This document shows, in pieces, positions 1 to 64,000 of a DNA stretch of 64,000 nucleotides. The notes under the pieces were generated by a model. That model did no database searches. It saw nothing but the letters and a program-made list of their open reading frames with translations, and had not been told where the DNA came from. The position numbers were made by a program, and so were the translations under genes. Every line of letters starts with the position of its first letter. The first letter of the stretch is position 1. This stretch comes from Nosocomiicoccus ampullae. Lineage in GTDB: Bacteria; Bacillota; Bacilli; Staphylococcales; Salinicoccaceae. The stretch is taken from NCBI RefSeq assembly GCF_001696685.1, contig NZ_MBFG01000010.1, positions 59,122 through 123,121 on the forward strand. Reading direction: 5' to 3'.

Positions 1-28
1 AAATCGCAACCAGGTTTTTCTTCTTTTT

Positions 29-215
29 ATTTACAAAAAATGTCTGAATGTGTTAGATATATCGAGATAATTAACAAAAACTCCGGATCTGGTCTCGTTT
101 TTGTTAGATAAAAAAATATAATTAACAAAAATTGGGTCGTGGTCTCGAAATGTGTTAAATATATCCGGATAACTAACAAAATCGCAATTTTTATGTTAAA
201 TAAAACAAGCACAAA
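29..215. repeat. 51-bp-period palindromic repeat array, locus 1
   Basis: Unit starts with the word TGTTAGATA or TGTTAAATA occur at 51, 102, 153 and 194, so the first three are exactly 51 bp apart. Each is followed about 20 bp later by TTAACAAAA or CTAACAAAA, giving a short inverted repeat (TGTTAGATA facing TTAACA). The segments between units share GGTCTCG (91-97 and 141-147). The same unit and period recur at 36186-36385. The stretch from 1 to 260 holds no credible gene: the 61-codon minus-strand frame across it is only the repeat read through. Confidence 0.75.
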
Positions 216-260
216 CTGAGTTTTTCATCTTTTAAAGTAAAAATTCACATCAAACACCAC

Positions 261-294
261 AAAAAAGCGAGACCCGGAATCAGCATGGTCTCGC
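261..294 (-). terminator. Rho-independent terminator of the EamA gene
   Basis: Inverted repeat GCGAGACC (267-274) and GGTCTCGC (287-294) followed on the minus strand by a run of six T (complement of 261-266), just past the stop of the minus-strand transporter gene. The GGTCTCG arm is shared with the neighbouring repeat units. Confidence 0.8.
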
Positions 295-312
295 TCCTTT
301 TCAACAGAAATA

Positions 313-1170
313 TTACGTTCGTTTTTGCGGTAAGTTTTTCATGTACATATAGAAACTTGCTACGAAGATGATAATGTACCCGATAATCGATAGAATATCT
401 GGGTATTCTCCAAAGAATATGATACTGAACATCGCAGTAAATATAATCGTCGTGTAGAAGAATATCGAGATCTCTTTCGCTGGTGCATAACTGTATGCAA
501 TCGTTAGGCCGAATTGTCCTACTGATGCTGCGACTCCTGCAAGTAATAGGAACATGAGTTGTTCACCGGTCATCGGTTCATAGTTATAGATGAAAAACGG
601 CAGTAACGCGACTGTTGAAAATCCTGAGAAATAAAATACGACGGTGTAAAATTTCTCGCGATCTCCGAGGACTCTTAACACAGTGTACGCTCCTGCAGCT
701 GCGAGAGCACCGAGCACCCCGACTAAGGCATCAAATGATGTACTTTCAAACGACGGTTTGATAATAAATATCGCACCAATGAATGCGATAATAATCGAAG
801 TCATTTGGAATCGTCTAATATATTCCTTTAAAAATATTGCGGATAAAATAATCGTGAAAAACGGACTGAGCTTGTTTAAAATATCTGCGTCACTTAAGAC
901 GAGTTTATCGAGTGTGTAAAAGTTAAGGATAACCCCAATTAACCCGAGCGTTGAACGCAGTAATAGCAATCCTTGGTTTTCTTTTTTACCAAACAGTGGT
1001 TCTTTATAGCGAATGACGAGTACGAGCGCAATCAACATCGCGACGAAGTTTCTAAAAAACGCTTTTTGTACTGTTGGTAAGTCGCCAGAGTATTTTACAA
1101 AGAGCGACATTAAACTAAAACCAAGAGATGAAATAATTAAAGCGATAATCCCTTTCGTTATATTGTTCAA
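313..1170 (-). CDS. EamA/DMT-superfamily transporter
   Basis: A 285-residue, very hydrophobic protein with about ten predicted membrane segments arranged as two EamA halves, the usual length for the drug/metabolite transporter superfamily. It probably moves a small metabolite across the cytoplasmic membrane; the substrate cannot be read from sequence. The start is a TTG at 1168-1170 preceded by an AGAAGG ribosome binding site. The gene stands alone, divergent from the YtkA-like lipoprotein gene, and ends at a clear hairpin terminator. The C-terminus is basic (KNLPQKRT), consistent with a cytoplasmic tail. Confidence 0.85.
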   Translation of the reverse strand: MNNITKGIIALIISSLGFSLMSLFVKYSGDLPTVQKAFFRNFVAMLIALVLVIRYKEPLFGKKENQGLLLLRSTLGLIGVILNFYTLDKLVLSDADILNKLSPFFTIILSAIFLKEYIRRFQMTSIIIAFIGAIFIIKPSFESTSFDALVGVLGALAAAGAYTVLRVLGDREKFYTVVFYFSGFSTVALLPFFIYNYEPMTGEQLMFLLLAGVAASVGQFGLTIAYSYAPAKEISIFFYTTIIFTAMFSIIFFGEYPDILSIIGYIIIFVASFYMYMKNLPQKRT

Positions 1171-1275
1171 CTGTATACCTTCTTTATTATTAAAATTACT
1201 ATCTTAGTGTAACACATAGATTGGTATATATCTTTGTCAAAATCTATACATAATTAAGCGATAAAGAACAAGAAA

Positions 1276-1306
1276 ATGTATGATATTCTAAATTTATATC
1301 ATACAT
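1276..1306 (+). promoter_or_regulatory. Perfect 11-bp inverted repeat before lipoprotein gene
   Basis: ATGTATGATAT (1276-1286) and ATATCATACAT (1296-1306) form a perfect dyad with a 9-nt spacer, ending 3 nt before the TTGGAGG ribosome binding site of the next gene. It has no T-run, so it is not a terminator; it could be a repressor operator or an mRNA hairpin affecting translation. Confidence 0.6.
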
Positions 1307-1324
1307 ATTGGAGGCAACATATCA

Positions 1325-1717
1325 ATGAAAAAATTATTAGGTGCAGCAGTATTATCAAGCGTTTTAGTACTTGGAGCATGTGGAAATGACGAAAACAAAG
1401 ACGACATGGAAGGACACGACGAAGTTGCTGGTTTAGATGTTGAGTTAACGACTCCTGAAACTGCAACAGCTGGTGAAGAAGTTGAATTCGTTGCACACGT
1501 TACTTCAAACGATGAAGATGTAAACGATGCAGATAAAGTATTATTTGAAGTGTTAAAAGACGATGAAAGCCTCGATAAAATCGAAGGGGAATTTACTGAA
1601 AATGGACTTTACAAATTGAACTACACATTTAAAGAAGCAGGAACATACGAAGTGATCTCACACGTTGACGCGAACGGCTTACACACAATGCCTAAAAATG
1701 AGGTTGTCGTAGAGTAA
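1325..1717 (+). CDS. YtkA-like domain lipoprotein
   Basis: A 130-residue secreted lipoprotein. The signal peptide ends in the lipobox LGAC with the lipidated Cys near residue 19, followed by an acidic linker (residues 20-35) and a single beta-rich domain resembling YtkA/FixH-like Ig folds (VELTTPETATAGEEVEFVAH, then TFKEAGTYEVISHVDANGLH). YtkA-like proteins sit outside the membrane, some near respiratory or metal functions, but no biochemical role is established. Strong TTGGAGG ribosome binding site; a perfect dyad lies just upstream. Monocistronic. Confidence 0.75.
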   Translation: MKKLLGAAVLSSVLVLGACGNDENKDDMEGHDEVAGLDVELTTPETATAGEEVEFVAHVTSNDEDVNDADKVLFEVLKDDESLDKIEGEFTENGLYKLNYTFKEAGTYEVISHVDANGLHTMPKNEVVVE

Positions 1718-1796
1718 TTACATTTCTAGACGAAAAAAATAGAATGGCGTAAAATAAGTATCTAAGAATGGTGAACATTCTAATGGAGGTACTTAG

Positions 1797-2462
1797 ATGA
1801 AAAAGACGTACATTATTACAGATGCTTTAACAGCAATTGGGCAACGTTTGGCGCATGAACTTGCAAAGCGTGGCCACAATTTAATATTATCTGGAAATGA
1901 CTACAACGAACTCGAAGCGTTGCACGATGAATTAAAATCATATAGTGATGCGCATCACGAAGTATTTTTACTCGAACAAGCAAAAGAAATCGACTGGCTA
2001 AATATGGTCGATAAAATAGATTCAACATACGACGGTTTAAATGGTGTGATTTTTATACACTCCATTGAGACTGAAGATAACGATGTATACAATGTTTCAT
2101 ACGATGAATTTACTGAAGTTATGAACGAACACGTGTGGGGAACGTACCTTGGAGTACGCACGTTACGCAATCAATTGATCGAAACGAAAGAGACGAAAAT
2201 CATCAATTTAGTAGAACCTGTACGTGAAGAAACATTCGAACACAATTTATATTATGCAGTTACCGGTGCGATAGAAGGACTCACGCATGCGATACAAAGC
2301 GAGCTTCGTAAAGAAGATCTTAACGTTTATACGCTAAGCTATCGTCCGACTGAACGAGATGCTTCGTTCAATCCAAACGACGACAGCGCAGTTGGGACTA
2401 TTTTTAAAATTCTAGATGATGAGATTTCAAATGATAATAACGAAACGATCATCATTCATTAA
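1797..2462 (+). CDS. Degenerate SDR-family (Rossmann) protein
   Basis: A 221-residue protein with the overall layout of a short-chain dehydrogenase/reductase, but the signature residues are altered. The nucleotide-binding TGxxxGIG motif reads TDALTAIG, the NNAG position reads IHSI, the catalytic Ser strand reads INLVEP, and the active-site YxxxK reads YAVTG, so Tyr stays but Lys is Gly. It is probably not an active oxidoreductase; a binding or regulatory role is inference. Start ATG follows GGAGGTACTTAG. Monocistronic with its own terminator. Confidence 0.7.
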   Translation: MKKTYIITDALTAIGQRLAHELAKRGHNLILSGNDYNELEALHDELKSYSDAHHEVFLLEQAKEIDWLNMVDKIDSTYDGLNGVIFIHSIETEDNDVYNVSYDEFTEVMNEHVWGTYLGVRTLRNQLIETKETKIINLVEPVREETFEHNLYYAVTGAIEGLTHAIQSELRKEDLNVYTLSYRPTERDASFNPNDDSAVGTIFKILDDEISNDNNETIIIH

Positions 2463-2490
2463 AAAACCACTCATTTTCGAGTGGTTTTTA
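2463..2490 (+). terminator. Terminator after SDR-like gene
   Basis: AAAACCACTC (2463-2472) and GAGTGGTTTT (2479-2488) flank a 6-nt loop and run into T-rich sequence directly after the SDR-like stop codon. Confidence 0.9.
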
Positions 2491-2500
2491 TCTATTATGC

Positions 2501-2560
2501 TTGTAAATAGAGAATCGTGTAGTATAATGATAAATAGAAATTCAGTGAGAATGATTATCA
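2501..2560 (+). promoter_or_regulatory. Promoter and Fur box of siderophore operon
   Basis: A promoter is visible as TTGTAA (2501-2506), a 16-nt spacer and TATAAT (2523-2528). Downstream at 2546-2560 lies TGAGAATGATTATCA, one mismatch from the 15-bp Fur consensus TGATAATNATTATCA. Iron-loaded Fur bound here would block transcription of the importer operon that starts at 2576. Confidence 0.85.
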
Positions 2561-2575
2561 ATTAGGCGGTTTCAC

Positions 2576-3541
2576 ATGATGAAGAAATTATTTAGGCTAG
2601 ATGTACTAATCATTGTGCTCATATTAGTATCGATACTTTCTCTATTTGTTGGAGTAAGTAGTTTGCCTTTATCAGATATATTTAATTTAAATGAGCAACA
2701 AAAGACAGTTTTATTACATAGTAGAATACCGCGTACTGTATCAATTATCATTGCAGGTGCTGCTCTTGCGACATCTGGTTTAATTATGCAACAGCTCACG
2801 CGTAACAAGTTCGTATCCCCTACGACAGCAGGGACGATGGAATGGGCGCAACTCGGTATTTTAATCGGAATGATATTTTTCCCGGCAGCGAATATGTTAA
2901 TGAAATTATCATTTGCAACGATGCTGTCATTAATTGGTACGTTAATCTTCATGCAGATTATTACACGTATTAAATTTAAAGATATCATTTTCGTTCCACT
3001 GATCGGTATTATGCTCGGTGGGGTCGTTTCGAGTGTAGGTACATTTTTAGCACTTAGAACGAATAACCTACAATCCATCGGTGCGTGGATGCACGGCAGT
3101 TTCTCTACGCTGGTCACTGGGCGATACGAGATTTTATATATTAGTATTCCGTTATTGCTATTAGCAATTTTTTATGCACATCAGTTTACAGTTGCTGGTA
3201 TGGGAGAAGACTTCTCTAAAAACTTAGGTCTGAATTATAAGCGTGTCGTAAATATCGGACTATTTATTACCGCTGCGATTACAGCAATTGTCGTTGTAAC
3301 AGTTGGTATGCTACCGTTTTTAGGGTTAATCGTTCCGAACATCGTCTCTATTTTTAGAGGGGATCATTTACGCAGTACGATTTTCTTAACAGCAACACTC
3401 GGTGGGATATTCGTTATGATCTGTGACATCATCGGCCGTGTGATTATTTACCCGTACGAAGTGTCTGTTGGACTCGTCATCGCTGTATTTGGTAGTGCAA
3501 TCTTCCTATTTATGATTTATAGGAGGGTAAAGCATGCATAG
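2576..3541 (+). CDS. sstA: Iron-siderophore ABC transporter permease (FecCD type)
   Basis: A 321-residue polytopic permease of the FecCD/BtuC family, about nine to ten membrane helices. Typical family stretches include SRIPRTVSIIIAGAALATSG near residues 47-66 and GMLPFLGLIVPNIVSIFRGD near 240-260, the loop that contacts the ATPase. With the next permease it forms the channel of an importer for catechol-type siderophores or catecholamines. The order permease-permease-ATPase-lipoprotein matches staphylococcal sstABCD and Bacillus yclNOPQ. A Fur box precedes it and it overlaps the next gene by 8 bp. The symbol rests on homology and order; the substrate is inferred. Confidence 0.85.
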   Translation: MMKKLFRLDVLIIVLILVSILSLFVGVSSLPLSDIFNLNEQQKTVLLHSRIPRTVSIIIAGAALATSGLIMQQLTRNKFVSPTTAGTMEWAQLGILIGMIFFPAANMLMKLSFATMLSLIGTLIFMQIITRIKFKDIIFVPLIGIMLGGVVSSVGTFLALRTNNLQSIGAWMHGSFSTLVTGRYEILYISIPLLLLAIFYAHQFTVAGMGEDFSKNLGLNYKRVVNIGLFITAAITAIVVVTVGMLPFLGLIVPNIVSIFRGDHLRSTIFLTATLGGIFVMICDIIGRVIIYPYEVSVGLVIAVFGSAIFLFMIYRRVKHA

Positions 3542-4496
3542 TAATAAGAAAAATATAACGCTTTTAATCGTTTTATCAGTCGTTGCACTTGGACTTATAG
3601 CATTTTACATGTTGTACGGTATAAATTTTAAGATTTTACATTATCAACTACCGTCAAGAATGCTCCGTACGTTCGCAATCATTATCGTTGCTACCGCAAT
3701 CGCAGTATCAACGGTAGTGTTCCAGACGATTGTTAAAAATAGAATCATTACTCCGTCGATTATGGGGTTAGATTCGGTCTATGTATTTATACAAACAGCG
3801 ATCGTATTTATTGCAGGAGTTAGTTCGCCATTACTATTTAATGACGCGTATAACTATTTCTTAAGTTTAATAATACTCGTCATATTTACAGTTTTTGTAT
3901 TTAAATTCTTATTTAAATTGACGAAAAACAACGTCTTCATACTATTACTTATCGGTATTATACTTGGAACGTTTTTTGGAAATTTAGCAACATTTATGCA
4001 AGTGCTAATCTCTCCAGAAGATTTCATGATATTACAAGGACAGTTATTCGGATCGTTTACGAAGATAAATGAAACGTTACTTTATATCACACTCGGTATC
4101 GTCATCGTGTTACTTATCATCGTGCTACTCGATTTTTCATCGCTCGATGTGATGGCGCTCGGTAGAGAACACGCGATTAACCTCGGTGTAAACTACGACT
4201 TAAAAGTTTCTAAACTACTTATAATCGTTGCGATATTCGTATCCGCATCAACTGCACTTGTTGGACCGATTATGTTTTTAGGGCTACTCGTCGTAAACTT
4301 AGCCCATGAAGTGTTTAAAACGTATAAACATTTATATCTTATTATAGGAACCACATTAATCAGCATTATCGCGTTATTAATTGGTCAGATGGTTGTACAG
4401 TTCGTATTTAAGAATAACATCGAACTAAGTGTTATCATTAACTTAGTAGGTGGAGTGTACTTTATCTATCTCATGCTAAGGAGGAGTAAGGCTTGA
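3534..4496 (+). CDS. sstB: Iron-siderophore ABC transporter permease, second subunit
   Basis: A 320-residue FecCD-type permease with an N-terminal helix, the conserved SRMLRTFAIIIVATAIAVST region near residue 40, and GPIMFLGLLVVNLAHEVF near residues 243-260 for contact with the ATPase. It pairs with the upstream permease as a heterodimeric channel. It starts inside the end of that gene, and its stop TGA overlaps the start of the ATPase gene, so the three genes are translationally coupled. Fur regulation is inferred from the upstream operator. Confidence 0.85.
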   Translation: MHSNKKNITLLIVLSVVALGLIAFYMLYGINFKILHYQLPSRMLRTFAIIIVATAIAVSTVVFQTIVKNRIITPSIMGLDSVYVFIQTAIVFIAGVSSPLLFNDAYNYFLSLIILVIFTVFVFKFLFKLTKNNVFILLLIGIILGTFFGNLATFMQVLISPEDFMILQGQLFGSFTKINETLLYITLGIVIVLLIIVLLDFSSLDVMALGREHAINLGVNYDLKVSKLLIIVAIFVSASTALVGPIMFLGLLVVNLAHEVFKTYKHLYLIIGTTLISIIALLIGQMVVQFVFKNNIELSVIINLVGGVYFIYLMLRRSKA

Positions 4497-5290
4497 TACA
4501 AATTAAAGGTCTTTCTAAAGCGTATGGTAACAAAAAAGTTGTCGACAACGTGTCACTCGATATAGAAAAAGGGAAACTGATGTCTTTAATCGGACCGAAT
4601 GGTGCCGGTAAAAGTACAGTGATCTCGATGGTCACTCGTTTAATGGATAAAAACAGTGGTGAAGTATTGTTAGAAGGTGAGAATTTATTTACAAAACCGG
4701 ACAACGAGCTCGCTAAAAAGATATCGATTTTAAAACAGAGTAACCATTTAAATTTAAACATTACAGTGCGAGAGCTTATCGCATTTGGTCGATACCCGTA
4801 TTGTAAAGGGCGTTTAAAACAAGAAGATAACGAAAAAATCGACGAAGCAATTAAATATATGGGACTTCAAGATTTACAACATCGTATGATTGATGAGTTA
4901 TCTGGTGGGCAGCGTCAACGCGCGTTTATCGCTATGACAATTGCTCAAGATACTGAATATATATTTTTAGATGAACCACTCAACAACTTAGATATGAAAC
5001 ACTCAGTTCAAATTATGCAAATCTTACGTCGATTATGTCGCGATAAAAATAAGACGATTATTATCGTCATTCACGATATTAATTTTGCATCGTGTTACTC
5101 AGATAATATCGCAGCATTAAAAGATGGTAAATTAAAAATATCTGGCACTAAAGATGAAGTCATCCAAGAAGATATTTTGAGAGATATATACGACATGGAC
5201 TTACAAATACAAAACGTCTGTGGTCACCGTATTTGTATTTACTTTGATGGTGAAGCAGTTGAATCACGTCAAGTATTTGGAGCGGTCTAG
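4493..5290 (+). CDS. sstC: Iron-siderophore ABC transporter ATPase
   Basis: A 265-residue ABC ATPase of the FepC/FecE type that powers the importer from the cytoplasmic side. Walker A is GPNGAGKST (residues 34-42), the signature is LSGGQRQR, Walker B is YIFLDEPLNNLD, and the switch His lies in IVIHDINFA. The start is a TTG at 4493 with AAGGAGGAG upstream, overlapping the stop of the preceding permease by 4 nt. The tail beyond residue 225 (VCGHRICIYFDGEAVESRQ) is the usual extension of this subfamily. Confidence 0.88.
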   Translation: MIQIKGLSKAYGNKKVVDNVSLDIEKGKLMSLIGPNGAGKSTVISMVTRLMDKNSGEVLLEGENLFTKPDNELAKKISILKQSNHLNLNITVRELIAFGRYPYCKGRLKQEDNEKIDEAIKYMGLQDLQHRMIDELSGGQRQRAFIAMTIAQDTEYIFLDEPLNNLDMKHSVQIMQILRRLCRDKNKTIIIVIHDINFASCYSDNIAALKDGKLKISGTKDEVIQEDILRDIYDMDLQIQNVCGHRICIYFDGEAVESRQVFGAV

Positions 5291-5304
5291 TCGCTTACAC
5301 TTTT

Positions 5305-5354
5305 AAGGAGGTGATGGGTGCGCTACAGCTTGAAATTTAGTGGGGGCTAAATTT
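5305..5354 (+). promoter_or_regulatory. Strong SD plus 10-codon leader and hairpin before sstD
   Basis: Inside the 80-bp gap between the ATPase and lipoprotein genes lies AAGGAGGTGAT (5305-5315), a near-perfect match to the 16S rRNA anti-SD. Six nt after GGAGG, a GTG at 5318 opens a 10-codon frame ending in TAA at 5348-5350. Its end lies in a hairpin formed by AAATTTAG (5333-5340) and CTAAATTT (5347-5354). There is no T-run. This resembles a stabilising SD with processing hairpin that would raise lipoprotein mRNA relative to the upstream genes; that role is inference. Confidence 0.5.
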
Positions 5355-5370
5355 AGAAAGGGAAGTTTAA

Positions 5371-6447
5371 ATGAACATTAAGAAATTATCAGCATTACTT
5401 TTATTATTTATAGGAGTTATCGTACTTGCTGCATGTAGTAACGACGGAGGTACAGATCAGTCAGAGACAAAAGAAGAACCAGCTAAAGATGATGAGGAAA
5501 CTGTAGAAACAACAGTTCCATACACAAATAACTTTGATATGAGTCTTACAACAGAACGTGATAGCGATACTGAAGCTGTTGACGAAACAATTGACGTAAT
5601 TAAAAATTCTAACAAAGTAGTTTTATTAGACTTAGGGGTTGCATCAACGTTTGAAGCACTAGGTTTACAAGATAACGTTATCGCGTTACCTAAAGGTGAG
5701 AACGACTCTATTCTTGGACCTGAGCTAGAAACTTATAAAGATGAGAAGTATGTAAACCTCGGTGGGTTAAAAGATCCAGACTTCGAGAAAATTGCAGAGT
5801 TAGATCCAGAAATCATCATGATTGGTGGACGTCAAGCAAACAAACCATCAATCGAAGAATTTAAAAAGGCAGCACCTAACGCATCAATTATTTATGTAAG
5901 TGCTCAATCTGACAACTACTTTGAAGACATTAAAGAAATGACGACATTTATCGGAGAATTATACGATAAACAATCAGACGCAGAAGCGTTAAACAAAGAA
6001 TTAGATGAAAAAATCGAAGAAACTAAAAACTTAGTTTCCGAAAAAGATAAAACGATGATGTTCATCCAAACAAATGGTGGCGACCTATCACTACACGGCC
6101 CAGGCGGACGTTATGATTTCTTATACAATCCAATCGGATTCAAATCTTCCGAAGGTGACTCAGAAGACAAAACTGCGTCACATGGTAACCAAATTTCATT
6201 TGAGTACATCTCTAAAGCAAACCCAAGTATGATTTTAGTGATGGACCGTGGTGCAGCGATTAGTAACGGTGAGGATGCTACAAAAGTAGACGTACTTAAA
6301 ACTGATGTTACTAACAACGTAGATGCTGTAAAAGATGATAACATCTTTGAATTAAATTCAGTAAGATGGTACTTAAACTCTGGTGGTCACGCGTCAGCGA
6401 TTGGCCAACTAGAAGAATTACAAGGGTTTTTAAATGAAGTAAAATAA
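5371..6447 (+). CDS. sstD: Siderophore-binding lipoprotein (FatB/YclQ/SstD type)
   Basis: A 358-residue substrate-binding lipoprotein. The signal peptide ends at the lipobox LAAC (Cys near residue 22) and is followed by an acidic linker rich in Glu and Asp. Two lobes follow with the class III layout: NKVVLLDLGVASTFEALGLQDNVIALP opens lobe one and ALNKELDEKIEETKNLVSEKD is near the connecting helix. The C-terminus RWYLNSGGHASAIGQLEEL is typical. It captures ferric catechol siderophores outside the membrane and delivers them to the two permeases. It is the last gene of the operon, with its own strong leader region upstream. Confidence 0.87.
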   Translation: MNIKKLSALLLLFIGVIVLAACSNDGGTDQSETKEEPAKDDEETVETTVPYTNNFDMSLTTERDSDTEAVDETIDVIKNSNKVVLLDLGVASTFEALGLQDNVIALPKGENDSILGPELETYKDEKYVNLGGLKDPDFEKIAELDPEIIMIGGRQANKPSIEEFKKAAPNASIIYVSAQSDNYFEDIKEMTTFIGELYDKQSDAEALNKELDEKIEETKNLVSEKDKTMMFIQTNGGDLSLHGPGGRYDFLYNPIGFKSSEGDSEDKTASHGNQISFEYISKANPSMILVMDRGAAISNGEDATKVDVLKTDVTNNVDAVKDDNIFELNSVRWYLNSGGHASAIGQLEELQGFLNEVK

Positions 6448-6455
6448 TTAAAAAA

Positions 6456-6486
6456 CGATCCAAGATTTAATCTTGGATCGTTTTTT
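6456..6486. terminator. Bidirectional terminator between sstD and murB
   Basis: CGATCCAAGAT (6456-6466) and ATCTTGGATCG (6470-6480) with A-run before and T-run after, so it can end transcription from both sides. The 3-nt loop is the murB stop codon and one arm encodes the last murB residues. Confidence 0.9.
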
Positions 6487-7390
6487 CTGTATGTTCACCG
6501 ATAATTCTAACTTCGCGCTGTAACAGCACGTCATACTTTTCTTTAACGACTTGTTGTACGTGGTGAATTAACTCTTCGTAATCACTACCTGTACCGTTGT
6601 CGATGTTTACCATAAACCCGGCATGCTTTTTAGAAACTTCCACGCCACCCACTCTATGTCCTTGTAGACCACTATCTTGAATCAGTTTTCCCGCAAAGTG
6701 TCCCGGGGGTCTTTGGAATACCGAACCACAAGACGGTAAATCAAGCGGTTGTTTTGATTCACGTAAAAACGTCAGCTCATCCATTTTCGCATTTATTTCA
6801 GATGAACTACCTTCTTCTAATTTAAATGTCGCTTCGACGACTAAATATCCATTCTCTTGAACGATACTTTGTCTATATCCGAGGTGTAATTCCTCATTTG
6901 TTAAAGTTAATAATTCTCCATCTGGCGTAATTACTGATGCTTCTACGAGGCAGTCTTTTAATTCGCCACCGTACGCTCCAGCGTTCATATATACAGCGCC
7001 TCCGACGCTGCCTGGAATGCCACACGCAAATTCTAATCCAGTTAGTGAATGGTCGCGCGCAAAACGTGATACGTCAATAATTCGACTACCACTGCCTGAC
7101 GTAATATAATCGCCATCACGTTTAATTTCTTTTAACTCTAACGTGTTTAACACAATCCCTCTAATGCCACCGTCTCTAATAATTAAATTCGAACCATTTC
7201 CAAGATACGTAATTGGTATTGAATACTCTTTTGCAAAACGGATAGTTTCCATTGCATCGTGAATATTATATACTGATATATAGTAATCTGCATTACCACC
7301 AGTATGTGAATACGTATAGCGTTGTAATGGTTCATCTGTTTTAATGACAGAATTTGTTAGACGCTCGCGTAAGGATTTTTCAATGTTCAT
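6467..7390 (-). CDS. murB: UDP-N-acetylenolpyruvoylglucosamine reductase
   Basis: A 307-residue FAD enzyme that reduces enolpyruvyl-UDP-GlcNAc to UDP-MurNAc with NADPH in the cytoplasmic phase of peptidoglycan synthesis. FAD-binding segments [20 protein letters not shown] (about residues 61-80) and [19 protein letters not shown] (about 124-142) are intact, as is [10 protein letters not shown] near residues 221-230, which carries the catalytic Ser. The length fits type II MurB. Start ATG has AAAGGAC upstream on its strand. It stands alone, convergent with the siderophore operon, sharing a terminator that overlaps its last codons. Confidence 0.95.
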
Positions 7391-7449
7391 AACAAAAGTC
7401 CTTTCTCATACGAATCAATTACTATTATAAACGGGAATACAAAAAAAGA

Positions 7450-7486
7450 CTAGAATAACCATGCAAGAGGAAGGGTGAGATTCTAG
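7450..7486 (+). promoter_or_regulatory. Hairpin framing the ribosome binding site of the YkyA-like gene
   Basis: CTAGAAT (7450-7456) and ATTCTAG (7480-7486) could pair and hold the ribosome binding site GAGGAAGGGTGA (7467-7478) in the loop, with the stem ending one base before the ATG at 7488. A possible translational control element; the short stem makes it uncertain. Confidence 0.3.
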
Positions 7487-7487
7487 C

Positions 7488-8378
7488 ATGTTTCGATATT
7501 TAAAGTTAACGATATTAATCGGCACAGTCTTCATTATATCTGCGTGCCAGTCATCGTTAGAAAGTGACATCCAGCAATATGAAGAAAATATGGAAGATAT
7601 TTATGAACTCGACCGACAATTTCTTGAGGCACTCGACGAACTCGACTTAAAGCAACTAGAGACAGTCTATGCAACAGAGGCAGATGTTTCAAAAGATGAC
7701 ATCGCTGAAATTAAAAAAGTAGTCGATGAATCTCTCGTCCCATTGTCGACTAAAATGAATGAAAAAATAGAAACGGTAGAAGTTTCAAACGAAGAGTTAA
7801 AAGAAGTGCATGAAGATTATGTAGAGAGTTTAGAGTTAAAAGAAACGTTCGCGAAAGAGCTCGGACGTGGGATCGATTTATATTTATCGTATAAAGAGTC
7901 GACAAATCAACTCATTAAAGACGGTGAAGCCGTCAGTGCGGCAAAAAAAGAACGTCAGTCTATTATCCAAGGCAACCACTCTAAAGTAGCTGCAGCAGAA
8001 ATCGACCAAGTGATAGACATCGTCAATGAGCGTAGTGGTGAGCTTGAAGAAAATGTCGGTTTATTACAAAGCGATAACGATGTAGCTGAGAAACAACGCA
8101 TTGTGGATGAAGTACTAATGCCAATTTTAGATACACAAATCGACAAATTAAATCAATTATCACTTGAAACTGACGAAGCAAAATCTGTACGAAGTATCAG
8201 TTTAGAAATGTTTTATACATTCAAATCATATTACAAAGAACGTATTAACATCATCCAAGTATACGAAGAAGAACAAAATCTTCAAATTCAAAACATCGTT
8301 CCAAAAACAGAATCGTTTAATAAACTTGATATGACGTACTCAGAAAAACTGAATCAATTAAAAGAATCTACAAAATAA
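7488..8378 (+). CDS. YkyA-like cell-wall-binding lipoprotein
   Basis: A 296-residue lipoprotein with lipobox ISAC (Cys near residue 20) followed by an almost entirely helical, highly charged chain with coiled-coil character. Its size and heptad-rich sequence resemble the YkyA/putative cell-wall-binding lipoprotein family of Bacillus and staphylococci. Function is unknown; it should sit on the outer face of the membrane. No enzymatic motif is visible. It lies between murB and a small membrane-protein gene and ends at a strong bidirectional hairpin. Confidence 0.65.
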   Translation: MFRYLKLTILIGTVFIISACQSSLESDIQQYEENMEDIYELDRQFLEALDELDLKQLETVYATEADVSKDDIAEIKKVVDESLVPLSTKMNEKIETVEVSNEELKEVHEDYVESLELKETFAKELGRGIDLYLSYKESTNQLIKDGEAVSAAKKERQSIIQGNHSKVAAAEIDQVIDIVNERSGELEENVGLLQSDNDVAEKQRIVDEVLMPILDTQIDKLNQLSLETDEAKSVRSISLEMFYTFKSYYKERINIIQVYEEEQNLQIQNIVPKTESFNKLDMTYSEKLNQLKESTK

Positions 8379-8380
8379 TA

Positions 8381-8409
8381 ACTGCACATCATATTGATGT
8401 GCAGTTTTC
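8381..8409. terminator. Terminator between YkyA-like gene and small membrane-protein gene
   Basis: ACTGCACATCA (8381-8391) and TGATGTGCAGT (8395-8405) form a perfect 11-bp stem with a 3-nt loop followed by TTTT on the plus strand. It also faces the end of the minus-strand gene. Confidence 0.88.
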
Positions 8410-8416
8410 CATTTCA

Positions 8417-8632
8417 TTATTTCTTTGTCGGATCTTCCATTTTACCGTCACGTATTCTAGAGATGATAATGTTTCTAGAAATGACTGTAACCATCCAAAA
8501 TGCGAATACAATCACAAAAATCCAAGATACGAGTGCGTTATTTTGGAAATCCAGTACGTATAAAAACACAACGATTAAAAGTGTCGCGTTAATCGTGTCT
8601 AAAATCGTCCAACGTTTTAATTCTCTTTGCAT
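8417..8632 (-). CDS. Small two-helix membrane protein
   Basis: About 71 residues with two hydrophobic segments (TINATLLIVVFLYVLDF and LVSWIFVIVFAFWMVTVI), a basic N-terminus and a charged, hydrophilic tail ending in DPTKK. I do not recognise a named family. The start chosen is the ATG at 8632, which has AAAGGG about 8 nt upstream; a GTG at 8641 is in frame but touches that site. It is transcribed alone, divergent from the bacilliredoxin gene. Confidence 0.65.
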   Translation of the reverse strand: MQRELKRWTILDTINATLLIVVFLYVLDFQNNALVSWIFVIVFAFWMVTVISRNIIISRIRDGKMEDPTKK

Positions 8633-8728
8633 ATTTTTCACCCTTTCAAATTGTACTAAATTGATTTTAATTTGATTTTAATATAAAACCGTGATAAATT
8701 AATTAAAGCTATTAAGGAGTTGTTCAAG

Positions 8729-9049
8729 ATGTTAACAAAGATAACATCAATCGAGTCATTTGACCGATTGCTCGAAGAAAAGCCATATTTTTACTTTATG
8801 AAACATAGTAACACATGTCCAATCTCTGCGACAGCGTTTGAGGAGTTTCAAAAGTTTCACTATGAACGTGATATCGATGGCTATTATTTAATCGTTCGAG
8901 ATCACAGAGAACTTTCAAACTACATTGCTGAAAAATTTAACATTAAACACGAATCACCACAAGCGTTTTACTTTGAAAATGGTGAAGTGAAGTGGCACGA
9001 TTCACATAGTAAAATAACAGTTCAAGCACTTGCACGTGTTGAAGATTAA
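8729..9049 (+). CDS. ytxJ: Bacilliredoxin BrxC/YtxJ
   Basis: A thioredoxin-fold protein of 106 residues with the monothiol motif KHSNTCPIS near residues 26-34, characteristic of YtxJ (BrxC), which removes bacillithiol from S-bacillithiolated proteins in the cytoplasm. The cis-Pro region appears as ESPQAFYFENGEV. The start is the ATG at 8729, 9 nt after AAGGAG (8714-8719); an in-frame TTG at 8720 directly abuts that site and is unlikely. Monocistronic with a strong terminator. It implies that the organism makes bacillithiol. Confidence 0.88.
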   Translation: MLTKITSIESFDRLLEEKPYFYFMKHSNTCPISATAFEEFQKFHYERDIDGYYLIVRDHRELSNYIAEKFNIKHESPQAFYFENGEVKWHDSHSKITVQALARVED

Positions 9050-9080
9050 AACAGGAAACTGAAATGTTTCCTGTTTTTTT
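9050..9080. terminator. Terminator after ytxJ, shared with the GGDEF gene
   Basis: AACAGGAAAC (9050-9059) and GTTTCCTGTT (9066-9075), 6-nt loop, then T-run. The convergent GGDEF gene ends inside the T-run. Confidence 0.88.
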
Positions 9081-10134
9081 ATCCAACTGGAGCAAACATA
9101 ATTCTATTTTGTCCTTGTTTTTTCGCTGCAAAAAGCATGTTGTCTGCTTGGCGAATGACGTCTTTTTTAAGCATCGTCTGAGTCGACTTATAACCGATGC
9201 CAATAGATACAGTCATGTTAACGACGTGCGTATCATCAATGTGGAACTTTGTATGTTCAACAGTGTAACGAATCGCCTCACCAAGACGGACTGTCTGGTC
9301 AAACGATAAATTTGGAATGACCATCGAGAACTCTTCTCCTGTACTTCTAAACATCTCCCCACCTGTAGGTAGATGGTTTTTTAACAGGCGAGCAATTTGT
9401 TTAATGAGCTCGTCCCCAGAATCATATCCGTTGATATCATTAAAAAACTTAAAGTTATCGATGTCGATTAATAATATGCTGACGTTTTCTTCTTCTTTAA
9501 ACAATTTGTCGATGAAGCGGTCAAACATTTTAACGTTACCAAGTTTTGTAAGACGGTCGTAATATTTATATTTTTCTCTATCGATAAAGAAGTTAAATGT
9601 TCGATTAATGTCTTCGTATACTAACAATATAAAGATAGTTGCACATAAAGACGATAAGAAAAATGCTATTAACGTCTTATCGTTAATTGGTGTGACGAAA
9701 ATATACAACAGAATTAAGTATACGACAGTGAATAGTCCACTCGACAATATGATAATACTCGTCTTTGGTGTTTTAATGAACGGTACAATTAGTTGGTAAA
9801 GCACCATGAGCACTAAAAATATCACAAACTGGATGAGGTCGTATTGAAATAAGAAATGATAAAACAAAAATACGATTACAATCGATACTATTTTATACGG
9901 TATTTTATTGTGTAAAAACAATAGAATTATCGGTATGTAATATAGCGATAACGTGACGTCCCCTATATGTAAAGGAACCATAAGTGATAACACAGCTAGG
10001 ACGGTCATCATTAAACTTTGGAATAGAAGTGGGTTTTTAACGCCTTTTCTAAAATGATACTGCAAGCGATAAAACACATAGATTCCACTAATAATGAGCG
10101 CGATATTTAATATAAATTTTATAATCATTTGCAT
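9079..10134 (-). CDS. gdpS: Membrane GGDEF-domain protein (GdpS-like)
   Basis: A 351-residue protein with about six N-terminal membrane segments (residues 1-175, a 5TM-like sensor) and a C-terminal GGDEF domain (about 190-345). Metal and fold motifs such as LLIDIDNFKFFND and VSIGIGY are present, but the active-site motif reads STGEEF, so the first Gly of GGDEF is Thr. It lies next to tagO as gdpS does in S. aureus, the GGDEF protein of that lineage whose biofilm effect was reported not to need cyclic di-GMP. Either ATG at 10134 or 10128 could be the start. Monocistronic. Confidence 0.82.
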   Translation of the reverse strand: MQMIIKFILNIALIISGIYVFYRLQYHFRKGVKNPLLFQSLMMTVLAVLSLMVPLHIGDVTLSLYYIPIILLFLHNKIPYKIVSIVIVFLFYHFLFQYDLIQFVIFLVLMVLYQLIVPFIKTPKTSIIILSSGLFTVVYLILLYIFVTPINDKTLIAFFLSSLCATIFILLVYEDINRTFNFFIDREKYKYYDRLTKLGNVKMFDRFIDKLFKEEENVSILLIDIDNFKFFNDINGYDSGDELIKQIARLLKNHLPTGGEMFRSTGEEFSMVIPNLSFDQTVRLGEAIRYTVEHTKFHIDDTHVVNMTVSIGIGYKSTQTMLKKDVIRQADNMLFAAKKQGQNRIMFAPVG

Positions 10135-10258
10135 ACCGCCTTTTTGAGCAAATTCATATCATATTATACAGTGTTTTAAATTTAATTGAAATTAAGTGGT
10201 AGGAGTATTTAATAGCGAATTATGATATAGTTAATAAGAATAATTAACGGGTGAGGAT

Positions 10259-11311
10259 ATGTATACATTATTTCTATTAATATTATCTGCAATCATATCA
10301 TTCATCGTTGCACCGATATTTATAAAGTTAAGTTATAAGTTTGGATTTGTCGATTATCCAAACCATAGAAAACAACATGCGAAACCGATGCCGTTTTCCG
10401 GCGGAATATCGATTTTTGTATCATTTGTGATTACATTAATTATCGCTCGACCGATCGAACCAGAATACATACCGATTATTCTCGGTGGAGGGTTAATTGT
10501 ATTAATTGGTATTATCGACGATAAATATGATCTAAAACCGAGTATTAAATTCATTGGACAACTCGTTGTTATTACGATACCAGTGATGTTTGGGGTTGTC
10601 ATTGATACGATTACGCCGTTTGGGATAACGGTAGATTTCGGTATATTTGCGATTCCATTTACGTATTTATGGATTGCAGTGATCATTAACGCAGTTAACT
10701 TAATTGATGGATTAGACGGATTAGCATCTGGTGTAACAGTTATAGCTTTAGCAAGTATTGCAGTAATTGCGATTTTACAAAATAATATATTTGTCATGAT
10801 GATAAGTGTCATACTCATCGGGTCAACGCTTGGAGTATTATATTATAATTTCTATCCAGCGAAGCTCTTTTTAGGGGATAATGGGTCGATGTTTTTAGGG
10901 TATGTACTCGGAGTATTATCGATATTAGGATTTAAAAACGTGACGTTTTTCTCGATTCTATTCCCAATTATCATTCTTGGCGTACCGTTTATAGACATTA
11001 CGTTTGCTGCCATTAGACGGTATAGAGAAGGGGTCTCACTGACTCGTGCCGATAGAGGGCATTTACACCATAAGTTACAATACTTAGGGTTTACGCACCG
11101 TCAAAGTGTGATTTTACTTTACTTGATGGCAACGCTATTTGCATTCGCGTCAGTAATTTTATATTTATCGACAGTGACAGGTGCAGTACTCATTTGTTTA
11201 CTGCTTATCTTATCGGTCGTCATTATAGTAGAAGCGACGGATTTGATAGGATCAACCCGCCGCCCGATTTTAAGATTTGTTAAACGAATGTTTATATATA
11301 TGAATCGCTAG
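10259..11311 (+). CDS. tagO: Undecaprenyl-phosphate GlcNAc-1-phosphate transferase
   Basis: A 350-residue polytopic membrane enzyme that transfers GlcNAc-1-phosphate from UDP-GlcNAc to undecaprenyl phosphate, the first step of wall teichoic acid synthesis. About eleven helices are expected. Signature loops are present: IDDKYDLKP near residue 87, the catalytic NAVNLIDGLDGLASG near 144-158, FYPAKLFLGDNGSMFLGY near 197-214, and the His-rich RGHLHHKLQYLG near 262-273. It converges on the YigZ gene, sharing a CTAG tetranucleotide that contains both stop codons. Confidence 0.93.
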   Translation: MYTLFLLILSAIISFIVAPIFIKLSYKFGFVDYPNHRKQHAKPMPFSGGISIFVSFVITLIIARPIEPEYIPIILGGGLIVLIGIIDDKYDLKPSIKFIGQLVVITIPVMFGVVIDTITPFGITVDFGIFAIPFTYLWIAVIINAVNLIDGLDGLASGVTVIALASIAVIAILQNNIFVMMISVILIGSTLGVLYYNFYPAKLFLGDNGSMFLGYVLGVLSILGFKNVTFFSILFPIIILGVPFIDITFAAIRRYREGVSLTRADRGHLHHKLQYLGFTHRQSVILLYLMATLFAFASVILYLSTVTGAVLICLLLILSVVIIVEATDLIGSTRRPILRFVKRMFIYMNR

Positions 11312-11940
11312 ACGAGTGTACGTTCTGCCATTTCTACTTCTGAAGTAGACATCGTAAACGTATCACTCGTTATTTTTTGTAGCTCGTTTTTGACATTTTC
11401 TACTTTTTCTTCTGAAACGATCAGTTGATACGTGACTTTGTCTGTATATTTCTGATCTCTAATCTCGATTTGTTCTTGTTCTAAAAAATGTTCGAAACGA
11501 TTTGTGAACGTATAATCTAATACGATCATGGTCGGCACCATCGGAACGAGATATACTTTACCACTCGCTTTTACCGCTTCAGCAGCTCCACTTGAATATG
11601 CGCGGATTAGCCCACCGGCTCCGAGCTTAATGCCACCGAAGTAACGCGTAACGACGATCGTCGTATTGTACAACTCTTCACGCTTTAATACTTCTAAAAT
11701 TGGAATGCCTGCTGTTCCTTGAGGTTCACCGTCATCATCAGCACGCTGAATAAGTGCATTCTCTCCGATAATATAGGCGCTACAATTATGCGTTGCGTCT
11801 TTATGTGTTTGCTTAATTTCATTTATAAATTGTTTTGCTTCATCTTCAGTTTCAGTACGTGCGATATACGATATAAACGTTGAACGTTTAATATCGATTT
11901 CAGCAGACGTATTTAATTTGTTCATGTAAATTTGTTCCAT
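11308..11940 (-). CDS. YigZ/IMPACT family protein
   Basis: About 210 residues with the UPF0029 N-terminal domain (DATHNCSAYIIGENALIQRADDDGEPQGTAG region, then RYFGGIKLGAGGLIRAYSSGAAEA) and a smaller C-terminal alpha/beta domain. The family is related to eukaryotic IMPACT and may act in translation or RNA metabolism; its reaction is not established. The start is the ATG at 11940 with AAAGAGGTG upstream; the longer frame to 11970 would begin before that site. It converges on tagO with a 4-bp overlap and there is no separate terminator. Confidence 0.88.
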   Translation of the reverse strand: MEQIYMNKLNTSAEIDIKRSTFISYIARTETEDEAKQFINEIKQTHKDATHNCSAYIIGENALIQRADDDGEPQGTAGIPILEVLKREELYNTTIVVTRYFGGIKLGAGGLIRAYSSGAAEAVKASGKVYLVPMVPTMIVLDYTFTNRFEHFLEQEQIEIRDQKYTDKVTYQLIVSEEKVENVKNELQKITSDTFTMSTSEVEMAERTLV

Positions 11941-12022
11941 CGTGTACACCTCTTTAAAACAGTTTAACATAGAGCGGTTTTAGTGTAATATAGAAACGAG
12001 TGCTAATATGTGAGGGATATTT

Positions 12023-12898
12023 ATGAAAATAGCAATTGTAGTAGATTCAACAGCATACTTATCAGATGAAATTAAAGAAAAAAATGACATTTATACAATA
12101 CCTTTAAACACGATTTTTGGCGATGACACGTACCGAGAAGATATCGATATTACGCCTGAAGAATTTTATGACAAAATGCGCGCACAAGAAGAACTTCCTA
12201 TGACGTCTCAACCGTCTATTGGAGACTATATTCTTCTATTAGAAGAACTTTATAAAAAAGGGTATACAGACGTGATTAGTTTCCACTTATCGAGTTCAAT
12301 TAGTGGAACATTACAAAACGCAGTCGCAGCGGGACAAAGTGTAGAAGGAATTACACTACATGCAGTCGATTCAAAAATCGCGTGTACGCCACTCGGTTTA
12401 CTTGCAGTCTATGCCGCGCAACATAAAGATGATACGCCACTAGAAGAGTTGTTAGAAACACTCAACCGTTTTACCAATAAAGACTATTTAGACGCATACT
12501 TTGTCGTCGATGATCTAACGAATTTAAAAAAGGGTGGTAGACTTTCAAACGCACAAGCGTTCGTCGGTCAATTGCTAAAAATCAAACCGATTTTACAATT
12601 TGAAGAAGGTAAAATCGTTGCGATTCAAAAAATCCGTACGAAGAAAAAAGCGTTAAGTAAAGTAGAAGACCTCGTTCAAGAAGCGATCGACAAACAAGCA
12701 GGCGACAATATCGTGTTAACGGTCATTCACGCTAATATTGAAGATGAAGCAAAAGAATTCCAAGCAAAACTTGCAAGTAAATTTAAAGATGCAACAGTAC
12801 TTATCAGTCACTTTGGACCAGTTATCGGTACACATTTAGGTGAACATGCAATCGGAGTCTCGATTACATCGTTTGATGTCGATGTTACAGGGTTTTAA
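12023..12898 (+). CDS. DegV-family fatty acid-binding protein
   Basis: A 291-residue DegV protein. Members bind one fatty acid and in staphylococci (FakB) present it to the kinase FakA for incorporation of exogenous fatty acids into phospholipid. Diagnostic segments are VVDSTAYLSDE at the N-terminus, MTSQPSIGDY near residue 58, ISFHLSSSISGTLQNA near 91-106 and the basic RTKKKALSKVEDL near 208-220. Which FakB type it is cannot be told. Start ATG follows GAGGGATATTT. Monocistronic, closing with a hairpin. Confidence 0.88.
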   Translation: MKIAIVVDSTAYLSDEIKEKNDIYTIPLNTIFGDDTYREDIDITPEEFYDKMRAQEELPMTSQPSIGDYILLLEELYKKGYTDVISFHLSSSISGTLQNAVAAGQSVEGITLHAVDSKIACTPLGLLAVYAAQHKDDTPLEELLETLNRFTNKDYLDAYFVVDDLTNLKKGGRLSNAQAFVGQLLKIKPILQFEEGKIVAIQKIRTKKKALSKVEDLVQEAIDKQAGDNIVLTVIHANIEDEAKEFQAKLASKFKDATVLISHFGPVIGTHLGEHAIGVSITSFDVDVTGF

Positions 12899-12923
12899 TT
12901 AGTAACTATAAATTTATAATATA

Positions 12924-12954
12924 AACACGCAGCGTATTTTGTTGCGTGTTTTTT
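12924..12954 (+). terminator. Terminator after degV
   Basis: AACACGCA (12924-12931) and TGCGTGTT (12943-12950) followed by T-run, immediately before the comFA ribosome binding site. Confidence 0.82.
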
Positions 12955-12966
12955 ATTGGAGTGTAT

Positions 12967-14223
12967 ATGAAATTTACAAGAACGAAATCAAACACGACGA
13001 TTTACTCTAAAGTCGGTGTTAAAAAAGAAAATGGTGCGTACAAATGCATAAGATGTGGCAATCAAAATCAGAATCTATTTTATTCATATTCAGATTATTT
13101 CGGTGACGTTACGTATTGTATGCAGTGTGTGACGCTTGGGAGAAGTGATAGTCGAAAGCCGTTACGTGTTATCTCACCGATACGCTACCGTAAGTTTATG
13201 CCGTATGTTTTAAACTTTGAATTAAATGACGAACAGTTAAAATCACAAACCCGCATTGTCGATGCGATTCAACATAATCACGATCTAATGATTTATGCAG
13301 TAACTGGAGCAGGGAAAACAGAAATTACATTTCGCGGTATACAATATGCAAGAAGTTTAGGTATGAATGTATTATTCGTCTCGCCGAGAATCGATGTCAT
13401 ACGAGAAATATATTTACGGTTAACAGATGCGTTTAAAGACGCACGGATCGACTTATTATACGGAGAAGAAAAAATTGAAGCAGATTTTGTCTTTACAGTG
13501 TCGACAGTCCATCAATTGTTTAATTTTAGAAATCATTATGACGTTATTATTATCGACGAAGTAGATGCCTTTCCACTAGTTGGAGATGAAGTACTAGAGT
13601 CACAAATAGAGCAGGCAAAATCAACGAACGGAGTCATCATTTACTTAACAGCGACGCCGAGTAAAACTTTAATTAAAGATGTTAAAAAAGAACATATCGT
13701 CTCGATTACACGTAGATATCACGGAGAACCTCTCGTCATGCCAAAAGTCTTTTTTACAAATGTAAAACATCATTTAAAGAAAAATAAATTGCCCCATAGT
13801 TTATGGCGTTTATTAAGAGCATCGATGTCACAAGAAAGAAAGGTGTTCATCTTCGTACCGAACATCGACATGTTAGAGCAGATTAAAAATGTCATTATGA
13901 AAGAGTTTAAAACAGTTGAAACGATTTTTAGTGGTGACCCTAAGCGTAAAGAAAAGATGGACGAGATGAGAAGTGGTCACATCGATATTATGATTACGAC
14001 AACAATTCTAGAGCGCGGCGTCACATTTAAATGTTTAGACGTCTTCGTCATTCACGGTGAATATTTTGATGACACGTCACTCATACAAATCGCAGGACGA
14101 GCTGGACGTAAACTCGAAGATACGAAAGGCAACGTTTATATATTTGCAAAGTACAATACGCTCGGAATCATAAAAGCATTAGAAAAAACGTATCGATTTA
14201 ATAAAGGAGATGTAAAACTATGA
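12967..14223 (+). CDS. comFA: DNA uptake helicase ComFA
   Basis: About 418 residues, a superfamily 2 ATP-dependent DNA translocase that drives transformation. An N-terminal zinc-binding region with CIRCGN and CMQC (residues 20-50) precedes the motor: Walker A AVTGAGKTE, the DEAD-like box IIDEVDAFP, TATPSK, and motif VI QIAGRAGRK. The start chosen is the ATG at 12967 after TTGGAG; a GTG at 12946 is in frame but lies in the degV terminator. The stop overlaps comFC by 4 nt (ATGA), so both genes are coupled. Confidence 0.9.
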   Translation: MKFTRTKSNTTIYSKVGVKKENGAYKCIRCGNQNQNLFYSYSDYFGDVTYCMQCVTLGRSDSRKPLRVISPIRYRKFMPYVLNFELNDEQLKSQTRIVDAIQHNHDLMIYAVTGAGKTEITFRGIQYARSLGMNVLFVSPRIDVIREIYLRLTDAFKDARIDLLYGEEKIEADFVFTVSTVHQLFNFRNHYDVIIIDEVDAFPLVGDEVLESQIEQAKSTNGVIIYLTATPSKTLIKDVKKEHIVSITRRYHGEPLVMPKVFFTNVKHHLKKNKLPHSLWRLLRASMSQERKVFIFVPNIDMLEQIKNVIMKEFKTVETIFSGDPKRKEKMDEMRSGHIDIMITTTILERGVTFKCLDVFVIHGEYFDDTSLIQIAGRAGRKLEDTKGNVYIFAKYNTLGIIKALEKTYRFNKGDVKL

Positions 14224-14825
14224 ACTGTGTGTATTGTCATAGTGAGATAGAAAGGGACTATAATCTAATTAATATGTTTATACAACCGTCTTGTCTATGT
14301 GACGGTTGTTTATCTGAATTAATGGAATTAAAAATCGATGAATCGTTTCAGTTTTATAATATGAATGTCACTTCGATATATGAATATAATCGTATAGTAA
14401 AGAGGATGATACGGCGATATAAGTTTTTAGGAGATGTGGCGTTAGAAAAGGTATTTTCGATGTTTGTAAAAGAAAAAATCCGGCTATATGATAAAGTGAT
14501 ACCGGTCCCAATATCAAAGTTGCGCTTAAAAGAACGTGGGTTTAATCAAGTGACGCGCATATTAGATGATGCGGGCGTTAAATACGACGATATTTTGACG
14601 TCACATCGAACGATGCGTCAATCACAACTTTCTAAATATGAAAGAGAGACAGAGGTTAATCCATTTTCAATGCGAGAGGATATTGATTTAAAAAACCAGT
14701 CGATTATAATCGTCGACGACATATTTACGACCGGAGAAACTGTGCGCCAAGTGAGTGAAATATTAAAGGCGCATAATCCAAAGCGTATCGATGTGTTAAC
14801 GTTTTCTATATCTAGAAAACTTTGA
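14220..14825 (+). CDS. comFC: ComFC phosphoribosyltransferase-like competence protein
   Basis: A 201-residue protein with an N-terminal zinc finger (CVYCHSEI near residue 3 and CLCDGC near 25-30) and a C-terminal type I phosphoribosyltransferase fold whose PRPP loop is IIIVDDIFTTGETVRQ near residues 160-175. Upstream are the family words PVPISKLRLKERGFNQ. ComFC is needed for natural transformation together with ComFA; its enzymatic substrate is unsettled. It overlaps comFA by 4 nt. A short gap then leads to hpf with its own ribosome binding site. Confidence 0.9.
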   Translation: MNCVYCHSEIERDYNLINMFIQPSCLCDGCLSELMELKIDESFQFYNMNVTSIYEYNRIVKRMIRRYKFLGDVALEKVFSMFVKEKIRLYDKVIPVPISKLRLKERGFNQVTRILDDAGVKYDDILTSHRTMRQSQLSKYERETEVNPFSMREDIDLKNQSIIIVDDIFTTGETVRQVSEILKAHNPKRIDVLTFSISRKL

Positions 14826-14863
14826 TATAATTAAGGTACAAGATAACATTAGGAGGTATCATC

Positions 14864-15418
14864 ATGATTAGAGTCGAAATTAGAGGAGAAAACATCGAAG
14901 TCACTGATGCAATTCGTTCATTTATCGAAGATAAGGTAAATAAGTTAGATCGTTATTTTAACGACCAACAGGACGTATTTGCACACGCAAACATCAAAAC
15001 GTACCACAACAAAATGGGGAAAGTAGAAATTACAGTCCCAATGAAAGGCTTAACATTACGCGCGGAAGAAAGACATGACGACTTATACACTGCAGTAGAC
15101 GCAGTCGTTGAAAAATTAGAACGTCAAATTAGAAAACATAAAACTAAAATTAACCGTAAATTCCGTGAAAAAGATGCAAGTCACGTAGATTTATTCCAAG
15201 TGTTAAATGAGCAACCAGAAGAATCTCAAGATGACGATGATATTAAAATTGTAAAATCTAAAGAGTTTACGTTAAAACCGATGGATGCTGAAGAAGCAAT
15301 TCTACAAATGGATATGCTTGGTCACGATTTCTTCGTGTTTAACGATCGTTATAGAGAAGCGACAAGTATCGTTTATAAACGTAAAGATGGTAAATACGGT
15401 TTAATTGAAACAAATTAA
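14864..15418 (+). CDS. hpf: Long-form ribosome hibernation promoting factor
   Basis: A 184-residue protein with the N-terminal HPF/RaiA domain (residues 1-100, MIRVEIRGENIEVTDAIRSFI through the basic LERQIRKHKTKINRKFREK helix), an acidic linker and a C-terminal dimerisation domain (from about 126, IVKSKEFTLKPMDAEEAILQMDMLGHDFFVF). The long form joins two 70S ribosomes into inactive 100S particles in stationary phase. Strong AGGAGG ribosome binding site. Placement before secA is the usual one in Bacilli. A clean terminator follows. Confidence 0.95.
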   Translation: MIRVEIRGENIEVTDAIRSFIEDKVNKLDRYFNDQQDVFAHANIKTYHNKMGKVEITVPMKGLTLRAEERHDDLYTAVDAVVEKLERQIRKHKTKINRKFREKDASHVDLFQVLNEQPEESQDDDDIKIVKSKEFTLKPMDAEEAILQMDMLGHDFFVFNDRYREATSIVYKRKDGKYGLIETN

Positions 15419-15430
15419 TTGAACACCTAA

Positions 15431-15458
15431 GCCTCTAGCATAAAAGCTAGAGGCTTTT
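15431..15458 (+). terminator. Terminator after hpf
   Basis: GCCTCTAGC (15431-15439) and GCTAGAGGC (15446-15454), 6-nt loop, then TTTT. Confidence 0.88.
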
Positions 15459-15532
15459 AATGTGTAAGCTTTTATTTTCAGCAAAAAATTTGGTAAAATG
15501 TAATGATAATGATTTTATAAGGAGAAATTTCG

Positions 15533-18058
15533 ATGAGTATGTTGCGTAAATTATTCGACGGCAATAAACGCGAACTTAAATCTCTTGAAAAAGAAATGAA
15601 AAAAGTACTCGCGCTTGAAGAACGCTATAGTGCATATAGCGATTCTGAATTACAGCAAGAAACTGAAAAGTTTAAAGCAAAATTAGCTGAACATAGTGAC
15701 GATAGAAAAAAACAAGATAAAATTTTAGACCAAATTTTACCAGAAGCATTCGCAGTCGTACGTGAAGCATCAATGCGTACGTTAGAAATGAAACCATTCC
15801 CTGTACAAATTATGGGTGGGATTGCACTTCATAAAGGTGACATCGCAGAGATGAAAACCGGTGAAGGTAAGACGTTAACGGCGACGATGCCGGTGTATTT
15901 AAATGCTTTAACTGGTCGAGGCGTACACGTAATTACGGTTAACGAATATTTATCTTCAGTACAAAGTGAAGAGATGGCAAAACTATATAACTTCTTAGGG
16001 TTAACAGTTGGACTCAACTTAAACCAAAAAAATAGTGAAGAAAAACGTGAAGCGTATAACTGTGATATTACGTATACGACAAACAACGAGCTCGGATTCG
16101 ATTACTTACGAGACAACATGGTCGCATATAAAGAAGATCGTGTGCAGCGTCCGTTAAATTACTGTGTCGTGGACGAGGTCGACTCGATTTTAATCGACGA
16201 AGCGCGTACACCGTTAATTATTTCAGGTCAAGCAGATGAGCGCGTGACGGAATACCAACAAGCACAATTATTTGTATCAACGTTAAAGAAAGAACAAGAC
16301 TATACGTATGACGTGCGTAAAAATACGATTCTTTTAACTGAAGATGGTATGACAAAAGCGGAGAAATGGTATAAGTTAGATAACCTTTACGACGTTAAAA
16401 ATGTTTCGACGCTTCACCATATTAACCAAGCGTTAAAAGCAAACTATACGATGGAGCGTAACGTCGATTATGTCGTGAATGACGGAGAAGTATTAATCGT
16501 CGACAAATTTACAGGTCGTACGATGCCAGGGCGTCGTTTCTCTGAAGGGTTACACCAAGCGTTAGAAGCAAAAGAAGCGGTTGAGATTCAGCGCGAATCA
16601 AAAACGCTCGCTTCTATTACGTTCCAGAACTTCTTTAGACTATACAATAAGTTATCGGGTATGACAGGTACAGCTAAAACTGAAGAAGAAGAATTTTTAG
16701 ATATTTACAATATGCGCGTTACGCAAATTCCGACGAACCGTCCGGTTCAACGTGAAGACTTAAACGATAGAATTTATTCGACAAAAGATAATAAATATAA
16801 GGCAGTCATCGAAGAAGTTGTCGAACGTTATAAACGTGGTCAACCGGTCTTAATCGGTACAGTCGCGGTAGAAACGTCAGAAATTATTTCTGATTTACTG
16901 CGTCGAGCGGGTGTACGCCATAACGTATTAAACGCTAAAAACCACGAACAAGAAGCTCAAATCGTTGAAGATGCGGGTCAACGTGGACAAGTTACAATCG
17001 CTACAAACATGGCCGGTCGTGGTACAGACATTAAGCTCGGTGAAGGAGTTAGAGAGCTCGGTGGACTTGCAGTTATCGGTACAGAGCGTCACGAATCACG
17101 TCGTATTGACGATCAGTTACGTGGGCGTTCAGGGCGTCAAGGTGACGTTGGTGTGAGTACGTTCTACTTATCATTAGAAGACGACTTAATGAAACGTTTC
17201 GGATCTGAACGTATTCAATCGATGATGGAAAAACTCGGTATGGAAAATGAAATGTTAGAAAGTCGTTTTATTACACGTAATGTAGAATCTGCACAAAAGC
17301 GTGTGGAAGGAAATAACTTCGACGCACGTAAACGTGTATTAGAATATGACGAAGTGTTAAGAACACAACGTGAAATTATATACGGTGAACGTAACGAAAT
17401 TATCGACAAAAAAGACGTGAGAGACTTACTTCACGGTATGATCGATAACTCTATTGAACGCACAATTCACTATTACAATGACCAAGACAGTTCAATGATC
17501 GACTATGAAACGTTTAAAGAGTTGCTCGAGCAGTATTACGTTCGTGAAGGTGACATCGAAATGGATGACTTAGTCGGTCAATCGACGGAGTCAATTATCG
17601 AACTCATCAAAGAAAAAGCGTATAAAGAGTTAGAGCGTAAAGAAGAGATTTTAACACCTGATCGTATGCGTCAATTTGAGCGCATGATGATGTTACGTAC
17701 GATCGACCAAAAATGGACAGAGCATATCGACTCGATGGACCAACTCCGTACAGGTATTCACTTAAGATCTTATGGACAAATTAACCCGTTAAGAGAATAT
17801 CAAAACGAAGGGCTAGAAATGTTTGAAGAGATGATGAACGCAATCGAAGACTCAACAGCACGTATGACTCTAAAATCAGAAGTACAATCTGACGAAGAAA
17901 TTAAACGTGAACAAGTCGTCGATAAAAATAAAATGCAAGCATCTGATGGTAAAAAGAAAATGAAAAAGCAACCGGTTGTTAAAAAACAAACGGTCGGCAG
18001 AAACGATCCATGTCCATGTGGGTCTGGTAAAAAGTACAAAAACTGCCACGGTGCTTAA
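15533..18058 (+). CDS. secA: Preprotein translocase ATPase SecA
   Basis: An 841-residue motor that pushes unfolded preproteins through SecYEG. Visible features are Walker [14 protein letters not shown] near residues 105-117, the DEAD-type box [18 protein letters not shown] near 209-226, [11 protein letters not shown] near 488, the helicase motif [11 protein letters not shown] near 527, and the C-terminal zinc-binding SEC-C motif [14 protein letters not shown], which contacts SecB-like partners, ribosomes and lipid. Length fits SecA1. prfB begins 10 nt after the stop, so the two are co-transcribed. Confidence 0.97.
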
Positions 18059-18068
18059 GGAGAAAATT

Positions 18069-19176
18069 ATGGAAGTAAGTGAAATTAAAAGCTTTATAGA
18101 AGAGATGCGTACGAAACTAGAAAAATTTAGGGGGTCTCTTTGACTTAGAAGAAAAAGAGACACAAATTCGTGAGTACGAAGAACTAATGGTCGAACCTAA
18201 CTTTTGGGACGACACAGATAAAGCAAACGAAATTATTGAAAAAAATAACCAGTTAAAACGCGTCGTCGATGGATTTAATACGCTAGAAGACGAAGTGAAT
18301 GACATCGAGGTGTCTTTAGAATTATTGAAGGAAGAAAACGATCCGGATTTACAGGAAATGATGGAAGAGACGATTCAAAACGTCAAAAAAGAGTCCGATG
18401 AATTCGAGTTAAACATTCTTTTAAGTGAAGAGCACGATGAACAAGATGCGATTTTAGAACTTCATCCTGGAGCGGGTGGTACTGAAGCACAAGACTGGGC
18501 AGAGATGCTTCTTAGAATGTACCAGCGTTTCATTGAAGACCAAGGATTTAAAACAGAAGTTCTAAACTATCTCGCAGGGGATGAAGCGGGTGTGAAAAGT
18601 GTGACGCTTAGCGTTAAAGGTCCGTTTGCTTATGGACTTTTAAAAGGTGAAAAGGGGGTCCATCGACTCGTTCGTATTTCGCCATTTGACTCATCGGGTC
18701 GTAGACATACGTCATTTGTGTCGTGTGAAGTAACACCACAGTTTAAAGACTCTGAAATTAATATCGAAATTAATCAAGAAGATATTTCAATTGATACGTA
18801 CCGAGCAAGTGGTGCTGGAGGGCAGCACGTGAACACGACAGATTCAGCTGTACGTATTACACACCATCCAACAGGAGTCGTAGTTACGTGTCAAAATGAA
18901 CGTTCACAAATTAAAAACCGTGAAACGGCACTGAAGATGTTAAAGTCAAAACTTTATCAGTTAGAACTAGAACGTCAGCAAGAAGAGATCGCGGCGTTAA
19001 AAGGCGAGCAAAAAGAAATCGGATGGGGATCACAAATTCGTTCATACGTATTTCACCCATATTCGATGATAAAAGATCACCGTACGAATTACGAAGTCGG
19101 TAATGTCGACAAAGTAATGAACGGAGATTTAATGCCGTTTATCGACAGTTATTTAAGATGGCACTTAAATGTTTAA
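18069..19176 (+). CDS. prfB: Peptide chain release factor 2 with programmed +1 frameshift
   Basis: The reading frame starts at ATG 18069 after AAGGAG and runs 24 codons to an in-frame TGA at 18141-18143, preceded by the SD-like AGGGGG (18129-18134) and the slippery CTT. A +1 slip at CTT TGA C skips T18141 and continues from GAC 18142 to the stop at 19176, giving 368 residues. The protein carries the RF2 tripeptide SPF ([13 protein letters not shown]) and the catalytic GGQ ([15 protein letters not shown]). RF2 reads UGA, so low RF2 raises frameshifting, the classic autoregulation. Gene finders that ignore the shift begin wrongly at 18187. Confidence 0.96.
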
Positions 19177-19186
19177 AACATTATTT

Positions 19187-19214
19187 ATGACAAAATGTTT
19201 ATATATGATAAAAT
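19187..19214 (+). promoter_or_regulatory. Probable promoter of cytochrome c gene
   Basis: ATGACA (19187-19192), 16-nt spacer, TAAAAT (19209-19214), about 55 nt before the cytochrome start. Confidence 0.45.
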
Positions 19215-19268
19215 ATAGGTATGTAAAAGTATGAATAAGCTTTTAAAAATTTATTAGAGGTGACCATT

Positions 19269-19586
19269 ATGAAAAAGTTCTTATCAACGTTTTTATTAGG
19301 TTCAACGTTAGTATTAGCAGCGTGCGGCGGGGGCGGCGACTCTGCAGACAATAGTGACGACTCAAGCACTGACGAAGCACATCCAGGAGAACAAGTTGCA
19401 AAACAAAACTGTTCATCTTGTCACGGAGCTGACTTCACAGGAGCTTCAGGTCCAGCACTAGCGGGCACTTCATTAAGTGAAGATGAATTTACAGATATCG
19501 TTAAAAACGGTAAAGGCGGAATGCCAGCGTTTGGTAGTTTATCAGACGAAGAAGTTAGCGACTTATACGACTACTTCACGAAATAA
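19269..19586 (+). CDS. cccB: Cytochrome c-551-type lipoprotein
   Basis: About 105 residues: a lipoprotein signal with lipobox LAAC, a Gly/Ser/Asp-rich linker, and one small class I cytochrome c domain with haem motif CSSCHG and the distal Met in GGMPAFG. It is anchored outside the membrane by lipid and shuttles electrons to a terminal oxidase. Start is the ATG at 19269 after AGAGGTGA; a GTG at 19260 overlaps that site. A cytochrome c after secA-prfB matches cccB in Bacillus subtilis. Confidence 0.88.
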
Positions 19587-19593
19587 AACTCGT

Positions 19594-19622
19594 AAGGCTT
19601 TGTCACTCGACAAAGCCTTTTT
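19594..19622 (+). terminator. Terminator between the two cytochrome c genes
   Basis: AAGGCTTTGTC (19594-19604) and GACAAAGCCTT (19609-19619) with a 4-nt loop and T-run. Read-through would reach the second cytochrome gene 18 nt later. Confidence 0.85.
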
Positions 19623-19639
19623 AATCAATGGAGACAAAT

Positions 19640-19963
19640 ATGAAGCGATTTTTATTAAGTTTAATGGCAGTTGTTATTTTGTCAGCGTGCACGTCTAACG
19701 AAAATACAACTGAAGAAAGTCGCGTGGCGTCAGAAATGCACCGCGGAGAAGTTGTATATAAACAGACATGCGTTGGATGCCACGGTGTCGACTTAAGAGG
19801 ACGCGGCAGTAGCGCAAAAGATCTTTCAAATATCGGAAGTGAAAAATCACCGGAATATATCCGTTCGATTATCGAAAATGGAACGAGAAGTATGCCGAGC
19901 GACTTAGTAACGGATGAAGATGACTTAAATGCACTCGTAGAATGGCTAATGGAACAGAAGTAA
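19640..19963 (+). CDS. Second small cytochrome c lipoprotein
   Basis: About 107 residues with lipobox LSAC, a charged linker, the haem-binding CVGCHG motif and a candidate axial Met in TRSMPSDL. It is a divergent paralogue of the gene just upstream, implying tandem duplication. Start is ATG 19640 preceded by TGGAGA; an ATG at 19628 is in frame but overlaps that site. It probably has the same location outside the membrane, and may serve a different oxidase or growth state (inference). Haem attachment would need a ResBC/CcdA maturation system elsewhere. Confidence 0.85.
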   Translation: MKRFLLSLMAVVILSACTSNENTTEESRVASEMHRGEVVYKQTCVGCHGVDLRGRGSSAKDLSNIGSEKSPEYIRSIIENGTRSMPSDLVTDEDDLNALVEWLMEQK

Positions 19964-19980
19964 ATATTACGTAAACACAA

Positions 19981-20008
19981 GGCGCTGTAATAAACAGCGC
20001 CTCTTTAT
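19981..20008 (+). terminator. Terminator after second cytochrome c gene
   Basis: GGCGCTGT (19981-19988) and ACAGCGCC (19994-20001), 5-nt loop, then TCTTTATT. Confidence 0.8.
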
Positions 20009-20027
20009 TATGGTGTTATATCTATTC

Positions 20028-20077
20028 TGTTACAGTTATGTTACAACGCGAAAAACAGCAAAAATATGTGCTATAGT
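20028..20077 (+). promoter_or_regulatory. WalR box and promoter of LysM-CHAP hydrolase gene
   Basis: TGTTAC at 20028-20033 and again at 20039-20044, spaced by 5 nt, match the WalR (YycF) consensus TGTWAH-N5-TGTWAH on both half sites. A -10-like TATAGT lies at 20072-20077, placing the box where WalR activates transcription. WalKR controls autolysin genes in Firmicutes, which fits the gene downstream. Confidence 0.75.
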
Positions 20078-20180
20078 TTGATTTACATTCACTAATTTTA
20101 TATTTAACAACTTTGAATTTTACTTTTATTATTTATATACGTTTATTTAATACATAGTATTCAGGAGGACATTAGAACTT

Positions 20181-21566
20181 ATGAAGAAGACAGTATTTTC
20201 AGTAGCAACATTAACAGCATTAACAGGGACATCACTTACAGCAAACGCAGAAGAAGTTATCGTTAAAGAAGGAGATACACTTTGGGGTATCGCTAACGAA
20301 GTTGGCACAACAGTTGAGAAGTTAAAAGAATTAAACAACCTTAACAGTGATTTAATTCACCCAGAAGATGTTTTAACATACGAAGTTGAAGCAGTAGAGG
20401 AACAAAAAGGAAATACATACACAGTAAAAGCAGGCGACACTTTATGGCAAATTGCTTTAGACCACGGTATGGATTTAGATGAGTTATTCGCAGTAAACAA
20501 CCTTTCATCAGACTTAATTCACCCAGGACTTGTATTAACAGTTGGATCACAAGTAGAAGCGGTTGAAGAAGTCGCACAAGTTGAGGAAGTTGTTGAAACT
20601 GAAGCAGTAGAAGAAGTAGTAGAGCCTGTAGTAGAAGAAAATGAAGTAAGTGAAGTTGCTTCAGGTGTTTACCACATCCAAGCTGGAGACACTTTATACT
20701 CAATCTCACGTGCAACAGGACTTTCTGTTGACGAGTTAAAAGCATTAAACGGCTTAACAAGCGATCATATCGTTGCAGGTGACGTACTTGTATTAGAAGG
20801 TAACCCAGTTGTTACTGAAGCAGTAGAAGAAGTACAAGAAGTACAAACTGAAGAAGTTGTTGAAGTTGAAGAAGTAGCAGAAGTTGAAAACAACGTTCAA
20901 GCAGAAGCTGAAAAAGCAGTACAAGAAGCTGCAGCAGCACAAGCAGAAGCAGACAGAATTGCAGCTGAACAAAGAGCAGCGGCTCAAGCAGAAGCTGAAA
21001 GAGTAGCAGCTGAGCAAGTAGCAGCAGCTCAAAAAGCTGAAGAACAACGTATTGCAGCAGAGCGTGCAGAAGCACAACGTGTTGCTAAAGAAAAAGCAGC
21101 AGCTGAAAAGAGAGCTCAACAAGAAGCAGCTAAAAAAGTACAACAAGCACAACAGCAACAAGCTCAACAAAGCCAAGCGGCTTCAGCACCAGCTGTAAAC
21201 AGCTCAAATCGTTTTGCTAACGCATCAAACAACTATGCGTGGGGTTGGTGCACATGGCACGTATTTGAAAAACGTGCTCAAATCGGTTCGAAAATCGGTG
21301 GAACTTGGGGTAACGCAAATGACTGGTTAGCATCTGCTTCATCATTAGGTTACACAATTAACAACACGCCATCTGTTGGTGCGATTGCACACAGCTACCC
21401 AGGTACTAACGGTGCAGGTTCTTACGGACACGTAGCGTTTGTTGAATCAATCAACGGTGATGGATCAATCACAATCTCAGAAATGGGTTGGAACGGTACT
21501 GTAGGTGTTGTAAGCTACCGTACAATTCCAGCATCACAAGTTTCAACATTTAACTACATTCACTAA
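20181..21566 (+). CDS. Secreted LysM-CHAP peptidoglycan hydrolase
   Basis: A 461-residue exported wall hydrolase. After a signal peptide (residues 1-23, cut after ANA) come three LysM wall-binding repeats (about 24-70, 78-123 and 162-208, each with EGDTLW or AGDTL), a long Ala/Glu/Gln-rich helical spacer (about 210-335), and a C-terminal CHAP amidase/endopeptidase domain with catalytic Cys357 in WGWCTW and His417 in YGHVAF. It resembles SsaA/Sle1-type daughter-cell separation enzymes. A WalR box lies upstream. The spacer gives long false leucine-rich frames on the other strand. Confidence 0.9.
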   Translation: MKKTVFSVATLTALTGTSLTANAEEVIVKEGDTLWGIANEVGTTVEKLKELNNLNSDLIHPEDVLTYEVEAVEEQKGNTYTVKAGDTLWQIALDHGMDLDELFAVNNLSSDLIHPGLVLTVGSQVEAVEEVAQVEEVVETEAVEEVVEPVVEENEVSEVASGVYHIQAGDTLYSISRATGLSVDELKALNGLTSDHIVAGDVLVLEGNPVVTEAVEEVQEVQTEEVVEVEEVAEVENNVQAEAEKAVQEAAAAQAEADRIAAEQRAAAQAEAERVAAEQVAAAQKAEEQRIAAERAEAQRVAKEKAAAEKRAQQEAAKKVQQAQQQQAQQSQAASAPAVNSSNRFANASNNYAWGWCTWHVFEKRAQIGSKIGGTWGNANDWLASASSLGYTINNTPSVGAIAHSYPGTNGAGSYGHVAFVESINGDGSITISEMGWNGTVGVVSYRTIPASQVSTFNYIH

Positions 21567-21579
21567 AATATAAAATTTC

Positions 21580-21605
21580 AAGCACCCGTACGGGTGCTTT
21601 TTTTA
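21580..21605 (+). terminator. Terminator after LysM-CHAP gene
   Basis: AAGCACCC (21580-21587) and GGGTGCTT (21592-21599) with a GTAC loop and T-run. Confidence 0.88.
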
Positions 21606-21642
21606 TTATAATAAGAGTAGTAGGATGACGGAGGTTAGTTCT

Positions 21643-22215
21643 GTGAGTAAACAATTGAAAGTATTAGTTGGTATTGTTCTTTTTGGGTTGATTAGTTTTA
21701 GCATATATCAAGTCATTACGTTTTCGAGTGAATTGTTGAAGGATGAAGCAGCAAATGATATAAAACAAAAGCCACCTACTAATAATCATGCAGAAGGTCA
21801 GTTGATTACGGAATACTCGTTTAATGGTGTGACGACAGATGAATCGTTTGATAATATTATTAAAAACAATGAAGTAACTGTTGTGAATTTGTTTGCGTCT
21901 TGGTGTAATCCATGCCGCAATGAAACGCCAGATTTAAATGAATTTTATTTGAAAGATTTACCAGATGACGTAGAACTTGTCGGGTTAAATGTACAAGATA
22001 GTAGTAAAGCACGAGATGCGTTTATTGAAGAGTTTGATGTTCAATATCCGATATACAATATGGACAATGATAAAGACTTTATGGTAGGTCTTCGTTTAAC
22101 GATCATACCGACAACGTTGTTTATTAACAGTGATGGTGAGATTGTGAAGACATATGTCGGAGAGATTTCTAAAAAAACGTTAGACAGTTACATTCAATAT
22201 GTAAAGGATGAATAA
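21643..22215 (+). CDS. Membrane-anchored thioredoxin-like protein (TlpA/ResA family)
   Basis: About 190 residues: a single N-terminal membrane anchor (LKVLVGIVLFGLISFSIYQV) and an extracytoplasmic thioredoxin fold with active site WCNPC inside NLFASWCNPCRNETPDL, and cis-Pro in LTIIPTTLFI. ResA-type proteins reduce the Cys pair of apocytochrome c before haem ligation, which would fit the two cytochromes 2 kb upstream; other TlpA proteins have different partners. Start is GTG 21643, 8 nt after GGAGG; the ATG at 21625 lies before that site. csbA follows one nt after the stop. Confidence 0.8.
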   Translation: MSKQLKVLVGIVLFGLISFSIYQVITFSSELLKDEAANDIKQKPPTNNHAEGQLITEYSFNGVTTDESFDNIIKNNEVTVVNLFASWCNPCRNETPDLNEFYLKDLPDDVELVGLNVQDSSKARDAFIEEFDVQYPIYNMDNDKDFMVGLRLTIIPTTLFINSDGEIVKTYVGEISKKTLDSYIQYVKDE

Positions 22216-22216
22216 T

Positions 22217-22456
22217 ATGGAAGACGTTTTTTGGTATATGATGGCAATTACTGTACCAGCATTTACAGTGATTTTATTTACGACGATTACGAGAAATCGT
22301 TACGTCGCAATATTTTTAACGTTTATCGTATTTGCAATTTCGATGTACCGTGGATACTATAACTCGGATTGGATTATATATTTAGATGCGCTAAGCATTG
22401 TGATTGGCTATATATTCGTTGAAGTATACAATTTAGATAGTAAAGATGATATTTAA
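22217..22456 (+). CDS. csbA: Small membrane protein CsbA
   Basis: About 79 residues, almost wholly hydrophobic with three predicted helices. It resembles CsbA, a general-stress membrane protein of unknown activity that is sigma-B controlled in Bacillus, and sits directly before uvrB as csbA does in Bacillus and Staphylococcus. The start ATG at 22217 follows AAAGGATG; an ATG at 22208 is also in frame. No sigma-B promoter stands out, and it is likely co-transcribed with the TlpA-like gene. Confidence 0.75.
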   Translation: MEDVFWYMMAITVPAFTVILFTTITRNRYVAIFLTFIVFAISMYRGYYNSDWIIYLDALSIVIGYIFVEVYNLDSKDDI

Positions 22457-22492
22457 GAAATGACAAACATCCGTTCGGTCATTTCTTTTTTT
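22455..22492 (+). terminator. Terminator after csbA
   Basis: AAGAAATGAC (22455-22464) and GTCATTTCTT (22478-22487) then a run of T; the stem includes the last base of the csbA stop region. Confidence 0.82.
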
Positions 22493-22546
22493 AATTTCGA
22501 AGAAGTGGTGTAAGATAGATATAAGTTAAAAATTTGGAGGTACATT

Positions 22547-24517
22547 ATGGCAGAATTTGAACTCGTTTCAAACTTTGAACCTGCCGGTGATCAACCGCAA
22601 GCGATTAAAGAAATAGTAGAACAAATACGTTCCGGACAAAAACACCAAACATTACTCGGTGCAACTGGAACAGGTAAAACATTTACGATGAGTCAAGTTA
22701 TTAAAGAAATCGGTAAGCCGACGTTAATTATCGCCCATAACAAAACGTTAGCTGGACAGTTATATAGTGAATTTAAAGAGTTTTTCCCAAATAATAGAGT
22801 CGAATATTTCGTCAGTTATTATGATTTTTATCAACCTGAAGCGTACGTACCATCTACGGATACGTTTATAGAAAAAGATGCGTCTATTAACGATGAAATC
22901 GACCAACTGAGACACTCGGCGACGAGTGCATTATTTGAAGGCGATGACGTAATAATCATCGCCTCTGTGTCGTGTATTTACGGTTTAGGTAACCCAGAAG
23001 AATACCAAAACTTACGTTTAAATATACGTGTTGGAATGGAAATTGAACGAAACGAATTATTACGTCGACTCGTCGATATACAGTATCAACGAAACGATAT
23101 CGACTTTGGACGTGGTACGTTTAGAGTGCGCGGGGATATCGTTGAAATCTTCCCTGCAGCTCGAGATGATCAGTGTATTCGCGTTGAGTTTTTCGGTGAT
23201 GAAATCGATAGAATACGAGAAATTGATTTTATTAGTGGTGAAGTGCTAAGTGAACGCGAGCACTTCGTTCTATTCCCAGCATCTCACTTCGTCACGCGCG
23301 ACGAAAAGATGACTGTTGCGATCGAACGTATTGAAAAAGAATTAGAAGAACGTCTAAAAGAATTACGCGATGAAGACAAATTACTCGAAGCACAGCGACT
23401 TGAGCAGAGAACGAATTACGACTTAGAAATGATGAGAGAGATGGGCTTTACGTCAGGAATCGAGAACTATTCGGTTCACTTAACGTTACGTCCACTTGGA
23501 AGTACACCGTATACACTGCTCGATTATTTCAAAGACTTCGTTATTATGATCGATGAGTCGCACGTGACACTCCCTCAAATTAGAGGAATGTATAACGGAG
23601 ACCAAGCGCGTAAACAAGTGCTCGTCGATCACGGGTTTAGATTACCGTCAGCGTTAGATAACCGCCCGTTAAAATTTGAAGAATTCCAAGATAAAGCACA
23701 GCAACTATTGTACGTGTCTGCAACTCCTGGACCGTATGAATTAGAACATACAGATAAGATGGTCGAGCAAATTATCCGACCGACAGGACTACTTGACCCG
23801 ACAATTGACGTACGTCCGACTGAACATCAAATTGACGATCTGCTTCATGAAATACAAACGCGTGTTGAAAAGAACGAGCGCGTCTTAATTACGACGTTAA
23901 CGAAGAAGATGTCAGAAGACTTAACGGCGTATTTAAAAGAAGCTGGCGTTAAAGTTCAATATTTACACAGCGAAGTAAAAACGTTAGAACGTATCGAAAT
24001 CATTCGTGAATTACGACTCGGTACTTATGACGTTCTCGTCGGTATTAACTTACTGCGTGAAGGAATTGATATACCAGAAGTGTCACTTGTTGCGATATTA
24101 GATGCAGACAAAGAAGGATTTTTACGTTCCGAACGTTCATTAATACAAACAATCGGGCGTGCTGCACGTAACAGTGAAGGTCACGTTATTATGTATGCAG
24201 ATAAAATTACAGACTCTATGAGAGTTGCGCTAGATGAGACAGAGCGACGTCGTAAAATTCAAATTGAATATAACGAAAAACACGGGATTACACCGACGAC
24301 GATTAAAAAAGAAATTCGTGACCTCATCAGTGCTGAAGTTGAAATTAAAGATGATAAAACATATGAAAAAACGGGTACAGTAAAACTCACAAAGAAAGAG
24401 CGCGAAGATTTAAAATCAAAACTCGAACGCGATATGAAAGAAGCAGCGAAAAACTTAGATTTCGAAACAGCAACAGAACTTCGAGATGCGTTATTTGAGT
24501 TAGAAGCAGAAGGGTGA
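22547..24517 (+). CDS. uvrB: UvrABC excinuclease subunit B
   Basis: A 656-residue damage-verification helicase of nucleotide excision repair. Walker A is [11 protein letters not shown] (residues 39-49), the beta-hairpin region includes [24 protein letters not shown] (89-112), motif V/VI words [13 protein letters not shown] and QTIGRAARN are present, and the UVR domain at the C-terminus ([23 protein letters not shown]) contacts UvrC or UvrA. Full length. Strong GGAGGTAC site. uvrA begins 6 nt after the stop, forming a repair operon. Confidence 0.97.
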
Positions 24518-24523
24518 TAATAC

Positions 24524-27373
24524 GTGAGTGAAAAGATAAATAATAAATTCATTAAAATTAGTGGTGCAAGACAGCACAACTTAAAAAATATAAATATAGA
24601 TATACCGAGAGACCAGCTCGTCGTAATGACGGGCTTATCAGGCTCTGGTAAGTCATCGCTCGCATTCGATACGATTTACGCAGAAGGACAACGCCGTTAC
24701 GTTGAGAGTTTAAGCGCGTATGCGAGACAGTTTTTAGGTCAGATGGAAAAGCCAGACGTCGATACGATTGAAGGGTTATCACCAGCGATTTCAATCGATC
24801 AAAAAACGACGAGTAACAACCCGCGTTCAACGGTATCGACAATTACAGAAATATACGATTATTTACGATTATTATATGCACGTGCGGGGACGCCGTATTG
24901 TCCGCATCACGATATTGAAATTAAAAGCCAAACGATTGAAGAAATGGTCGACACGATTATGGAACTTGAAACACGTACGCGCCTTCAAATATTATCTCCA
25001 GTTGTACGTGGCAGAAAAGGACAACATAAAAAGATATTTGAAAGTCTTCGAAAAGAAGGATACGCAAGAGTCATCGTTGATGGTGAAATGTATGATATCG
25101 AAGACGTACCAGAATTAAATAAAAATAAAAAACACGATATCGATATCGTGATTGATAGAATCGGAGTTAAACCAGGTATTGAAGCGAGACTTTCTGATTC
25201 ACTACAAATCGCATTAGAAAAAGGAGAAGGTAACGCGGTCGCTAACGTTATAGATGGAGAAGATATCCACTTCTCAGAAAACTTTTCTTGCCCTGAATGT
25301 GGATTTACAATTAGTGAATTAGAGCCGAGACTCTTTTCATTTAACAGTCCGTTTGGTGCGTGTCCAACGTGTGACGGATTAGGTAAAAAATGGTCGGTTG
25401 ACGCGTCACTCGTTATTCCAGATGACACGTTATCGTTAAATGACGGTGCGATTTTACCGTGGAGACCGATTAGTTCAGATTATTATCCGAATCTTTTAAA
25501 ACAAGTCGCTGAACATTTTAATATCGATATGGACCAACCGTTCAAAGATTTATCTAAAGAAGAACAAGACATTATTTTAAAAGGGTCTACAGATTATTTA
25601 GACGTTACGTTCACACAGCGTAACGGTGCAAAGCGTACTCGTACAATTCAATTTGAAGGTGTTTTAAATAATATCGAGAGAAGATATCAAGACAGTCCGT
25701 CAGAGTATACGCGTGAACAAATGGCGCAGTATATGCGTGAAACAGACTGTTCGACGTGTCATGGATATCGTTTAAATATTGAGGCGCGCTCAGTTAAAAT
25801 TAAGAAACGCCATATCGGTGAAGCGGTAGATCAATCGGTGAACGATGCGCTTCAATTCTTTAATGATTTACATTTAAGTGAAAAGAATCAAGCAATCGCA
25901 CAGCCGATATTAAAAGAAATCAATGACAGACTCACTTTTTTAAGAAATGTTGGGCTTGGATATTTAACGCTCAACCGCCGAAGCGGTACGTTATCTGGTG
26001 GGGAAGCACAGCGTATTCGACTCGCGACACAAATCGGTTCGATGTTAAGTGGAGTGCTTTATATACTAGACGAGCCTTCAATTGGTCTTCATCAACGTGA
26101 TAACGATAAGCTAATCCGAACGTTAAAAGAGATGCGCGATTTAGGGAATACGTTAATCGTCGTTGAGCACGATGAAGATACGATGATTGCGAGTGATTAT
26201 TTAATCGATATCGGACCGGGTGCTGGAGAAAACGGTGGACAAATCGTCGCAGCTGGAACACCAAAAGAAGTCATGAATAACGACGCTTCAATTACAGGTC
26301 AATATTTAAGTGGTAAAAAAGAAATCCCGTTACCAGAAAATTATCGAAAACAAACGACTAAAAAGTTTAGAGTAAAAGGCGCAGTAGAAAACAACTTAAA
26401 AAATATCGATGTAGACTTCCCGCATGGTCTCTTAAACGTCGTAACAGGCGTCTCAGGATCTGGTAAGAGTACTTTAGTCAACGAAATTTTATATAAAGGA
26501 CTCCATAAAGAGCTATATAAATCTAAACTCGTACCTGGAAAGTTTAAAGAAATAGAAGGTGCCGAGTATTTAGATAAGATTATCGACATCGACCAATCTC
26601 CAATCGGTCGTACACCGAGAAGTAACCCGGCGACGTATACAGGTGTCTTTGATGACATTCGTGACGTCTATGCTGAAACGAACGAAGCGAAAGTTCGAGG
26701 GTACAAAAAAGGGAGATTTAGTTTTAACGTAAAAGGTGGACGTTGTGAAGCGTGTAAAGGTGACGGTATTTTAAAAATTGAAATGCACTTTTTACCAGAC
26801 GTCTTTGTACCGTGTGAAGTATGTCACGGCAAGCGTTATAACAGAGAGACGTTAGAAGTGAAATATAAAGATAAAAACATCTCAGATGTCCTTGAAATGA
26901 CGGTAGAAGAAGCAGCGAAATTCTTTGAGAACATTCCGAAAATCAGTCGTAAGCTAGAGACGCTATTAGATGTTGGACTCGGCTACGTAAAACTCGGGCA
27001 ACCAGCAACGACGTTATCCGGGGGAGAAGCACAACGTGTGAAACTTGCGAGTGAACTTCAAAAACGTTCAAATGGTAAGACGCTCTATATACTCGATGAG
27101 CCAACGACAGGACTCCACTCAGAAGATATTAGAAAACTGATTAAAGTCATTCAGCGTCTCGTAGATAACGGTGACACCGTCGTCATTATCGAACATAATT
27201 TAGACGTTATAAAAGTTGCAGATCATATCATCGATCTTGGCCCTGAAGGTGGCGACGGTGGAGGAGAAGTCGTTGCGCATGGTACAATAGAAGATATAAT
27301 GGAGACGAAAGAAAGCCATACAGGATACCACTTAAAAAAATGGCTCAATCGTAACCATCAGGAGGTTAAATAA
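24524..27373 (+). CDS. uvrA: UvrABC excinuclease subunit A
   Basis: A 949-residue duplicated ABC ATPase that scans DNA for damage and loads UvrB. Both Walker A motifs ([13 protein letters not shown] near residue 36 and [13 protein letters not shown] near 644), both signature motifs ([12 protein letters not shown] and [12 protein letters not shown]) and the zinc modules (CPECGF...CPTCDG near 256-281 and CEACKG...CEVCHG near 742-768) are intact. GTG start. Its stop overlaps the start of the DUF4097 gene (shared A at 27373), so that gene is translationally coupled to DNA repair. Confidence 0.97.
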
Positions 27374-28512
27374 TGGATAGTAAAGCGCGAATTTTAAAAA
27401 TGCTTGAAGATGGTTTAATCACGACAAAAGAAGCAATCGACCTTATGAATGCATTAAACGAAGACGATCAAGATAAGAAACACACGAACGATAAAAAAGA
27501 AGAAGAGAACAGTATTTATAAGTTTTTTGAAAATGTGACAGACGAAGTTGGAAAAATTTTAGATCCAGATATGATTCAAAAAAACGCGAAAGAAACGTTT
27601 GACGATGTCCGCCGTAAAGCAAAAGCAACGAAGAGCACGTCAGATATTTTAAAAACGTTAGAAGACGTATTCGACAAAGCTAAAACGGGAGACATCGATG
27701 CGATTTTCCAGCAAGGGTCTAAAAATAAACTCATCGAAACGATCGAAGAAGATTTTTCATCTGTTACGTTAGACGTAACGAATGGTAACGTCGAAGTTAA
27801 AAAGACAGATGGCGTCACAGCGGTACGTTTTGAAGTGACACCGTTCTATAGAAAACTCGATAAAAAACGCAATTACTTTGAAGATATTTTCTGCGAAGTA
27901 AAAAACGGGAACTTAGAAATTATGTCACCACTTCGTAGTGCGAAAGTAAACGTCGTATTAGAAATTAACGAACGTGCACTCGACTACTTACACATCTCAA
28001 GTTCAAACGGCAGCGTCGACGTTGAAGATTTACTGTTAAAAGATTTATCTATCGATATTTTAAATGGTGATATCGAAGTCGACGATATTTCAGCAAAACA
28101 TGCGTTCGTTAGAACGTCACGTGGGTCATTAGAAATAAAAGAAAGTGCGTTTACGAATTTAGAACTCGTATCGATGCTTGGAACGATTTCAACGAAAGAA
28201 TTAGATGTTGAAGAAATCGACATTAAAGCGAACGGCTCAGTGTCACTTTCATTAAATGAAGATACACGTGATGCTAAAATTCAAACGAACATGGGAAGCA
28301 TCAACGTAGAAATTCCGTCAGGTCGTAAAGTCGAAGGACGTTTAAACACAGTGCTTGGACATATTAACTATCCTCCGGGGTTAAACATCCGAGATATGAA
28401 GCCATCCGATTTAGGATTAAAAGAAATTATGATCATTAATGACACAGATGAATCAGGTCTCGTTATAGAAGCGAGCACAAAAGTTGGTTCAGTCACACTC
28501 CATACAGTATAA
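27373..28512 (+). CDS. DUF4097-family protein with SHOCT-like N-terminus
   Basis: A 379-residue protein with an N-terminal SHOCT-like helical segment (ARILKMLEDGLITTKEAIDLMNAL), a charged linker, then a long right-handed beta repeat region (from about residue 130) typical of DUF4097, where short strands recur (DVTNGNVEVKK, ISSSNGSVDVEDL, DILNGDIEVDD, TNMGSINVEI). No signal peptide or membrane segment, so it is probably cytoplasmic. Function unknown; the family is sometimes labelled putative adhesin but that is doubtful without export. A similar gene sits between uvrA and hprK in S. aureus. Confidence 0.75.
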   Translation: MDSKARILKMLEDGLITTKEAIDLMNALNEDDQDKKHTNDKKEEENSIYKFFENVTDEVGKILDPDMIQKNAKETFDDVRRKAKATKSTSDILKTLEDVFDKAKTGDIDAIFQQGSKNKLIETIEEDFSSVTLDVTNGNVEVKKTDGVTAVRFEVTPFYRKLDKKRNYFEDIFCEVKNGNLEIMSPLRSAKVNVVLEINERALDYLHISSSNGSVDVEDLLLKDLSIDILNGDIEVDDISAKHAFVRTSRGSLEIKESAFTNLELVSMLGTISTKELDVEEIDIKANGSVSLSLNEDTRDAKIQTNMGSINVEIPSGRKVEGRLNTVLGHINYPPGLNIRDMKPSDLGLKEIMIINDTDESGLVIEASTKVGSVTLHTV

Positions 28513-28521
28513 AACGTATTT

Positions 28522-28556
28522 AAAGGACAAGTAGCTATCAGACTTGTCCTTTTTTG
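28522..28556 (+). terminator. Terminator after the uvrBA operon
   Basis: AAAGGACAAGT (28522-28532) and ACTTGTCCTTT (28542-28552), 9-nt loop, T-run. Confidence 0.87.
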
Positions 28557-28591
28557 CTATAATAAGAAGTATCAATTTTGAGAGGTATATT

Positions 28592-29524
28592 ATGTTAACA
28601 GTAAGTAACGTAATCGAACGATTCAAATTAGAAATTATCACTGGTGAAACAGGTATACATAAACCAATCACAAGTATCGACGTCTCACGACCAGGACTTG
28701 AGATTGCGGGTTATTTTTCGCATTATTCAAAAGAACGCGTTCAGTTATTTGGACTGACTGAAACGACGTATTTTAATACGAAATTAACGGATGAAGAACG
28801 CGCAACTCGTGCACAATTGCTATGTACAAATGAGACGCCGTGTTTTATATTTACAGACGATTTAATTCCGCCAAAAGAAATTATCGAAGCGTGTGAGAAT
28901 GCAAATATTCCACTTTTAAAAACGTCGAATACGATTACGAATTTAATGTTTTACTTAACCGACTATTTAGAAATTTCGCTCGCACCTGAGACGAACGTTC
29001 ACGGCGTTCTGTTAGACGTCTATGGAATCGGTGTATTAATTACAGGTGAAAGTGGTATCGGTAAAAGTGAAATTGCGTTAGAGCTCGTTAAAAATGGGCA
29101 TCGACTCGTTGCAGACGATAACGTCGAAATCAAAGAAATTGGTAAAAACGTACTCATCGGTAAATCTCCAGAGCTCATCGAAAATTTACTTGAAATTAGA
29201 GGGCTCGGCATTATCAACGTAATGACACTATTCGGTGCAAGTGTCGTGCTAAGTGAAAAGCGTATTATGTTAAACGTTCATTTAGAGTTTTGGCAACAAG
29301 ATAAAGAATACGACCGCCTCGGATTAGATAAACGAACAAAAAATATATTAAATTCTGAAATACCGAGTAAGTTAATCCCTGTACGACCAGGGCGAAACGT
29401 ATCGAATATTATTGAAGTGGCAGCGATGGACTTTAGACTTCAAAATATGGGAGTCAGTGCCGCGAGAGAATTTAACGAGCGCTTAATTGCGCATATTAGG
29501 AGTAAAGATAACGGAGGGAAATAA
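28592..29524 (+). CDS. hprK: HPr kinase/phosphorylase
   Basis: A 310-residue bifunctional enzyme that phosphorylates or dephosphorylates Ser46 of HPr, setting carbon catabolite repression through CcpA. The N-terminal domain spans residues 1-130; the kinase domain carries the P-loop GESGIGKSE (near 153-161), the LVADDNVEI loop and the signature [10 protein letters not shown] near 202-211. The start is the ATG at 28592 after AGAGGTAT; the longer frame to 28544 runs back into the upstream terminator. Its stop overlaps the lgt start. Confidence 0.95.
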
Positions 29525-30396
29525 TGATATATGCGATTGACCGCGTCGCAGTAAGTATCGGTGGATTCGATATTTACTGGTACGGGATTTTAATATTTAC
29601 AGGAATGATCTGTGCATACTTTTTAGCAAATCATGAAATGGTTAAAAAAGGATTTAGCGACGAAACACTCACGGAGATGATGGTATATATCATCGTCTTC
29701 TCACTCGTAGGTGCGAGACTTTACTTCGTGTTATTCAACTTAGATTATTATTTACTCCACCCACTCGATATTATAAAAGTATGGGAAGGTGGAATGGCGA
29801 TCCACGGTGGGCTCATCGGTGGGGTCCTTGCAGGATATTACTACACGCGTAAAAACAATTATAGTTTTTTCCAGTTTGGGGATATGTTAATGCCGAGTGT
29901 ACTACTCGGCCAAGCGATCGGACGTTGGGGGAACTTTATTAACCAAGAAGCACACGGTGGCCCTGTGTCTCGAGCGTTTTTAGAGACGTTACGTCTACCT
30001 GAATTTATCATTAACCAAATGTATATCGACGGTGTGTATTATCATCCGACCTTTTTATATGAATCGATTTGGAACGTCGTCGGTATTTTTATACTGATGC
30101 GTTTACGTCCGAAATTAAAAATTGGTCAGACGTTTTTACTCTATTTAATTTACTATTCTATCGGGCGCTTCTTTATCGAAGGAATGCGTACAGATAGTTT
30201 AATGATTCTAGACCTTCTCCGTACAGCACAAGTGATGAGTCTCTCGCTTATCGCCCTTGCGATTATTGTATGGATATATAGAAATAAAAAGTACGACTTA
30301 CCGGTATATGGTAACGTACACGGAAATTTTAACACGTTTAACAAAAAACAGCGTGCGACAGTTAAACAAAACACGAAAAAGAAAAAGAGGAAATAA
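29524..30396 (+). CDS. lgt: Prolipoprotein diacylglyceryl transferase
   Basis: A 290-residue membrane enzyme that attaches diacylglycerol from phosphatidylglycerol to the lipobox Cys of prolipoproteins, the first step of lipoprotein maturation. About seven helices. The Lgt signature is [18 protein letters not shown] (about residues 136-153), with the conserved [12 protein letters not shown] near 89-100. The C-terminal tail is very basic (NTKKKKRK). Its targets in this window include the siderophore-binding, YtkA-like, YkyA-like and cytochrome lipoproteins. Overlaps hprK by one nt. Confidence 0.95.
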
Positions 30397-30398
30397 TT

Positions 30399-30893
30399 AT
30401 GCGTAAGCTCGAACGTTTTCCTTCAAAAAAAGAAAATCCGCTTTGGCGAATGTACCGTACGATTTCGTTTTTTAGAGTCGTTAAAAACTTCATCATTGTT
30501 GAAGCGGGAAGGTATTCCCCATCCACGAGAATGAAACATACACTGTATAAAACTGGACTCAATATGAAACTCGGTGACAAAGTAAGTTTTGCATATAAAG
30601 CGATGCCGGACTTATTTTATCCTGAAAATATTACAGTTGGTGAGAACTCGATTATCGGTTATAACGCGACGTTACTTACACACGAATATTTAGTCGATGA
30701 GTACCGTATCGGTTCTATTACAATCGGTAAAAATACGATGATCGGCGCGAACGTTACGGTGTTACCTGGTGTGACGATTGGTGACAACGTATTAGTCGGT
30801 GCTGGAAGTGTCGTCTCTAAAGATATTCCAGATAATAGTATCGCGTACGGTAATCCGTTAGTTATAAAGGAGAGAAGCGATATTGAAAAGTAA
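30399..30893 (+). CDS. Hexapeptide-repeat acyltransferase
   Basis: A 164-residue left-handed beta-helix protein: an N-terminal helical region (residues 1-60) and hexapeptide repeats from about residue 75 ([54 protein letters not shown]), ending YGNPLVIKE. It is an acetyl- or acyl-CoA transferase of the maltose/galactoside O-acetyltransferase type; the acceptor is unknown. It lies 2 nt after lgt and overlaps the TPR gene, so it belongs to the hprK-lgt operon. A similar gene is at this place in staphylococci. Confidence 0.82.
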
Positions 30894-32295
30894 AATTATC
30901 TCGCTTCGTAACGACGGGAGGGTATACTACCGTCAAGCGATGAAGAAAAAGCATCACGGATCATATCGTGATGCTTTAAATCTTATGGAGCGAGCGTTAA
31001 ATGAAAGTAAAGAACGCGAATATATGACGGAGTATGCGTATATACTCACGTTACTCGGTGAATACGATAGAGCAGAGCAGTTTATAATGACAGAGTTTGC
31101 AGCGTCTAATTTTGATACGACGTATTACTATGAATTATCTGAGATGAATGTGTTAATCGAAGATGCAAATAAAGGACTGTTATTTGGTATATTGTATGCG
31201 GAACTGCATAAGGATGATGATTATTACGACGATTTAATGGAAATGTTTACCGTTGAAGACTATAGCTACGATGAACTTCTAAAGGAAGCGAAAGAATTCG
31301 TCGGTCAATATATATTCCAGTCGTACTTTATGAGTGGTCAAATTGAAACATCACTCGATTATTTAGATGATATCGACTTTGACTTATCAAATAAACGTGA
31401 ATTTAGAAATTTACGTGGGATGGCGTTACTCTTTTTAAATCGATTCGAAGAAGCAGAAGCGATATTAACAGAGCTATTAAAAGAAGACCAAACAGATATG
31501 CATGCGTTAAGTCATTTAACGTTGCTTTATTTTTATACGAATCGTCACGACTTATATGTAAAATTTTTACGTCATTTAGAAGTCGTCGAACCACTCGACG
31601 AAGACGACCGTTTAAAAGTTGGGCTCGTTTTAAACTTTTTAAAAAAGCATAAAGAAGCGTATCAATTACTTTATCCATTATATAAAAAGAAGTATATGGT
31701 CAATTTCCAGTTATTACATGCACTCAGTCAAGCCGCGTATAAAATTGGCGAAGTCGAAGAAGCAGAAATGTTTTGGAAAGAGATGCAGCTCTATCACCCA
31801 CTCGATGAAATTCACAGTCCATGGCAAAAAGAACAAGCGGCTGAAACGTTAAATAAAATTATCGACGAGTATTTACAAAGTGATGATCCACATAAGCGCA
31901 TACTCGGTTTATTCCGTACGAGTATTATTCGACCGGAAGATGTCATATTAGGGTCACCCGTATGGGATTTAATTGAACAATTTGGAAACTTTGAAAAGAT
32001 GTACACGGCGTATATATTTAACAATTTTAAGTTTAAAAAGTTTGATATATTACATGAAGGACTTGAAGTGTTATCGATTGATTATCTCGATAGAGATGAC
32101 ATTTTACTCGGTTGGATTGACGCGATTACACATATCGACATTAGCGAGTTAAAAGAATCTGGGAAAACATATGCGTTAGCCTTTTTATATGTGTATTATA
32201 ACGATGGCTTTACAGTAGAAACATTGTCAGAAAAGTATCAAGTTTATCCGCATAAATTAAAAAAAGCAATTGAAGATATTAAGCAGAATGAGTGA
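30883..32295 (+). CDS. TPR-repeat protein
   Basis: A 470-residue, helix-rich soluble protein with tetratricopeptide-like repeats (for example [41 protein letters not shown] at residues 27-70 and [30 protein letters not shown] near 187-215). No catalytic motif is visible; such proteins scaffold other proteins. The start is TTG 30883 after AAGGAGAG, overlapping the acyltransferase gene by 11 nt. Last gene of the hprK operon. Function not known. Confidence 0.75.
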
Positions 32296-32321
32296 CACAC
32301 CTGGCTCATTTTAGATATAAT
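32292..32321 (+). promoter_or_regulatory. Probable trxB promoter
   Basis: GTGACA (32292-32297), 18-nt spacer and TATAAT (32316-32321), 35 nt before the trxB ATG. Confidence 0.5.
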
Positions 32322-32343
32322 ATGAAAAGTATGTTACGAGTAA

Positions 32344-33288
<945 letters not shown>

Positions 33289-33293
33289 AATTT

Positions 33294-33322
33294 AAAAGAT
33301 GGGACGCTCGTTCCATCTTTTT
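33294..33322 (+). terminator. Terminator after trxB
   Basis: AAAAGATGG (33294-33302) and CCATCTTTT (33313-33321) with T-run, directly before the rapZ ribosome binding site. Confidence 0.8.
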
Positions 33323-33345
33323 AAACGTAGATGGGAGGAATCCGA

Positions 33346-34221
33346 GTGAAAAACTTAATTATATTAACTGGGATGAGTGGTGCAGGTAAATCTATTGCAT
33401 TAGAGTCTCTTGAAGACATGGGTTATTTTGCGATCGATAATTTACCCGTACCGTTATTACCGAAAATTGTAGAAATGATGCAGTCGACAAACGAAGATAT
33501 GCATGACGTTGCGCTAAGTATCGACTTAAGAGATCGTATGTTTTTTAGTCAGTTCATTCCAGCGATCAACGATCTTATTTCAGTAAAAGGGATTCGCACA
33601 CAAATCGTCTTTTTAGATGCGACAGATAATAAATTAATTAGTAGATACAAAGAGACGAGAAGAAGTCATCCGTTAAATGATAATGTATCATTATCTGAAG
33701 CGATAAAAAATGAGCGTAGTTTACTAGAAGACGTGAAAAAAGCGTCGACAATTATTATCGATACGACAGAAACATCTGCAAAAGAATTAAAAGAAAAGAT
33801 TTACGACTACTTAAAATATGACCGCGATGAAAAGTTTACTATTAACGTGATGAGCTTTGGGTTTAAACATGAAATCCCTCAAGATGCAGACATTATGTAT
33901 GACGTTAGATTTTTACCGAATCCGTATTATATCGAGTCACTTCGTCCGAAAACGGGACTCGACCAAGACGTCTATGATTACGTTATGAAGTTTAAAGATA
34001 CAGAAATATTTTACGAGAAGTTAATCGATATCATTAATTTTTCACTCCCGTTATACGTAAAAGAAGGAAAATCTCAATTAAATATCGCAATTGGATGTAC
34101 AGGTGGACAGCACCGTTCAGTTGCGATCGCAGAACGTATTTCTAATGATTTAAAAACTAAACATATGTATAAAATCAATACAATCCACAAAGAAACACAT
34201 AGGCACCGCCATGAAGACTAA
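33346..34221 (+). CDS. rapZ: RapZ/YvcJ nucleotide-binding protein
   Basis: About 291 residues with an N-terminal P-loop TGMSGAGKSIALE and a C-terminal domain containing SFGFKHEIPQDADIMYDVRFLPNPYYI and IGCTGGQHRSVAIAE. In E. coli RapZ guides RNase E to the small RNA GlmZ; in Bacillus YvcJ hydrolyses nucleotides and affects competence, so the staphylococcal role is open. Start is GTG 33346, 7 nt after GGGAGG; an ATG at 33331 precedes that site. It overlaps yvcK by 11 nt. Confidence 0.92.
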   Translation: MKNLIILTGMSGAGKSIALESLEDMGYFAIDNLPVPLLPKIVEMMQSTNEDMHDVALSIDLRDRMFFSQFIPAINDLISVKGIRTQIVFLDATDNKLISRYKETRRSHPLNDNVSLSEAIKNERSLLEDVKKASTIIIDTTETSAKELKEKIYDYLKYDRDEKFTINVMSFGFKHEIPQDADIMYDVRFLPNPYYIESLRPKTGLDQDVYDYVMKFKDTEIFYEKLIDIINFSLPLYVKEGKSQLNIAIGCTGGQHRSVAIAERISNDLKTKHMYKINTIHKETHRHRHED

Positions 34222-35191
34222 TACAATCAACGTCGTTTTAATCGGTGGTGGAACGGGATTAAGTGTACTTGCGCGTGGGTTAAAAAATTATCCAATCGAT
34301 ATATCTGCAATCGTTACAGTCGCAGATGACGGTGGATCTACAGGAAAAATACGTTCTGAAATAGATATGCCAGCACCAGGAGATGTTAGAAACGTCCTCG
34401 CTGCACTAAGTGAATCTGAAGCTTTAATTAAAGATTTATTTACATATCGCTTTAACCGTGAAAAAATCAGCGGGCATAGTCTCGGGAATTTAATGCTCGC
34501 TGCGATGTATGATATGCAAGGAGATTTTTCAGTCGCGGTTGAAAAGCTATCCGAGATATTAAACGTCAAAGGTAAAGTGATTCCGAGCACAAACCGCTCC
34601 CCAAAACTCGTCGCGATAATGACCGACGGGACAAAATACGAGGGAGAAAGTTATATTCCAAAAGTTAAAAAGAAAATCGATCATATATATTTAAGCCCAT
34701 CGGGTATTGAAGGTTCTAATACCGCAATAGAAGCGATTCAAAATGCAGACTTTATAATATATGGTCCGGGGAGTTTATATACGAGTATCATCCCAAACGT
34801 CTTACCGACGAGTATCAAAAAAGCACTACAAGAATCCCATGCAAATCAGATTTATATTAGTAATATCGTAGAGCAACCAGGAGAAACAAAATCGATGACA
34901 GCAGCGGACTGTGTCGATGCGATTCATAAACATATTGGAAAAGATGTCATCACACATGTTTTAGCAAGTGACGAAGATACAAAGCAACTCCTCTCACAAC
35001 GTTATAAAGAAGAAGGTGTGAGTGCTGTTCTCGTTAGTAAAGACGAGTTACAAAAACGAGGAATCAATGTATATATATATGATAATATCGTCCAAAAAAC
35101 AGAGGAAGGTATATTAAGACACGACTCGAAACAACTAGCTAAAAATATATATGAACTTGTACTCGAACTATTTGAAACGATAGAATATTGA
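34211..35191 (+). CDS. yvcK: YvcK/CofD-like gluconeogenesis factor
   Basis: A 326-residue Rossmann-type protein of the CofD-like family (VVLIGGGTGLSVLARGLKNYP at the N-terminus; ADDGGSTGKIR near 39-49; GHSLGNLMLAAMYD near 89-102). YvcK binds UDP-sugars and helps cell-wall homeostasis during growth on gluconeogenic carbon in Bacillus. It lies in the conserved rapZ-yvcK-whiA operon, starting inside the end of rapZ, with only a weak ribosome binding site, which suggests coupling. Confidence 0.92.
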   Translation: MKTNTINVVLIGGGTGLSVLARGLKNYPIDISAIVTVADDGGSTGKIRSEIDMPAPGDVRNVLAALSESEALIKDLFTYRFNREKISGHSLGNLMLAAMYDMQGDFSVAVEKLSEILNVKGKVIPSTNRSPKLVAIMTDGTKYEGESYIPKVKKKIDHIYLSPSGIEGSNTAIEAIQNADFIIYGPGSLYTSIIPNVLPTSIKKALQESHANQIYISNIVEQPGETKSMTAADCVDAIHKHIGKDVITHVLASDEDTKQLLSQRYKEEGVSAVLVSKDELQKRGINVYIYDNIVQKTEEGILRHDSKQLAKNIYELVLELFETIEY

Positions 35192-35208
35192 AAGAGAGGT
35201 GAGTCAAT

Positions 35209-36153
35209 ATGTCGTTTGCCTCAGAAATGAAAGGTGAATTATGCCGAATAGAAGCGGATGAAAAATGTAGTAAAGAAGAACTGTCGGCAATTATAAAAAT
35301 GAACGGTTCGATCGCAATATCAGAAGGAAAATGGATCATTAACATCCAAACCGAAAACGCAGCGATCGCAAGACGTATATTTAGACTTATTAAAGAGCTA
35401 TATAAAATCGAACCAGAATTAGCAGTTAGAAGAAAAATGCAGTTAAAGAAAAATAACGTCTATATATGTAGAGTGAAAGAAAGCACAAGAGAAATATTAA
35501 GTGACCTAAATGTCATGCGTGACGGAGAAATTATACATGACGTCGAACTGTCGTCACTCACAGATGATGAATGTGTAAGAAGCTATTTAAGAGGCGCATT
35601 TTTAGCAGCAGGATCAGTCAACAACCCAGAAACATCATCCTATCATTTAGAAATCGCGTCACTCTATGAAGAACATGCCTACTCACTCATGAAACTAATG
35701 AACGAATACGAACTTAACGCAAAAGTCATCGATAGAAAACGTGGGTACATTACGTACTTAAAAGAAGCGGAGAAAATCTCAGACTTCTTAGGACTCGTCG
35801 GCGGACATCAAGCGATGCTAAAATTTGAAGACGTTAGAATACTAAGAGATATGAGAAACTCCGTCAACCGACTCGTCAACTGTGAAACAGCAAACTTAAA
35901 CAAAACAATAAGTGCAGCGATGCGCCAAGTAGAAAACATCAAATACATCGACCAAGAAATTGGATTAGAAAAACTACCAGACCGATTACGAGAAATTGCG
36001 TACTTAAGAAGAGACAACCATGATATGAGTTTAAAAGAACTCGGAGAAAGCATCTCAACAGGACCGATAACAAAATCCGGCGTCAACCATCGACTACGTA
36101 AAATCGATGAGATTGCGGATAAATTGAGAAGCGGTCAAGATGTGAAGTTGTAG
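35209..36153 (+). CDS. whiA: WhiA sporulation-type DNA-binding regulator
   Basis: A 314-residue protein with a degenerate LAGLIDADG homing-endonuclease fold in the N-terminal two thirds ([26 protein letters not shown] near 124-150) and a C-terminal helix-turn-helix ([26 protein letters not shown] near 275-300). In non-sporulating Firmicutes WhiA influences cell division and chromosome segregation. Third gene of the rapZ operon, start ATG after AGAGGTGAG. No clear T-run terminator follows; a palindromic repeat array does. Confidence 0.93.
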
Positions 36154-36185
36154 GGGATAATGCGATGATTTCTACGTGTTATTTA

Positions 36186-36385
36186 CAAAAATGAGACTAG
36201 AATCTAAAAATATGTTAGATAAATGATTATATTTAACAAAAATGATCCTATATAACTAAAATATGTTAGATAAAACAATATATTTAACAAAAATGATCCT
36301 AAACTACCGAAATATGTTAGATAAATCATTATATCTAACAAAATCAAAAGAAAAGTGTTAAATAAACACGACGAGTAAAGTCATC
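36186..36385. repeat. 51-bp-period palindromic repeat array, locus 2
   Basis: Three units beginning AATATGTTAGATAAA start at 36209, 36260 and 36311, exactly 51 bp apart, each followed by TATATTTAACAAAA or TATATCTAACAAAA. The first two also share AATGATCCTA. Within each unit TGTTAGATA faces TATCTAACA or its variant, making a hairpin with an 8-nt loop. A partial unit precedes (TATTTACAAAAATGAGACTAG from 36180) and a diverged one follows (GTGTTAAATAAACACG near 36356). This accounts for the 300-bp gap between whiA and clpP; no gene is visible in it. Confidence 0.8.
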
Positions 36386-36411
36386 TAATAATAATTACAA
36401 ACAAAATAAAT

Positions 36412-36442
36412 AAAAGAAGGGATTCAACGAAAGTTGAATCCC
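36412..36442 (-). terminator. Terminator of clpP
   Basis: GGGATTCAAC (36419-36428) and GTTGAATCCC (36433-36442) with loop GAAA; on the minus strand it is followed by TTCTTTTA. Confidence 0.85.
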
Positions 36443-36455
36443 TTTTACCTTATAC

Positions 36456-37046
36456 TTATTTAACTTTTTCTGGTTGTAACACATCATCGATTAAACCATA
36501 CTCTTTAGCTTCTTCAGCTGTTAAGTAGTTGTCACGATCTGTGTCTTTTTCAATTCGTTCAAGTGGTTGACCTGTACGTTCTGCTAAAATTTTATTAAGC
36601 TTTTCACGTGTATTTAAAATGTGACGTGCAGCAATTTCAATTTCAGTCGCTTGACCTTGAGCACCACCTAATGGTTGGTGAATCATCACTTCAGCATTTG
36701 GTAATGCAAAACGTTTACCTTTAGTACCAGCAGCGAGTAAGAAAGAACCCATAGACGCTGCCATACCCATACAAATTGTTTGTACGTCTGGTTTAATATG
36801 TTGAATAGTATCGTAAATCGCCATACCAGCAGTCACACTACCACCTGGTGAGTTAATATATAAGTAAATATCCTTCTCAGCATCTTGTGCTTGTAAGAAT
36901 AGTAACTGACTCACAACAGAGTTCGCGACATTATCATCAATCGCACTACCGATCATAATAATTCTATCCTTTAATAAACGAGAGTAAATATCATACGCAC
37001 GTTCACCGCGGTTAGTTGATTCAATTACTGTAGGTATTAAGTTCAT
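36456..37046 (-). CDS. clpP: ATP-dependent Clp protease proteolytic subunit
   Basis: A 196-residue serine protease that forms the tetradecameric chamber fed by ClpX or ClpC. The catalytic triad is visible: Ser in [19 protein letters not shown] (near residue 98), His in [19 protein letters not shown] (near 123) and Asp near 172 in the region ending [20 protein letters not shown]. Full length with the usual N-terminus [36 protein letters not shown] ribosome binding site. A CtsR operator overlaps its promoter. Confidence 0.97.
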
Positions 37047-37080
37047 AAAAAATCCTCCTGTATATACATATCGTAACTTT

Positions 37081-37110
37081 ATTAAAACATATTAGTCAAA
37101 CAAGGTCAAA
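37081..37110 (-). promoter_or_regulatory. clpP promoter with CtsR operator
   Basis: Read on the plus strand, AGTCAAA (37094-37100), three nt, GGTCAAA (37104-37110) matches the CtsR heptad direct repeat. On the minus strand the same bases supply a -35 TTGACC (complement of 37104-37109), with a 17-nt spacer to TTTAAT (complement of 37081-37086). CtsR bound here would repress clpP until heat or protein stress. Confidence 0.8.
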
Positions 37111-37143
37111 AGATATACTTGTTTATGTTATAATACAATTGTT

Positions 37144-37215
37144 GCCCTCGTGGTGTAATGGATAACACATGAGATTCCGGTTCTCATACTGGGGGTTCGA
37201 TTCCTCTCGGGGGCG
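37144..37215 (+). tRNA. tRNA-Arg (anticodon CCG)
   Basis: Full cloverleaf: acceptor GCCCTCG pairs with CGGGGGC and discriminator G at 37215; anticodon stem TGAGA/TCTCA closes loop TTCCGGT with anticodon CCG, reading CGG; T-loop GGTTCGATT. CCA is not encoded. A T-run follows at once, probably ending transcription. It lies between clpP and the capsule operon. Confidence 0.95.
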
Positions 37216-37350
37216 TTTTTTTAATTGAATAATTGATGTGTGGATCACTTTTAGCTGTTTTATTTATTGTTCTTCGAACTTTACATAAGATTTACGTTAT
37301 CTTTACCTTTGATTGCTAGAATTAGGGGATAACAGCTAGAGGTGATTTTT

Positions 37351-38508
37351 TTGTATTTAATTATTGGGTTAACTATTATTTTTTTAGTACTCGGTATGTT
37401 AGATAAATATTTACATAATAGACGCTTAAAAAGGGTGCCTCTTAGAATTAATATTAACGGAGTTAGAGGCAAGTCAACGATTACGCGTTTAACATATAGT
37501 ATTTTAAGAGAAGCAGGACATAAGGTCGTTGGTAAAACGACAGGTACAGATGCACGGTTATTATATTGGTATCAAAATGAGGAGATTCCAATTATACGTA
37601 AACCTCAAGGTGCGAATATTGGTGAGCAAAGAGAGATTATTAGTAAAACTGTGAAGTCTGGTGCAAAAGCGATTGTGAATGAGTGTATGGCAGTGAATCC
37701 GGATTATCAGAAAGTATTTCAGCAAGACTTGTTAAAAGCAAATGTCGGTGCGATTGTGAACGTTATGGAGGACCATATGGATGTATTAGGACCGACGTTA
37801 GATGAGGTTGCAGAGTCATTTGTCGCAACGATTCCAAATAACGGTCATTTAGTCGTGCTGAAAGGTCATTATGAAGAATTGTTTAAAAAAGAAGCAGAAA
37901 AAAGAAATACTGAAATCATTATTGCTGATCCGTCAGAAGTTTCTGAGGAATATTTAAAGGAGTTTCCGTATTTAATATTCGCTGAAAACGTTGCGATTGC
38001 ACTCGGTATTTCTAGAGTGATCGGAATTGATGACGATATTGCTTTTAGAGGGATGTTAAAAGCACCACCAGACTCTGGAGCAGTTGATATTGTGTCTTAC
38101 GTGTCAAATGGGACGAACAATATATTTGTAAATGCATTCGCAGCGAATGAGCCGACATCGTCGATGGCAATACTAAAGAAAATTGAAGCATCCGGATATG
38201 AGTATGAGTCGAAAGTGTTATTACTGAATTGCAGATCGGACAGAGTGGACCGGACGAGACAATTCGTTGAAGACTTTTTACCGAATGTACAGTTTGATGC
38301 ACTCATTTGTACAGGAAAATCCACACAGATGGTAACCGATTTTATGAAACATAGAAATGAAACATATATTAACTTAGAAGGTAAAAGCAATGAGGACGTA
38401 TTAAACGAGATATTAAACATATCAAGAAACGTCCTATTATTTTGTGTCGGTAACATTCACGGACCAGGTAAAACAATTATTCAGTATATGGAGGATTTAA
38501 AAGAATGA
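37351..38508 (+). CDS. capB: Poly-gamma-glutamate synthase subunit PgsB/CapB
   Basis: About 385 residues: an N-terminal membrane helix (LIIGLTIIFLVLGMLDKYL) followed by a Mur-ligase-like amide ligase domain with the nucleotide loop INGVRGKSTITRL and NVMEDHMDVLGPTLDEVAE. It forms the ATP-dependent catalytic core of the membrane complex that polymerises glutamate. TTG at 37351, 5 nt after AGAGGTGA, is the preferred start; GTG at 37342 is in frame but within that site. First gene of a capBCAED operon beside tRNA-Arg. The chain overlaps capC by 4 nt. Confidence 0.92.
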   Translation: MYLIIGLTIIFLVLGMLDKYLHNRRLKRVPLRININGVRGKSTITRLTYSILREAGHKVVGKTTGTDARLLYWYQNEEIPIIRKPQGANIGEQREIISKTVKSGAKAIVNECMAVNPDYQKVFQQDLLKANVGAIVNVMEDHMDVLGPTLDEVAESFVATIPNNGHLVVLKGHYEELFKKEAEKRNTEIIIADPSEVSEEYLKEFPYLIFAENVAIALGISRVIGIDDDIAFRGMLKAPPDSGAVDIVSYVSNGTNNIFVNAFAANEPTSSMAILKKIEASGYEYESKVLLLNCRSDRVDRTRQFVEDFLPNVQFDALICTGKSTQMVTDFMKHRNETYINLEGKSNEDVLNEILNISRNVLLFCVGNIHGPGKTIIQYMEDLKE

Positions 38509-38969
38509 TTGGTACAGAACTCTATTTTTCACTGTTTACAGGGGTACTATTAAGTTTACTGTTTGCCGAAAGATTTGGTATAAGTCCAGCAGGGCTAGTC
38601 GTTCCAGGATACCTCGCACTAATATTTGACCAGCCAGTCATGTTATTTTCGATTCTTATTATTAGTTGTTTGACATATATCATTGTCGACAAAATACTCA
38701 GCAAGATCATTATTTTGTATGGTAGAAGAAAATTCTCAGCGATGATCTTAACTGCGATGGTCTTAAAATTTATATTTGATGCGTCGTTCCCGTATGCACC
38801 GATACCATATGACATGATTGAAATTACAGGGATAGGTATGGTCATCCCTGGTATTATCGCAAATACAATCCAAAGACAAGGTGTAGTCATTACGTTATCA
38901 TCATCGCTATTCGTTACACTTTTAACGTATGCTCTCTTAAATGTGTATAACTACGTTGTATTACTATAG
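38505..38969 (+). CDS. capC: Poly-gamma-glutamate synthase subunit PgsC/CapC
   Basis: A 154-residue integral membrane protein with about four to five helices and the family words FGISPAGLVVPGYLAL near residues 24-39 and GIGMVIPGIIANTIQRQG near 106-123. CapC and CapB together form the polymerase core for poly-gamma-glutamate. Length is typical (about 150). It starts inside the end of capB (ATGA overlap), so the subunits are translated in step. Confidence 0.92.
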   Translation: MIGTELYFSLFTGVLLSLLFAERFGISPAGLVVPGYLALIFDQPVMLFSILIISCLTYIIVDKILSKIIILYGRRKFSAMILTAMVLKFIFDASFPYAPIPYDMIEITGIGMVIPGIIANTIQRQGVVITLSSSLFVTLLTYALLNVYNYVVLL

Positions 38970-38984
38970 TTAGGTGATTTAATA

Positions 38985-39980
38985 ATGAAAAAACTAACAC
39001 TTCAAGAAAAAATATTAAAATATATCAAACATAATAAACGTTCTAACTTAATGATTGTACTAGTAATGCTAGTCATTAGCGTTATAAGTATATATTTTGT
39101 GAATAGAACATATACACCGATCGAAGTAGAGAGTTTTGAAACAGAGAACAGTCCGACTATTTTCTACACGGGTAATTTATATTTACAAGAATATAACGAC
39201 ATATTTGAGTCCGAGCACTTTTTAACAAGTTTACAGGGTCCCTTATTAGAAAATGAATTATCATTTACAAATGTCGTGTTAGACAAACGAGTAAAGAATA
39301 AGAATGAACAAATTAACGAGATACAAGACAACTACTTTACGGATTTAACATTTTTTAATAAAAATGTACCGTATGTTGACCTCGTCGATGTCGAAAGAAA
39401 TATAGGACTATCATTAGAAAATCCGAGTCTTGAAGACGTCGTTGAATATAATGTTGGAGAAAAGAAAATATCGTTTTTATCGTTTGTAGATAAGAGTTCA
39501 AAATTTATATCGAGTGAAATACCACAAATTAACCATGAATTAGAACCGAGTTTCTTTTTACCGAAAATTCAGCAGCTAGATAATGATAGTGATTTAATTA
39601 TAGTGAGTGTTACTTGGGGGATACCGAACGAACGTGAAGTGACTACAAGACAAAGAGAACTCGCACACGCGTTATCTGACGCAGGCGTCGATATTATTAT
39701 CGGTAATAATAGCGTCGTTCAAGAAATTGAGAAATATAACGATACAGTTATCTTTTATAGTTTAGGAAACTTAGTGTCAAACGATTATATTTCAAACTAT
39801 AAAAAGAGTATCGTCGTTCAGCACGATATAGAAAGCAATCAATTTAAAATCACACCTGTACAATATAAACACGGCACATTAACTAAAAACAATTTAAATT
39901 TCTTTGAGCAAAAAACGTTGTTCCAACAAATGCCGACACACACTTCATATAAGGATGGGGAGTTTTATTTTGAACAGTAA
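38985..39980 (+). CDS. capA: CapA/PgsA homologue lacking metallophosphatase residues
   Basis: A 331-residue protein with a cytoplasmic N-terminus and one membrane anchor (residues 20-42), then an external CapA domain. Compared with Bacillus PgsA from memory, the framework is kept (RQRELAHALSDAGVDIIIG, NDTVIFYSLGNLVS) but the expected metal ligands are gone: GDIMMGR is GNLYLQE, SHWG is VTWG, and GHHPHV is GNNSVV; the NNHA segment is absent. It may act as a structural partner in polymer export rather than an enzyme (inference). It is also some 50 residues shorter than PgsA. Confidence 0.85.
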   Translation: MKKLTLQEKILKYIKHNKRSNLMIVLVMLVISVISIYFVNRTYTPIEVESFETENSPTIFYTGNLYLQEYNDIFESEHFLTSLQGPLLENELSFTNVVLDKRVKNKNEQINEIQDNYFTDLTFFNKNVPYVDLVDVERNIGLSLENPSLEDVVEYNVGEKKISFLSFVDKSSKFISSEIPQINHELEPSFFLPKIQQLDNDSDLIIVSVTWGIPNEREVTTRQRELAHALSDAGVDIIIGNNSVVQEIEKYNDTVIFYSLGNLVSNDYISNYKKSIVVQHDIESNQFKITPVQYKHGTLTKNNLNFFEQKTLFQQMPTHTSYKDGEFYFEQ

Positions 39981-40107
39981 AAAGGTACTCATTTGGATTT
40001 TACTTATCGTCGTTGTCTGTTCAATGTATATTGCGATGTTTGTTAAGCAAAATGATGAACAGATAAGTGAATCTGAACGAAAAATTATCGAATACTATAC
40101 TAAATAA
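39970..40107 (+). CDS. capE: Small capsule protein CapE/PgsE
   Basis: A 45-residue protein starting at TTG 39970, 7 nt after GGGGAG, and overlapping the end of capA by 11 nt. It has one hydrophobic helix (VLIWILLIVVVCSMYIAMFV) and a charged tail (KQNDEQISESERKIIEYYTK). Size, helix position and place in the operon match PgsE/CapE, needed for efficient polyglutamate production. The frame can be extended upstream to 39904, but that part lies inside capA and lacks a ribosome binding site. Confidence 0.8.
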   Translation: MNSKKVLIWILLIVVVCSMYIAMFVKQNDEQISESERKIIEYYTK

Positions 40108-40122
40108 GTGGCGGTCATTATA

Positions 40123-41676
40123 ATGAAAAAATATTTCCCTTTAATTGCATTAATATTATTGTTACTGACATCAGTCGCAATATATATGGTGAAAAATAAT
40201 CGAGATATGATTTCTTTAGAAAAAGACAGTTTTAAAAATGAAAAGAATGAATCGTACTCCGTAACGTCAAGTGACTACCGAGCAAGCGAAGTCGGGCAAA
40301 AGATAATCGCAGACGGTGGGAACGCTGCAGATGCTGCGATAGGTGTTGCGTTTGCCTTAGCTATCGTCGAGCCGTATGCTTCGGGACTTGGCGGTGGTGG
40401 AGCGTTATTATATTACGATGATCAAATGGACGCACCCGATGAAATCAAATATCAGAGTATATCATCGAGCGTATATGAAAAGGGTGATTTAATCGGGGTT
40501 CCTGGACTCGTTAGAGGAATGGATTACTTACAAAAAGAGTATGGCAGTATGAAAATGGAAGAAATTTTAGATTATGTCATACCTTTAGCAGAAGACGGAA
40601 TTACAGTCGATGCAAGATTTGCACAAAACCTCGCGCTATATAAAGAATATAATGACTTAGACAGTCCATTTTATAAAAACGGTGAACCAGTAGCTAGTGG
40701 TGAAAAAATCACTCAACCGGAACTTGCAGACACTTTACAATACATTCAAGCATATGGTGTCGATGCATTTTACGAAATGCTTGGTGAGAGTATGGCTGAA
40801 GAGTTTGAGCGTTTTAATGTCGAAGATTTTACGAATTATACTGCGACTAAAGGTGACGTATTAAGTATGGACTACCAAGGATCTACAGTATACACGCCGA
40901 GTAGCCCGCTCGGTGGTGTGTTTACATTACAAGCATTAGCGATTGACGAAATACTACGTGAGGAAGACGGTGCGTCTTATAACTTTATACAATCCGTAAG
41001 TGATGCGAGAGATATTATGATGATTAACCGAGATATCGTGAGCGATATGGACGGTGATAGAATGCAGTATTTAGACAGATACTATATTGAGAATGAACTG
41101 TATCAATTAAATGATGTCGAGAGCGTCGAATATGAAGAAAATATTAATAACAACACCACACACTTTGTCGTCGTCGACAAAGAAGGACGTATGATTAGTG
41201 CAACGAATACGTTAAATAGATATTTTGGATCAGGTAAATATAGTAGTTTAGGATTTTACTTAAATAACTCTTTAGACAATTTTTCAAAAGATCCGATGAG
41301 TCCAAACTTCGGTGAACCAAACAAAACACCAAGATCATATACGAGTCCAACAATTATTGTGAATGACGATGGCTATATCGGTATCGGTACACCAGGTGGA
41401 AATATGATACCGACGGTCATATCACAAATTATCATTCAGTACTTTAATAACGATATGACATTAAAGTCAGCCATCAACCAAGGGCGATTATTTAAATCTA
41501 ACGATCAAATTTATTACGAAGATTTTGCACAATTTGAATTGCTAGGTAATATTGATGAACTCGATTCGCCGATTAGAAAAATTAGTTCACCGAATGAATT
41601 CGGTAATATTCAGTCCGTCATTTATGACCGTGAAACTAAAGAAAGTCACAGATATTATGACCGAAACAATCGATAA
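40123..41676 (+). CDS. capD: CapD gamma-glutamyltransferase, capsule anchoring
   Basis: About 517 residues of the gamma-glutamyltranspeptidase family with an N-terminal membrane anchor (LIALILLLLTSVAIYMV). GGT words include AGLG-like ASGLGGGGALLYYD near residue 90 and the autoprocessing Thr in NNNTTHFVVVDKEG near residue 345, which becomes the nucleophile after self-cleavage. The downstream GTPGGNMIPTVISQI matches the family. CapD cuts poly-gamma-glutamate and joins it to peptidoglycan. Start ATG 40123; a GTG at 40108 is in frame. Unlike B. anthracis as I recall it, the small E gene precedes D. Confidence 0.9.
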   Translation: MKKYFPLIALILLLLTSVAIYMVKNNRDMISLEKDSFKNEKNESYSVTSSDYRASEVGQKIIADGGNAADAAIGVAFALAIVEPYASGLGGGGALLYYDDQMDAPDEIKYQSISSSVYEKGDLIGVPGLVRGMDYLQKEYGSMKMEEILDYVIPLAEDGITVDARFAQNLALYKEYNDLDSPFYKNGEPVASGEKITQPELADTLQYIQAYGVDAFYEMLGESMAEEFERFNVEDFTNYTATKGDVLSMDYQGSTVYTPSSPLGGVFTLQALAIDEILREEDGASYNFIQSVSDARDIMMINRDIVSDMDGDRMQYLDRYYIENELYQLNDVESVEYEENINNNTTHFVVVDKEGRMISATNTLNRYFGSGKYSSLGFYLNNSLDNFSKDPMSPNFGEPNKTPRSYTSPTIIVNDDGYIGIGTPGGNMIPTVISQIIIQYFNNDMTLKSAINQGRLFKSNDQIYYEDFAQFELLGNIDELDSPIRKISSPNEFGNIQSVIYDRETKESHRYYDRNNR

Positions 41677-41702
41677 AGAAGGCGAAACGCCTTCTTTTTT
41701 TG
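41676..41702 (+). terminator. Terminator of the capsule operon
   Basis: AAGAAGGCG (41676-41684) and CGCCTTCTT (41688-41696), loop AAA, then T-run. It starts at the last base of capD. Confidence 0.9.
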
Positions 41703-41740
41703 TTACAATTAAACATAATAAAAGAGAGTAGGCGATTAAA

Positions 41741-43498
41741 ATGCGATATATAAAAGGAATTATATTAGTTCTAATGTTAATGCTCGTAACGTTTAATGTG
41801 GCGAATGCGAATGAAATCCAGTCGATCGATATTCACTTAAATATTAAAAAAGACGGTTCAGTTGAAGTCACAGAAACGCGTCATCAAAATATGGACGAAG
41901 GTACAGAGAACTTTATCGTCTTTAAAGATAGCGATATGCAAGGGACGACAGTTGAAAACTTCTCTGTTGACGGTATGACACTTGAAGAAAACTGGGATAG
42001 TGAAGCGAGCCGTGAAGAGAAAGCAGGCAAGTACGGAATTTTAGAAACAAATGAGGGGTTCGACCTCGTTTGGGGGATCGGTGAATACGGTAGAGAGACG
42101 TATACAGTTCGTTATACACTGACGAATCTCGTACATAATTTAGACGACGGACAAGCGCTATACTGGGATTTTAATACGTTTACTGGGTTACCGACAGACA
42201 AAATGACAATGACGATTTCTACGTTTGAACCGTTCAATGAAGACAACGTTCGTTTTTACGGATTCGGTATCGTTGGAGATATGAATTATAACGGGGATAA
42301 TATTGTGTGGGAATCGACTGAAGCGATGGATAAAAGTAATTATGCAACGGTCTTACTACTATTTAACCCGAATATGTATTCAGCAACAATCAGCGACAAC
42401 AAGACGCTAGAGTCATTAAAAGAACAAGCTCTTCATAACTCAAATTACTCAGAAGACGGCACGACGGAAGGCCCAAAAGAACCAAAGTTCTCTAAAATCT
42501 TTGACTATGTAGGAATGCTAATCGGGCTTATGTTCGTTGGTGGATTTAGTTATTTCTTATATATACTAGTATCCACACTAAGTAATATAGAACGTGTTAC
42601 AGGGATATCAAATATTAAACGTCAGTTAAAACATGTTACGTCTGACGTACCACCTAAAGGTATCGATGATTATGCAGGTTTTTCTCTTATCTTTGGAAAT
42701 CTCGGGTACTCGTATTTTAATCATTTAATTTCAGCATATTTAATAGAATGGCAACGTGACGGAAGAATTGATATCGAGTTTGAAGATGACGGTAAACGTA
42801 TTGACAAAAGAAACACAGTCATCACAATTAACGACTTCGATAACGTTCAAAAGACGTATGGTGGCTACTTTAAAGAAGCAGTAAAGAAAGTTAAAGATAA
42901 AACGTTTAACGAAGATTATGAATTACTCGTTTGGTTAATGTTTGTCGATGCGGTAAAAGATGATAATAAGATCACGAAAAAACAATTAAAAAGATGGTTT
43001 AGAAAAAACAAAAATGATGTCAAAAAAGTGAACGGGTATTTAAAAGAGTATTCAAAAGAATATTTACTCGAACATGGATACATGACCTCGACGAAAAAGA
43101 AAAGGTTATTTATTAAGACAGAAACACTGAAGCCAACTGAAAAAGGTAGAGCATTTATTGAAGAGTGTGTGAAATATCATAATTATTTAAAAGAAGAAGA
43201 TGAACTCGAATGGGTGAATCGTATGAAAGTAAATGAAATAAGTTTAGAAGAACTCGTCTATGTGTATTTACTCGGTTTATCTGAAGAGACCGGAAAACGT
43301 ATAAAAAAGCATGACTTCGATCGCTCTAACATACGTAACCTAAATTATCTTCATTATTTCTATTTAGTAAATAACACGTCAGGTACAGTAGATTCTGCAC
43401 TATCTAGTGGCTCTATGTCATCATCCGGAATGGGTGGCTCTACTGGAATGGGAGGTGGCATGGGCGCCGGAGGCGGCGGAGGTGGTGGTGCAAGATAG
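41741..43498 (+). CDS. DUF2207 membrane protein
   Basis: A 585-residue protein: signal peptide (residues 1-23, cut after NANA), an extracytoplasmic DUF2207 beta domain (about 24-200), a membrane helix (about 253-280), then a large charged cytoplasmic-type region, ending in a Gly/Ser/Met-rich tail (MGGGMGAGGGGGGGAR). The N-terminal domain words SIDIHLNIKKDGSVEVTETRHQNM are typical. No enzymatic role is known for this family. It sits alone between the capsule operon and an LCP gene, so an envelope role is plausible but unproven. Confidence 0.82.
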   Translation: MRYIKGIILVLMLMLVTFNVANANEIQSIDIHLNIKKDGSVEVTETRHQNMDEGTENFIVFKDSDMQGTTVENFSVDGMTLEENWDSEASREEKAGKYGILETNEGFDLVWGIGEYGRETYTVRYTLTNLVHNLDDGQALYWDFNTFTGLPTDKMTMTISTFEPFNEDNVRFYGFGIVGDMNYNGDNIVWESTEAMDKSNYATVLLLFNPNMYSATISDNKTLESLKEQALHNSNYSEDGTTEGPKEPKFSKIFDYVGMLIGLMFVGGFSYFLYILVSTLSNIERVTGISNIKRQLKHVTSDVPPKGIDDYAGFSLIFGNLGYSYFNHLISAYLIEWQRDGRIDIEFEDDGKRIDKRNTVITINDFDNVQKTYGGYFKEAVKKVKDKTFNEDYELLVWLMFVDAVKDDNKITKKQLKRWFRKNKNDVKKVNGYLKEYSKEYLLEHGYMTSTKKKRLFIKTETLKPTEKGRAFIEECVKYHNYLKEEDELEWVNRMKVNEISLEELVYVYLLGLSEETGKRIKKHDFDRSNIRNLNYLHYFYLVNNTSGTVDSALSSGSMSSSGMGGSTGMGGGMGAGGGGGGGAR

Positions 43499-43569
43499 CA
43501 CCACTTTAGTATAAGAGCGTTAAAAATCATGCTATAATGGTGATGATTTTTATAGAAAGAGGCAACACT

Positions 43570-44577
43570 ATGTCAGAATTTAGTAGAGTCGATCGTCTTA
43601 AAAACGAAGAGCGTGAGACTCCTATAGTTAAAGATAATAAACCACAAAAACCTAAAAAGAAACGTAAAACTTTTAAACGAATTATACTAGTTTTACTCGC
43701 TTTACTGATAATATTTGCAGTGTTTTCTATATATAAGTTATTTAGTTTAAGCGATGATATCCACGCACCTTTAAATCGCGATACGTCATCGTATCGTAAC
43801 AGTCCAGTCAGTCATTTGTCTGGCGACCCAATTTCAGTCGTTATTTTTGGTGTCGATTCAGACAGTGAACGCGGACTATCTGGCGGTGAACGCAGTGACG
43901 CGATTATGCTACTTTCAATTAATCCGAAGAAAAAAACGACGATGATGGTCAGTATCCCAAGGGACACTCGAACTGAAATCGTCGGTTACGGAACGGTTGA
44001 AAAAATCAACCATGCGTATGCATACGGTGGGCCGGATATGGCTGTCGACACAGTAGAAAACTTTATGGGAGCACCAGTTGACCATTACGTCGCGATGAAT
44101 ATGGATAGCGTCAAGTTATTAATTGATAGTGTCGGAGGCGTTAAAGTAAAAAGTAACGGCACGTTTACTGTAAAAGGGATCGAGTTCGTTGAAGGTGAGA
44201 CGTATCATATGGACGGAGATACGGCACTTAAATTTATTCGAAGCAGATACGAAGAAGGATCTGGTGGGGATAATGGCCGTCAAGAACGTCAACAGCTCGT
44301 CTTAGAGTCACTCGCAACTAAAATGTTAAGTCCAAGCGGTCTACTTCACATGAACACAGTGTTTGATACGTTAGGAGATAACGTCAAAACAGATTTATCT
44401 TCTAGAGAAATTAGTTTAATGGCACTTCGTTATTACGGAGCGAAAAACAATATTGAAAAGTATCAACTAGAAGGCGAAGATGTCGTTTTAGAAGACGGGT
44501 TATGGTACTTTATCCCAAATACAGAAAGTTTTTATGACATACAATCTAAGTATTTAGAAAATCTAGAGTTACAATAA
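43570..44577 (+). CDS. LytR-CpsA-Psr family wall-polymer ligase
   Basis: About 335 residues: a basic cytoplasmic N-terminus, one membrane helix (IILVLLALLIIFAVFSIYKLF, near 38-58) and an external LCP domain. Family motifs include VVIFGVDSDSERGLSGGERSDAIMLLSINPKKK, VSIPRDTRTEIVGYG, KINHAYAYGG and ALKFIRSRYEEGSGGDNGRQERQQ, which carry the Arg and Asp residues that bind the lipid pyrophosphate. LCP enzymes join teichoic acid or capsule to peptidoglycan; TagO makes the linkage unit at 10.3 kb. Start ATG 43570 after AAAGAGGC; upstream in-frame starts lack a ribosome binding site. Confidence 0.92.
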   Translation: MSEFSRVDRLKNEERETPIVKDNKPQKPKKKRKTFKRIILVLLALLIIFAVFSIYKLFSLSDDIHAPLNRDTSSYRNSPVSHLSGDPISVVIFGVDSDSERGLSGGERSDAIMLLSINPKKKTTMMVSIPRDTRTEIVGYGTVEKINHAYAYGGPDMAVDTVENFMGAPVDHYVAMNMDSVKLLIDSVGGVKVKSNGTFTVKGIEFVEGETYHMDGDTALKFIRSRYEEGSGGDNGRQERQQLVLESLATKMLSPSGLLHMNTVFDTLGDNVKTDLSSREISLMALRYYGAKNNIEKYQLEGEDVVLEDGLWYFIPNTESFYDIQSKYLENLELQ

Positions 44578-44601
44578 AGCGTGGAATCACGCTTTATTTT
44601 T
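44573..44601 (+). terminator. Terminator after LCP gene
   Basis: AATAAAGCGTG (44573-44583) and CACGCTTTATT (44588-44598), GAAT loop, T-run. The left arm includes the stop codon. Confidence 0.87.
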
Positions 44602-44620
44602 ATATAAAAGAGGTGACACG

Positions 44621-45409
44621 ATGTTAGACGTATTAGAAGAAGTCGAACGCCCCGATAGTAGTCTCAGTTTAAGGTACGTGCGTGACGTGTTCTTTGTGAC
44701 GTTAAATGCAGGGAAAATGTTACTTGAAAATGGTGCAGAGACGTACCGAGTCGAAGACACGATGGAGCGTATCGCAAAACATTACGGGGTTGAAAACGTT
44801 CAAGTATTCGTAGCAACGACTGTAATTATATTGTCGATGAACGACTACGGATTATCTCAACAAATCCGAATTTTAACACGTAACAACAATTTAGAAAAAG
44901 TCGTCAATATAAACGAATTATCACGACAAATAATTACAAATGGGATGACGATTCAAGAAGCTAAAAACGCACTAGATGATATTAGCGCTTCAAGAACGTT
45001 CCCATTATGGATGGTCGTATTATTTGGTGGAGTCGCTGCGTCGATGTTCTTGTTTATGTTTAACGGATCGATTAAAGACTTGCCGATGACATTACTCGCT
45101 GGTGCTTTAGGTGTGTTTGTCACCGAATGGATTCAGCGCTATACAAAAATTAAGTTTTTTACAGAAATACTTGCGGCGTTTTTAATCGCGCTATTTGCGC
45201 TTGTTTATGTGAGGTATAGCTTCGGAGTTAATATTGACTCGATTATTATCGCGTCAGTGATGCCACTTGTACCTGGGGTACCGATCACAAACGCACTTCG
45301 TGAATTAATACGTGGACACTTTTTAGCAGGGACAATGAAAGGCGTTGAAGCAGGTCTTACTGCTATTGCGATCGGTGCCGGTGTTGGAACGGTATTTCTC
45401 ATATTTTAG
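44621..45409 (+). CDS. Threonine/serine exporter, ThrE N-terminal-type subunit
   Basis: A 262-residue DUF1212/ThrE protein: an N-terminal soluble segment with the conserved NAGKMLLENGAETYRVEDTMERIA, then about five membrane helices from residue 125 and the signature VMPLVPGVPITNALRELIRGH near 215-235. In corynebacteria ThrE is one chain; here as in many Firmicutes it is split, with the partner next. Export of threonine, serine or small peptides is assumed from the family. AGAGGTGAC ribosome binding site; 8-nt gap to the partner gene. Confidence 0.85.
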   Translation: MLDVLEEVERPDSSLSLRYVRDVFFVTLNAGKMLLENGAETYRVEDTMERIAKHYGVENVQVFVATTVIILSMNDYGLSQQIRILTRNNNLEKVVNINELSRQIITNGMTIQEAKNALDDISASRTFPLWMVVLFGGVAASMFLFMFNGSIKDLPMTLLAGALGVFVTEWIQRYTKIKFFTEILAAFLIALFALVYVRYSFGVNIDSIIIASVMPLVPGVPITNALRELIRGHFLAGTMKGVEAGLTAIAIGAGVGTVFLIF

Positions 45410-45417
45410 GAGGTGAA

Positions 45418-45873
45418 ATGAGTATGGTGTTTCTCGCACAATTTTTATTAAGTTTCTTTGCGTCATTTAGTTTCGGAATTATCTTTAACATACCGAGACG
45501 TCACCTCGTTGCGAGTGGAGTCACAGGAGCACTCGGGTGGGTCATGTATTACTTTTTAAGTCAGACGATTGGTATCGAACCACTCATTTCAAACTTCGTT
45601 GCCGCAATTACGATGACGAGTACAGCGATATTTTTTACGAAACGACTTCAAGCGCCACTTATCGTATTTGTAACGTGCGGACTTATACCGTTAGTTCCTG
45701 GAGGTAAAGCGTACGAATCCGTACGTGCCGTCGTAGAAAATGATAATTTAGCTGCATTAGATTCAGGATTTCAAGCGGCACTTATCGCATTATCAATTGC
45801 GATGGGAATCATCATAACTGAAATGATGTATGAACTATTTAATATTATAAAAAGAAAGGTCACAAACCGATGA
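45418..45873 (+). CDS. Threonine/serine exporter, ThrE C-terminal-type subunit
   Basis: A 151-residue membrane protein (DUF3815 type) with about four helices. RRHLVASGVTGALGWVMYYFL and CGLIPLVPGGKAYESVRAVVEND are characteristic of the ThrE_2 family. It should form the exporter with the upstream subunit. ATG 45418 is 4 nt after a perfect AGGAGGTGA; ATG 45424 is the other candidate. Its stop overlaps the glutaredoxin start by 4 nt. Confidence 0.85.
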   Translation: MSMVFLAQFLLSFFASFSFGIIFNIPRRHLVASGVTGALGWVMYYFLSQTIGIEPLISNFVAAITMTSTAIFFTKRLQAPLIVFVTCGLIPLVPGGKAYESVRAVVENDNLAALDSGFQAALIALSIAMGIIITEMMYELFNIIKRKVTNR

Positions 45874-46115
45874 AACTCGTATTATATACTTCACCAAACT
45901 GTAAGCTATGTGAAGATGCGAAGCTCCAATTAAATATAGCGTTAGAATCATTTAAAGACGTTGAAGTGAGTGAAGTCGATATTACGTCAGACGACACGTT
46001 ACATGAACAATTTTTAATTCGTGTACCAGTTGTGATGCATGAAGAAGAAGTCGTACAAGAGGGGATTATCGACTTTTTTACGATTCATGAATATGTTGAA
46101 AGGGCGAAACAGTGA
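45870..46115 (+). CDS. Glutaredoxin-like protein
   Basis: An 81-residue thioredoxin-fold protein with CxxC motif CKLC (residues 11-14 in SPNCKLCEDAK) and cis-Pro in IRVPVVMHEEE. It is the small glutaredoxin-like family often found before cggR-gapA in Bacilli; the substrate is unknown. It overlaps the exporter gene (ATGA). In many relatives cggR and gapA would follow; here pgk follows directly. Confidence 0.8.
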   Translation: MKLVLYTSPNCKLCEDAKLQLNIALESFKDVEVSEVDITSDDTLHEQFLIRVPVVMHEEEVVQEGIIDFFTIHEYVERAKQ

Positions 46116-46130
46116 TTCATCCCTTAACCG

Positions 46131-46159
46131 TTTAAAATAAATGTAAATAACGATATAAT
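46131..46159 (+). promoter_or_regulatory. Probable promoter of the pgk operon
   Basis: TTTAAA (46131-46136), 17-nt spacer, TATAAT (46154-46159), 34 nt before the pgk ATG. It would let pgk-tpiA-gpmI-eno be expressed without gapA upstream. Confidence 0.6.
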
Positions 46160-46193
46160 TAAGAGAGTGTATATTTTTATTTGGAGGATCTCA

Positions 46194-47381
46194 ATGAAAC
46201 AGACAATTAAGGATGTAGAATTTAAAGGAAAGACAGTACTCGTACGTGCGGATTTTAACGTACCGTTACAAGACGGTGAAATTACGAACGACAAGCGTAT
46301 TAAAGCAGCACTACCGACGATACAATACATCATAGACGCAGGTGGTAAAGTCATCTTATTCTCACATTTAGGACGTGTAAAGACAGAAGAAGACTTAGAA
46401 GAGTTATCGCTATTACCAGTTGCGAAACGTTTAAGCGAACTGTTAGATAAAGACGTATTCTTTGTCAACGCGACGCGCGGTGAAGAATTAGAATCTTCGA
46501 TTGAAGACTTAAACGAAGGAGACGTGTTACTCGTAGAGAACACGCGCTTTGAAGATTTAGACGGTAAAAAAGAAAGTAAAAACGATCCAGAGCTCGGTAA
46601 ATATTGGGCGTCACTCGGGGATGTGTTTGTTAACGACGCATTCGGAACAGCACATAGATCTCACGCATCAAACGTTGGGATTTCTGAACATTTACCTGCT
46701 GTGTCAGGATTTTTAATCGAAAAAGAAATCGACTTCTTAGGTGAAGCGGTATTAAATCCAAAACGTCCACTCGTTGCGATTTTAGGTGGCGCAAAAGTGT
46801 CAGATAAAATAACGGTAATCGAAAGCTTACTTGAAAAAGCAGATAAAATTCTAATCGGTGGCGGAATGGCGAACACGTTTTTACGTGCTCAAGGCTATGA
46901 CACTGGAAAGTCACTCGTTGAAGAAGATAAACTCGATCTCGCAAAATCTCTTCTTGAAAAAGGGAAAGATAAGCTCGTATTACCGGTTGACGTCGTTGCA
47001 GCTAAAGAATTTAGTAACGACAGTGAGCACGCTGTAAGAGACGCTTCAGAGATTGAAGCAGATGAAATGGCATTAGACGTTGGTCCAAAAACAGTAGAAT
47101 TGTTTGAAGAAGTTCTAAAGGACGCGAAAACAGTCGTATGGAACGGACCGATGGGTGTGTTTGAAATGTCTAATTTCGCACAAGGTACGATTAAAGTATG
47201 TGAATCACTTGCGAAATTAGAAGACGCAATTACGATTATCGGTGGTGGAGACTCTGCAACAGCAGCTGAACAGCTCGGCTTTGAAGAAGACTTCTCACAC
47301 ATTTCTACAGGTGGCGGAGCGTCACTCGAATTTTTAGAAGGTAAAGAATTACCAGGAATTAAAGCATTAAATGATAAGTAA
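46194..47381 (+). CDS. pgk: Phosphoglycerate kinase
   Basis: A 395-residue glycolytic kinase that makes ATP from 1,3-bisphosphoglycerate. Typical motifs are [14 protein letters not shown] (residues 20-33), HLGR (63-66), [18 protein letters not shown] (about 149-166), [15 protein letters not shown] and the nucleotide loop [10 protein letters not shown] with [13 protein letters not shown]. Start ATG 46194 after TTGGAGG; the longer frame back to 46167 lies upstream of that site. First gene of a glycolytic operon lacking gapA. Confidence 0.97.
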
Positions 47382-47391
47382 GGAGATAGTT

Positions 47392-48147
47392 ATGCGTACA
47401 CCATTTATTGCAGGAAATTGGAAGATGCACAAAACAGTTAGTGAAGCAGAAGCATTTTTAAAAGAATTATTAACGAAAGATTTACCAAGCGGAGTCGATG
47501 CTGCGATTTGTGCACCGTTTATTCATCTCGATAGACTCGTTCAAGCGACGAACGACAAAGTCGGAATCGGTGCAGAGAACGGACACTTTGAAGCACAAGG
47601 GGCGTTTACTGGGGAAGTATCGATTGATAGTTTAAGTGACTTAGGTGTAGACTACGTCATTATTGGTCACTCAGAACGCCGTGAAATGTTTAATGAGACA
47701 GATGTATCTGTGAATAAAAAAGTATTAAAAGCGTTAGAAAAAGACGTCGTACCGATCGTGTGTTGCGGTGAAACGTTAGAAGAGCGCGAAAACGAAACTT
47801 ATATAGAAAAGATTACAACTCAAATCGAACACGCATTTAAAAGTGTAAGTGCTGAAGACGCAAAAAGAGTAGTCGTTGCGTACGAGCCGATTTGGGCGAT
47901 TGGTACAGGTAAAAGTGCGACGAGTGAAGACGCAAACAAAATGTGTCAACTCGTTCGTGAAACGATTGAAAAAACATTTAATACAGAAATTAGTGAAGCA
48001 GTACGTATCCAGTATGGTGGATCAGTAAAACCCGAAAACATTAAAGAGTATATGAGTGAACCACATATTGACGGTGCACTCGTCGGTGGAGCGTCACTTG
48101 AAGTTGAAAGTTTTGTCGCGCTTTTAGAAGGTGCACACAATGCATAA
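47392..48147 (+). CDS. tpiA: Triosephosphate isomerase
   Basis: A 251-residue TIM barrel interconverting dihydroxyacetone phosphate and glyceraldehyde 3-phosphate. Substrate Asn/Lys in AGNWKMHKT (residues 8-16), catalytic His in IIGHSERRE (near 95) and catalytic Glu in [14 protein letters not shown] (near 167) are present. Start ATG 47392 after AAGGAGATAG. The stop overlaps gpmI by 8 nt. Confidence 0.97.
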
Positions 48148-49648
48148 ACCAGTCGGTTTAATTATTTTAGATGGATTCGGTTGCCGAAAAGAAACGTTCG
48201 GTAACGCTGTAAAACAAGCGCATAAACCAAACTTTGACCGTTACATGAGTGAGTATCCAAATAACCGATTAGTCGCATGTGGCGAAGACGTCGGACTTCC
48301 AGCAGGTCAAATGGGGAATTCCGAAGTCGGACACTTAAATATCGGCGCAGGCCGTATCGTATACCAAAGTTTAACGCGTATTAATAAATCGATAGAATCA
48401 AAAGAGTTTTATAAAAACAAAGCGCTAAACGAAGCGGTTGACCACGCGTTAACAAATGACAGTACGCTCCATATTATGGGTCTACTGTCTGACGGTGGCG
48501 TGCATTCTCATTACAATCATATGTTTGAAATTATAAAACTCGCAAAAGAAAAAGGGGTTAAGCGCGTTTACGTACACGGATTTTTAGATGGCCGTGACGT
48601 CGATCAGCAATCTGCACTCACTTATATCGATGAAGCAGAAAGACAGTTTGAAGCGATCGGTCTCGGTGAATTTAAGACGATTTCTGGAAGATATTATGCG
48701 ATGGATAGAGACCGTCGTTATGAGCGTACAAAAAAGACACACGACGCGATTCACTACGGTGCAGGACCGTTATTTAAAACGGCACGTACCGGTGTAGAAC
48801 GTGCGTATGAGGCTGAGATTTACGATGAGTTTGTTTCGCCGTTTATCGTCGGACAAAAAGAAAGATTTTTAAAAGATAACGATTCGATGATCTTTTATAA
48901 CTTTAGACCAGACCGTGCGGTTCAATTATCTAAAGTGTTTGCGGAAAAAGGTTTTGATGAGTTTTTAATCGAACCATTTGAAAACGTAAAATTTACGACG
49001 TTTACGAAATATGATGATAGCATCGACGCGAGTATCGTGTTTGAAAAAGAAGATTTAGTAAATACGATCGGTGAAGTCGTTTCAAATGCCGGAATGAGTC
49101 AGTTACGTATTGCAGAAACTGAAAAGTATCCACACGTCACGTACTTTATGTCAGGTGGCCGTCACGAAGAATTTAATAACGAAGAACGCATTCTCGTGAA
49201 CTCGCCAAAAGTCGCAACGTATGACTTAAAACCTGAGATGAGTGCGTACGAAGTAAAGGACAAAGCGATTAATCGTCTTAAAAAAGGCAACTTAGACATG
49301 ATGATTTTAAACTTCGCAAATCCAGATATGGTCGGACATAGCGGAATGTTAGAACCGACAATTAAAGCAGTGGAAACAGTTGACGAATGTCTTGGTGAAA
49401 TTGTCGATGAGATTATCTCTCAAGGTGGTGTTGCAGTCATTACTGCAGACCACGGTAACGCTGACGAAGTCGTACAACTAAACGGGGAACCGATGACCGC
49501 ACATACGACAAACGACGTTCCGGTCATCGTTACTAAAAAAGGTGTAAATGTAACGAGTGGTCGACTTGCAGATTTAGCACCGACAGTGTTAGATTTATTA
49601 GGTATAGACCAACCAAAAGAAATGACGGGTAAAACTTTATTACAATAA
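48140..49648 (+). CDS. gpmI: 2,3-bisphosphoglycerate-independent phosphoglycerate mutase
   Basis: About 502 residues, the manganese-dependent alkaline-phosphatase-superfamily mutase converting 3- to 2-phosphoglycerate. The nucleophile Ser lies in [17 protein letters not shown] (near residue 61), and metal ligands lie in ILDGFG at the start, [12 protein letters not shown] near 400 and [10 protein letters not shown] near 438. ATG 48140 is the likely start, overlapping tpiA; a GTG at 48131 is in frame. Enolase follows after 28 nt. Confidence 0.96.
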
Positions 49649-49658
49649 ATAATTATAA

Positions 49659-50969
<1,311 letters not shown>

Positions 50970-50977
50970 TTATGTAG

Positions 50978-51006
50978 TTGATTACAGTATCAATTACTGA
51001 TATAAT
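50978..51006 (+). promoter_or_regulatory. Promoter of secG-est-rnr-smpB
   Basis: TTGATT (50978-50983), 17-nt spacer, TATAAT (51001-51006) with a nearby TG-type context; 34 nt before secG. Confidence 0.7.
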
Positions 51007-51039
51007 ATGTAACGATATAGCAAGTAGGGGGAACACGCG

Positions 51040-51270
51040 ATGTATACAGCTTTAATCGTATTACTGATCATTGTGTGCATTTCACTTATCGCGGTCGTTT
51101 TACTCCAGTCAGGTAAGAGTGCTGGACTATCAGGAGCAATAAGTGGTGGTGCAGAACAGCTCTTTGGTAAACAAAAAGCAAGAGGTATGGATTTAATATT
51201 ACACAGAATGACAGTTGTTTTATCTGTCATGTTCTTTTTAATAATGATTCTATTAACATATGTCAGTTAA
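51040..51270 (+). CDS. secG: Preprotein translocase subunit SecG
   Basis: A 76-residue membrane protein with two helices ([21 protein letters not shown] and [22 protein letters not shown]) and the conserved cytoplasmic loop [27 protein letters not shown]. It assists SecYE and SecA in export. Position before est-rnr-smpB is the usual staphylococcal one. Ribosome binding site GTAGGGGGAAC. A terminator follows, probably leaky toward est. Confidence 0.93.
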
Positions 51271-51276
51271 TACTAC

Positions 51277-51308
51277 ACGCCGGGGTGTTTAATCACCTCG
51301 GCGTTTTA
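51277..51308 (+). terminator. Terminator after secG
   Basis: ACGCCGGGGTG (51277-51287) and CACCTCGGCGT (51294-51304) with one G-T pair, then TTTTATT. Confidence 0.8.
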
Positions 51309-51372
51309 TTGTTTTCGTCGTTCTTTATCTTCTAATATATATCTCGTACAATAGATGTAAGGAGTGGTACGA

Positions 51373-52110
51373 ATGAAAGTAAGAATGCCTGGAAATTTTG
51401 CGTTTAGTGAAGGTACAAAAGACTATGCGGTACTTTTACTTCATGGATTTACAGGAAATACGTCAGACGTGCGACAACTCGGGAGATTTTTAGAAAAAAA
51501 TGAAGTTCCGAGCTACGCATTTAATTATGAAGGGCATACTGAAAGTCCAGAAAATATATTAAAATCGTCTCCATATGTGTGGTATAAACAAGCAATCGAT
51601 AAGTACGACGAGCTAAAAGAATCGTATGACAAAGTATTTGTCGTTGGTCTATCGATTGGTGGCGTGCTTGCGTTAAAGTTATCGATGGACCGAGACGTTG
51701 AAGCGGTAGCGACGATTTGTTCGCCGATGACGCTAAAAACGGAAAGTGAATTACTTAATAACTTTAAAATATACGCTGAGATGTTTAAAAAACGTTTTGA
51801 ACATAAAGAAGACGGGCAAATTAAAAGAGAGTTAGAAAGTTACACCGATGCATCGATTTTTACAGATATTAAGAAGATTATAGGAAGTACGAGAGATCGC
51901 CTTGGAGAAGTGACAGAACCAATATTTGTCGCTCAGGGTAAACTCGATGATGTGATCGATATAAATAGTGCTGAAATAATCATCGATGAAGTCGGCAGTG
52001 ACGATAAAGAAGTAAAATACTATGAAAACTCTGGTCACGTTTTAACGATTGACAAAGACAAAGAAGAATTATTTGAAGATTATTACGCGTTTTTAAACCG
52101 TAATTTATAG
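51373..52110 (+). CDS. est: Alpha/beta-hydrolase carboxylesterase
   Basis: About 245 residues, Est30-like. The oxyanion region is LLLHGFTGNTSDVRQLGR, the nucleophile Ser is in VVGLSIGGVLALKL, the Asp in VAQGKLDDVIDINSA and the His in NSGHVLTIDKDKEELFED. It hydrolyses short acyl esters in vitro in relatives; its physiological substrate is unknown. Start ATG 51373, after AAGGAG (51359-51364); a GTG at 51364 overlaps that site. 12 nt before rnr, the conserved est-rnr-smpB order. Confidence 0.9.
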   Translation: MKVRMPGNFAFSEGTKDYAVLLLHGFTGNTSDVRQLGRFLEKNEVPSYAFNYEGHTESPENILKSSPYVWYKQAIDKYDELKESYDKVFVVGLSIGGVLALKLSMDRDVEAVATICSPMTLKTESELLNNFKIYAEMFKKRFEHKEDGQIKRELESYTDASIFTDIKKIIGSTRDRLGEVTEPIFVAQGKLDDVIDINSAEIIIDEVGSDDKEVKYYENSGHVLTIDKDKEELFEDYYAFLNRNL

Positions 52111-52122
52111 GAGGACTTATTC

Positions 52123-54414
52123 ATGAGAGATTTTAAAGACGAAGTGTTAGAAATAATTGATCGTGATACGTATACACCGATGACAACTGAAGCGTTTGAA
52201 AGTGAACTGGATATTCACGACGCAGAAGATTTTAAAGCACTTATTAAAGCTTTAGTCTCTCTTGAAGAGTCGGACATTATACGTCGCACAAAGAAAAATA
52301 AGTACGTCAAAGTTGTGACGTCAAAAGTTGTGAAAGGTACGCTATCTATGCATAAGCGTGGATTCGCATTTTTACGCCCTGACGAAGAAGGAATAGATGA
52401 TATATTTATTCCGCCAAATGAAATTAACGGCGCATTAGACGGAGACACTGTACTGTGTACGATAGAGGAGTCGATGCGTGGTGAGAGTCATGAAGGTCGT
52501 GTCGTAAAGATTATCGAGCATAACGTGACAAAGCTCGTCGGTAAATATGAAGGTTCAAAAGGATTCGGATTCGTTGTGCCTGATTCCCTTACGTATAATA
52601 CGGATATTTTTATCCCAAGTGGGCAAAATTTAGGAGCAGTTTCCGGTCATAAAGTGCTCGTTGAAATTACGAAATTCCCAAAAAATAACACCGATAACCC
52701 GGAAGGTCATATTACAAAAATTCTCGGACATGAAAATGATCCGGGTGTCGATATTTTATCTATCGTTTATAGTCACGGTATCGATATCGACTTTAGTGAT
52801 GACGTACTTGAACAAGTCGAAAACATTCCAGACCACGTGCTTGAAGAAGAAAAGAAAGGTCGCGTTGATTTAACGAAACAAATGACGATTACAATCGACG
52901 GTGAAGACGCAAAAGACTTAGACGATGCGATTTCTGTCGAAAAGTTAAGTAACGGGAACTACGAGTTAACAGTAAGTATTGCGGACGTATCTCATTACGT
53001 ACAAGAGGGTACACCGCTCGATAAAGAAGCATATAACCGAGCGACGAGTGTCTATTTAGTCGACCGAGTGATACCGATGTTGCCTCATAAATTATCAAAC
53101 GGTATATGTTCATTAAATGAAGGTGTCGAGCGACTTGCGATGACGTGTCAGATGGAAATCGATATGAATGGAACAGTCGTAAATCATCGTATTTTTGAAA
53201 GTGTCATTCAGTCGGACAAACGTACGACATACACGGCCGTCAATAAAATATTAGAAGAAGACGACGAAGCGACGAAAATCGCTCACGGTGAAATTACGGA
53301 TATGATTATCCATGCAGGTGAACTCGCAAAAGTTTTACGCCGTAAACGAGATAAACGTGGTGCGCTAGACTTTGACTTTAACGAAGCACAAATCATCGTT
53401 CAACGTGACGGCACGCCTGAAGATATTGTGTTACGAAATCGCGGTAAAGGGGAGAAGTTAATCGAAGAATTTATGCTCGTATCAAACGAGACGATTGCAG
53501 AAAACTTCCATTGGTTAGATTTACCATTTATTTACCGTATCCACGAAGATCCAAAAGAAGATAAACTCCGTCAATTCTTCGAAATACTAACGAGCTTTGG
53601 TATTTTCGTTAAAGGTAAAGGGAACTCTGTGCATCCGCACGCGTTACAAGAAATTTTAGATGAAGTAAAAGATACCCCTGAAGATACAGTCATTTCGATG
53701 ATGATGTTACGTTCGATGCAACAAGCGAAATATTCATATCAGTCACTTGGACATTTTGGATTATCGACAGAATTCTACACGCACTATACAGCGCCGATTC
53801 GTAGATATCCAGATTTAATAGTACACAGACTAATTCGTACGTATTTAATCGAAAAAGATACGAGTCCAGCAACGATTCAAAAATTTAAAGAAAAGTTACC
53901 AGAAATTGCTTCGCACTCATCTGAACGTGAACGCCGAGCAGTAGATGCTGAACGCGATACGAACGACCTCAAAAAAGCAGAATATATGCAGCAGCATATC
54001 GGAGAACGCTTTGAAGGGGTAATATCAGGGGTTATGAACTTCGGTATGTTCGTTGAACTACCAAATACAGTCGAAGGACTCGTTCATATGAACAACTTAG
54101 GCGATGACTATTATAATTATAACGAGCGTATGATGGCGCTAATCGGTGAACGTACAGGCAAAATATTTAGAATGGGCGATAAAGTAGAAATCGAAGTTGA
54201 AAACGTTAATATAGCAGAGCGTTTAATCGATTTTACAGTCGTCGGAATAACACCGCGTAAAAAAGTAAAAGAAGAACAAAAAGACAAGCAAAAACCGAAA
54301 TATATCGATTCAAATGGTCGTAAAAAAAATAAAGTGAGAGACCAAACGAAAAAACCGAAAGGCAAAAAGCCGTTCTATAAAAGTGCACCGAAAAGAAATA
54401 GAAAAAGGAAGTAA
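52123..54414 (+). CDS. rnr: Ribonuclease R
   Basis: A 763-residue processive 3'-5' exoribonuclease. N-terminal winged helix (1-70), two cold-shock domains (about 75-230), catalytic RNB domain with [15 protein letters not shown] (Asp ligands near 263-271) and [19 protein letters not shown], an S1 domain ([33 protein letters not shown] from about 627) and a very basic tail ([26 protein letters not shown]) for structured RNA. It degrades defective mRNA with tmRNA-SmpB, encoded next. Confidence 0.96.
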
Positions 54415-54419
54415 ATGAT

Positions 54420-54884
54420 ATGAAGAAACATCACGGAAAAGTACTCGCTCAAAACAGAAAAGCAAGTCATGATTATATTATTGAGGATACGATTGAAGCG
54501 GGAATCGTATTAAAAGGGACTGAAATCAAATCGATTCGTAAGGGATCTGTTAGTTTACAAGACGCATTTTGCCGTGATTTTAAAGGCGAAATGTTCGTCT
54601 ATAACATGCACGTAGCCCCTTACGAGGAAGGAAATAGATTTAACCACGACCCGTTAAGACAACGAAAGTTACTTCTCCATAAAGCGCAGATCGACCGACT
54701 TATCGGGTACTTGCATAATCCAGGGCACGCACTCATCCCACTTAGACTTTACATTAAAAACGGAGTATGCAAAGTGCTCATTGGATACGCAAAAGGTAAA
54801 AAGAAATACGATAAGCGTCACGACTTAAAACAAAAGCAAATGAAGCGAGACATCGACCGTGCGCTAAAAGAGAGAAACCAATAA
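54420..54884 (+). CDS. smpB: SsrA-binding protein SmpB
   Basis: A 154-residue OB-fold protein that binds the tRNA-like part of tmRNA and carries it into stalled ribosomes. Motifs [60 protein letters not shown] and the basic C-terminal tail [26 protein letters not shown] that probes the empty mRNA channel are present. Lies 5 nt after rnr and just before the tmRNA gene. Confidence 0.97.
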
Positions 54885-54885
54885 C

Positions 54886-54915
54886 TTGAAATAAAAAAGC
54901 GAATAATGATATAAT
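54886..54915 (+). promoter_or_regulatory. Promoter of ssrA
   Basis: TTGAAA (54886-54891), 18-nt spacer, TATAAT (54910-54915), 19 nt before the mature tmRNA 5' end. Confidence 0.65.
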
Positions 54916-54934
54916 AATTATTACGCAAATAAAC

Positions 54935-55286
54935 GGGGACGTTCTGGATTCGACAGGGGTTATTGAGCACTTTAAGCGTGTCGGAGGTTTCGACTTCGTT
55001 ATCAACGATACTCAGTTATAATAACTGGCAAAACTAACAATCTCGTAGCTGCATAATTCAGCTACATCGTCTCGTACGTTTTCTTGTGACCTACTGAGAC
55101 GATTCAACTTTAGCAAGATATACTAGAAGTCTTCCGTCTGCAGACTTCTAGAAGAACTTAACCAGACTAGCATGAATTGTGGAACGTTCTCTTCCGGCGT
55201 TCATGCGAAACTTTAATTGAGAACTACACACGTAGAAAGAAGTGTAGCAAGATCCTTGGACGCGGGTTCGACTCCCGCCGTCTCCA
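54935..55286 (+). ncRNA. ssrA: Transfer-messenger RNA
   Basis: Begins GGGGACGTTCTGGATTCGAC and ends with the tRNA-like T-arm (GCGGGTTCGACTCCCGC) and CGTCTCC pairing with the 5' GGGGACG, discriminator A at 55286; CCA is not encoded. The tag frame is GGC-AAA-ACT-AAC-AAT-CTC-GTA-GCT-GCA-TAA at 55027-55056, giving GKTNNLVAA after the Ala charged on tmRNA. With SmpB and RNase R it rescues stalled ribosomes. The 3' 180 bp recur in decayed form at 63593-63771, so the gene's 3' end probably came with the island. Confidence 0.95.
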
Positions 55287-55300
55287 TATATTTTTACATC

Positions 55301-55343
55301 AATGAGATTACTTCACGAATAGTAGGTTAATCTCATTTTTTAT
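55301..55343 (+). terminator. Terminator after ssrA
   Basis: AATGAGATTA (55301-55310) and TAATCTCATT (55328-55337), long loop, then T-run. It lies on the island side of the junction. Confidence 0.75.
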
Positions 55344-55434
55344 GTAAAAATAAGATTGATATGTAAATCACATAGAAGTATAATAGTAATATCGATTTTA
55401 TGAAAATATCATTATAAATAAAGGAGAAATAAAT

Positions 55435-56142
55435 TTGAAAAACAAATTATTATTATCATCCCTAACACTCGCAGCAACTTCGATATTAATAGCGTCACCA
55501 ATTATTGCAGCAGTACACCAAAGTGCTGAATCTGAGGCGAAAGTTACCTTTACTGCACCTGAAGATACTCCAGAAATTTTAGACCCTGAAACATTACAGC
55601 CAGGTACTCCAGAAGATGGTAATGTTACAGGTAATACAGGACCATTATCTTTAGATTTTGTTTCTAATATAGATTTTGGTACACACGAAATTTCAACTGC
55701 AGCTGCTAAGTACGAGTCGGTTAGTGAAAGACCATATATTCAAGTTTCCGATCGTCGTGGTACTGGACAAGGTTGGAGTGTAAGTGCTCAAGCTTCTCAT
55801 TTCACTCAAAACGGTACGAACACTTTAGAGGGTGCAGTTATTTCATTCTTAAATGGTGAAGCAGCCTCTCCATTACAAGGAGTTAATCCACCGTTAGTAA
55901 ACAATAATATCGTTTTAAATACTGGTGGAGACAGTGCATCAGTTGTTAATGCTGAAGGTCGTTCAGACAATGCACAAATTGGAACAGCACAAGGTCTTGG
56001 AACATGGATTGTTAAGTGGCTAAAAGGTGACGGAGAAACAAACGAAAAAGTAACTTTAGATGTTCCACAAGGTGCCGCTTCAGCAGGTGAACATACATCT
56101 ACAATTACTTGGACTTTATATGATGGACCTGGTAACCAGTAA
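55435..56142 (+). CDS. Small WxL-domain surface protein
   Basis: A 235-residue secreted protein: signal peptide to about residue 28, an acidic Pro-rich segment with LDPETLQPGTPEDGNVTGNTGPLSLDFVSNIDFG, then a WxL domain with the two signature sites GWSVSAQ and TITWTLYDGP near the C-terminus. WxL domains bind peptidoglycan non-covalently. The layout matches WxL proteins of enterococci, listeriae and lactobacilli. Start is TTG 55435, 7 nt after AAAGGAGAA. A terminator separates it from the next gene, suggesting more transcript for this protein. Confidence 0.88.
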   Translation: MKNKLLLSSLTLAATSILIASPIIAAVHQSAESEAKVTFTAPEDTPEILDPETLQPGTPEDGNVTGNTGPLSLDFVSNIDFGTHEISTAAAKYESVSERPYIQVSDRRGTGQGWSVSAQASHFTQNGTNTLEGAVISFLNGEAASPLQGVNPPLVNNNIVLNTGGDSASVVNAEGRSDNAQIGTAQGLGTWIVKWLKGDGETNEKVTLDVPQGAASAGEHTSTITWTLYDGPGNQ

Positions 56143-56158
56143 TATAAGCGAAAATCTT

Positions 56159-56186
56159 AACCCTGAACAGTAGTTCGGGGTTTTTC
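56159..56186 (+). terminator. Attenuating terminator after first WxL gene
   Basis: AACCCTGAAC (56159-56168) and GTTCGGGGTT (56173-56182) with T-rich tail, 15 nt before the next start, so partial read-through is likely. Confidence 0.75.
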
Positions 56187-56200
56187 TTTAGAGGAAGTTG

Positions 56201-57208
56201 ATGATGAAAAGAATTACATGGATATTGCTATCTATACTACTATTATTTAATATCGCACCTACAGCATTAGCAAGTGAAGAAGTTCCGTATTCTTTACGTA
56301 CGATTTTACCGAACAGTCAAGTTGATTCTGAGAAGACATACTTTGATTTAGCAGTTGAAAAAAATACTACAGAGAAATTACAAGTAGAAGTATTTAATAA
56401 CTCAAATGAACCAATCGAAGTTAAAGTTAGCGCAAATACAGGAGCGACAAACAGTAATGGATTACTTGTTTACGATGGTTCAATTAAAGAGTTCGATAAC
56501 TCTTTAAAATATAATTTTACTAAAATGACAGATGTACTCACACCGACGTTAAAAATTGAGCCATATGAGAAGGCAATCGCAGAATTTTCTATTCAAATGC
56601 CAGAAAAAGATTTCGATGGCACGATTTTAGGTGGCTTAAGATTTTTACTTATAGATGATTCAAAAGAAGACTCTTCCGGTGTACAAATTAAAAATAACTA
56701 CGCGTATGAAATTGCAGTTGTTCTAAATGACAAAAATAGTAATAAAAAATTGCAAGAAGAAATTGAAATAAATCGTGTTAACCCTGGATTAATTAATAAT
56801 AGAACAGGTTTAAATGTTGAATTTAGCAATAAGCAACCATTACTAATGACAAATTCAAAAATCGAGGGTGCTGTATTTAAGAAGGGGAACGATACACCAT
56901 TATACGAAAGAAAAGATGACAACTTTTCAATCGCACCAAATGCTTTATTTAATCATCCTATATCTTTTAATAATGAAAAATTAAAAAAAGGTAAGTATGT
57001 CTATAAAGGAACGATTACAACGGATAATGAAACATTTGAATTCGAGAAAGAATTTGAAATTACTGAAGAAACTGCAAAAGAAGCGAATGACAATGCTGTA
57101 GAAGTTGAAAAAAATGACTGGAAAACATTTGCATTAATCATTGCAGGCATGACTATTTTTGGTTTATTAATACTGTTAATACTCATGGTAATACGAAAGA
57201 AAAAGTAG
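56201..57208 (+). CDS. WxL-interacting protein (DUF916/DUF3324)
   Basis: About 335 residues: signal peptide (residues 1-25, cut after ALA), DUF916 domain (YSLRTILPNSQVDSEKTYFDLAVEKNTTEKLQVEVFNNSNEPIEV), DUF3324 domain (about 150-290) and a C-terminal membrane anchor (TFALIIAGMTIFGLLILLILMVI) with RKKK stop-transfer. Such proteins bind WxL domains and peptidoglycan and hold the complex at the cell surface. Start ATG 56201 or 56204 after GAGGA. It lies between two WxL proteins, the usual gene content of a WxL locus. Confidence 0.88.
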   Translation: MMKRITWILLSILLLFNIAPTALASEEVPYSLRTILPNSQVDSEKTYFDLAVEKNTTEKLQVEVFNNSNEPIEVKVSANTGATNSNGLLVYDGSIKEFDNSLKYNFTKMTDVLTPTLKIEPYEKAIAEFSIQMPEKDFDGTILGGLRFLLIDDSKEDSSGVQIKNNYAYEIAVVLNDKNSNKKLQEEIEINRVNPGLINNRTGLNVEFSNKQPLLMTNSKIEGAVFKKGNDTPLYERKDDNFSIAPNALFNHPISFNNEKLKKGKYVYKGTITTDNETFEFEKEFEITEETAKEANDNAVEVEKNDWKTFALIIAGMTIFGLLILLILMVIRKKK

Positions 57209-57219
57209 GGTGAATTAAT

Positions 57220-59613
57220 ATGATAAAGTATTTAAACTTAATATTATGTATTTTATTAATGACGCCCGCAACGCTCGTACAAGCGGCAGAAATGACGGCA
57301 GTAAATTCATGTAATGTTAATTATTCAGTAGATATAGTAGATTCTAAAACTATTAAAGGTACTGGAAATAATGAAAAACCGGTTGAGCTTTATGTTAATG
57401 AACAATTTGTAGAAGAAACAATTGTAAATGATGGAGAATATCTTTTTTCCTTATCTACCGCTTTAGAGGATGAGGATAAAGTAAAACTCATTAGTGAAAA
57501 CAATATTCTAAGCATAGATTATAAGATAGATGCAGAAAATACGAAAAGCTTTGACGACATATACCAATGTGAAAAAACTGAAGAATCAAGTGAATCAGAC
57601 GATAAAGATGCGACCGAAACAGAAGATACCGCGGATGATAAAGAAGCAACAGACATATCTGAAAGCAATGGTAATAAAGAAGATGAGTTAGAAGTCGCTA
57701 ATGAAGAAAAGGAAATAGCAACGCGTTCTACAACAGAACGCCAGTTTGAAGCAGGGAAATGCCCAACAGCAGAGGAGTACAATACATCAAAAAGTAATTT
57801 GATTGGATCGGTAATTTCGAAATCTGTTACTGGTGAAGTAAGATGTGTAAGTACAGCTGATGAATTCAATAAAGCGATAGATGATAGAAATGTTGAAGTG
57901 ATACTATTTACAAACGATATTTCTACGGATAGGAATCAATACATTTATTCAAATTATAATCAAAAAATTTTAGACGGTAATGGTTACTCTTTAAATATTG
58001 GTTCTAGCAGGCTCTATAATACGAGTATTTCTGAGATAACTGTTATGAACTTTTCAAACTTATCTACTACTAACTCACATAGGGATAATGGTATGTTTAG
58101 ATCGAACTATCCGAGCCAACTTCGTTTAAAAGATGTTGCTTTTAATGGCGGTCATATCGGTGCGAGTTGGGAAAGTGTACTTCACGTATATGGTAATGTC
58201 ACAATAAACGCGAGTGCAGACTACGCGGCATATTATAGATTTTACGAAATTCATGACGGAGCAAATTTCACAGTGAATGGTGCACGTGGAGGTTTATATG
58301 CACAATCAAATAATAAAGAGAATCTAGATCTTAATGGAATCAGAGTCGGAGAAAATGCGGTAGTAAATGTTACTGCGAATAACGGTGTAGCATTATATTC
58401 ACGAGGGGTTTATCAAAAATATGTTGAATCAGGTGCGAATAGTCGCTTATCTTTAAAATCTTTAAATTCAAATGCGGTTCAATTCAGTGATGATAAAGAC
58501 TTTTTCATTACTGCGCATCACGATGGAGAAATTATTTTAGAAAGTTTGAATAGCCCAGTGACATCACAAGGAATAGGCGCTATTACAATGGACGATCATG
58601 GTAGTCTAATCGTTCGTAAAACTGGTAATTCAAATGCACCTTTATTCTCAACTAACAGTGCGGTGACACTCAATGTCTATTATCCTAATGTGGTAGATTT
58701 TGACAATATGAATGGTCCGATTTTCCCTACAGAAAATGTGCTTAAAACTTTTAACGTAAACTATGTAAGTATGGAAGGCTATGCAACTCAAAATAAAACA
58801 CCGGATTATAAAACAAATATGTTAAACGGTTCATTTACAATGAGTGGAAATACTACTAATGCAGATTCATCGATTAAAAAAGTTGCTCCAAATTTTAATC
58901 AGGAATTTAAATCTACATTGAAGAGAATAAGAATGATTGGAGATATTAAAGTTAATATAAAAGTGAATGAACCTGTTACAGATGAAAGTACTAAGATTAC
59001 CGGTACTGCTACAGCTAATCGTAAAATTAAAATGCTTAATACACGTACAAATAAAGTGTATGAAACGACTAGTGACAATACAGGCAAATTTACTTTTAAT
59101 AATATTCCAATAGGTGACTTAAAAGGTGATGACAAGCTTAAGTTTTTTGTAGTAGTTGATAAATATGAAATACCAAGCGCTGAAGTTATTGTTGAAGGTA
59201 CAATTTTAGAATTACTACCAGTTGAAGATATTGTATTTAAAGACACAAAAATCACCAATGTTCCAGAGTCAATTATTAAAAGAAAGAGTAACCCTCATAA
59301 AGTGAAAGTGAGAAGTACTAAAAAAAGTGATTTTTCAGTAAGTGTCTATAGTAAAACACCGTTAACACATACAAATGGAATTGATCAGCTTAAAAATGCA
59401 CTTTACTTCGTAAAAAATAAAGATTTTAAACTGATTGAAGGGGAAGTAAATAGACAAACAGTCGGTAAAAAGTCGGATGCTACAAAAAGTGGAGATGAAT
59501 TTCACTTTAATTTTAATGAAGATGAAGGAATTTTATTAAAAACAAATCCAGCGACTGCTCAAAGAGGTAGTTATCAATCAACACTAGTGTGGACGTTAAC
59601 AGATGGACCATAA
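57220..59613 (+). CDS. Large WxL adhesin with pectate-lyase-like domain
   Basis: A 797-residue secreted protein. Signal peptide (residues 1-23), an Ig-like strand set (about 25-105), an Asp/Glu/Ser-rich spacer (about 120-165), a beta-helical pectate-lyase-like adhesive domain (about 205-500, starting VSTADEFNKAIDDRNVEVILFTNDIS), a bacterial Ig-like domain (NIKVNEPVTDESTKITGTATANRKIKM, about 585-665) and a C-terminal WxL-like domain ending STLVWTLTDGP. No LPXTG is present, so anchoring should be by WxL. Likely ligand-binding adhesin; the ligand is unknown. Confidence 0.82.
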   Translation: MIKYLNLILCILLMTPATLVQAAEMTAVNSCNVNYSVDIVDSKTIKGTGNNEKPVELYVNEQFVEETIVNDGEYLFSLSTALEDEDKVKLISENNILSIDYKIDAENTKSFDDIYQCEKTEESSESDDKDATETEDTADDKEATDISESNGNKEDELEVANEEKEIATRSTTERQFEAGKCPTAEEYNTSKSNLIGSVISKSVTGEVRCVSTADEFNKAIDDRNVEVILFTNDISTDRNQYIYSNYNQKILDGNGYSLNIGSSRLYNTSISEITVMNFSNLSTTNSHRDNGMFRSNYPSQLRLKDVAFNGGHIGASWESVLHVYGNVTINASADYAAYYRFYEIHDGANFTVNGARGGLYAQSNNKENLDLNGIRVGENAVVNVTANNGVALYSRGVYQKYVESGANSRLSLKSLNSNAVQFSDDKDFFITAHHDGEIILESLNSPVTSQGIGAITMDDHGSLIVRKTGNSNAPLFSTNSAVTLNVYYPNVVDFDNMNGPIFPTENVLKTFNVNYVSMEGYATQNKTPDYKTNMLNGSFTMSGNTTNADSSIKKVAPNFNQEFKSTLKRIRMIGDIKVNIKVNEPVTDESTKITGTATANRKIKMLNTRTNKVYETTSDNTGKFTFNNIPIGDLKGDDKLKFFVVVDKYEIPSAEVIVEGTILELLPVEDIVFKDTKITNVPESIIKRKSNPHKVKVRSTKKSDFSVSVYSKTPLTHTNGIDQLKNALYFVKNKDFKLIEGEVNRQTVGKKSDATKSGDEFHFNFNEDEGILLKTNPATAQRGSYQSTLVWTLTDGP

Positions 59614-59764
59614 AGTATAAACATTTCAATTAAAACAGAGTGTTATTTAACCGAGGTCTCAGAATATAAAGCTTTATAGGTTAGGGTTTCAAAGTAGCAA
59701 GTGTCAAATATGTGTCAAATGTTTAATTATGAAATTCAAAAGAAGTATCAACTTTAATAAGTTG
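59614..59764. other. Intergenic segment with 11-bp tandem repeat
   Basis: No gene. Contains GTGTCAAAT at 59701-59709 and again at 59712-59720, an 11-bp period direct repeat, in a gap between convergent genes. It could be a protein-binding site such as an integrase arm site left from the element; there is no direct proof. Confidence 0.3.
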
Positions 59765-60301
59765 TTACTTCTTTTTCTTTGGCCAAATAAAAAATGAAAT
59801 TGTGATAATCAAGTCTACTACAATTACAATCGTCCAAACGTTCGTTACTCCATCTAATGCTTGTGTCTCTTCATTATTGTGGACGAGTATTTTTATCAGA
59901 TAAAGTAATCCAGTTCCTATTACGTACGCAATAATATGTTTCATGAACGACTTTGCATATAGTTTTGCATAGTCATATCCAAATATTTGCCCTGGCTTTT
60001 CTCCTTGCTTCATTACATAATATCTAAAACGGTCATCAATCCAGCGGATCATATCTCTACCAAACACTAGTGACACAGCAATATACAAGGTAGCTATCGC
60101 ATGTGGATATCCTGCTGTTGCTCCGTTCATCAAATCAAACGTCGTCACTATCAAAAGCACCACATCAATCACTGGTGTCATTGCTAAAAATATAAAACCT
60201 AACTTTTCTTTTCTAAAAATATATCTAAACACTAACCCTATGGCAATTACTACCCAAAAGGCGATTTCACAAAATACAATTAACCAAGCGATGTAACTCA
60301 T
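59765..60301 (-). CDS. Multi-pass membrane protein of unknown function
   Basis: About 178 residues with five or so hydrophobic segments (IAWLIVFCEIAFWVVIAIGLVF, LGFIFLAMTPVIDVVLLIVTTF, AIATLYIAVSLVFG, HIIAYVIGTGLLYLIKIL, TIVIVVDLIITISFFIW) and a basic C-terminus WPKKKK. It faintly recalls YmcC-type Bacillus membrane proteins, but I would not name it. Start ATG 60301 (reading leftward) lies 9 nt after GAGGAG; upstream TTG/GTG codons touch that site. Convergent with the WxL operon. Confidence 0.7.
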   Translation of the reverse strand: MSYIAWLIVFCEIAFWVVIAIGLVFRYIFRKEKLGFIFLAMTPVIDVVLLIVTTFDLMNGATAGYPHAIATLYIAVSLVFGRDMIRWIDDRFRYYVMKQGEKPGQIFGYDYAKLYAKSFMKHIIAYVIGTGLLYLIKILVHNNEETQALDGVTNVWTIVIVVDLIITISFFIWPKKKK

Positions 60302-60487
60302 AGACACCAACTCCTCAAATAGGCTACTTGAATTATATTCTATTTAAATAATTAAAAACAATCATTATTATGCTTATTCATGTGTGAGGTAAATAATTTT
60401 TCTTGAGTTTTAGTCAAAATAGTATATAATTCATATCACTACTTATAAAATACCAAAATCGCAAAAAAGGTAATTAAGGTGAAGAAA

Positions 60488-61720
60488 ATGAGCAAATATT
60501 ATCCACTAAACAAAGTGTTTCATATGAACAGTGAAAATCACGAAGTAGAGTACCAAAATAGATTAAATCAATTAAGTGCCTATCTCACAGAAATAGAAAT
60601 AAAGCCGATTAGAAATGGGAATTTTTACAATGAATCTTTTCCTTTGTTTTTAGTAAACACACACAAGTTAGCAGCTTTAAATGAAGCAATCATTGAAAAT
60701 AGTCGTACAATTACTCTTCTGAAAAATCGATTGCCGAGCGCATCACAACAAAGTTTCTATACCAATCTACTTATTAATGAAATACAAAGTACAAACGAAG
60801 TAGAAAATGTTAGAAGTACAAAAAAAGAAATATCTGAGGTGTTAGAAGATATTAAAAACAGTGATTTAAAGAAAGGTAGTATCGCAAAAAAGAGATTGTT
60901 TGGTCTTGTAAAACTGTATTATTATATTGAGAAAGAGTCAGAAATCACTAAGATTGAAGATATTCGTTCAATCTATGATGAACTAGTTTCATCTGAAATT
61001 TCAAAAGGGGATAGACTAGATGGTGAGCTTTTTAGAAAAGGTTCTGTAAGTGTTTATAGTGGAGGTAAAGAAATTCACAGAGGTGTTAAGTCAGAATCAA
61101 AAATCATTTCTATGTTAGGACAGATGATTAGTTTCATTAGAAATGATGATATGCCTTATCTATACAAATTAATGCTCTCGCATTATATATTTGAATATAT
61201 TCATCCATTCTATGATGGTAATGGAAGAATGGGGCGTTATATTGTATGTAAGTTTTTGTCTAAAAAATTAGATGTTTATTCTGCAGTGACATTCTCAACT
61301 ATTATAAATAACCATAAGAGTAAGTACTATAAGGCTTTTACAGAAACATCTCATCCATTGAACAAGGCAGAGGCAACTTTTTTTGTACAAGCTATGCTAG
61401 AAATGATCGTTGAAGGACAAGAACACGTCATAGCTATACTTGAAAAAGATATAGACAAAATAAATAAGATAAGTAATAATTTAGATGCATTAGTAGAAAA
61501 AGAATTTGATCGTTCTGTTCTTTTTATAATGGCTCAAAGTGCTATTTTTCAAAACAAATCTAATAGAATTTCAGTAAATGAATTAGCATACGAACACGAT
61601 TGCGAAAGAAGAAAAATCTTAAGTGCTTTAGATAGATTTAAAGATCAATTGGAAGTAGTAAAAATGAGACCAACGATATATACATTAACTGATGAGTATC
61701 TTGATGAATTATTATCTTAA
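60488..61720 (+). CDS. Class II Fic-domain protein (putative AMPylator)
   Basis: About 410 residues. The Fic core has HPFYDGNGRMGR near residue 240, matching HPFx(D/E)GNGRxxR with the catalytic His and phosphate-binding residues intact. An N-terminal inhibitory helix motif TNEVEN (near 102-107, the [S/T]xxxE[G/N] pattern) marks class II, where the Glu blocks ATP until relieved. A C-terminal winged-helix region (about 340-410) could bind DNA or a partner. It probably transfers AMP to a protein; the target is unknown. GTG 60479 is an alternative start. It stands alone. Confidence 0.85.
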   Translation: MSKYYPLNKVFHMNSENHEVEYQNRLNQLSAYLTEIEIKPIRNGNFYNESFPLFLVNTHKLAALNEAIIENSRTITLLKNRLPSASQQSFYTNLLINEIQSTNEVENVRSTKKEISEVLEDIKNSDLKKGSIAKKRLFGLVKLYYYIEKESEITKIEDIRSIYDELVSSEISKGDRLDGELFRKGSVSVYSGGKEIHRGVKSESKIISMLGQMISFIRNDDMPYLYKLMLSHYIFEYIHPFYDGNGRMGRYIVCKFLSKKLDVYSAVTFSTIINNHKSKYYKAFTETSHPLNKAEATFFVQAMLEMIVEGQEHVIAILEKDIDKINKISNNLDALVEKEFDRSVLFIMAQSAIFQNKSNRISVNELAYEHDCERRKILSALDRFKDQLEVVKMRPTIYTLTDEYLDELLS

Positions 61721-61738
61721 AGCTCTGTGTTTATAAGT

Positions 61739-61766
61739 GCTAGGTGATTTATCACCTAGCTGTTTT
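61739..61766 (+). terminator. Terminator after fic gene
   Basis: GCTAGGTGAT (61739-61748) and ATCACCTAGC (61751-61760), tight loop, then TGTTTT. Confidence 0.75.
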
Positions 61767-61784
61767 AAATTTCTTTAAAACAAA

Positions 61785-61826
61785 AGAGATAACAACTAAC
61801 TGCCTAAAGCAATTGACATTATCTCT
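61785..61826 (-). terminator. Probable terminator of the GNAT gene
   Basis: AGAGATAA (61785-61792) and TTATCTCT (61819-61826); on the minus strand the hairpin is followed by TTTGTTTT. Confidence 0.5.
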
Positions 61827-61876
61827 CTGTTTGATTTTATAATATTTTATTGAATTTGATTTTTTAAAGAAAAATC

Positions 61877-62431
61877 TTACTTTACATAAGTCATATGATA
61901 ATACTCTTGCCCATACAATTCGAGGACCTCGTCTTTTTTAAACCCAAGCTTCAGATAAAGGCCTAAAGCCTTCTCATTCTCTACTTCACAAAGGAGTCCC
62001 CAAGGGAGTGTTTCATCACTATCTAGTAAATAATTAATTAACTTCGTCGCAATACCTTGACCACGGTATTCACTAAACGTCGCCACGCTATCGATGTACA
62101 TTTCATTGTCACGTGCTTCTCTCAATTCAAGTGGTGGACTATATGGATGGAATTTCTTGTCCAGTCCAAGTTTCTCCCACACGTGTTTAAATTCGTGTTC
62201 GGTATGTCCTGGATAGCTCAGAACGAATCCCGCAACATCTCCATCTACCTCATACACGTGAATGGTTCTTTTTGAGTTTCGAAAGTCTTCGTCACTGAGA
62301 CACATTTCAAACGCTTCGAGTACAGTTTCTTTATCAAATTTCTCAATTATTTCGAGATCCATACCTTCCCAAATAATATAAACAAGCTCAGCGACTTTTC
62401 TGTTATCTTTCTGTTTCTTTTTACGGATCAC
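61877..62431 (-). CDS. GNAT-family N-acetyltransferase
   Basis: A 184-residue acetyl-CoA-dependent acetyltransferase. The core carries MYIDSVATFSEYRGQGIATKLINYLL (acetyl-CoA loop RGQGIA near residues 123-128) followed by LLCEVENEKALGLYLKLGFKK, the usual strand-helix pair, and a charged N-terminal helix. The substrate cannot be predicted. GTG start at 62431 with GGAGAGG 5 nt upstream. It lies alone on the minus strand inside the island. Confidence 0.85.
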   Translation of the reverse strand: MIRKKKQKDNRKVAELVYIIWEGMDLEIIEKFDKETVLEAFEMCLSDEDFRNSKRTIHVYEVDGDVAGFVLSYPGHTEHEFKHVWEKLGLDKKFHPYSPPLELREARDNEMYIDSVATFSEYRGQGIATKLINYLLDSDETLPWGLLCEVENEKALGLYLKLGFKKDEVLELYGQEYYHMTYVK

Positions 62432-62746
62432 AAAAACCTCTCCTTTTCCTTATATTTCTATCGTAACAAAACAAGTGTCTTTTCGGTAATCTTAAAAATT
62501 CCTACATAATTGCTATAGAAGGATGTGTATAATAATTTCTGCCTTCCGGAGGTTGAATCTTTTCTTTACCTTTAAATACACGCATGTTTCCACCCGAAAT
62601 TTCATTTATCTATCGTAAAAATAAAATGTGGCATTGTAATTCAAACTCAGTTTTATCAGGGCTTTTTTGATTTGAGCAAATTATTAATAGAGTGATGTTG
62701 AATGATGATAGAATACGGTAATCAGATTAAGAAGGATAGGTATTAA
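62432..62746. other. 315-bp gap between GNAT and VOC genes
   Basis: AT-rich. Besides the promoter regions expected for the two divergent genes, it holds one 27-codon minus-strand frame (62502-62585). No repeat, RNA gene or phage site is evident. Confidence 0.5.
62502..62585 (-). pseudogene. 27-codon frame, small peptide or gene relic
   Basis: ATG at 62585 (reading leftward) preceded by GGGTGG opens a 27-residue frame, MRVFKGKEKIQPPEGRNYYT and then HPSIAIM, ending in TAG. Its varied, non-repetitive composition and its ribosome-binding-site-like sequence make it more gene-like than chance, yet it is too short to name. It may be the start of a gene cut short in the island, or a small peptide. 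Confidence 0.25.
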
Positions 62747-63517
62747 ATGAATTTCCATAAGGACAATGCTCAAGTAACAAACATTACATTAAACATTCAA
62801 GATTTAAGTAAAATGAAAGATTTTTATATAAATATTTTAGGCATGAAATTAATTGAAGAAAGTGAAGCAGGTTTCGTTGCTGGTTTTGAAGGTAGTACGC
62901 ACACATTCACTTTTGAAGTATTAGAAAATGGTAGAGTAGCAGATCAAAATGAAGCTGGATTATTCCATATCGCAATTTTACTTCCAACTCGAAGTGACCT
63001 CGGTCGTTTTATTAAATACATGTTTAGTAGACAGATTCCTCTATCAGGTGGAGATCACTTAGTGAGTGAAGCAACGTATCTTGTTGACCCTGAAGGAAAC
63101 GGTATTGAAGTATATGTGGATAGAGATCCAGATACATGGTCTTGGTCCAATGGACAAGTGGTAATGGATACTCTAGCTTTAGACTTTGCTAGTATTGTTG
63201 AATCGAGTCGTAATACAGAGTGGTCAGGTATGCCAGAAGGTACGATTATCGGACACTTGCACCTGAAAGGTGGCGTGGCGATTGACCCAGATTTCTATGA
63301 TAACTACGGATTTGAAATCGCGACTAAAGTCATGAGCGCATATTTCTTAGCTTCAAATAAATATCACCACCACATTGCAGTGAACAAGTGGCATAGTAAC
63401 AAAGCAAGAATCGATGCAATGAACACATACGGCTTAAAATCATTTAACATTTCAGTTCCAGACGCTCCGAGCGAAATAGTAGAAACACCAGAAGGTATTA
63501 AAATGGTCGTAAACTAA
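62747..63517 (+). CDS. VOC-family (glyoxalase/dioxygenase fold) protein
   Basis: A 256-residue protein with two paired VOC modules (about 8-125 and 165-256), similar to CatE-like ring-cleavage proteins. Some metal positions are kept (LFHIAIL and GNGIEVY in the first half, GHLHLKG and YHHHIAVNKW in the second) but the first module starts VTNITLNIQDL without His and the last PEGIKMVVN lacks the Glu, so neither module has a full set. Enzyme activity is uncertain. ATG after AAGGATAGG. It directly precedes the tmRNA relic and marks the island's end. Confidence 0.75.
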   Translation: MNFHKDNAQVTNITLNIQDLSKMKDFYINILGMKLIEESEAGFVAGFEGSTHTFTFEVLENGRVADQNEAGLFHIAILLPTRSDLGRFIKYMFSRQIPLSGGDHLVSEATYLVDPEGNGIEVYVDRDPDTWSWSNGQVVMDTLALDFASIVESSRNTEWSGMPEGTIIGHLHLKGGVAIDPDFYDNYGFEIATKVMSAYFLASNKYHHHIAVNKWHSNKARIDAMNTYGLKSFNISVPDAPSEIVETPEGIKMVVN

Positions 63518-63592
63518 ATAAACGATAAAGCGGCACTCTTAGAATAATCTTAGAATTTATAGATTATTCTTTAAATAACAAGATAGTCCCTA

Positions 63593-63771
63593 TTTAGCAA
63601 GATATACTAGAAGTCTTCCGCCTGCAGACTTCTAGAAGAACTATATCAGACCAGCATGAATAGTGGAACGTTCTGTTCCGGCATTCATGCGAAACTTTAA
63701 TTGAGAACTACACACGTAGAAAGAAGTGTAGCAAGATCCTTGGACACGGGTTCAACTCCACCGTCTCCATA
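63593..63771 (+). pseudogene. Decayed copy of tmRNA 3' end (attachment remnant)
   Basis: 179 bp aligning to 55109-55288 with, by my count, 11 substitutions and one deletion. It begins at TTTAGCAAG inside the pseudoknot region and ends at CGTCTCCATA. The T-arm, intact upstream as GCGGG/CCCGC around TTCGACT, is broken here (ACGGG, TTCAACT, CC-AC). There is no 5' half, so it cannot form tmRNA. It is best explained as the original host ssrA end displaced when an element inserted. Confidence 0.9.
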
Positions 63772-63776
63772 CATCG

Positions 63777-63805
63777 CCTACAGCTCGTAAGAGTTGTAGG
63801 TTTTT
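63777..63805 (+). terminator. Terminator after tmRNA remnant (probably the original ssrA terminator)
   Basis: CCTACAGCTC (63777-63786) and GAGTTGTAGG (63791-63800), GTAA loop, then TTTTT. It follows the relic by 5 nt, as a native ssrA terminator would. Confidence 0.75.
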
Positions 63806-63880
63806 GTGTTGAAAACTCCTTAAATTAAAGTGTTATATATTGAATTATCTTCACCAATAGAAAATTTTTTATGTATTTAG

Positions 63881-63886
63881 TATAAT
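63881..63886 (+). promoter_or_regulatory. Promoter -10 element of the last gene
   Basis: TATAAT at 63881-63886, 24 nt before the ATG at 63911; no convincing -35 box. Confidence 0.35.
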
Positions 63887-63910
63887 GAATTAAAAAAGGA
63901 AATATATATA

Positions 63911-64000
63911 ATGAAACTATCGTTTAAATCTTTAATATTTTATATGAAATTTAGAGGTGTTGAATTCAAACACATTGACGAGTATGAAGCTATGAAAATA
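63911..64000 (+). CDS. Unidentified CDS, 5' part only
   Basis: An ATG at 63911 after AAAAAAGGA opens a frame that stays open to the window edge (30 codons: MKLSFKSLIFYMKFRGVEFK and on). Too short to assign. It is the first gene outside the presumed island and may belong to the conserved chromosome. Confidence 0.45.
   Translation, partial: MKLSFKSLIFYMKFRGVEFKHIDEYEAMKI

What the first reader, a model, noticed from the sequence alone, without database searches (positions are those of the whole stretch)
55109..63771. Island bounded by a 180-bp duplication of the tmRNA 3' end
The sequence shows an intact ssrA at 54935-55286 and a second, mutated copy of only its last 180 bp at 63593-63771 in the same orientation. 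Everything between is accessory. The duplicated stretch is far longer than a usual recombinase core site, so the incoming element seems to have carried a large replacement piece of tmRNA. The present host tmRNA would then be a chimera: native 5' part and element-borne 3' part. The relic has a broken T-arm and the presumed native terminator still sits behind it. No integrase is present.
Basis: partly seen in the sequence, partly recalled or inferred. Interest (0 to 1): 0.85.

Follow-up and report, generated by a model that had tools for sequence, protein, structure and literature searches.

The report
tmRNA-gene island array without integrase
In a bacterium of the Staphylococcus family, foreign genes have been stacked behind the tmRNA gene by elements that carry a worn 180-base piece of that gene; this is a well-preserved example of a known kind of genomic island, not evidence that the host's tmRNA was replaced.

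Summary
In detail: intact ssrA (54935-55286) and, 8.3 kb downstream in the same orientation, a damaged copy of its last ~178 bp (63593-63769; 166 of 178 aligned bases identical, one 1-nt T-arm deletion), with accessory genes and no integrase between. The genus is Nosocomiicoccus. Three held relatives give an empty site (G002), a site with part of the same genes and no relic (G003), and an array with two relics (G001, N. massiliensis). The region is a stack of modules, not one clean insertion. The relic travels with the VOC gene and leader on its left: N. massiliensis holds the same VOC-leader-relic with the same seven marks, followed by a different terminator. All four combinations ssrA|T2, ssrA|T3-like, relic|T2, relic|T3 exist, so exchange happened in the last 11 bp (CCGTCTCCATA). 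Nearly all of the relic is thus element-borne by inference, and the host tmRNA is not demonstrably a chimera. Two island genes are far closer to G003 than core genes are; others are closer to another genus. Known kind: arrays of ssrA islands lacking integrases. Unusual: the length of the tmRNA piece.

The parts
54935..55286 (+). intact ssrA (tmRNA), tag GKTNNLVAA
55109..55286 (+). part of ssrA that is repeated downstream
55278..55288 (+). CCGTCTCCATA, the block after which the downstream sequence switches between relatives: inferred crossover region (same block at 63761-63771 in the relic)
   Evidence: inference
55287..55345 (+). terminator-like T1, shared with N. massiliensis ssrA (50 of 50 bases) and not with G002 or G003; element-derived by inference
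55435..56142 (+). WxL surface protein
   Evidence: PF13731
56198..57208 (+). WxL-interacting protein (PF06030, PF11797)
57220..59613 (+). large surface protein beside the WxL genes, pectate-lyase-like adhesive domain (PF20585)
59720..59801 (+). scrap of the distal part of T2 (sequence behind ssrA in G003 and behind relic180 in G001), running into the 3' end of the membrane gene: eroded module border
59765..60310 (-). membrane protein (by reading) without Pfam match; 90% nt identity to an ssrA-adjacent gene of another genus (G011)
60479..61720 (+). Fic-domain protein; no full-length relative in the 33 family genomes searched (3 partial matches)
61877..62431 (-). GNAT acetyltransferase
62747..63517 (+). 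VOC (glyoxalase/dioxygenase superfamily) protein, right-end gene of the module
63518..63592 (+). leader between VOC and relic with a hairpin; a matching leader precedes both relics of N. massiliensis
63593..63769 (+). tmRNA 3' relic with 1-nt T-arm deletion
63770..63812 (+). terminator-like T3, similar to the sequence behind ssrA in the empty-site relative G002 and behind relic60 in N. massiliensis

Best explanation
The region is a composite genomic island: several modules accreted one after another at the 3' end of ssrA. Each insertion happens by exchange in the last ~11 bp of the gene, so ssrA keeps its own body and receives a new terminator from the incoming module, while the old terminator is pushed to the module's far end. 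The module on the right ends in VOC gene + leader + a ~178-bp, already damaged tmRNA 3' fragment that it carries itself as its attachment end. The module encodes no recombinase, so an ssrA-specific tyrosine integrase acts in trans or has been lost (inferred). Shown: relic, modules, junction switching, closer kinship of island genes than of core genes across species. Inferred: the enzyme, the order of events, present-day mobility.
For: Empty site in G002. Same VOC-leader-relic with the same seven private marks in window and N. massiliensis before different terminators. Four combinations exist: ssrA|T2 in G003, ssrA|T3-like in G002, relic|T2 in G001, relic|T3 in window; the T2 pair scores 79, T3 pairs 66, 35 and 35, 0 of 1000 shuffles each; pairs of unlike terminators reach 9-20 (27 others 9-20 against T3). 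Window versus G003: VOC dS 0.056 and GNAT 0.248, while all 4 core genes compared have dS 0.98-2.39. Versus the other genus G011: 71.5% nt identity for rnr-smpB-ssrA but 90% for the membrane gene and 87% for VOC (GNAT only 77%); a 4.85-kb stretch with the thioredoxin-reductase-like and iron-transport genes is 89% identical between G001 and G011. In G005 a tyrosine integrase lies against ssrA, with a 22-bp repeat (20 identical) covering the same last bases, CGCCGTCTCCATTTA.
Against: No integrase in or next to the Nosocomiicoccus modules. A typical attachment fragment starts near the crossover; ~165 bp of extra tmRNA upstream of it is unexplained. G003 and G011 carry the VOC module without any relic. 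T3 in G002 is only 83% identical over 30 bp. Some unlike terminators also reach shuffle fractions of 0.008-0.026 at scores 19-20. N. massiliensis is a draft; the two contigs break inside the WxL region, so the array order is partly assumed. Only three genomes of the genus are held.
Confidence: 0.68

Rival explanations
1. One reading: one element carried a 180-bp replacement of the tmRNA 3' end; the relic is the displaced native end and the present tmRNA is a chimera.
For: T3 behind the relic resembles the ssrA terminator of the empty site. One T-loop base (A in relic, G002 and G003; G in window and G001 ssrA) fits a native relic.
Against: Relic marks travel with VOC-leader and meet two different terminators. 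The T-loop base varies: 13 of 27 outgroup genes have A, 14 of 27 G. No divergence jump in the 3' part of ssrA.
Confidence: 0.15
2. RecA-driven exchange: the 178-bp tmRNA repeats act as portable homology, and modules are gained, lost and duplicated by ordinary homologous recombination or transformation.
For: No recombinase; repeats long enough for RecA (established knowledge, recalled); three VOC 3' ends and two relics in N. massiliensis suggest array duplication and deletion; relic60 is identical to the window's ssrA over its 59 bp, undamaged T-arm included.
Against: The T2/T3 switch sits in an 11-bp block, too short for RecA (recalled); flanks between genera are only ~71.5% identical.
Confidence: 0.15
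3. Old, frozen islands (not exclusive of the best explanation): modules were inserted by lost integrases long ago and now only decay.
For: No integrase, eroded border at 59720, truncated VOC copies in G001.
Against: VOC dS of only 0.056 between species whose core dS is about 1-2.4 needs comparatively recent transfer.
Confidence: 0.3

Closest known systems
Dehalococcoides ssrA genomic islands (PMC3146451, PMC2764846; passages seen)
   Same: Tandem islands behind ssrA bounded by ssrA 3' repeats; 15 islands without an integration module, suggested there to be possible cis-mobilizable elements mobilised by accretion.
   Different: Repeats of about 20 bp and a serine recombinase module in 16 islands; here ~178 bp and no recombinase in the island or beside ssrA in the three held genomes of the genus.
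Integrative islands in tRNA/tmRNA genes catalogued by Islander (PMC4383910; passages seen)
   Same: A tDNA plus a displaced fragment marks the ends; the element restores the gene; damaged fragments (148 of 3919 islands), tandems of two or more (125) and T-stem/junction sites (1836) are listed.
   Different: Islander requires an integrase; its stated damage is a small deletion 3 bp upstream of the discriminator, here the deletion is further upstream, in the T-arm.
'Traffic at the tmRNA gene' (Williams 2003; not held; recalled)
   Same: Recalled: ssrA as a favoured site, arrays, element-supplied terminators, damage at attachment sites.
   Different: Could not be read; no comparison made.
Phage HP1 attachment site (recalled; search found no paper)
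   Same: Recalled: about 182 bp of near identity between phage and host site in tRNA genes, so long shared segments have precedent.
   Different: Recalled: HP1 encodes its integrase.

Membership tests
ssrA-integrated genomic island | intact ssrA plus same-orientation 3' fragment at distance | tested here: met
ssrA-integrated genomic island | empty site in a relative | tested here: met
   G002
Islander-type integrative island | encodes a site-specific integrase | tested here: not met
   none near ssrA in G001-G003. Filed therefore as an integrase-less ssrA island only
cis-mobilizable element / accretion array | flanking attachment-type repeats without own integration or transfer genes | tested here: met
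cis-mobilizable element / accretion array | several modules each bounded by a site fragment | tested here: inconclusive
   relic60 and relic180 in G001; in the window only one fragment remains and the inner border is eroded
cis-mobilizable element / accretion array | sites recombine, element excises | not testable with these tools
   needs an excision assay

The most novel reading that the evidence does not exclude
VOC-leader-tmRNA3' is a purpose-kept end of a family of integrase-less elements: the long tmRNA fragment is itself conserved (5 differences in 179 bp between species, against about 24 expected from VOC synonymous sites) and lets cargo move among Staphylococcaceae at ssrA by recombinases in trans or by RecA, with the T-arm damage forcing viable exchanges into the last 11 bp so that the host tmRNA always survives.
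Probability: 0.2. Interest if true: 0.6.

Novelty: new member of a known kind. Interest (0 to 1): 0.42.

Why it matters
It gives an unusually readable record of how islands stack at ssrA: junction swaps show where exchange happens and that an attachment fragment can belong to the element rather than to the displaced host gene. That warns against reading every displaced tmRNA fragment as proof of a chimeric tmRNA. It also documents island traffic between species, and probably genera, of Staphylococcaceae without a resident integrase.

Tried and rejected
Viral contigs hold no exact match to a 30-base tmRNA core. The window's own assembly is not held, so DNA beyond 64000 could not be read. A constraint argument for the relic (5 differences versus 23.6 expected from the VOC synonymous rate, Poisson 4e-6) was weakened: the low divergence also covers the last 155 bp of VOC (3 differences, 1 at a third position), so a recombination tract is as likely. 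Window-G001 VOC dS (0.146) lies within the range of the other 19 rows for that pair (0.052-0.636, which include two antisense ORFs, the WxL gene and the membrane gene; without these 0.139-0.355), so no transfer is claimed for that pair. Two remnants in G002 related to the G005 integrase (67.5% over 77 aa and 63% over 60 aa) were followed: one lies next to what reads as tRNA genes, the other on a phage-like contig; no exact ssrA end block was found on either contig, so they are not claimed as the missing enzyme. G058 has a split integrase of this type next to ssrA, but no convincing second ssrA repeat in the 8 kb fetched. Rows not used or redone: the G011 row was cut on the wrong strand and ignored; rnr for window-G001 failed and the first WxL pair was not produced, both redone; one search printed only the 11 of 27 outgroup loci that lie on the + strand, so the T-loop and terminator comparison was redone for all 27 (counts changed from 5 A, 6 G to 13 A, 14 G; the conclusion did not). 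A possible tmRNA trace near 59655 was judged chance-level and not claimed.
Full report
Observation. ssrA at 54935-55286 is intact. A second copy of its last 178 bases lies at 63593-63769 in the same orientation: 166 of 178 aligned bases identical, 12 mismatches (one is the boundary base), and one deleted base in the T-arm. Between them lie two WxL-type genes and a large surface protein gene, a membrane protein gene without Pfam match, a Fic gene, a GNAT gene and a VOC gene. There is no integrase among them.

Host. An exact 43-base tmRNA pattern gives three loci in genome contigs, all Nosocomiicoccus: N. massiliensis NP2 (two contigs) and Candidatus N. stercorigallinarum (one) (the window's own genome may be left out there). 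NCBI places the genus in Staphylococcaceae. G003 is an unnamed third genome of the genus; no more than these three are held. The window shares 33% of sampled 31-mers with G001.

How common. In one search, 59 of 60 relatives match the tmRNA 3' end; 3 of 60 have more than one match: G001 (3), G017 (2) and G033 (2). The extra pieces in G017 and G033 are only 28-30 bp; the long piece is seen only in G001. The 33 family genomes bear handles already and give the same result. Pieces shorter than about 28 bp would be missed at this threshold.

Locus by locus (gene names without a Pfam call are by reading the ORFs). G002: ssrA, a T3-like terminator, ~260 bp, then the common right flank (cold-shock-like gene, lipoprotein-like gene, aroD-like gene): the empty site. 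G003: ssrA, terminator T2, a scrap of the membrane-gene region, GNAT, VOC, thioredoxin-reductase-like and iron-ABC genes, then the common flank; no relic. G001 on two contigs: ssrA, T1, WxL genes (contig break), WxL-region gene end, VOC 3' scrap, leader, relic of ~60 bp with intact T-arm, T3, TAXI/TRAP transporter, GntR-type regulator and FAD/Fe-S oxidoreductases, VOC, leader, relic of 178 bp, T2, membrane gene, what reads by eye as the first codons of the Fic gene fused to a VOC 3' scrap, then a pyridine-nucleotide oxidoreductase and iron-transport genes (for the first two) and the cold-shock-like gene of the common flank. Window: ssrA, T1, WxL genes, eroded border with a T2 scrap, membrane gene, Fic, GNAT, VOC, leader, relic, T3, new ORF. 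In the other genus G011: ssrA, the membrane gene, two GNAT-like genes, further genes, VOC, the oxidoreductase and iron-transport genes, flank; no relic.

Horizontal spread. Synonymous divergence window-G003 is 0.98-2.39 in all 4 core genes compared (esterase-like, rnr, eno, smpB) but 0.056 for VOC and 0.248 for GNAT. The oxidoreductase gene is 0.188 between G001 and G003. Against G011, rnr-smpB-ssrA is 71.5% identical, the membrane gene 90%, VOC 87%, GNAT 77%. Window-G001 VOC (0.146) is within the range of core genes for that pair (0.139-0.355) and needs no transfer. The WxL gene is more diverged than the core for that pair (dS 0.64, dN 0.16).

Whose is the relic? Six substitutions and the T-arm deletion are shared by the window relic and the 178-bp relic of G001 and absent from the four ssrA genes of the genus. 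Both relics follow the same VOC and leader. On the right, the window has T3 and G001 has T2. T2 follows intact ssrA in G003; a T3-like sequence follows intact ssrA in G002 (T2 pair score 79; T3 pairs 66, 35, 35; 0 of 1000 shuffles reach any; unlike terminators of the genus score 9-20, some with shuffle fractions of 0.008-0.026; 27 outgroup sequences score 9-20 against T3). All four combinations of left body and right terminator therefore exist, which calls for exchange in the block they share after the deletion: CCGTCTCCATA, 11 bp. Hence the relic left of that block is most simply on the element side, and the host ssrA is native up to that block. The alternative, one displaced native relic whose terminator was later swapped, also needs exchange in the same 11 bp. 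The 3' part of ssrA shows no foreign signal: mismatches window-G001 2 (5' part) and 2 (3' part), window-G002 12 and 5, window-G003 12 and 5.

Enzyme. None of the tyrosine-recombinase matches of G001-G003 lies near ssrA. Of 33 family genomes, by eye comparison of the coordinates, only G005 has one directly behind ssrA; its island ends in a 22-bp repeat, 20 identical, containing CGCCGTCTCCATTTA, that is the same end of ssrA. G058, outside the family, has a split relative of that integrase next to ssrA. So an enzyme that works at the inferred place exists in the order; that it served here is inference. G033 shows another integrase-less ssrA island with a 29-30 bp repeat.

Known background. Tandem ssrA islands, 15 of them without an integration module and discussed as cis-mobilizable elements, are described in Dehalococcoides (PMC3146451 and PMC2764846, passages seen). 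Islander lists damaged fragments and tandems (PMC4383910, passages seen). Searches for Nosocomiicoccus with 'genomic island' (10 of 14 papers listed) and with 'tmRNA' (1 paper) showed no title or abstract start that describes this locus; only listings were seen, and the library holds open-licence papers only.

Verdict. Observation confirmed; island interpretation supported but it is an array; chimeric tmRNA not supported. New member of a known kind, with an unusually long element-borne tmRNA piece.

Noticed in passing
L061 (G033), 1080-10807: 9.3-kb ssrA island with genes that read like icaA/icaB/icaC and two SgrR-like regulators, 29-30 bp ssrA repeat, no integrase (names from reading the ORFs, not from a family search).
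   Followed up: partly
L062 and L063 (G017): ssrA near a contig end followed by a TIR-like and a reverse-transcriptase-like ORF (by reading); a 30-bp ssrA 3' repeat near the start of another contig: possible defence island at ssrA.
   Followed up: no
L074 (G002:C10) 2184-2700: Decayed integrase related to the G005 ssrA integrase next to what reads as tRNA genes.
   Followed up: partly
window 55435-59613: The WxL genes differ more between window and N. massiliensis than core genes do (first gene dS 0.64, dN 0.16): fast-evolving or separately acquired surface proteins.
   Followed up: no
window 63911-64000: A new ORF starts behind T3, unlike the common flank of G002/G003: the accessory region may go on beyond the window.
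   Followed up: no
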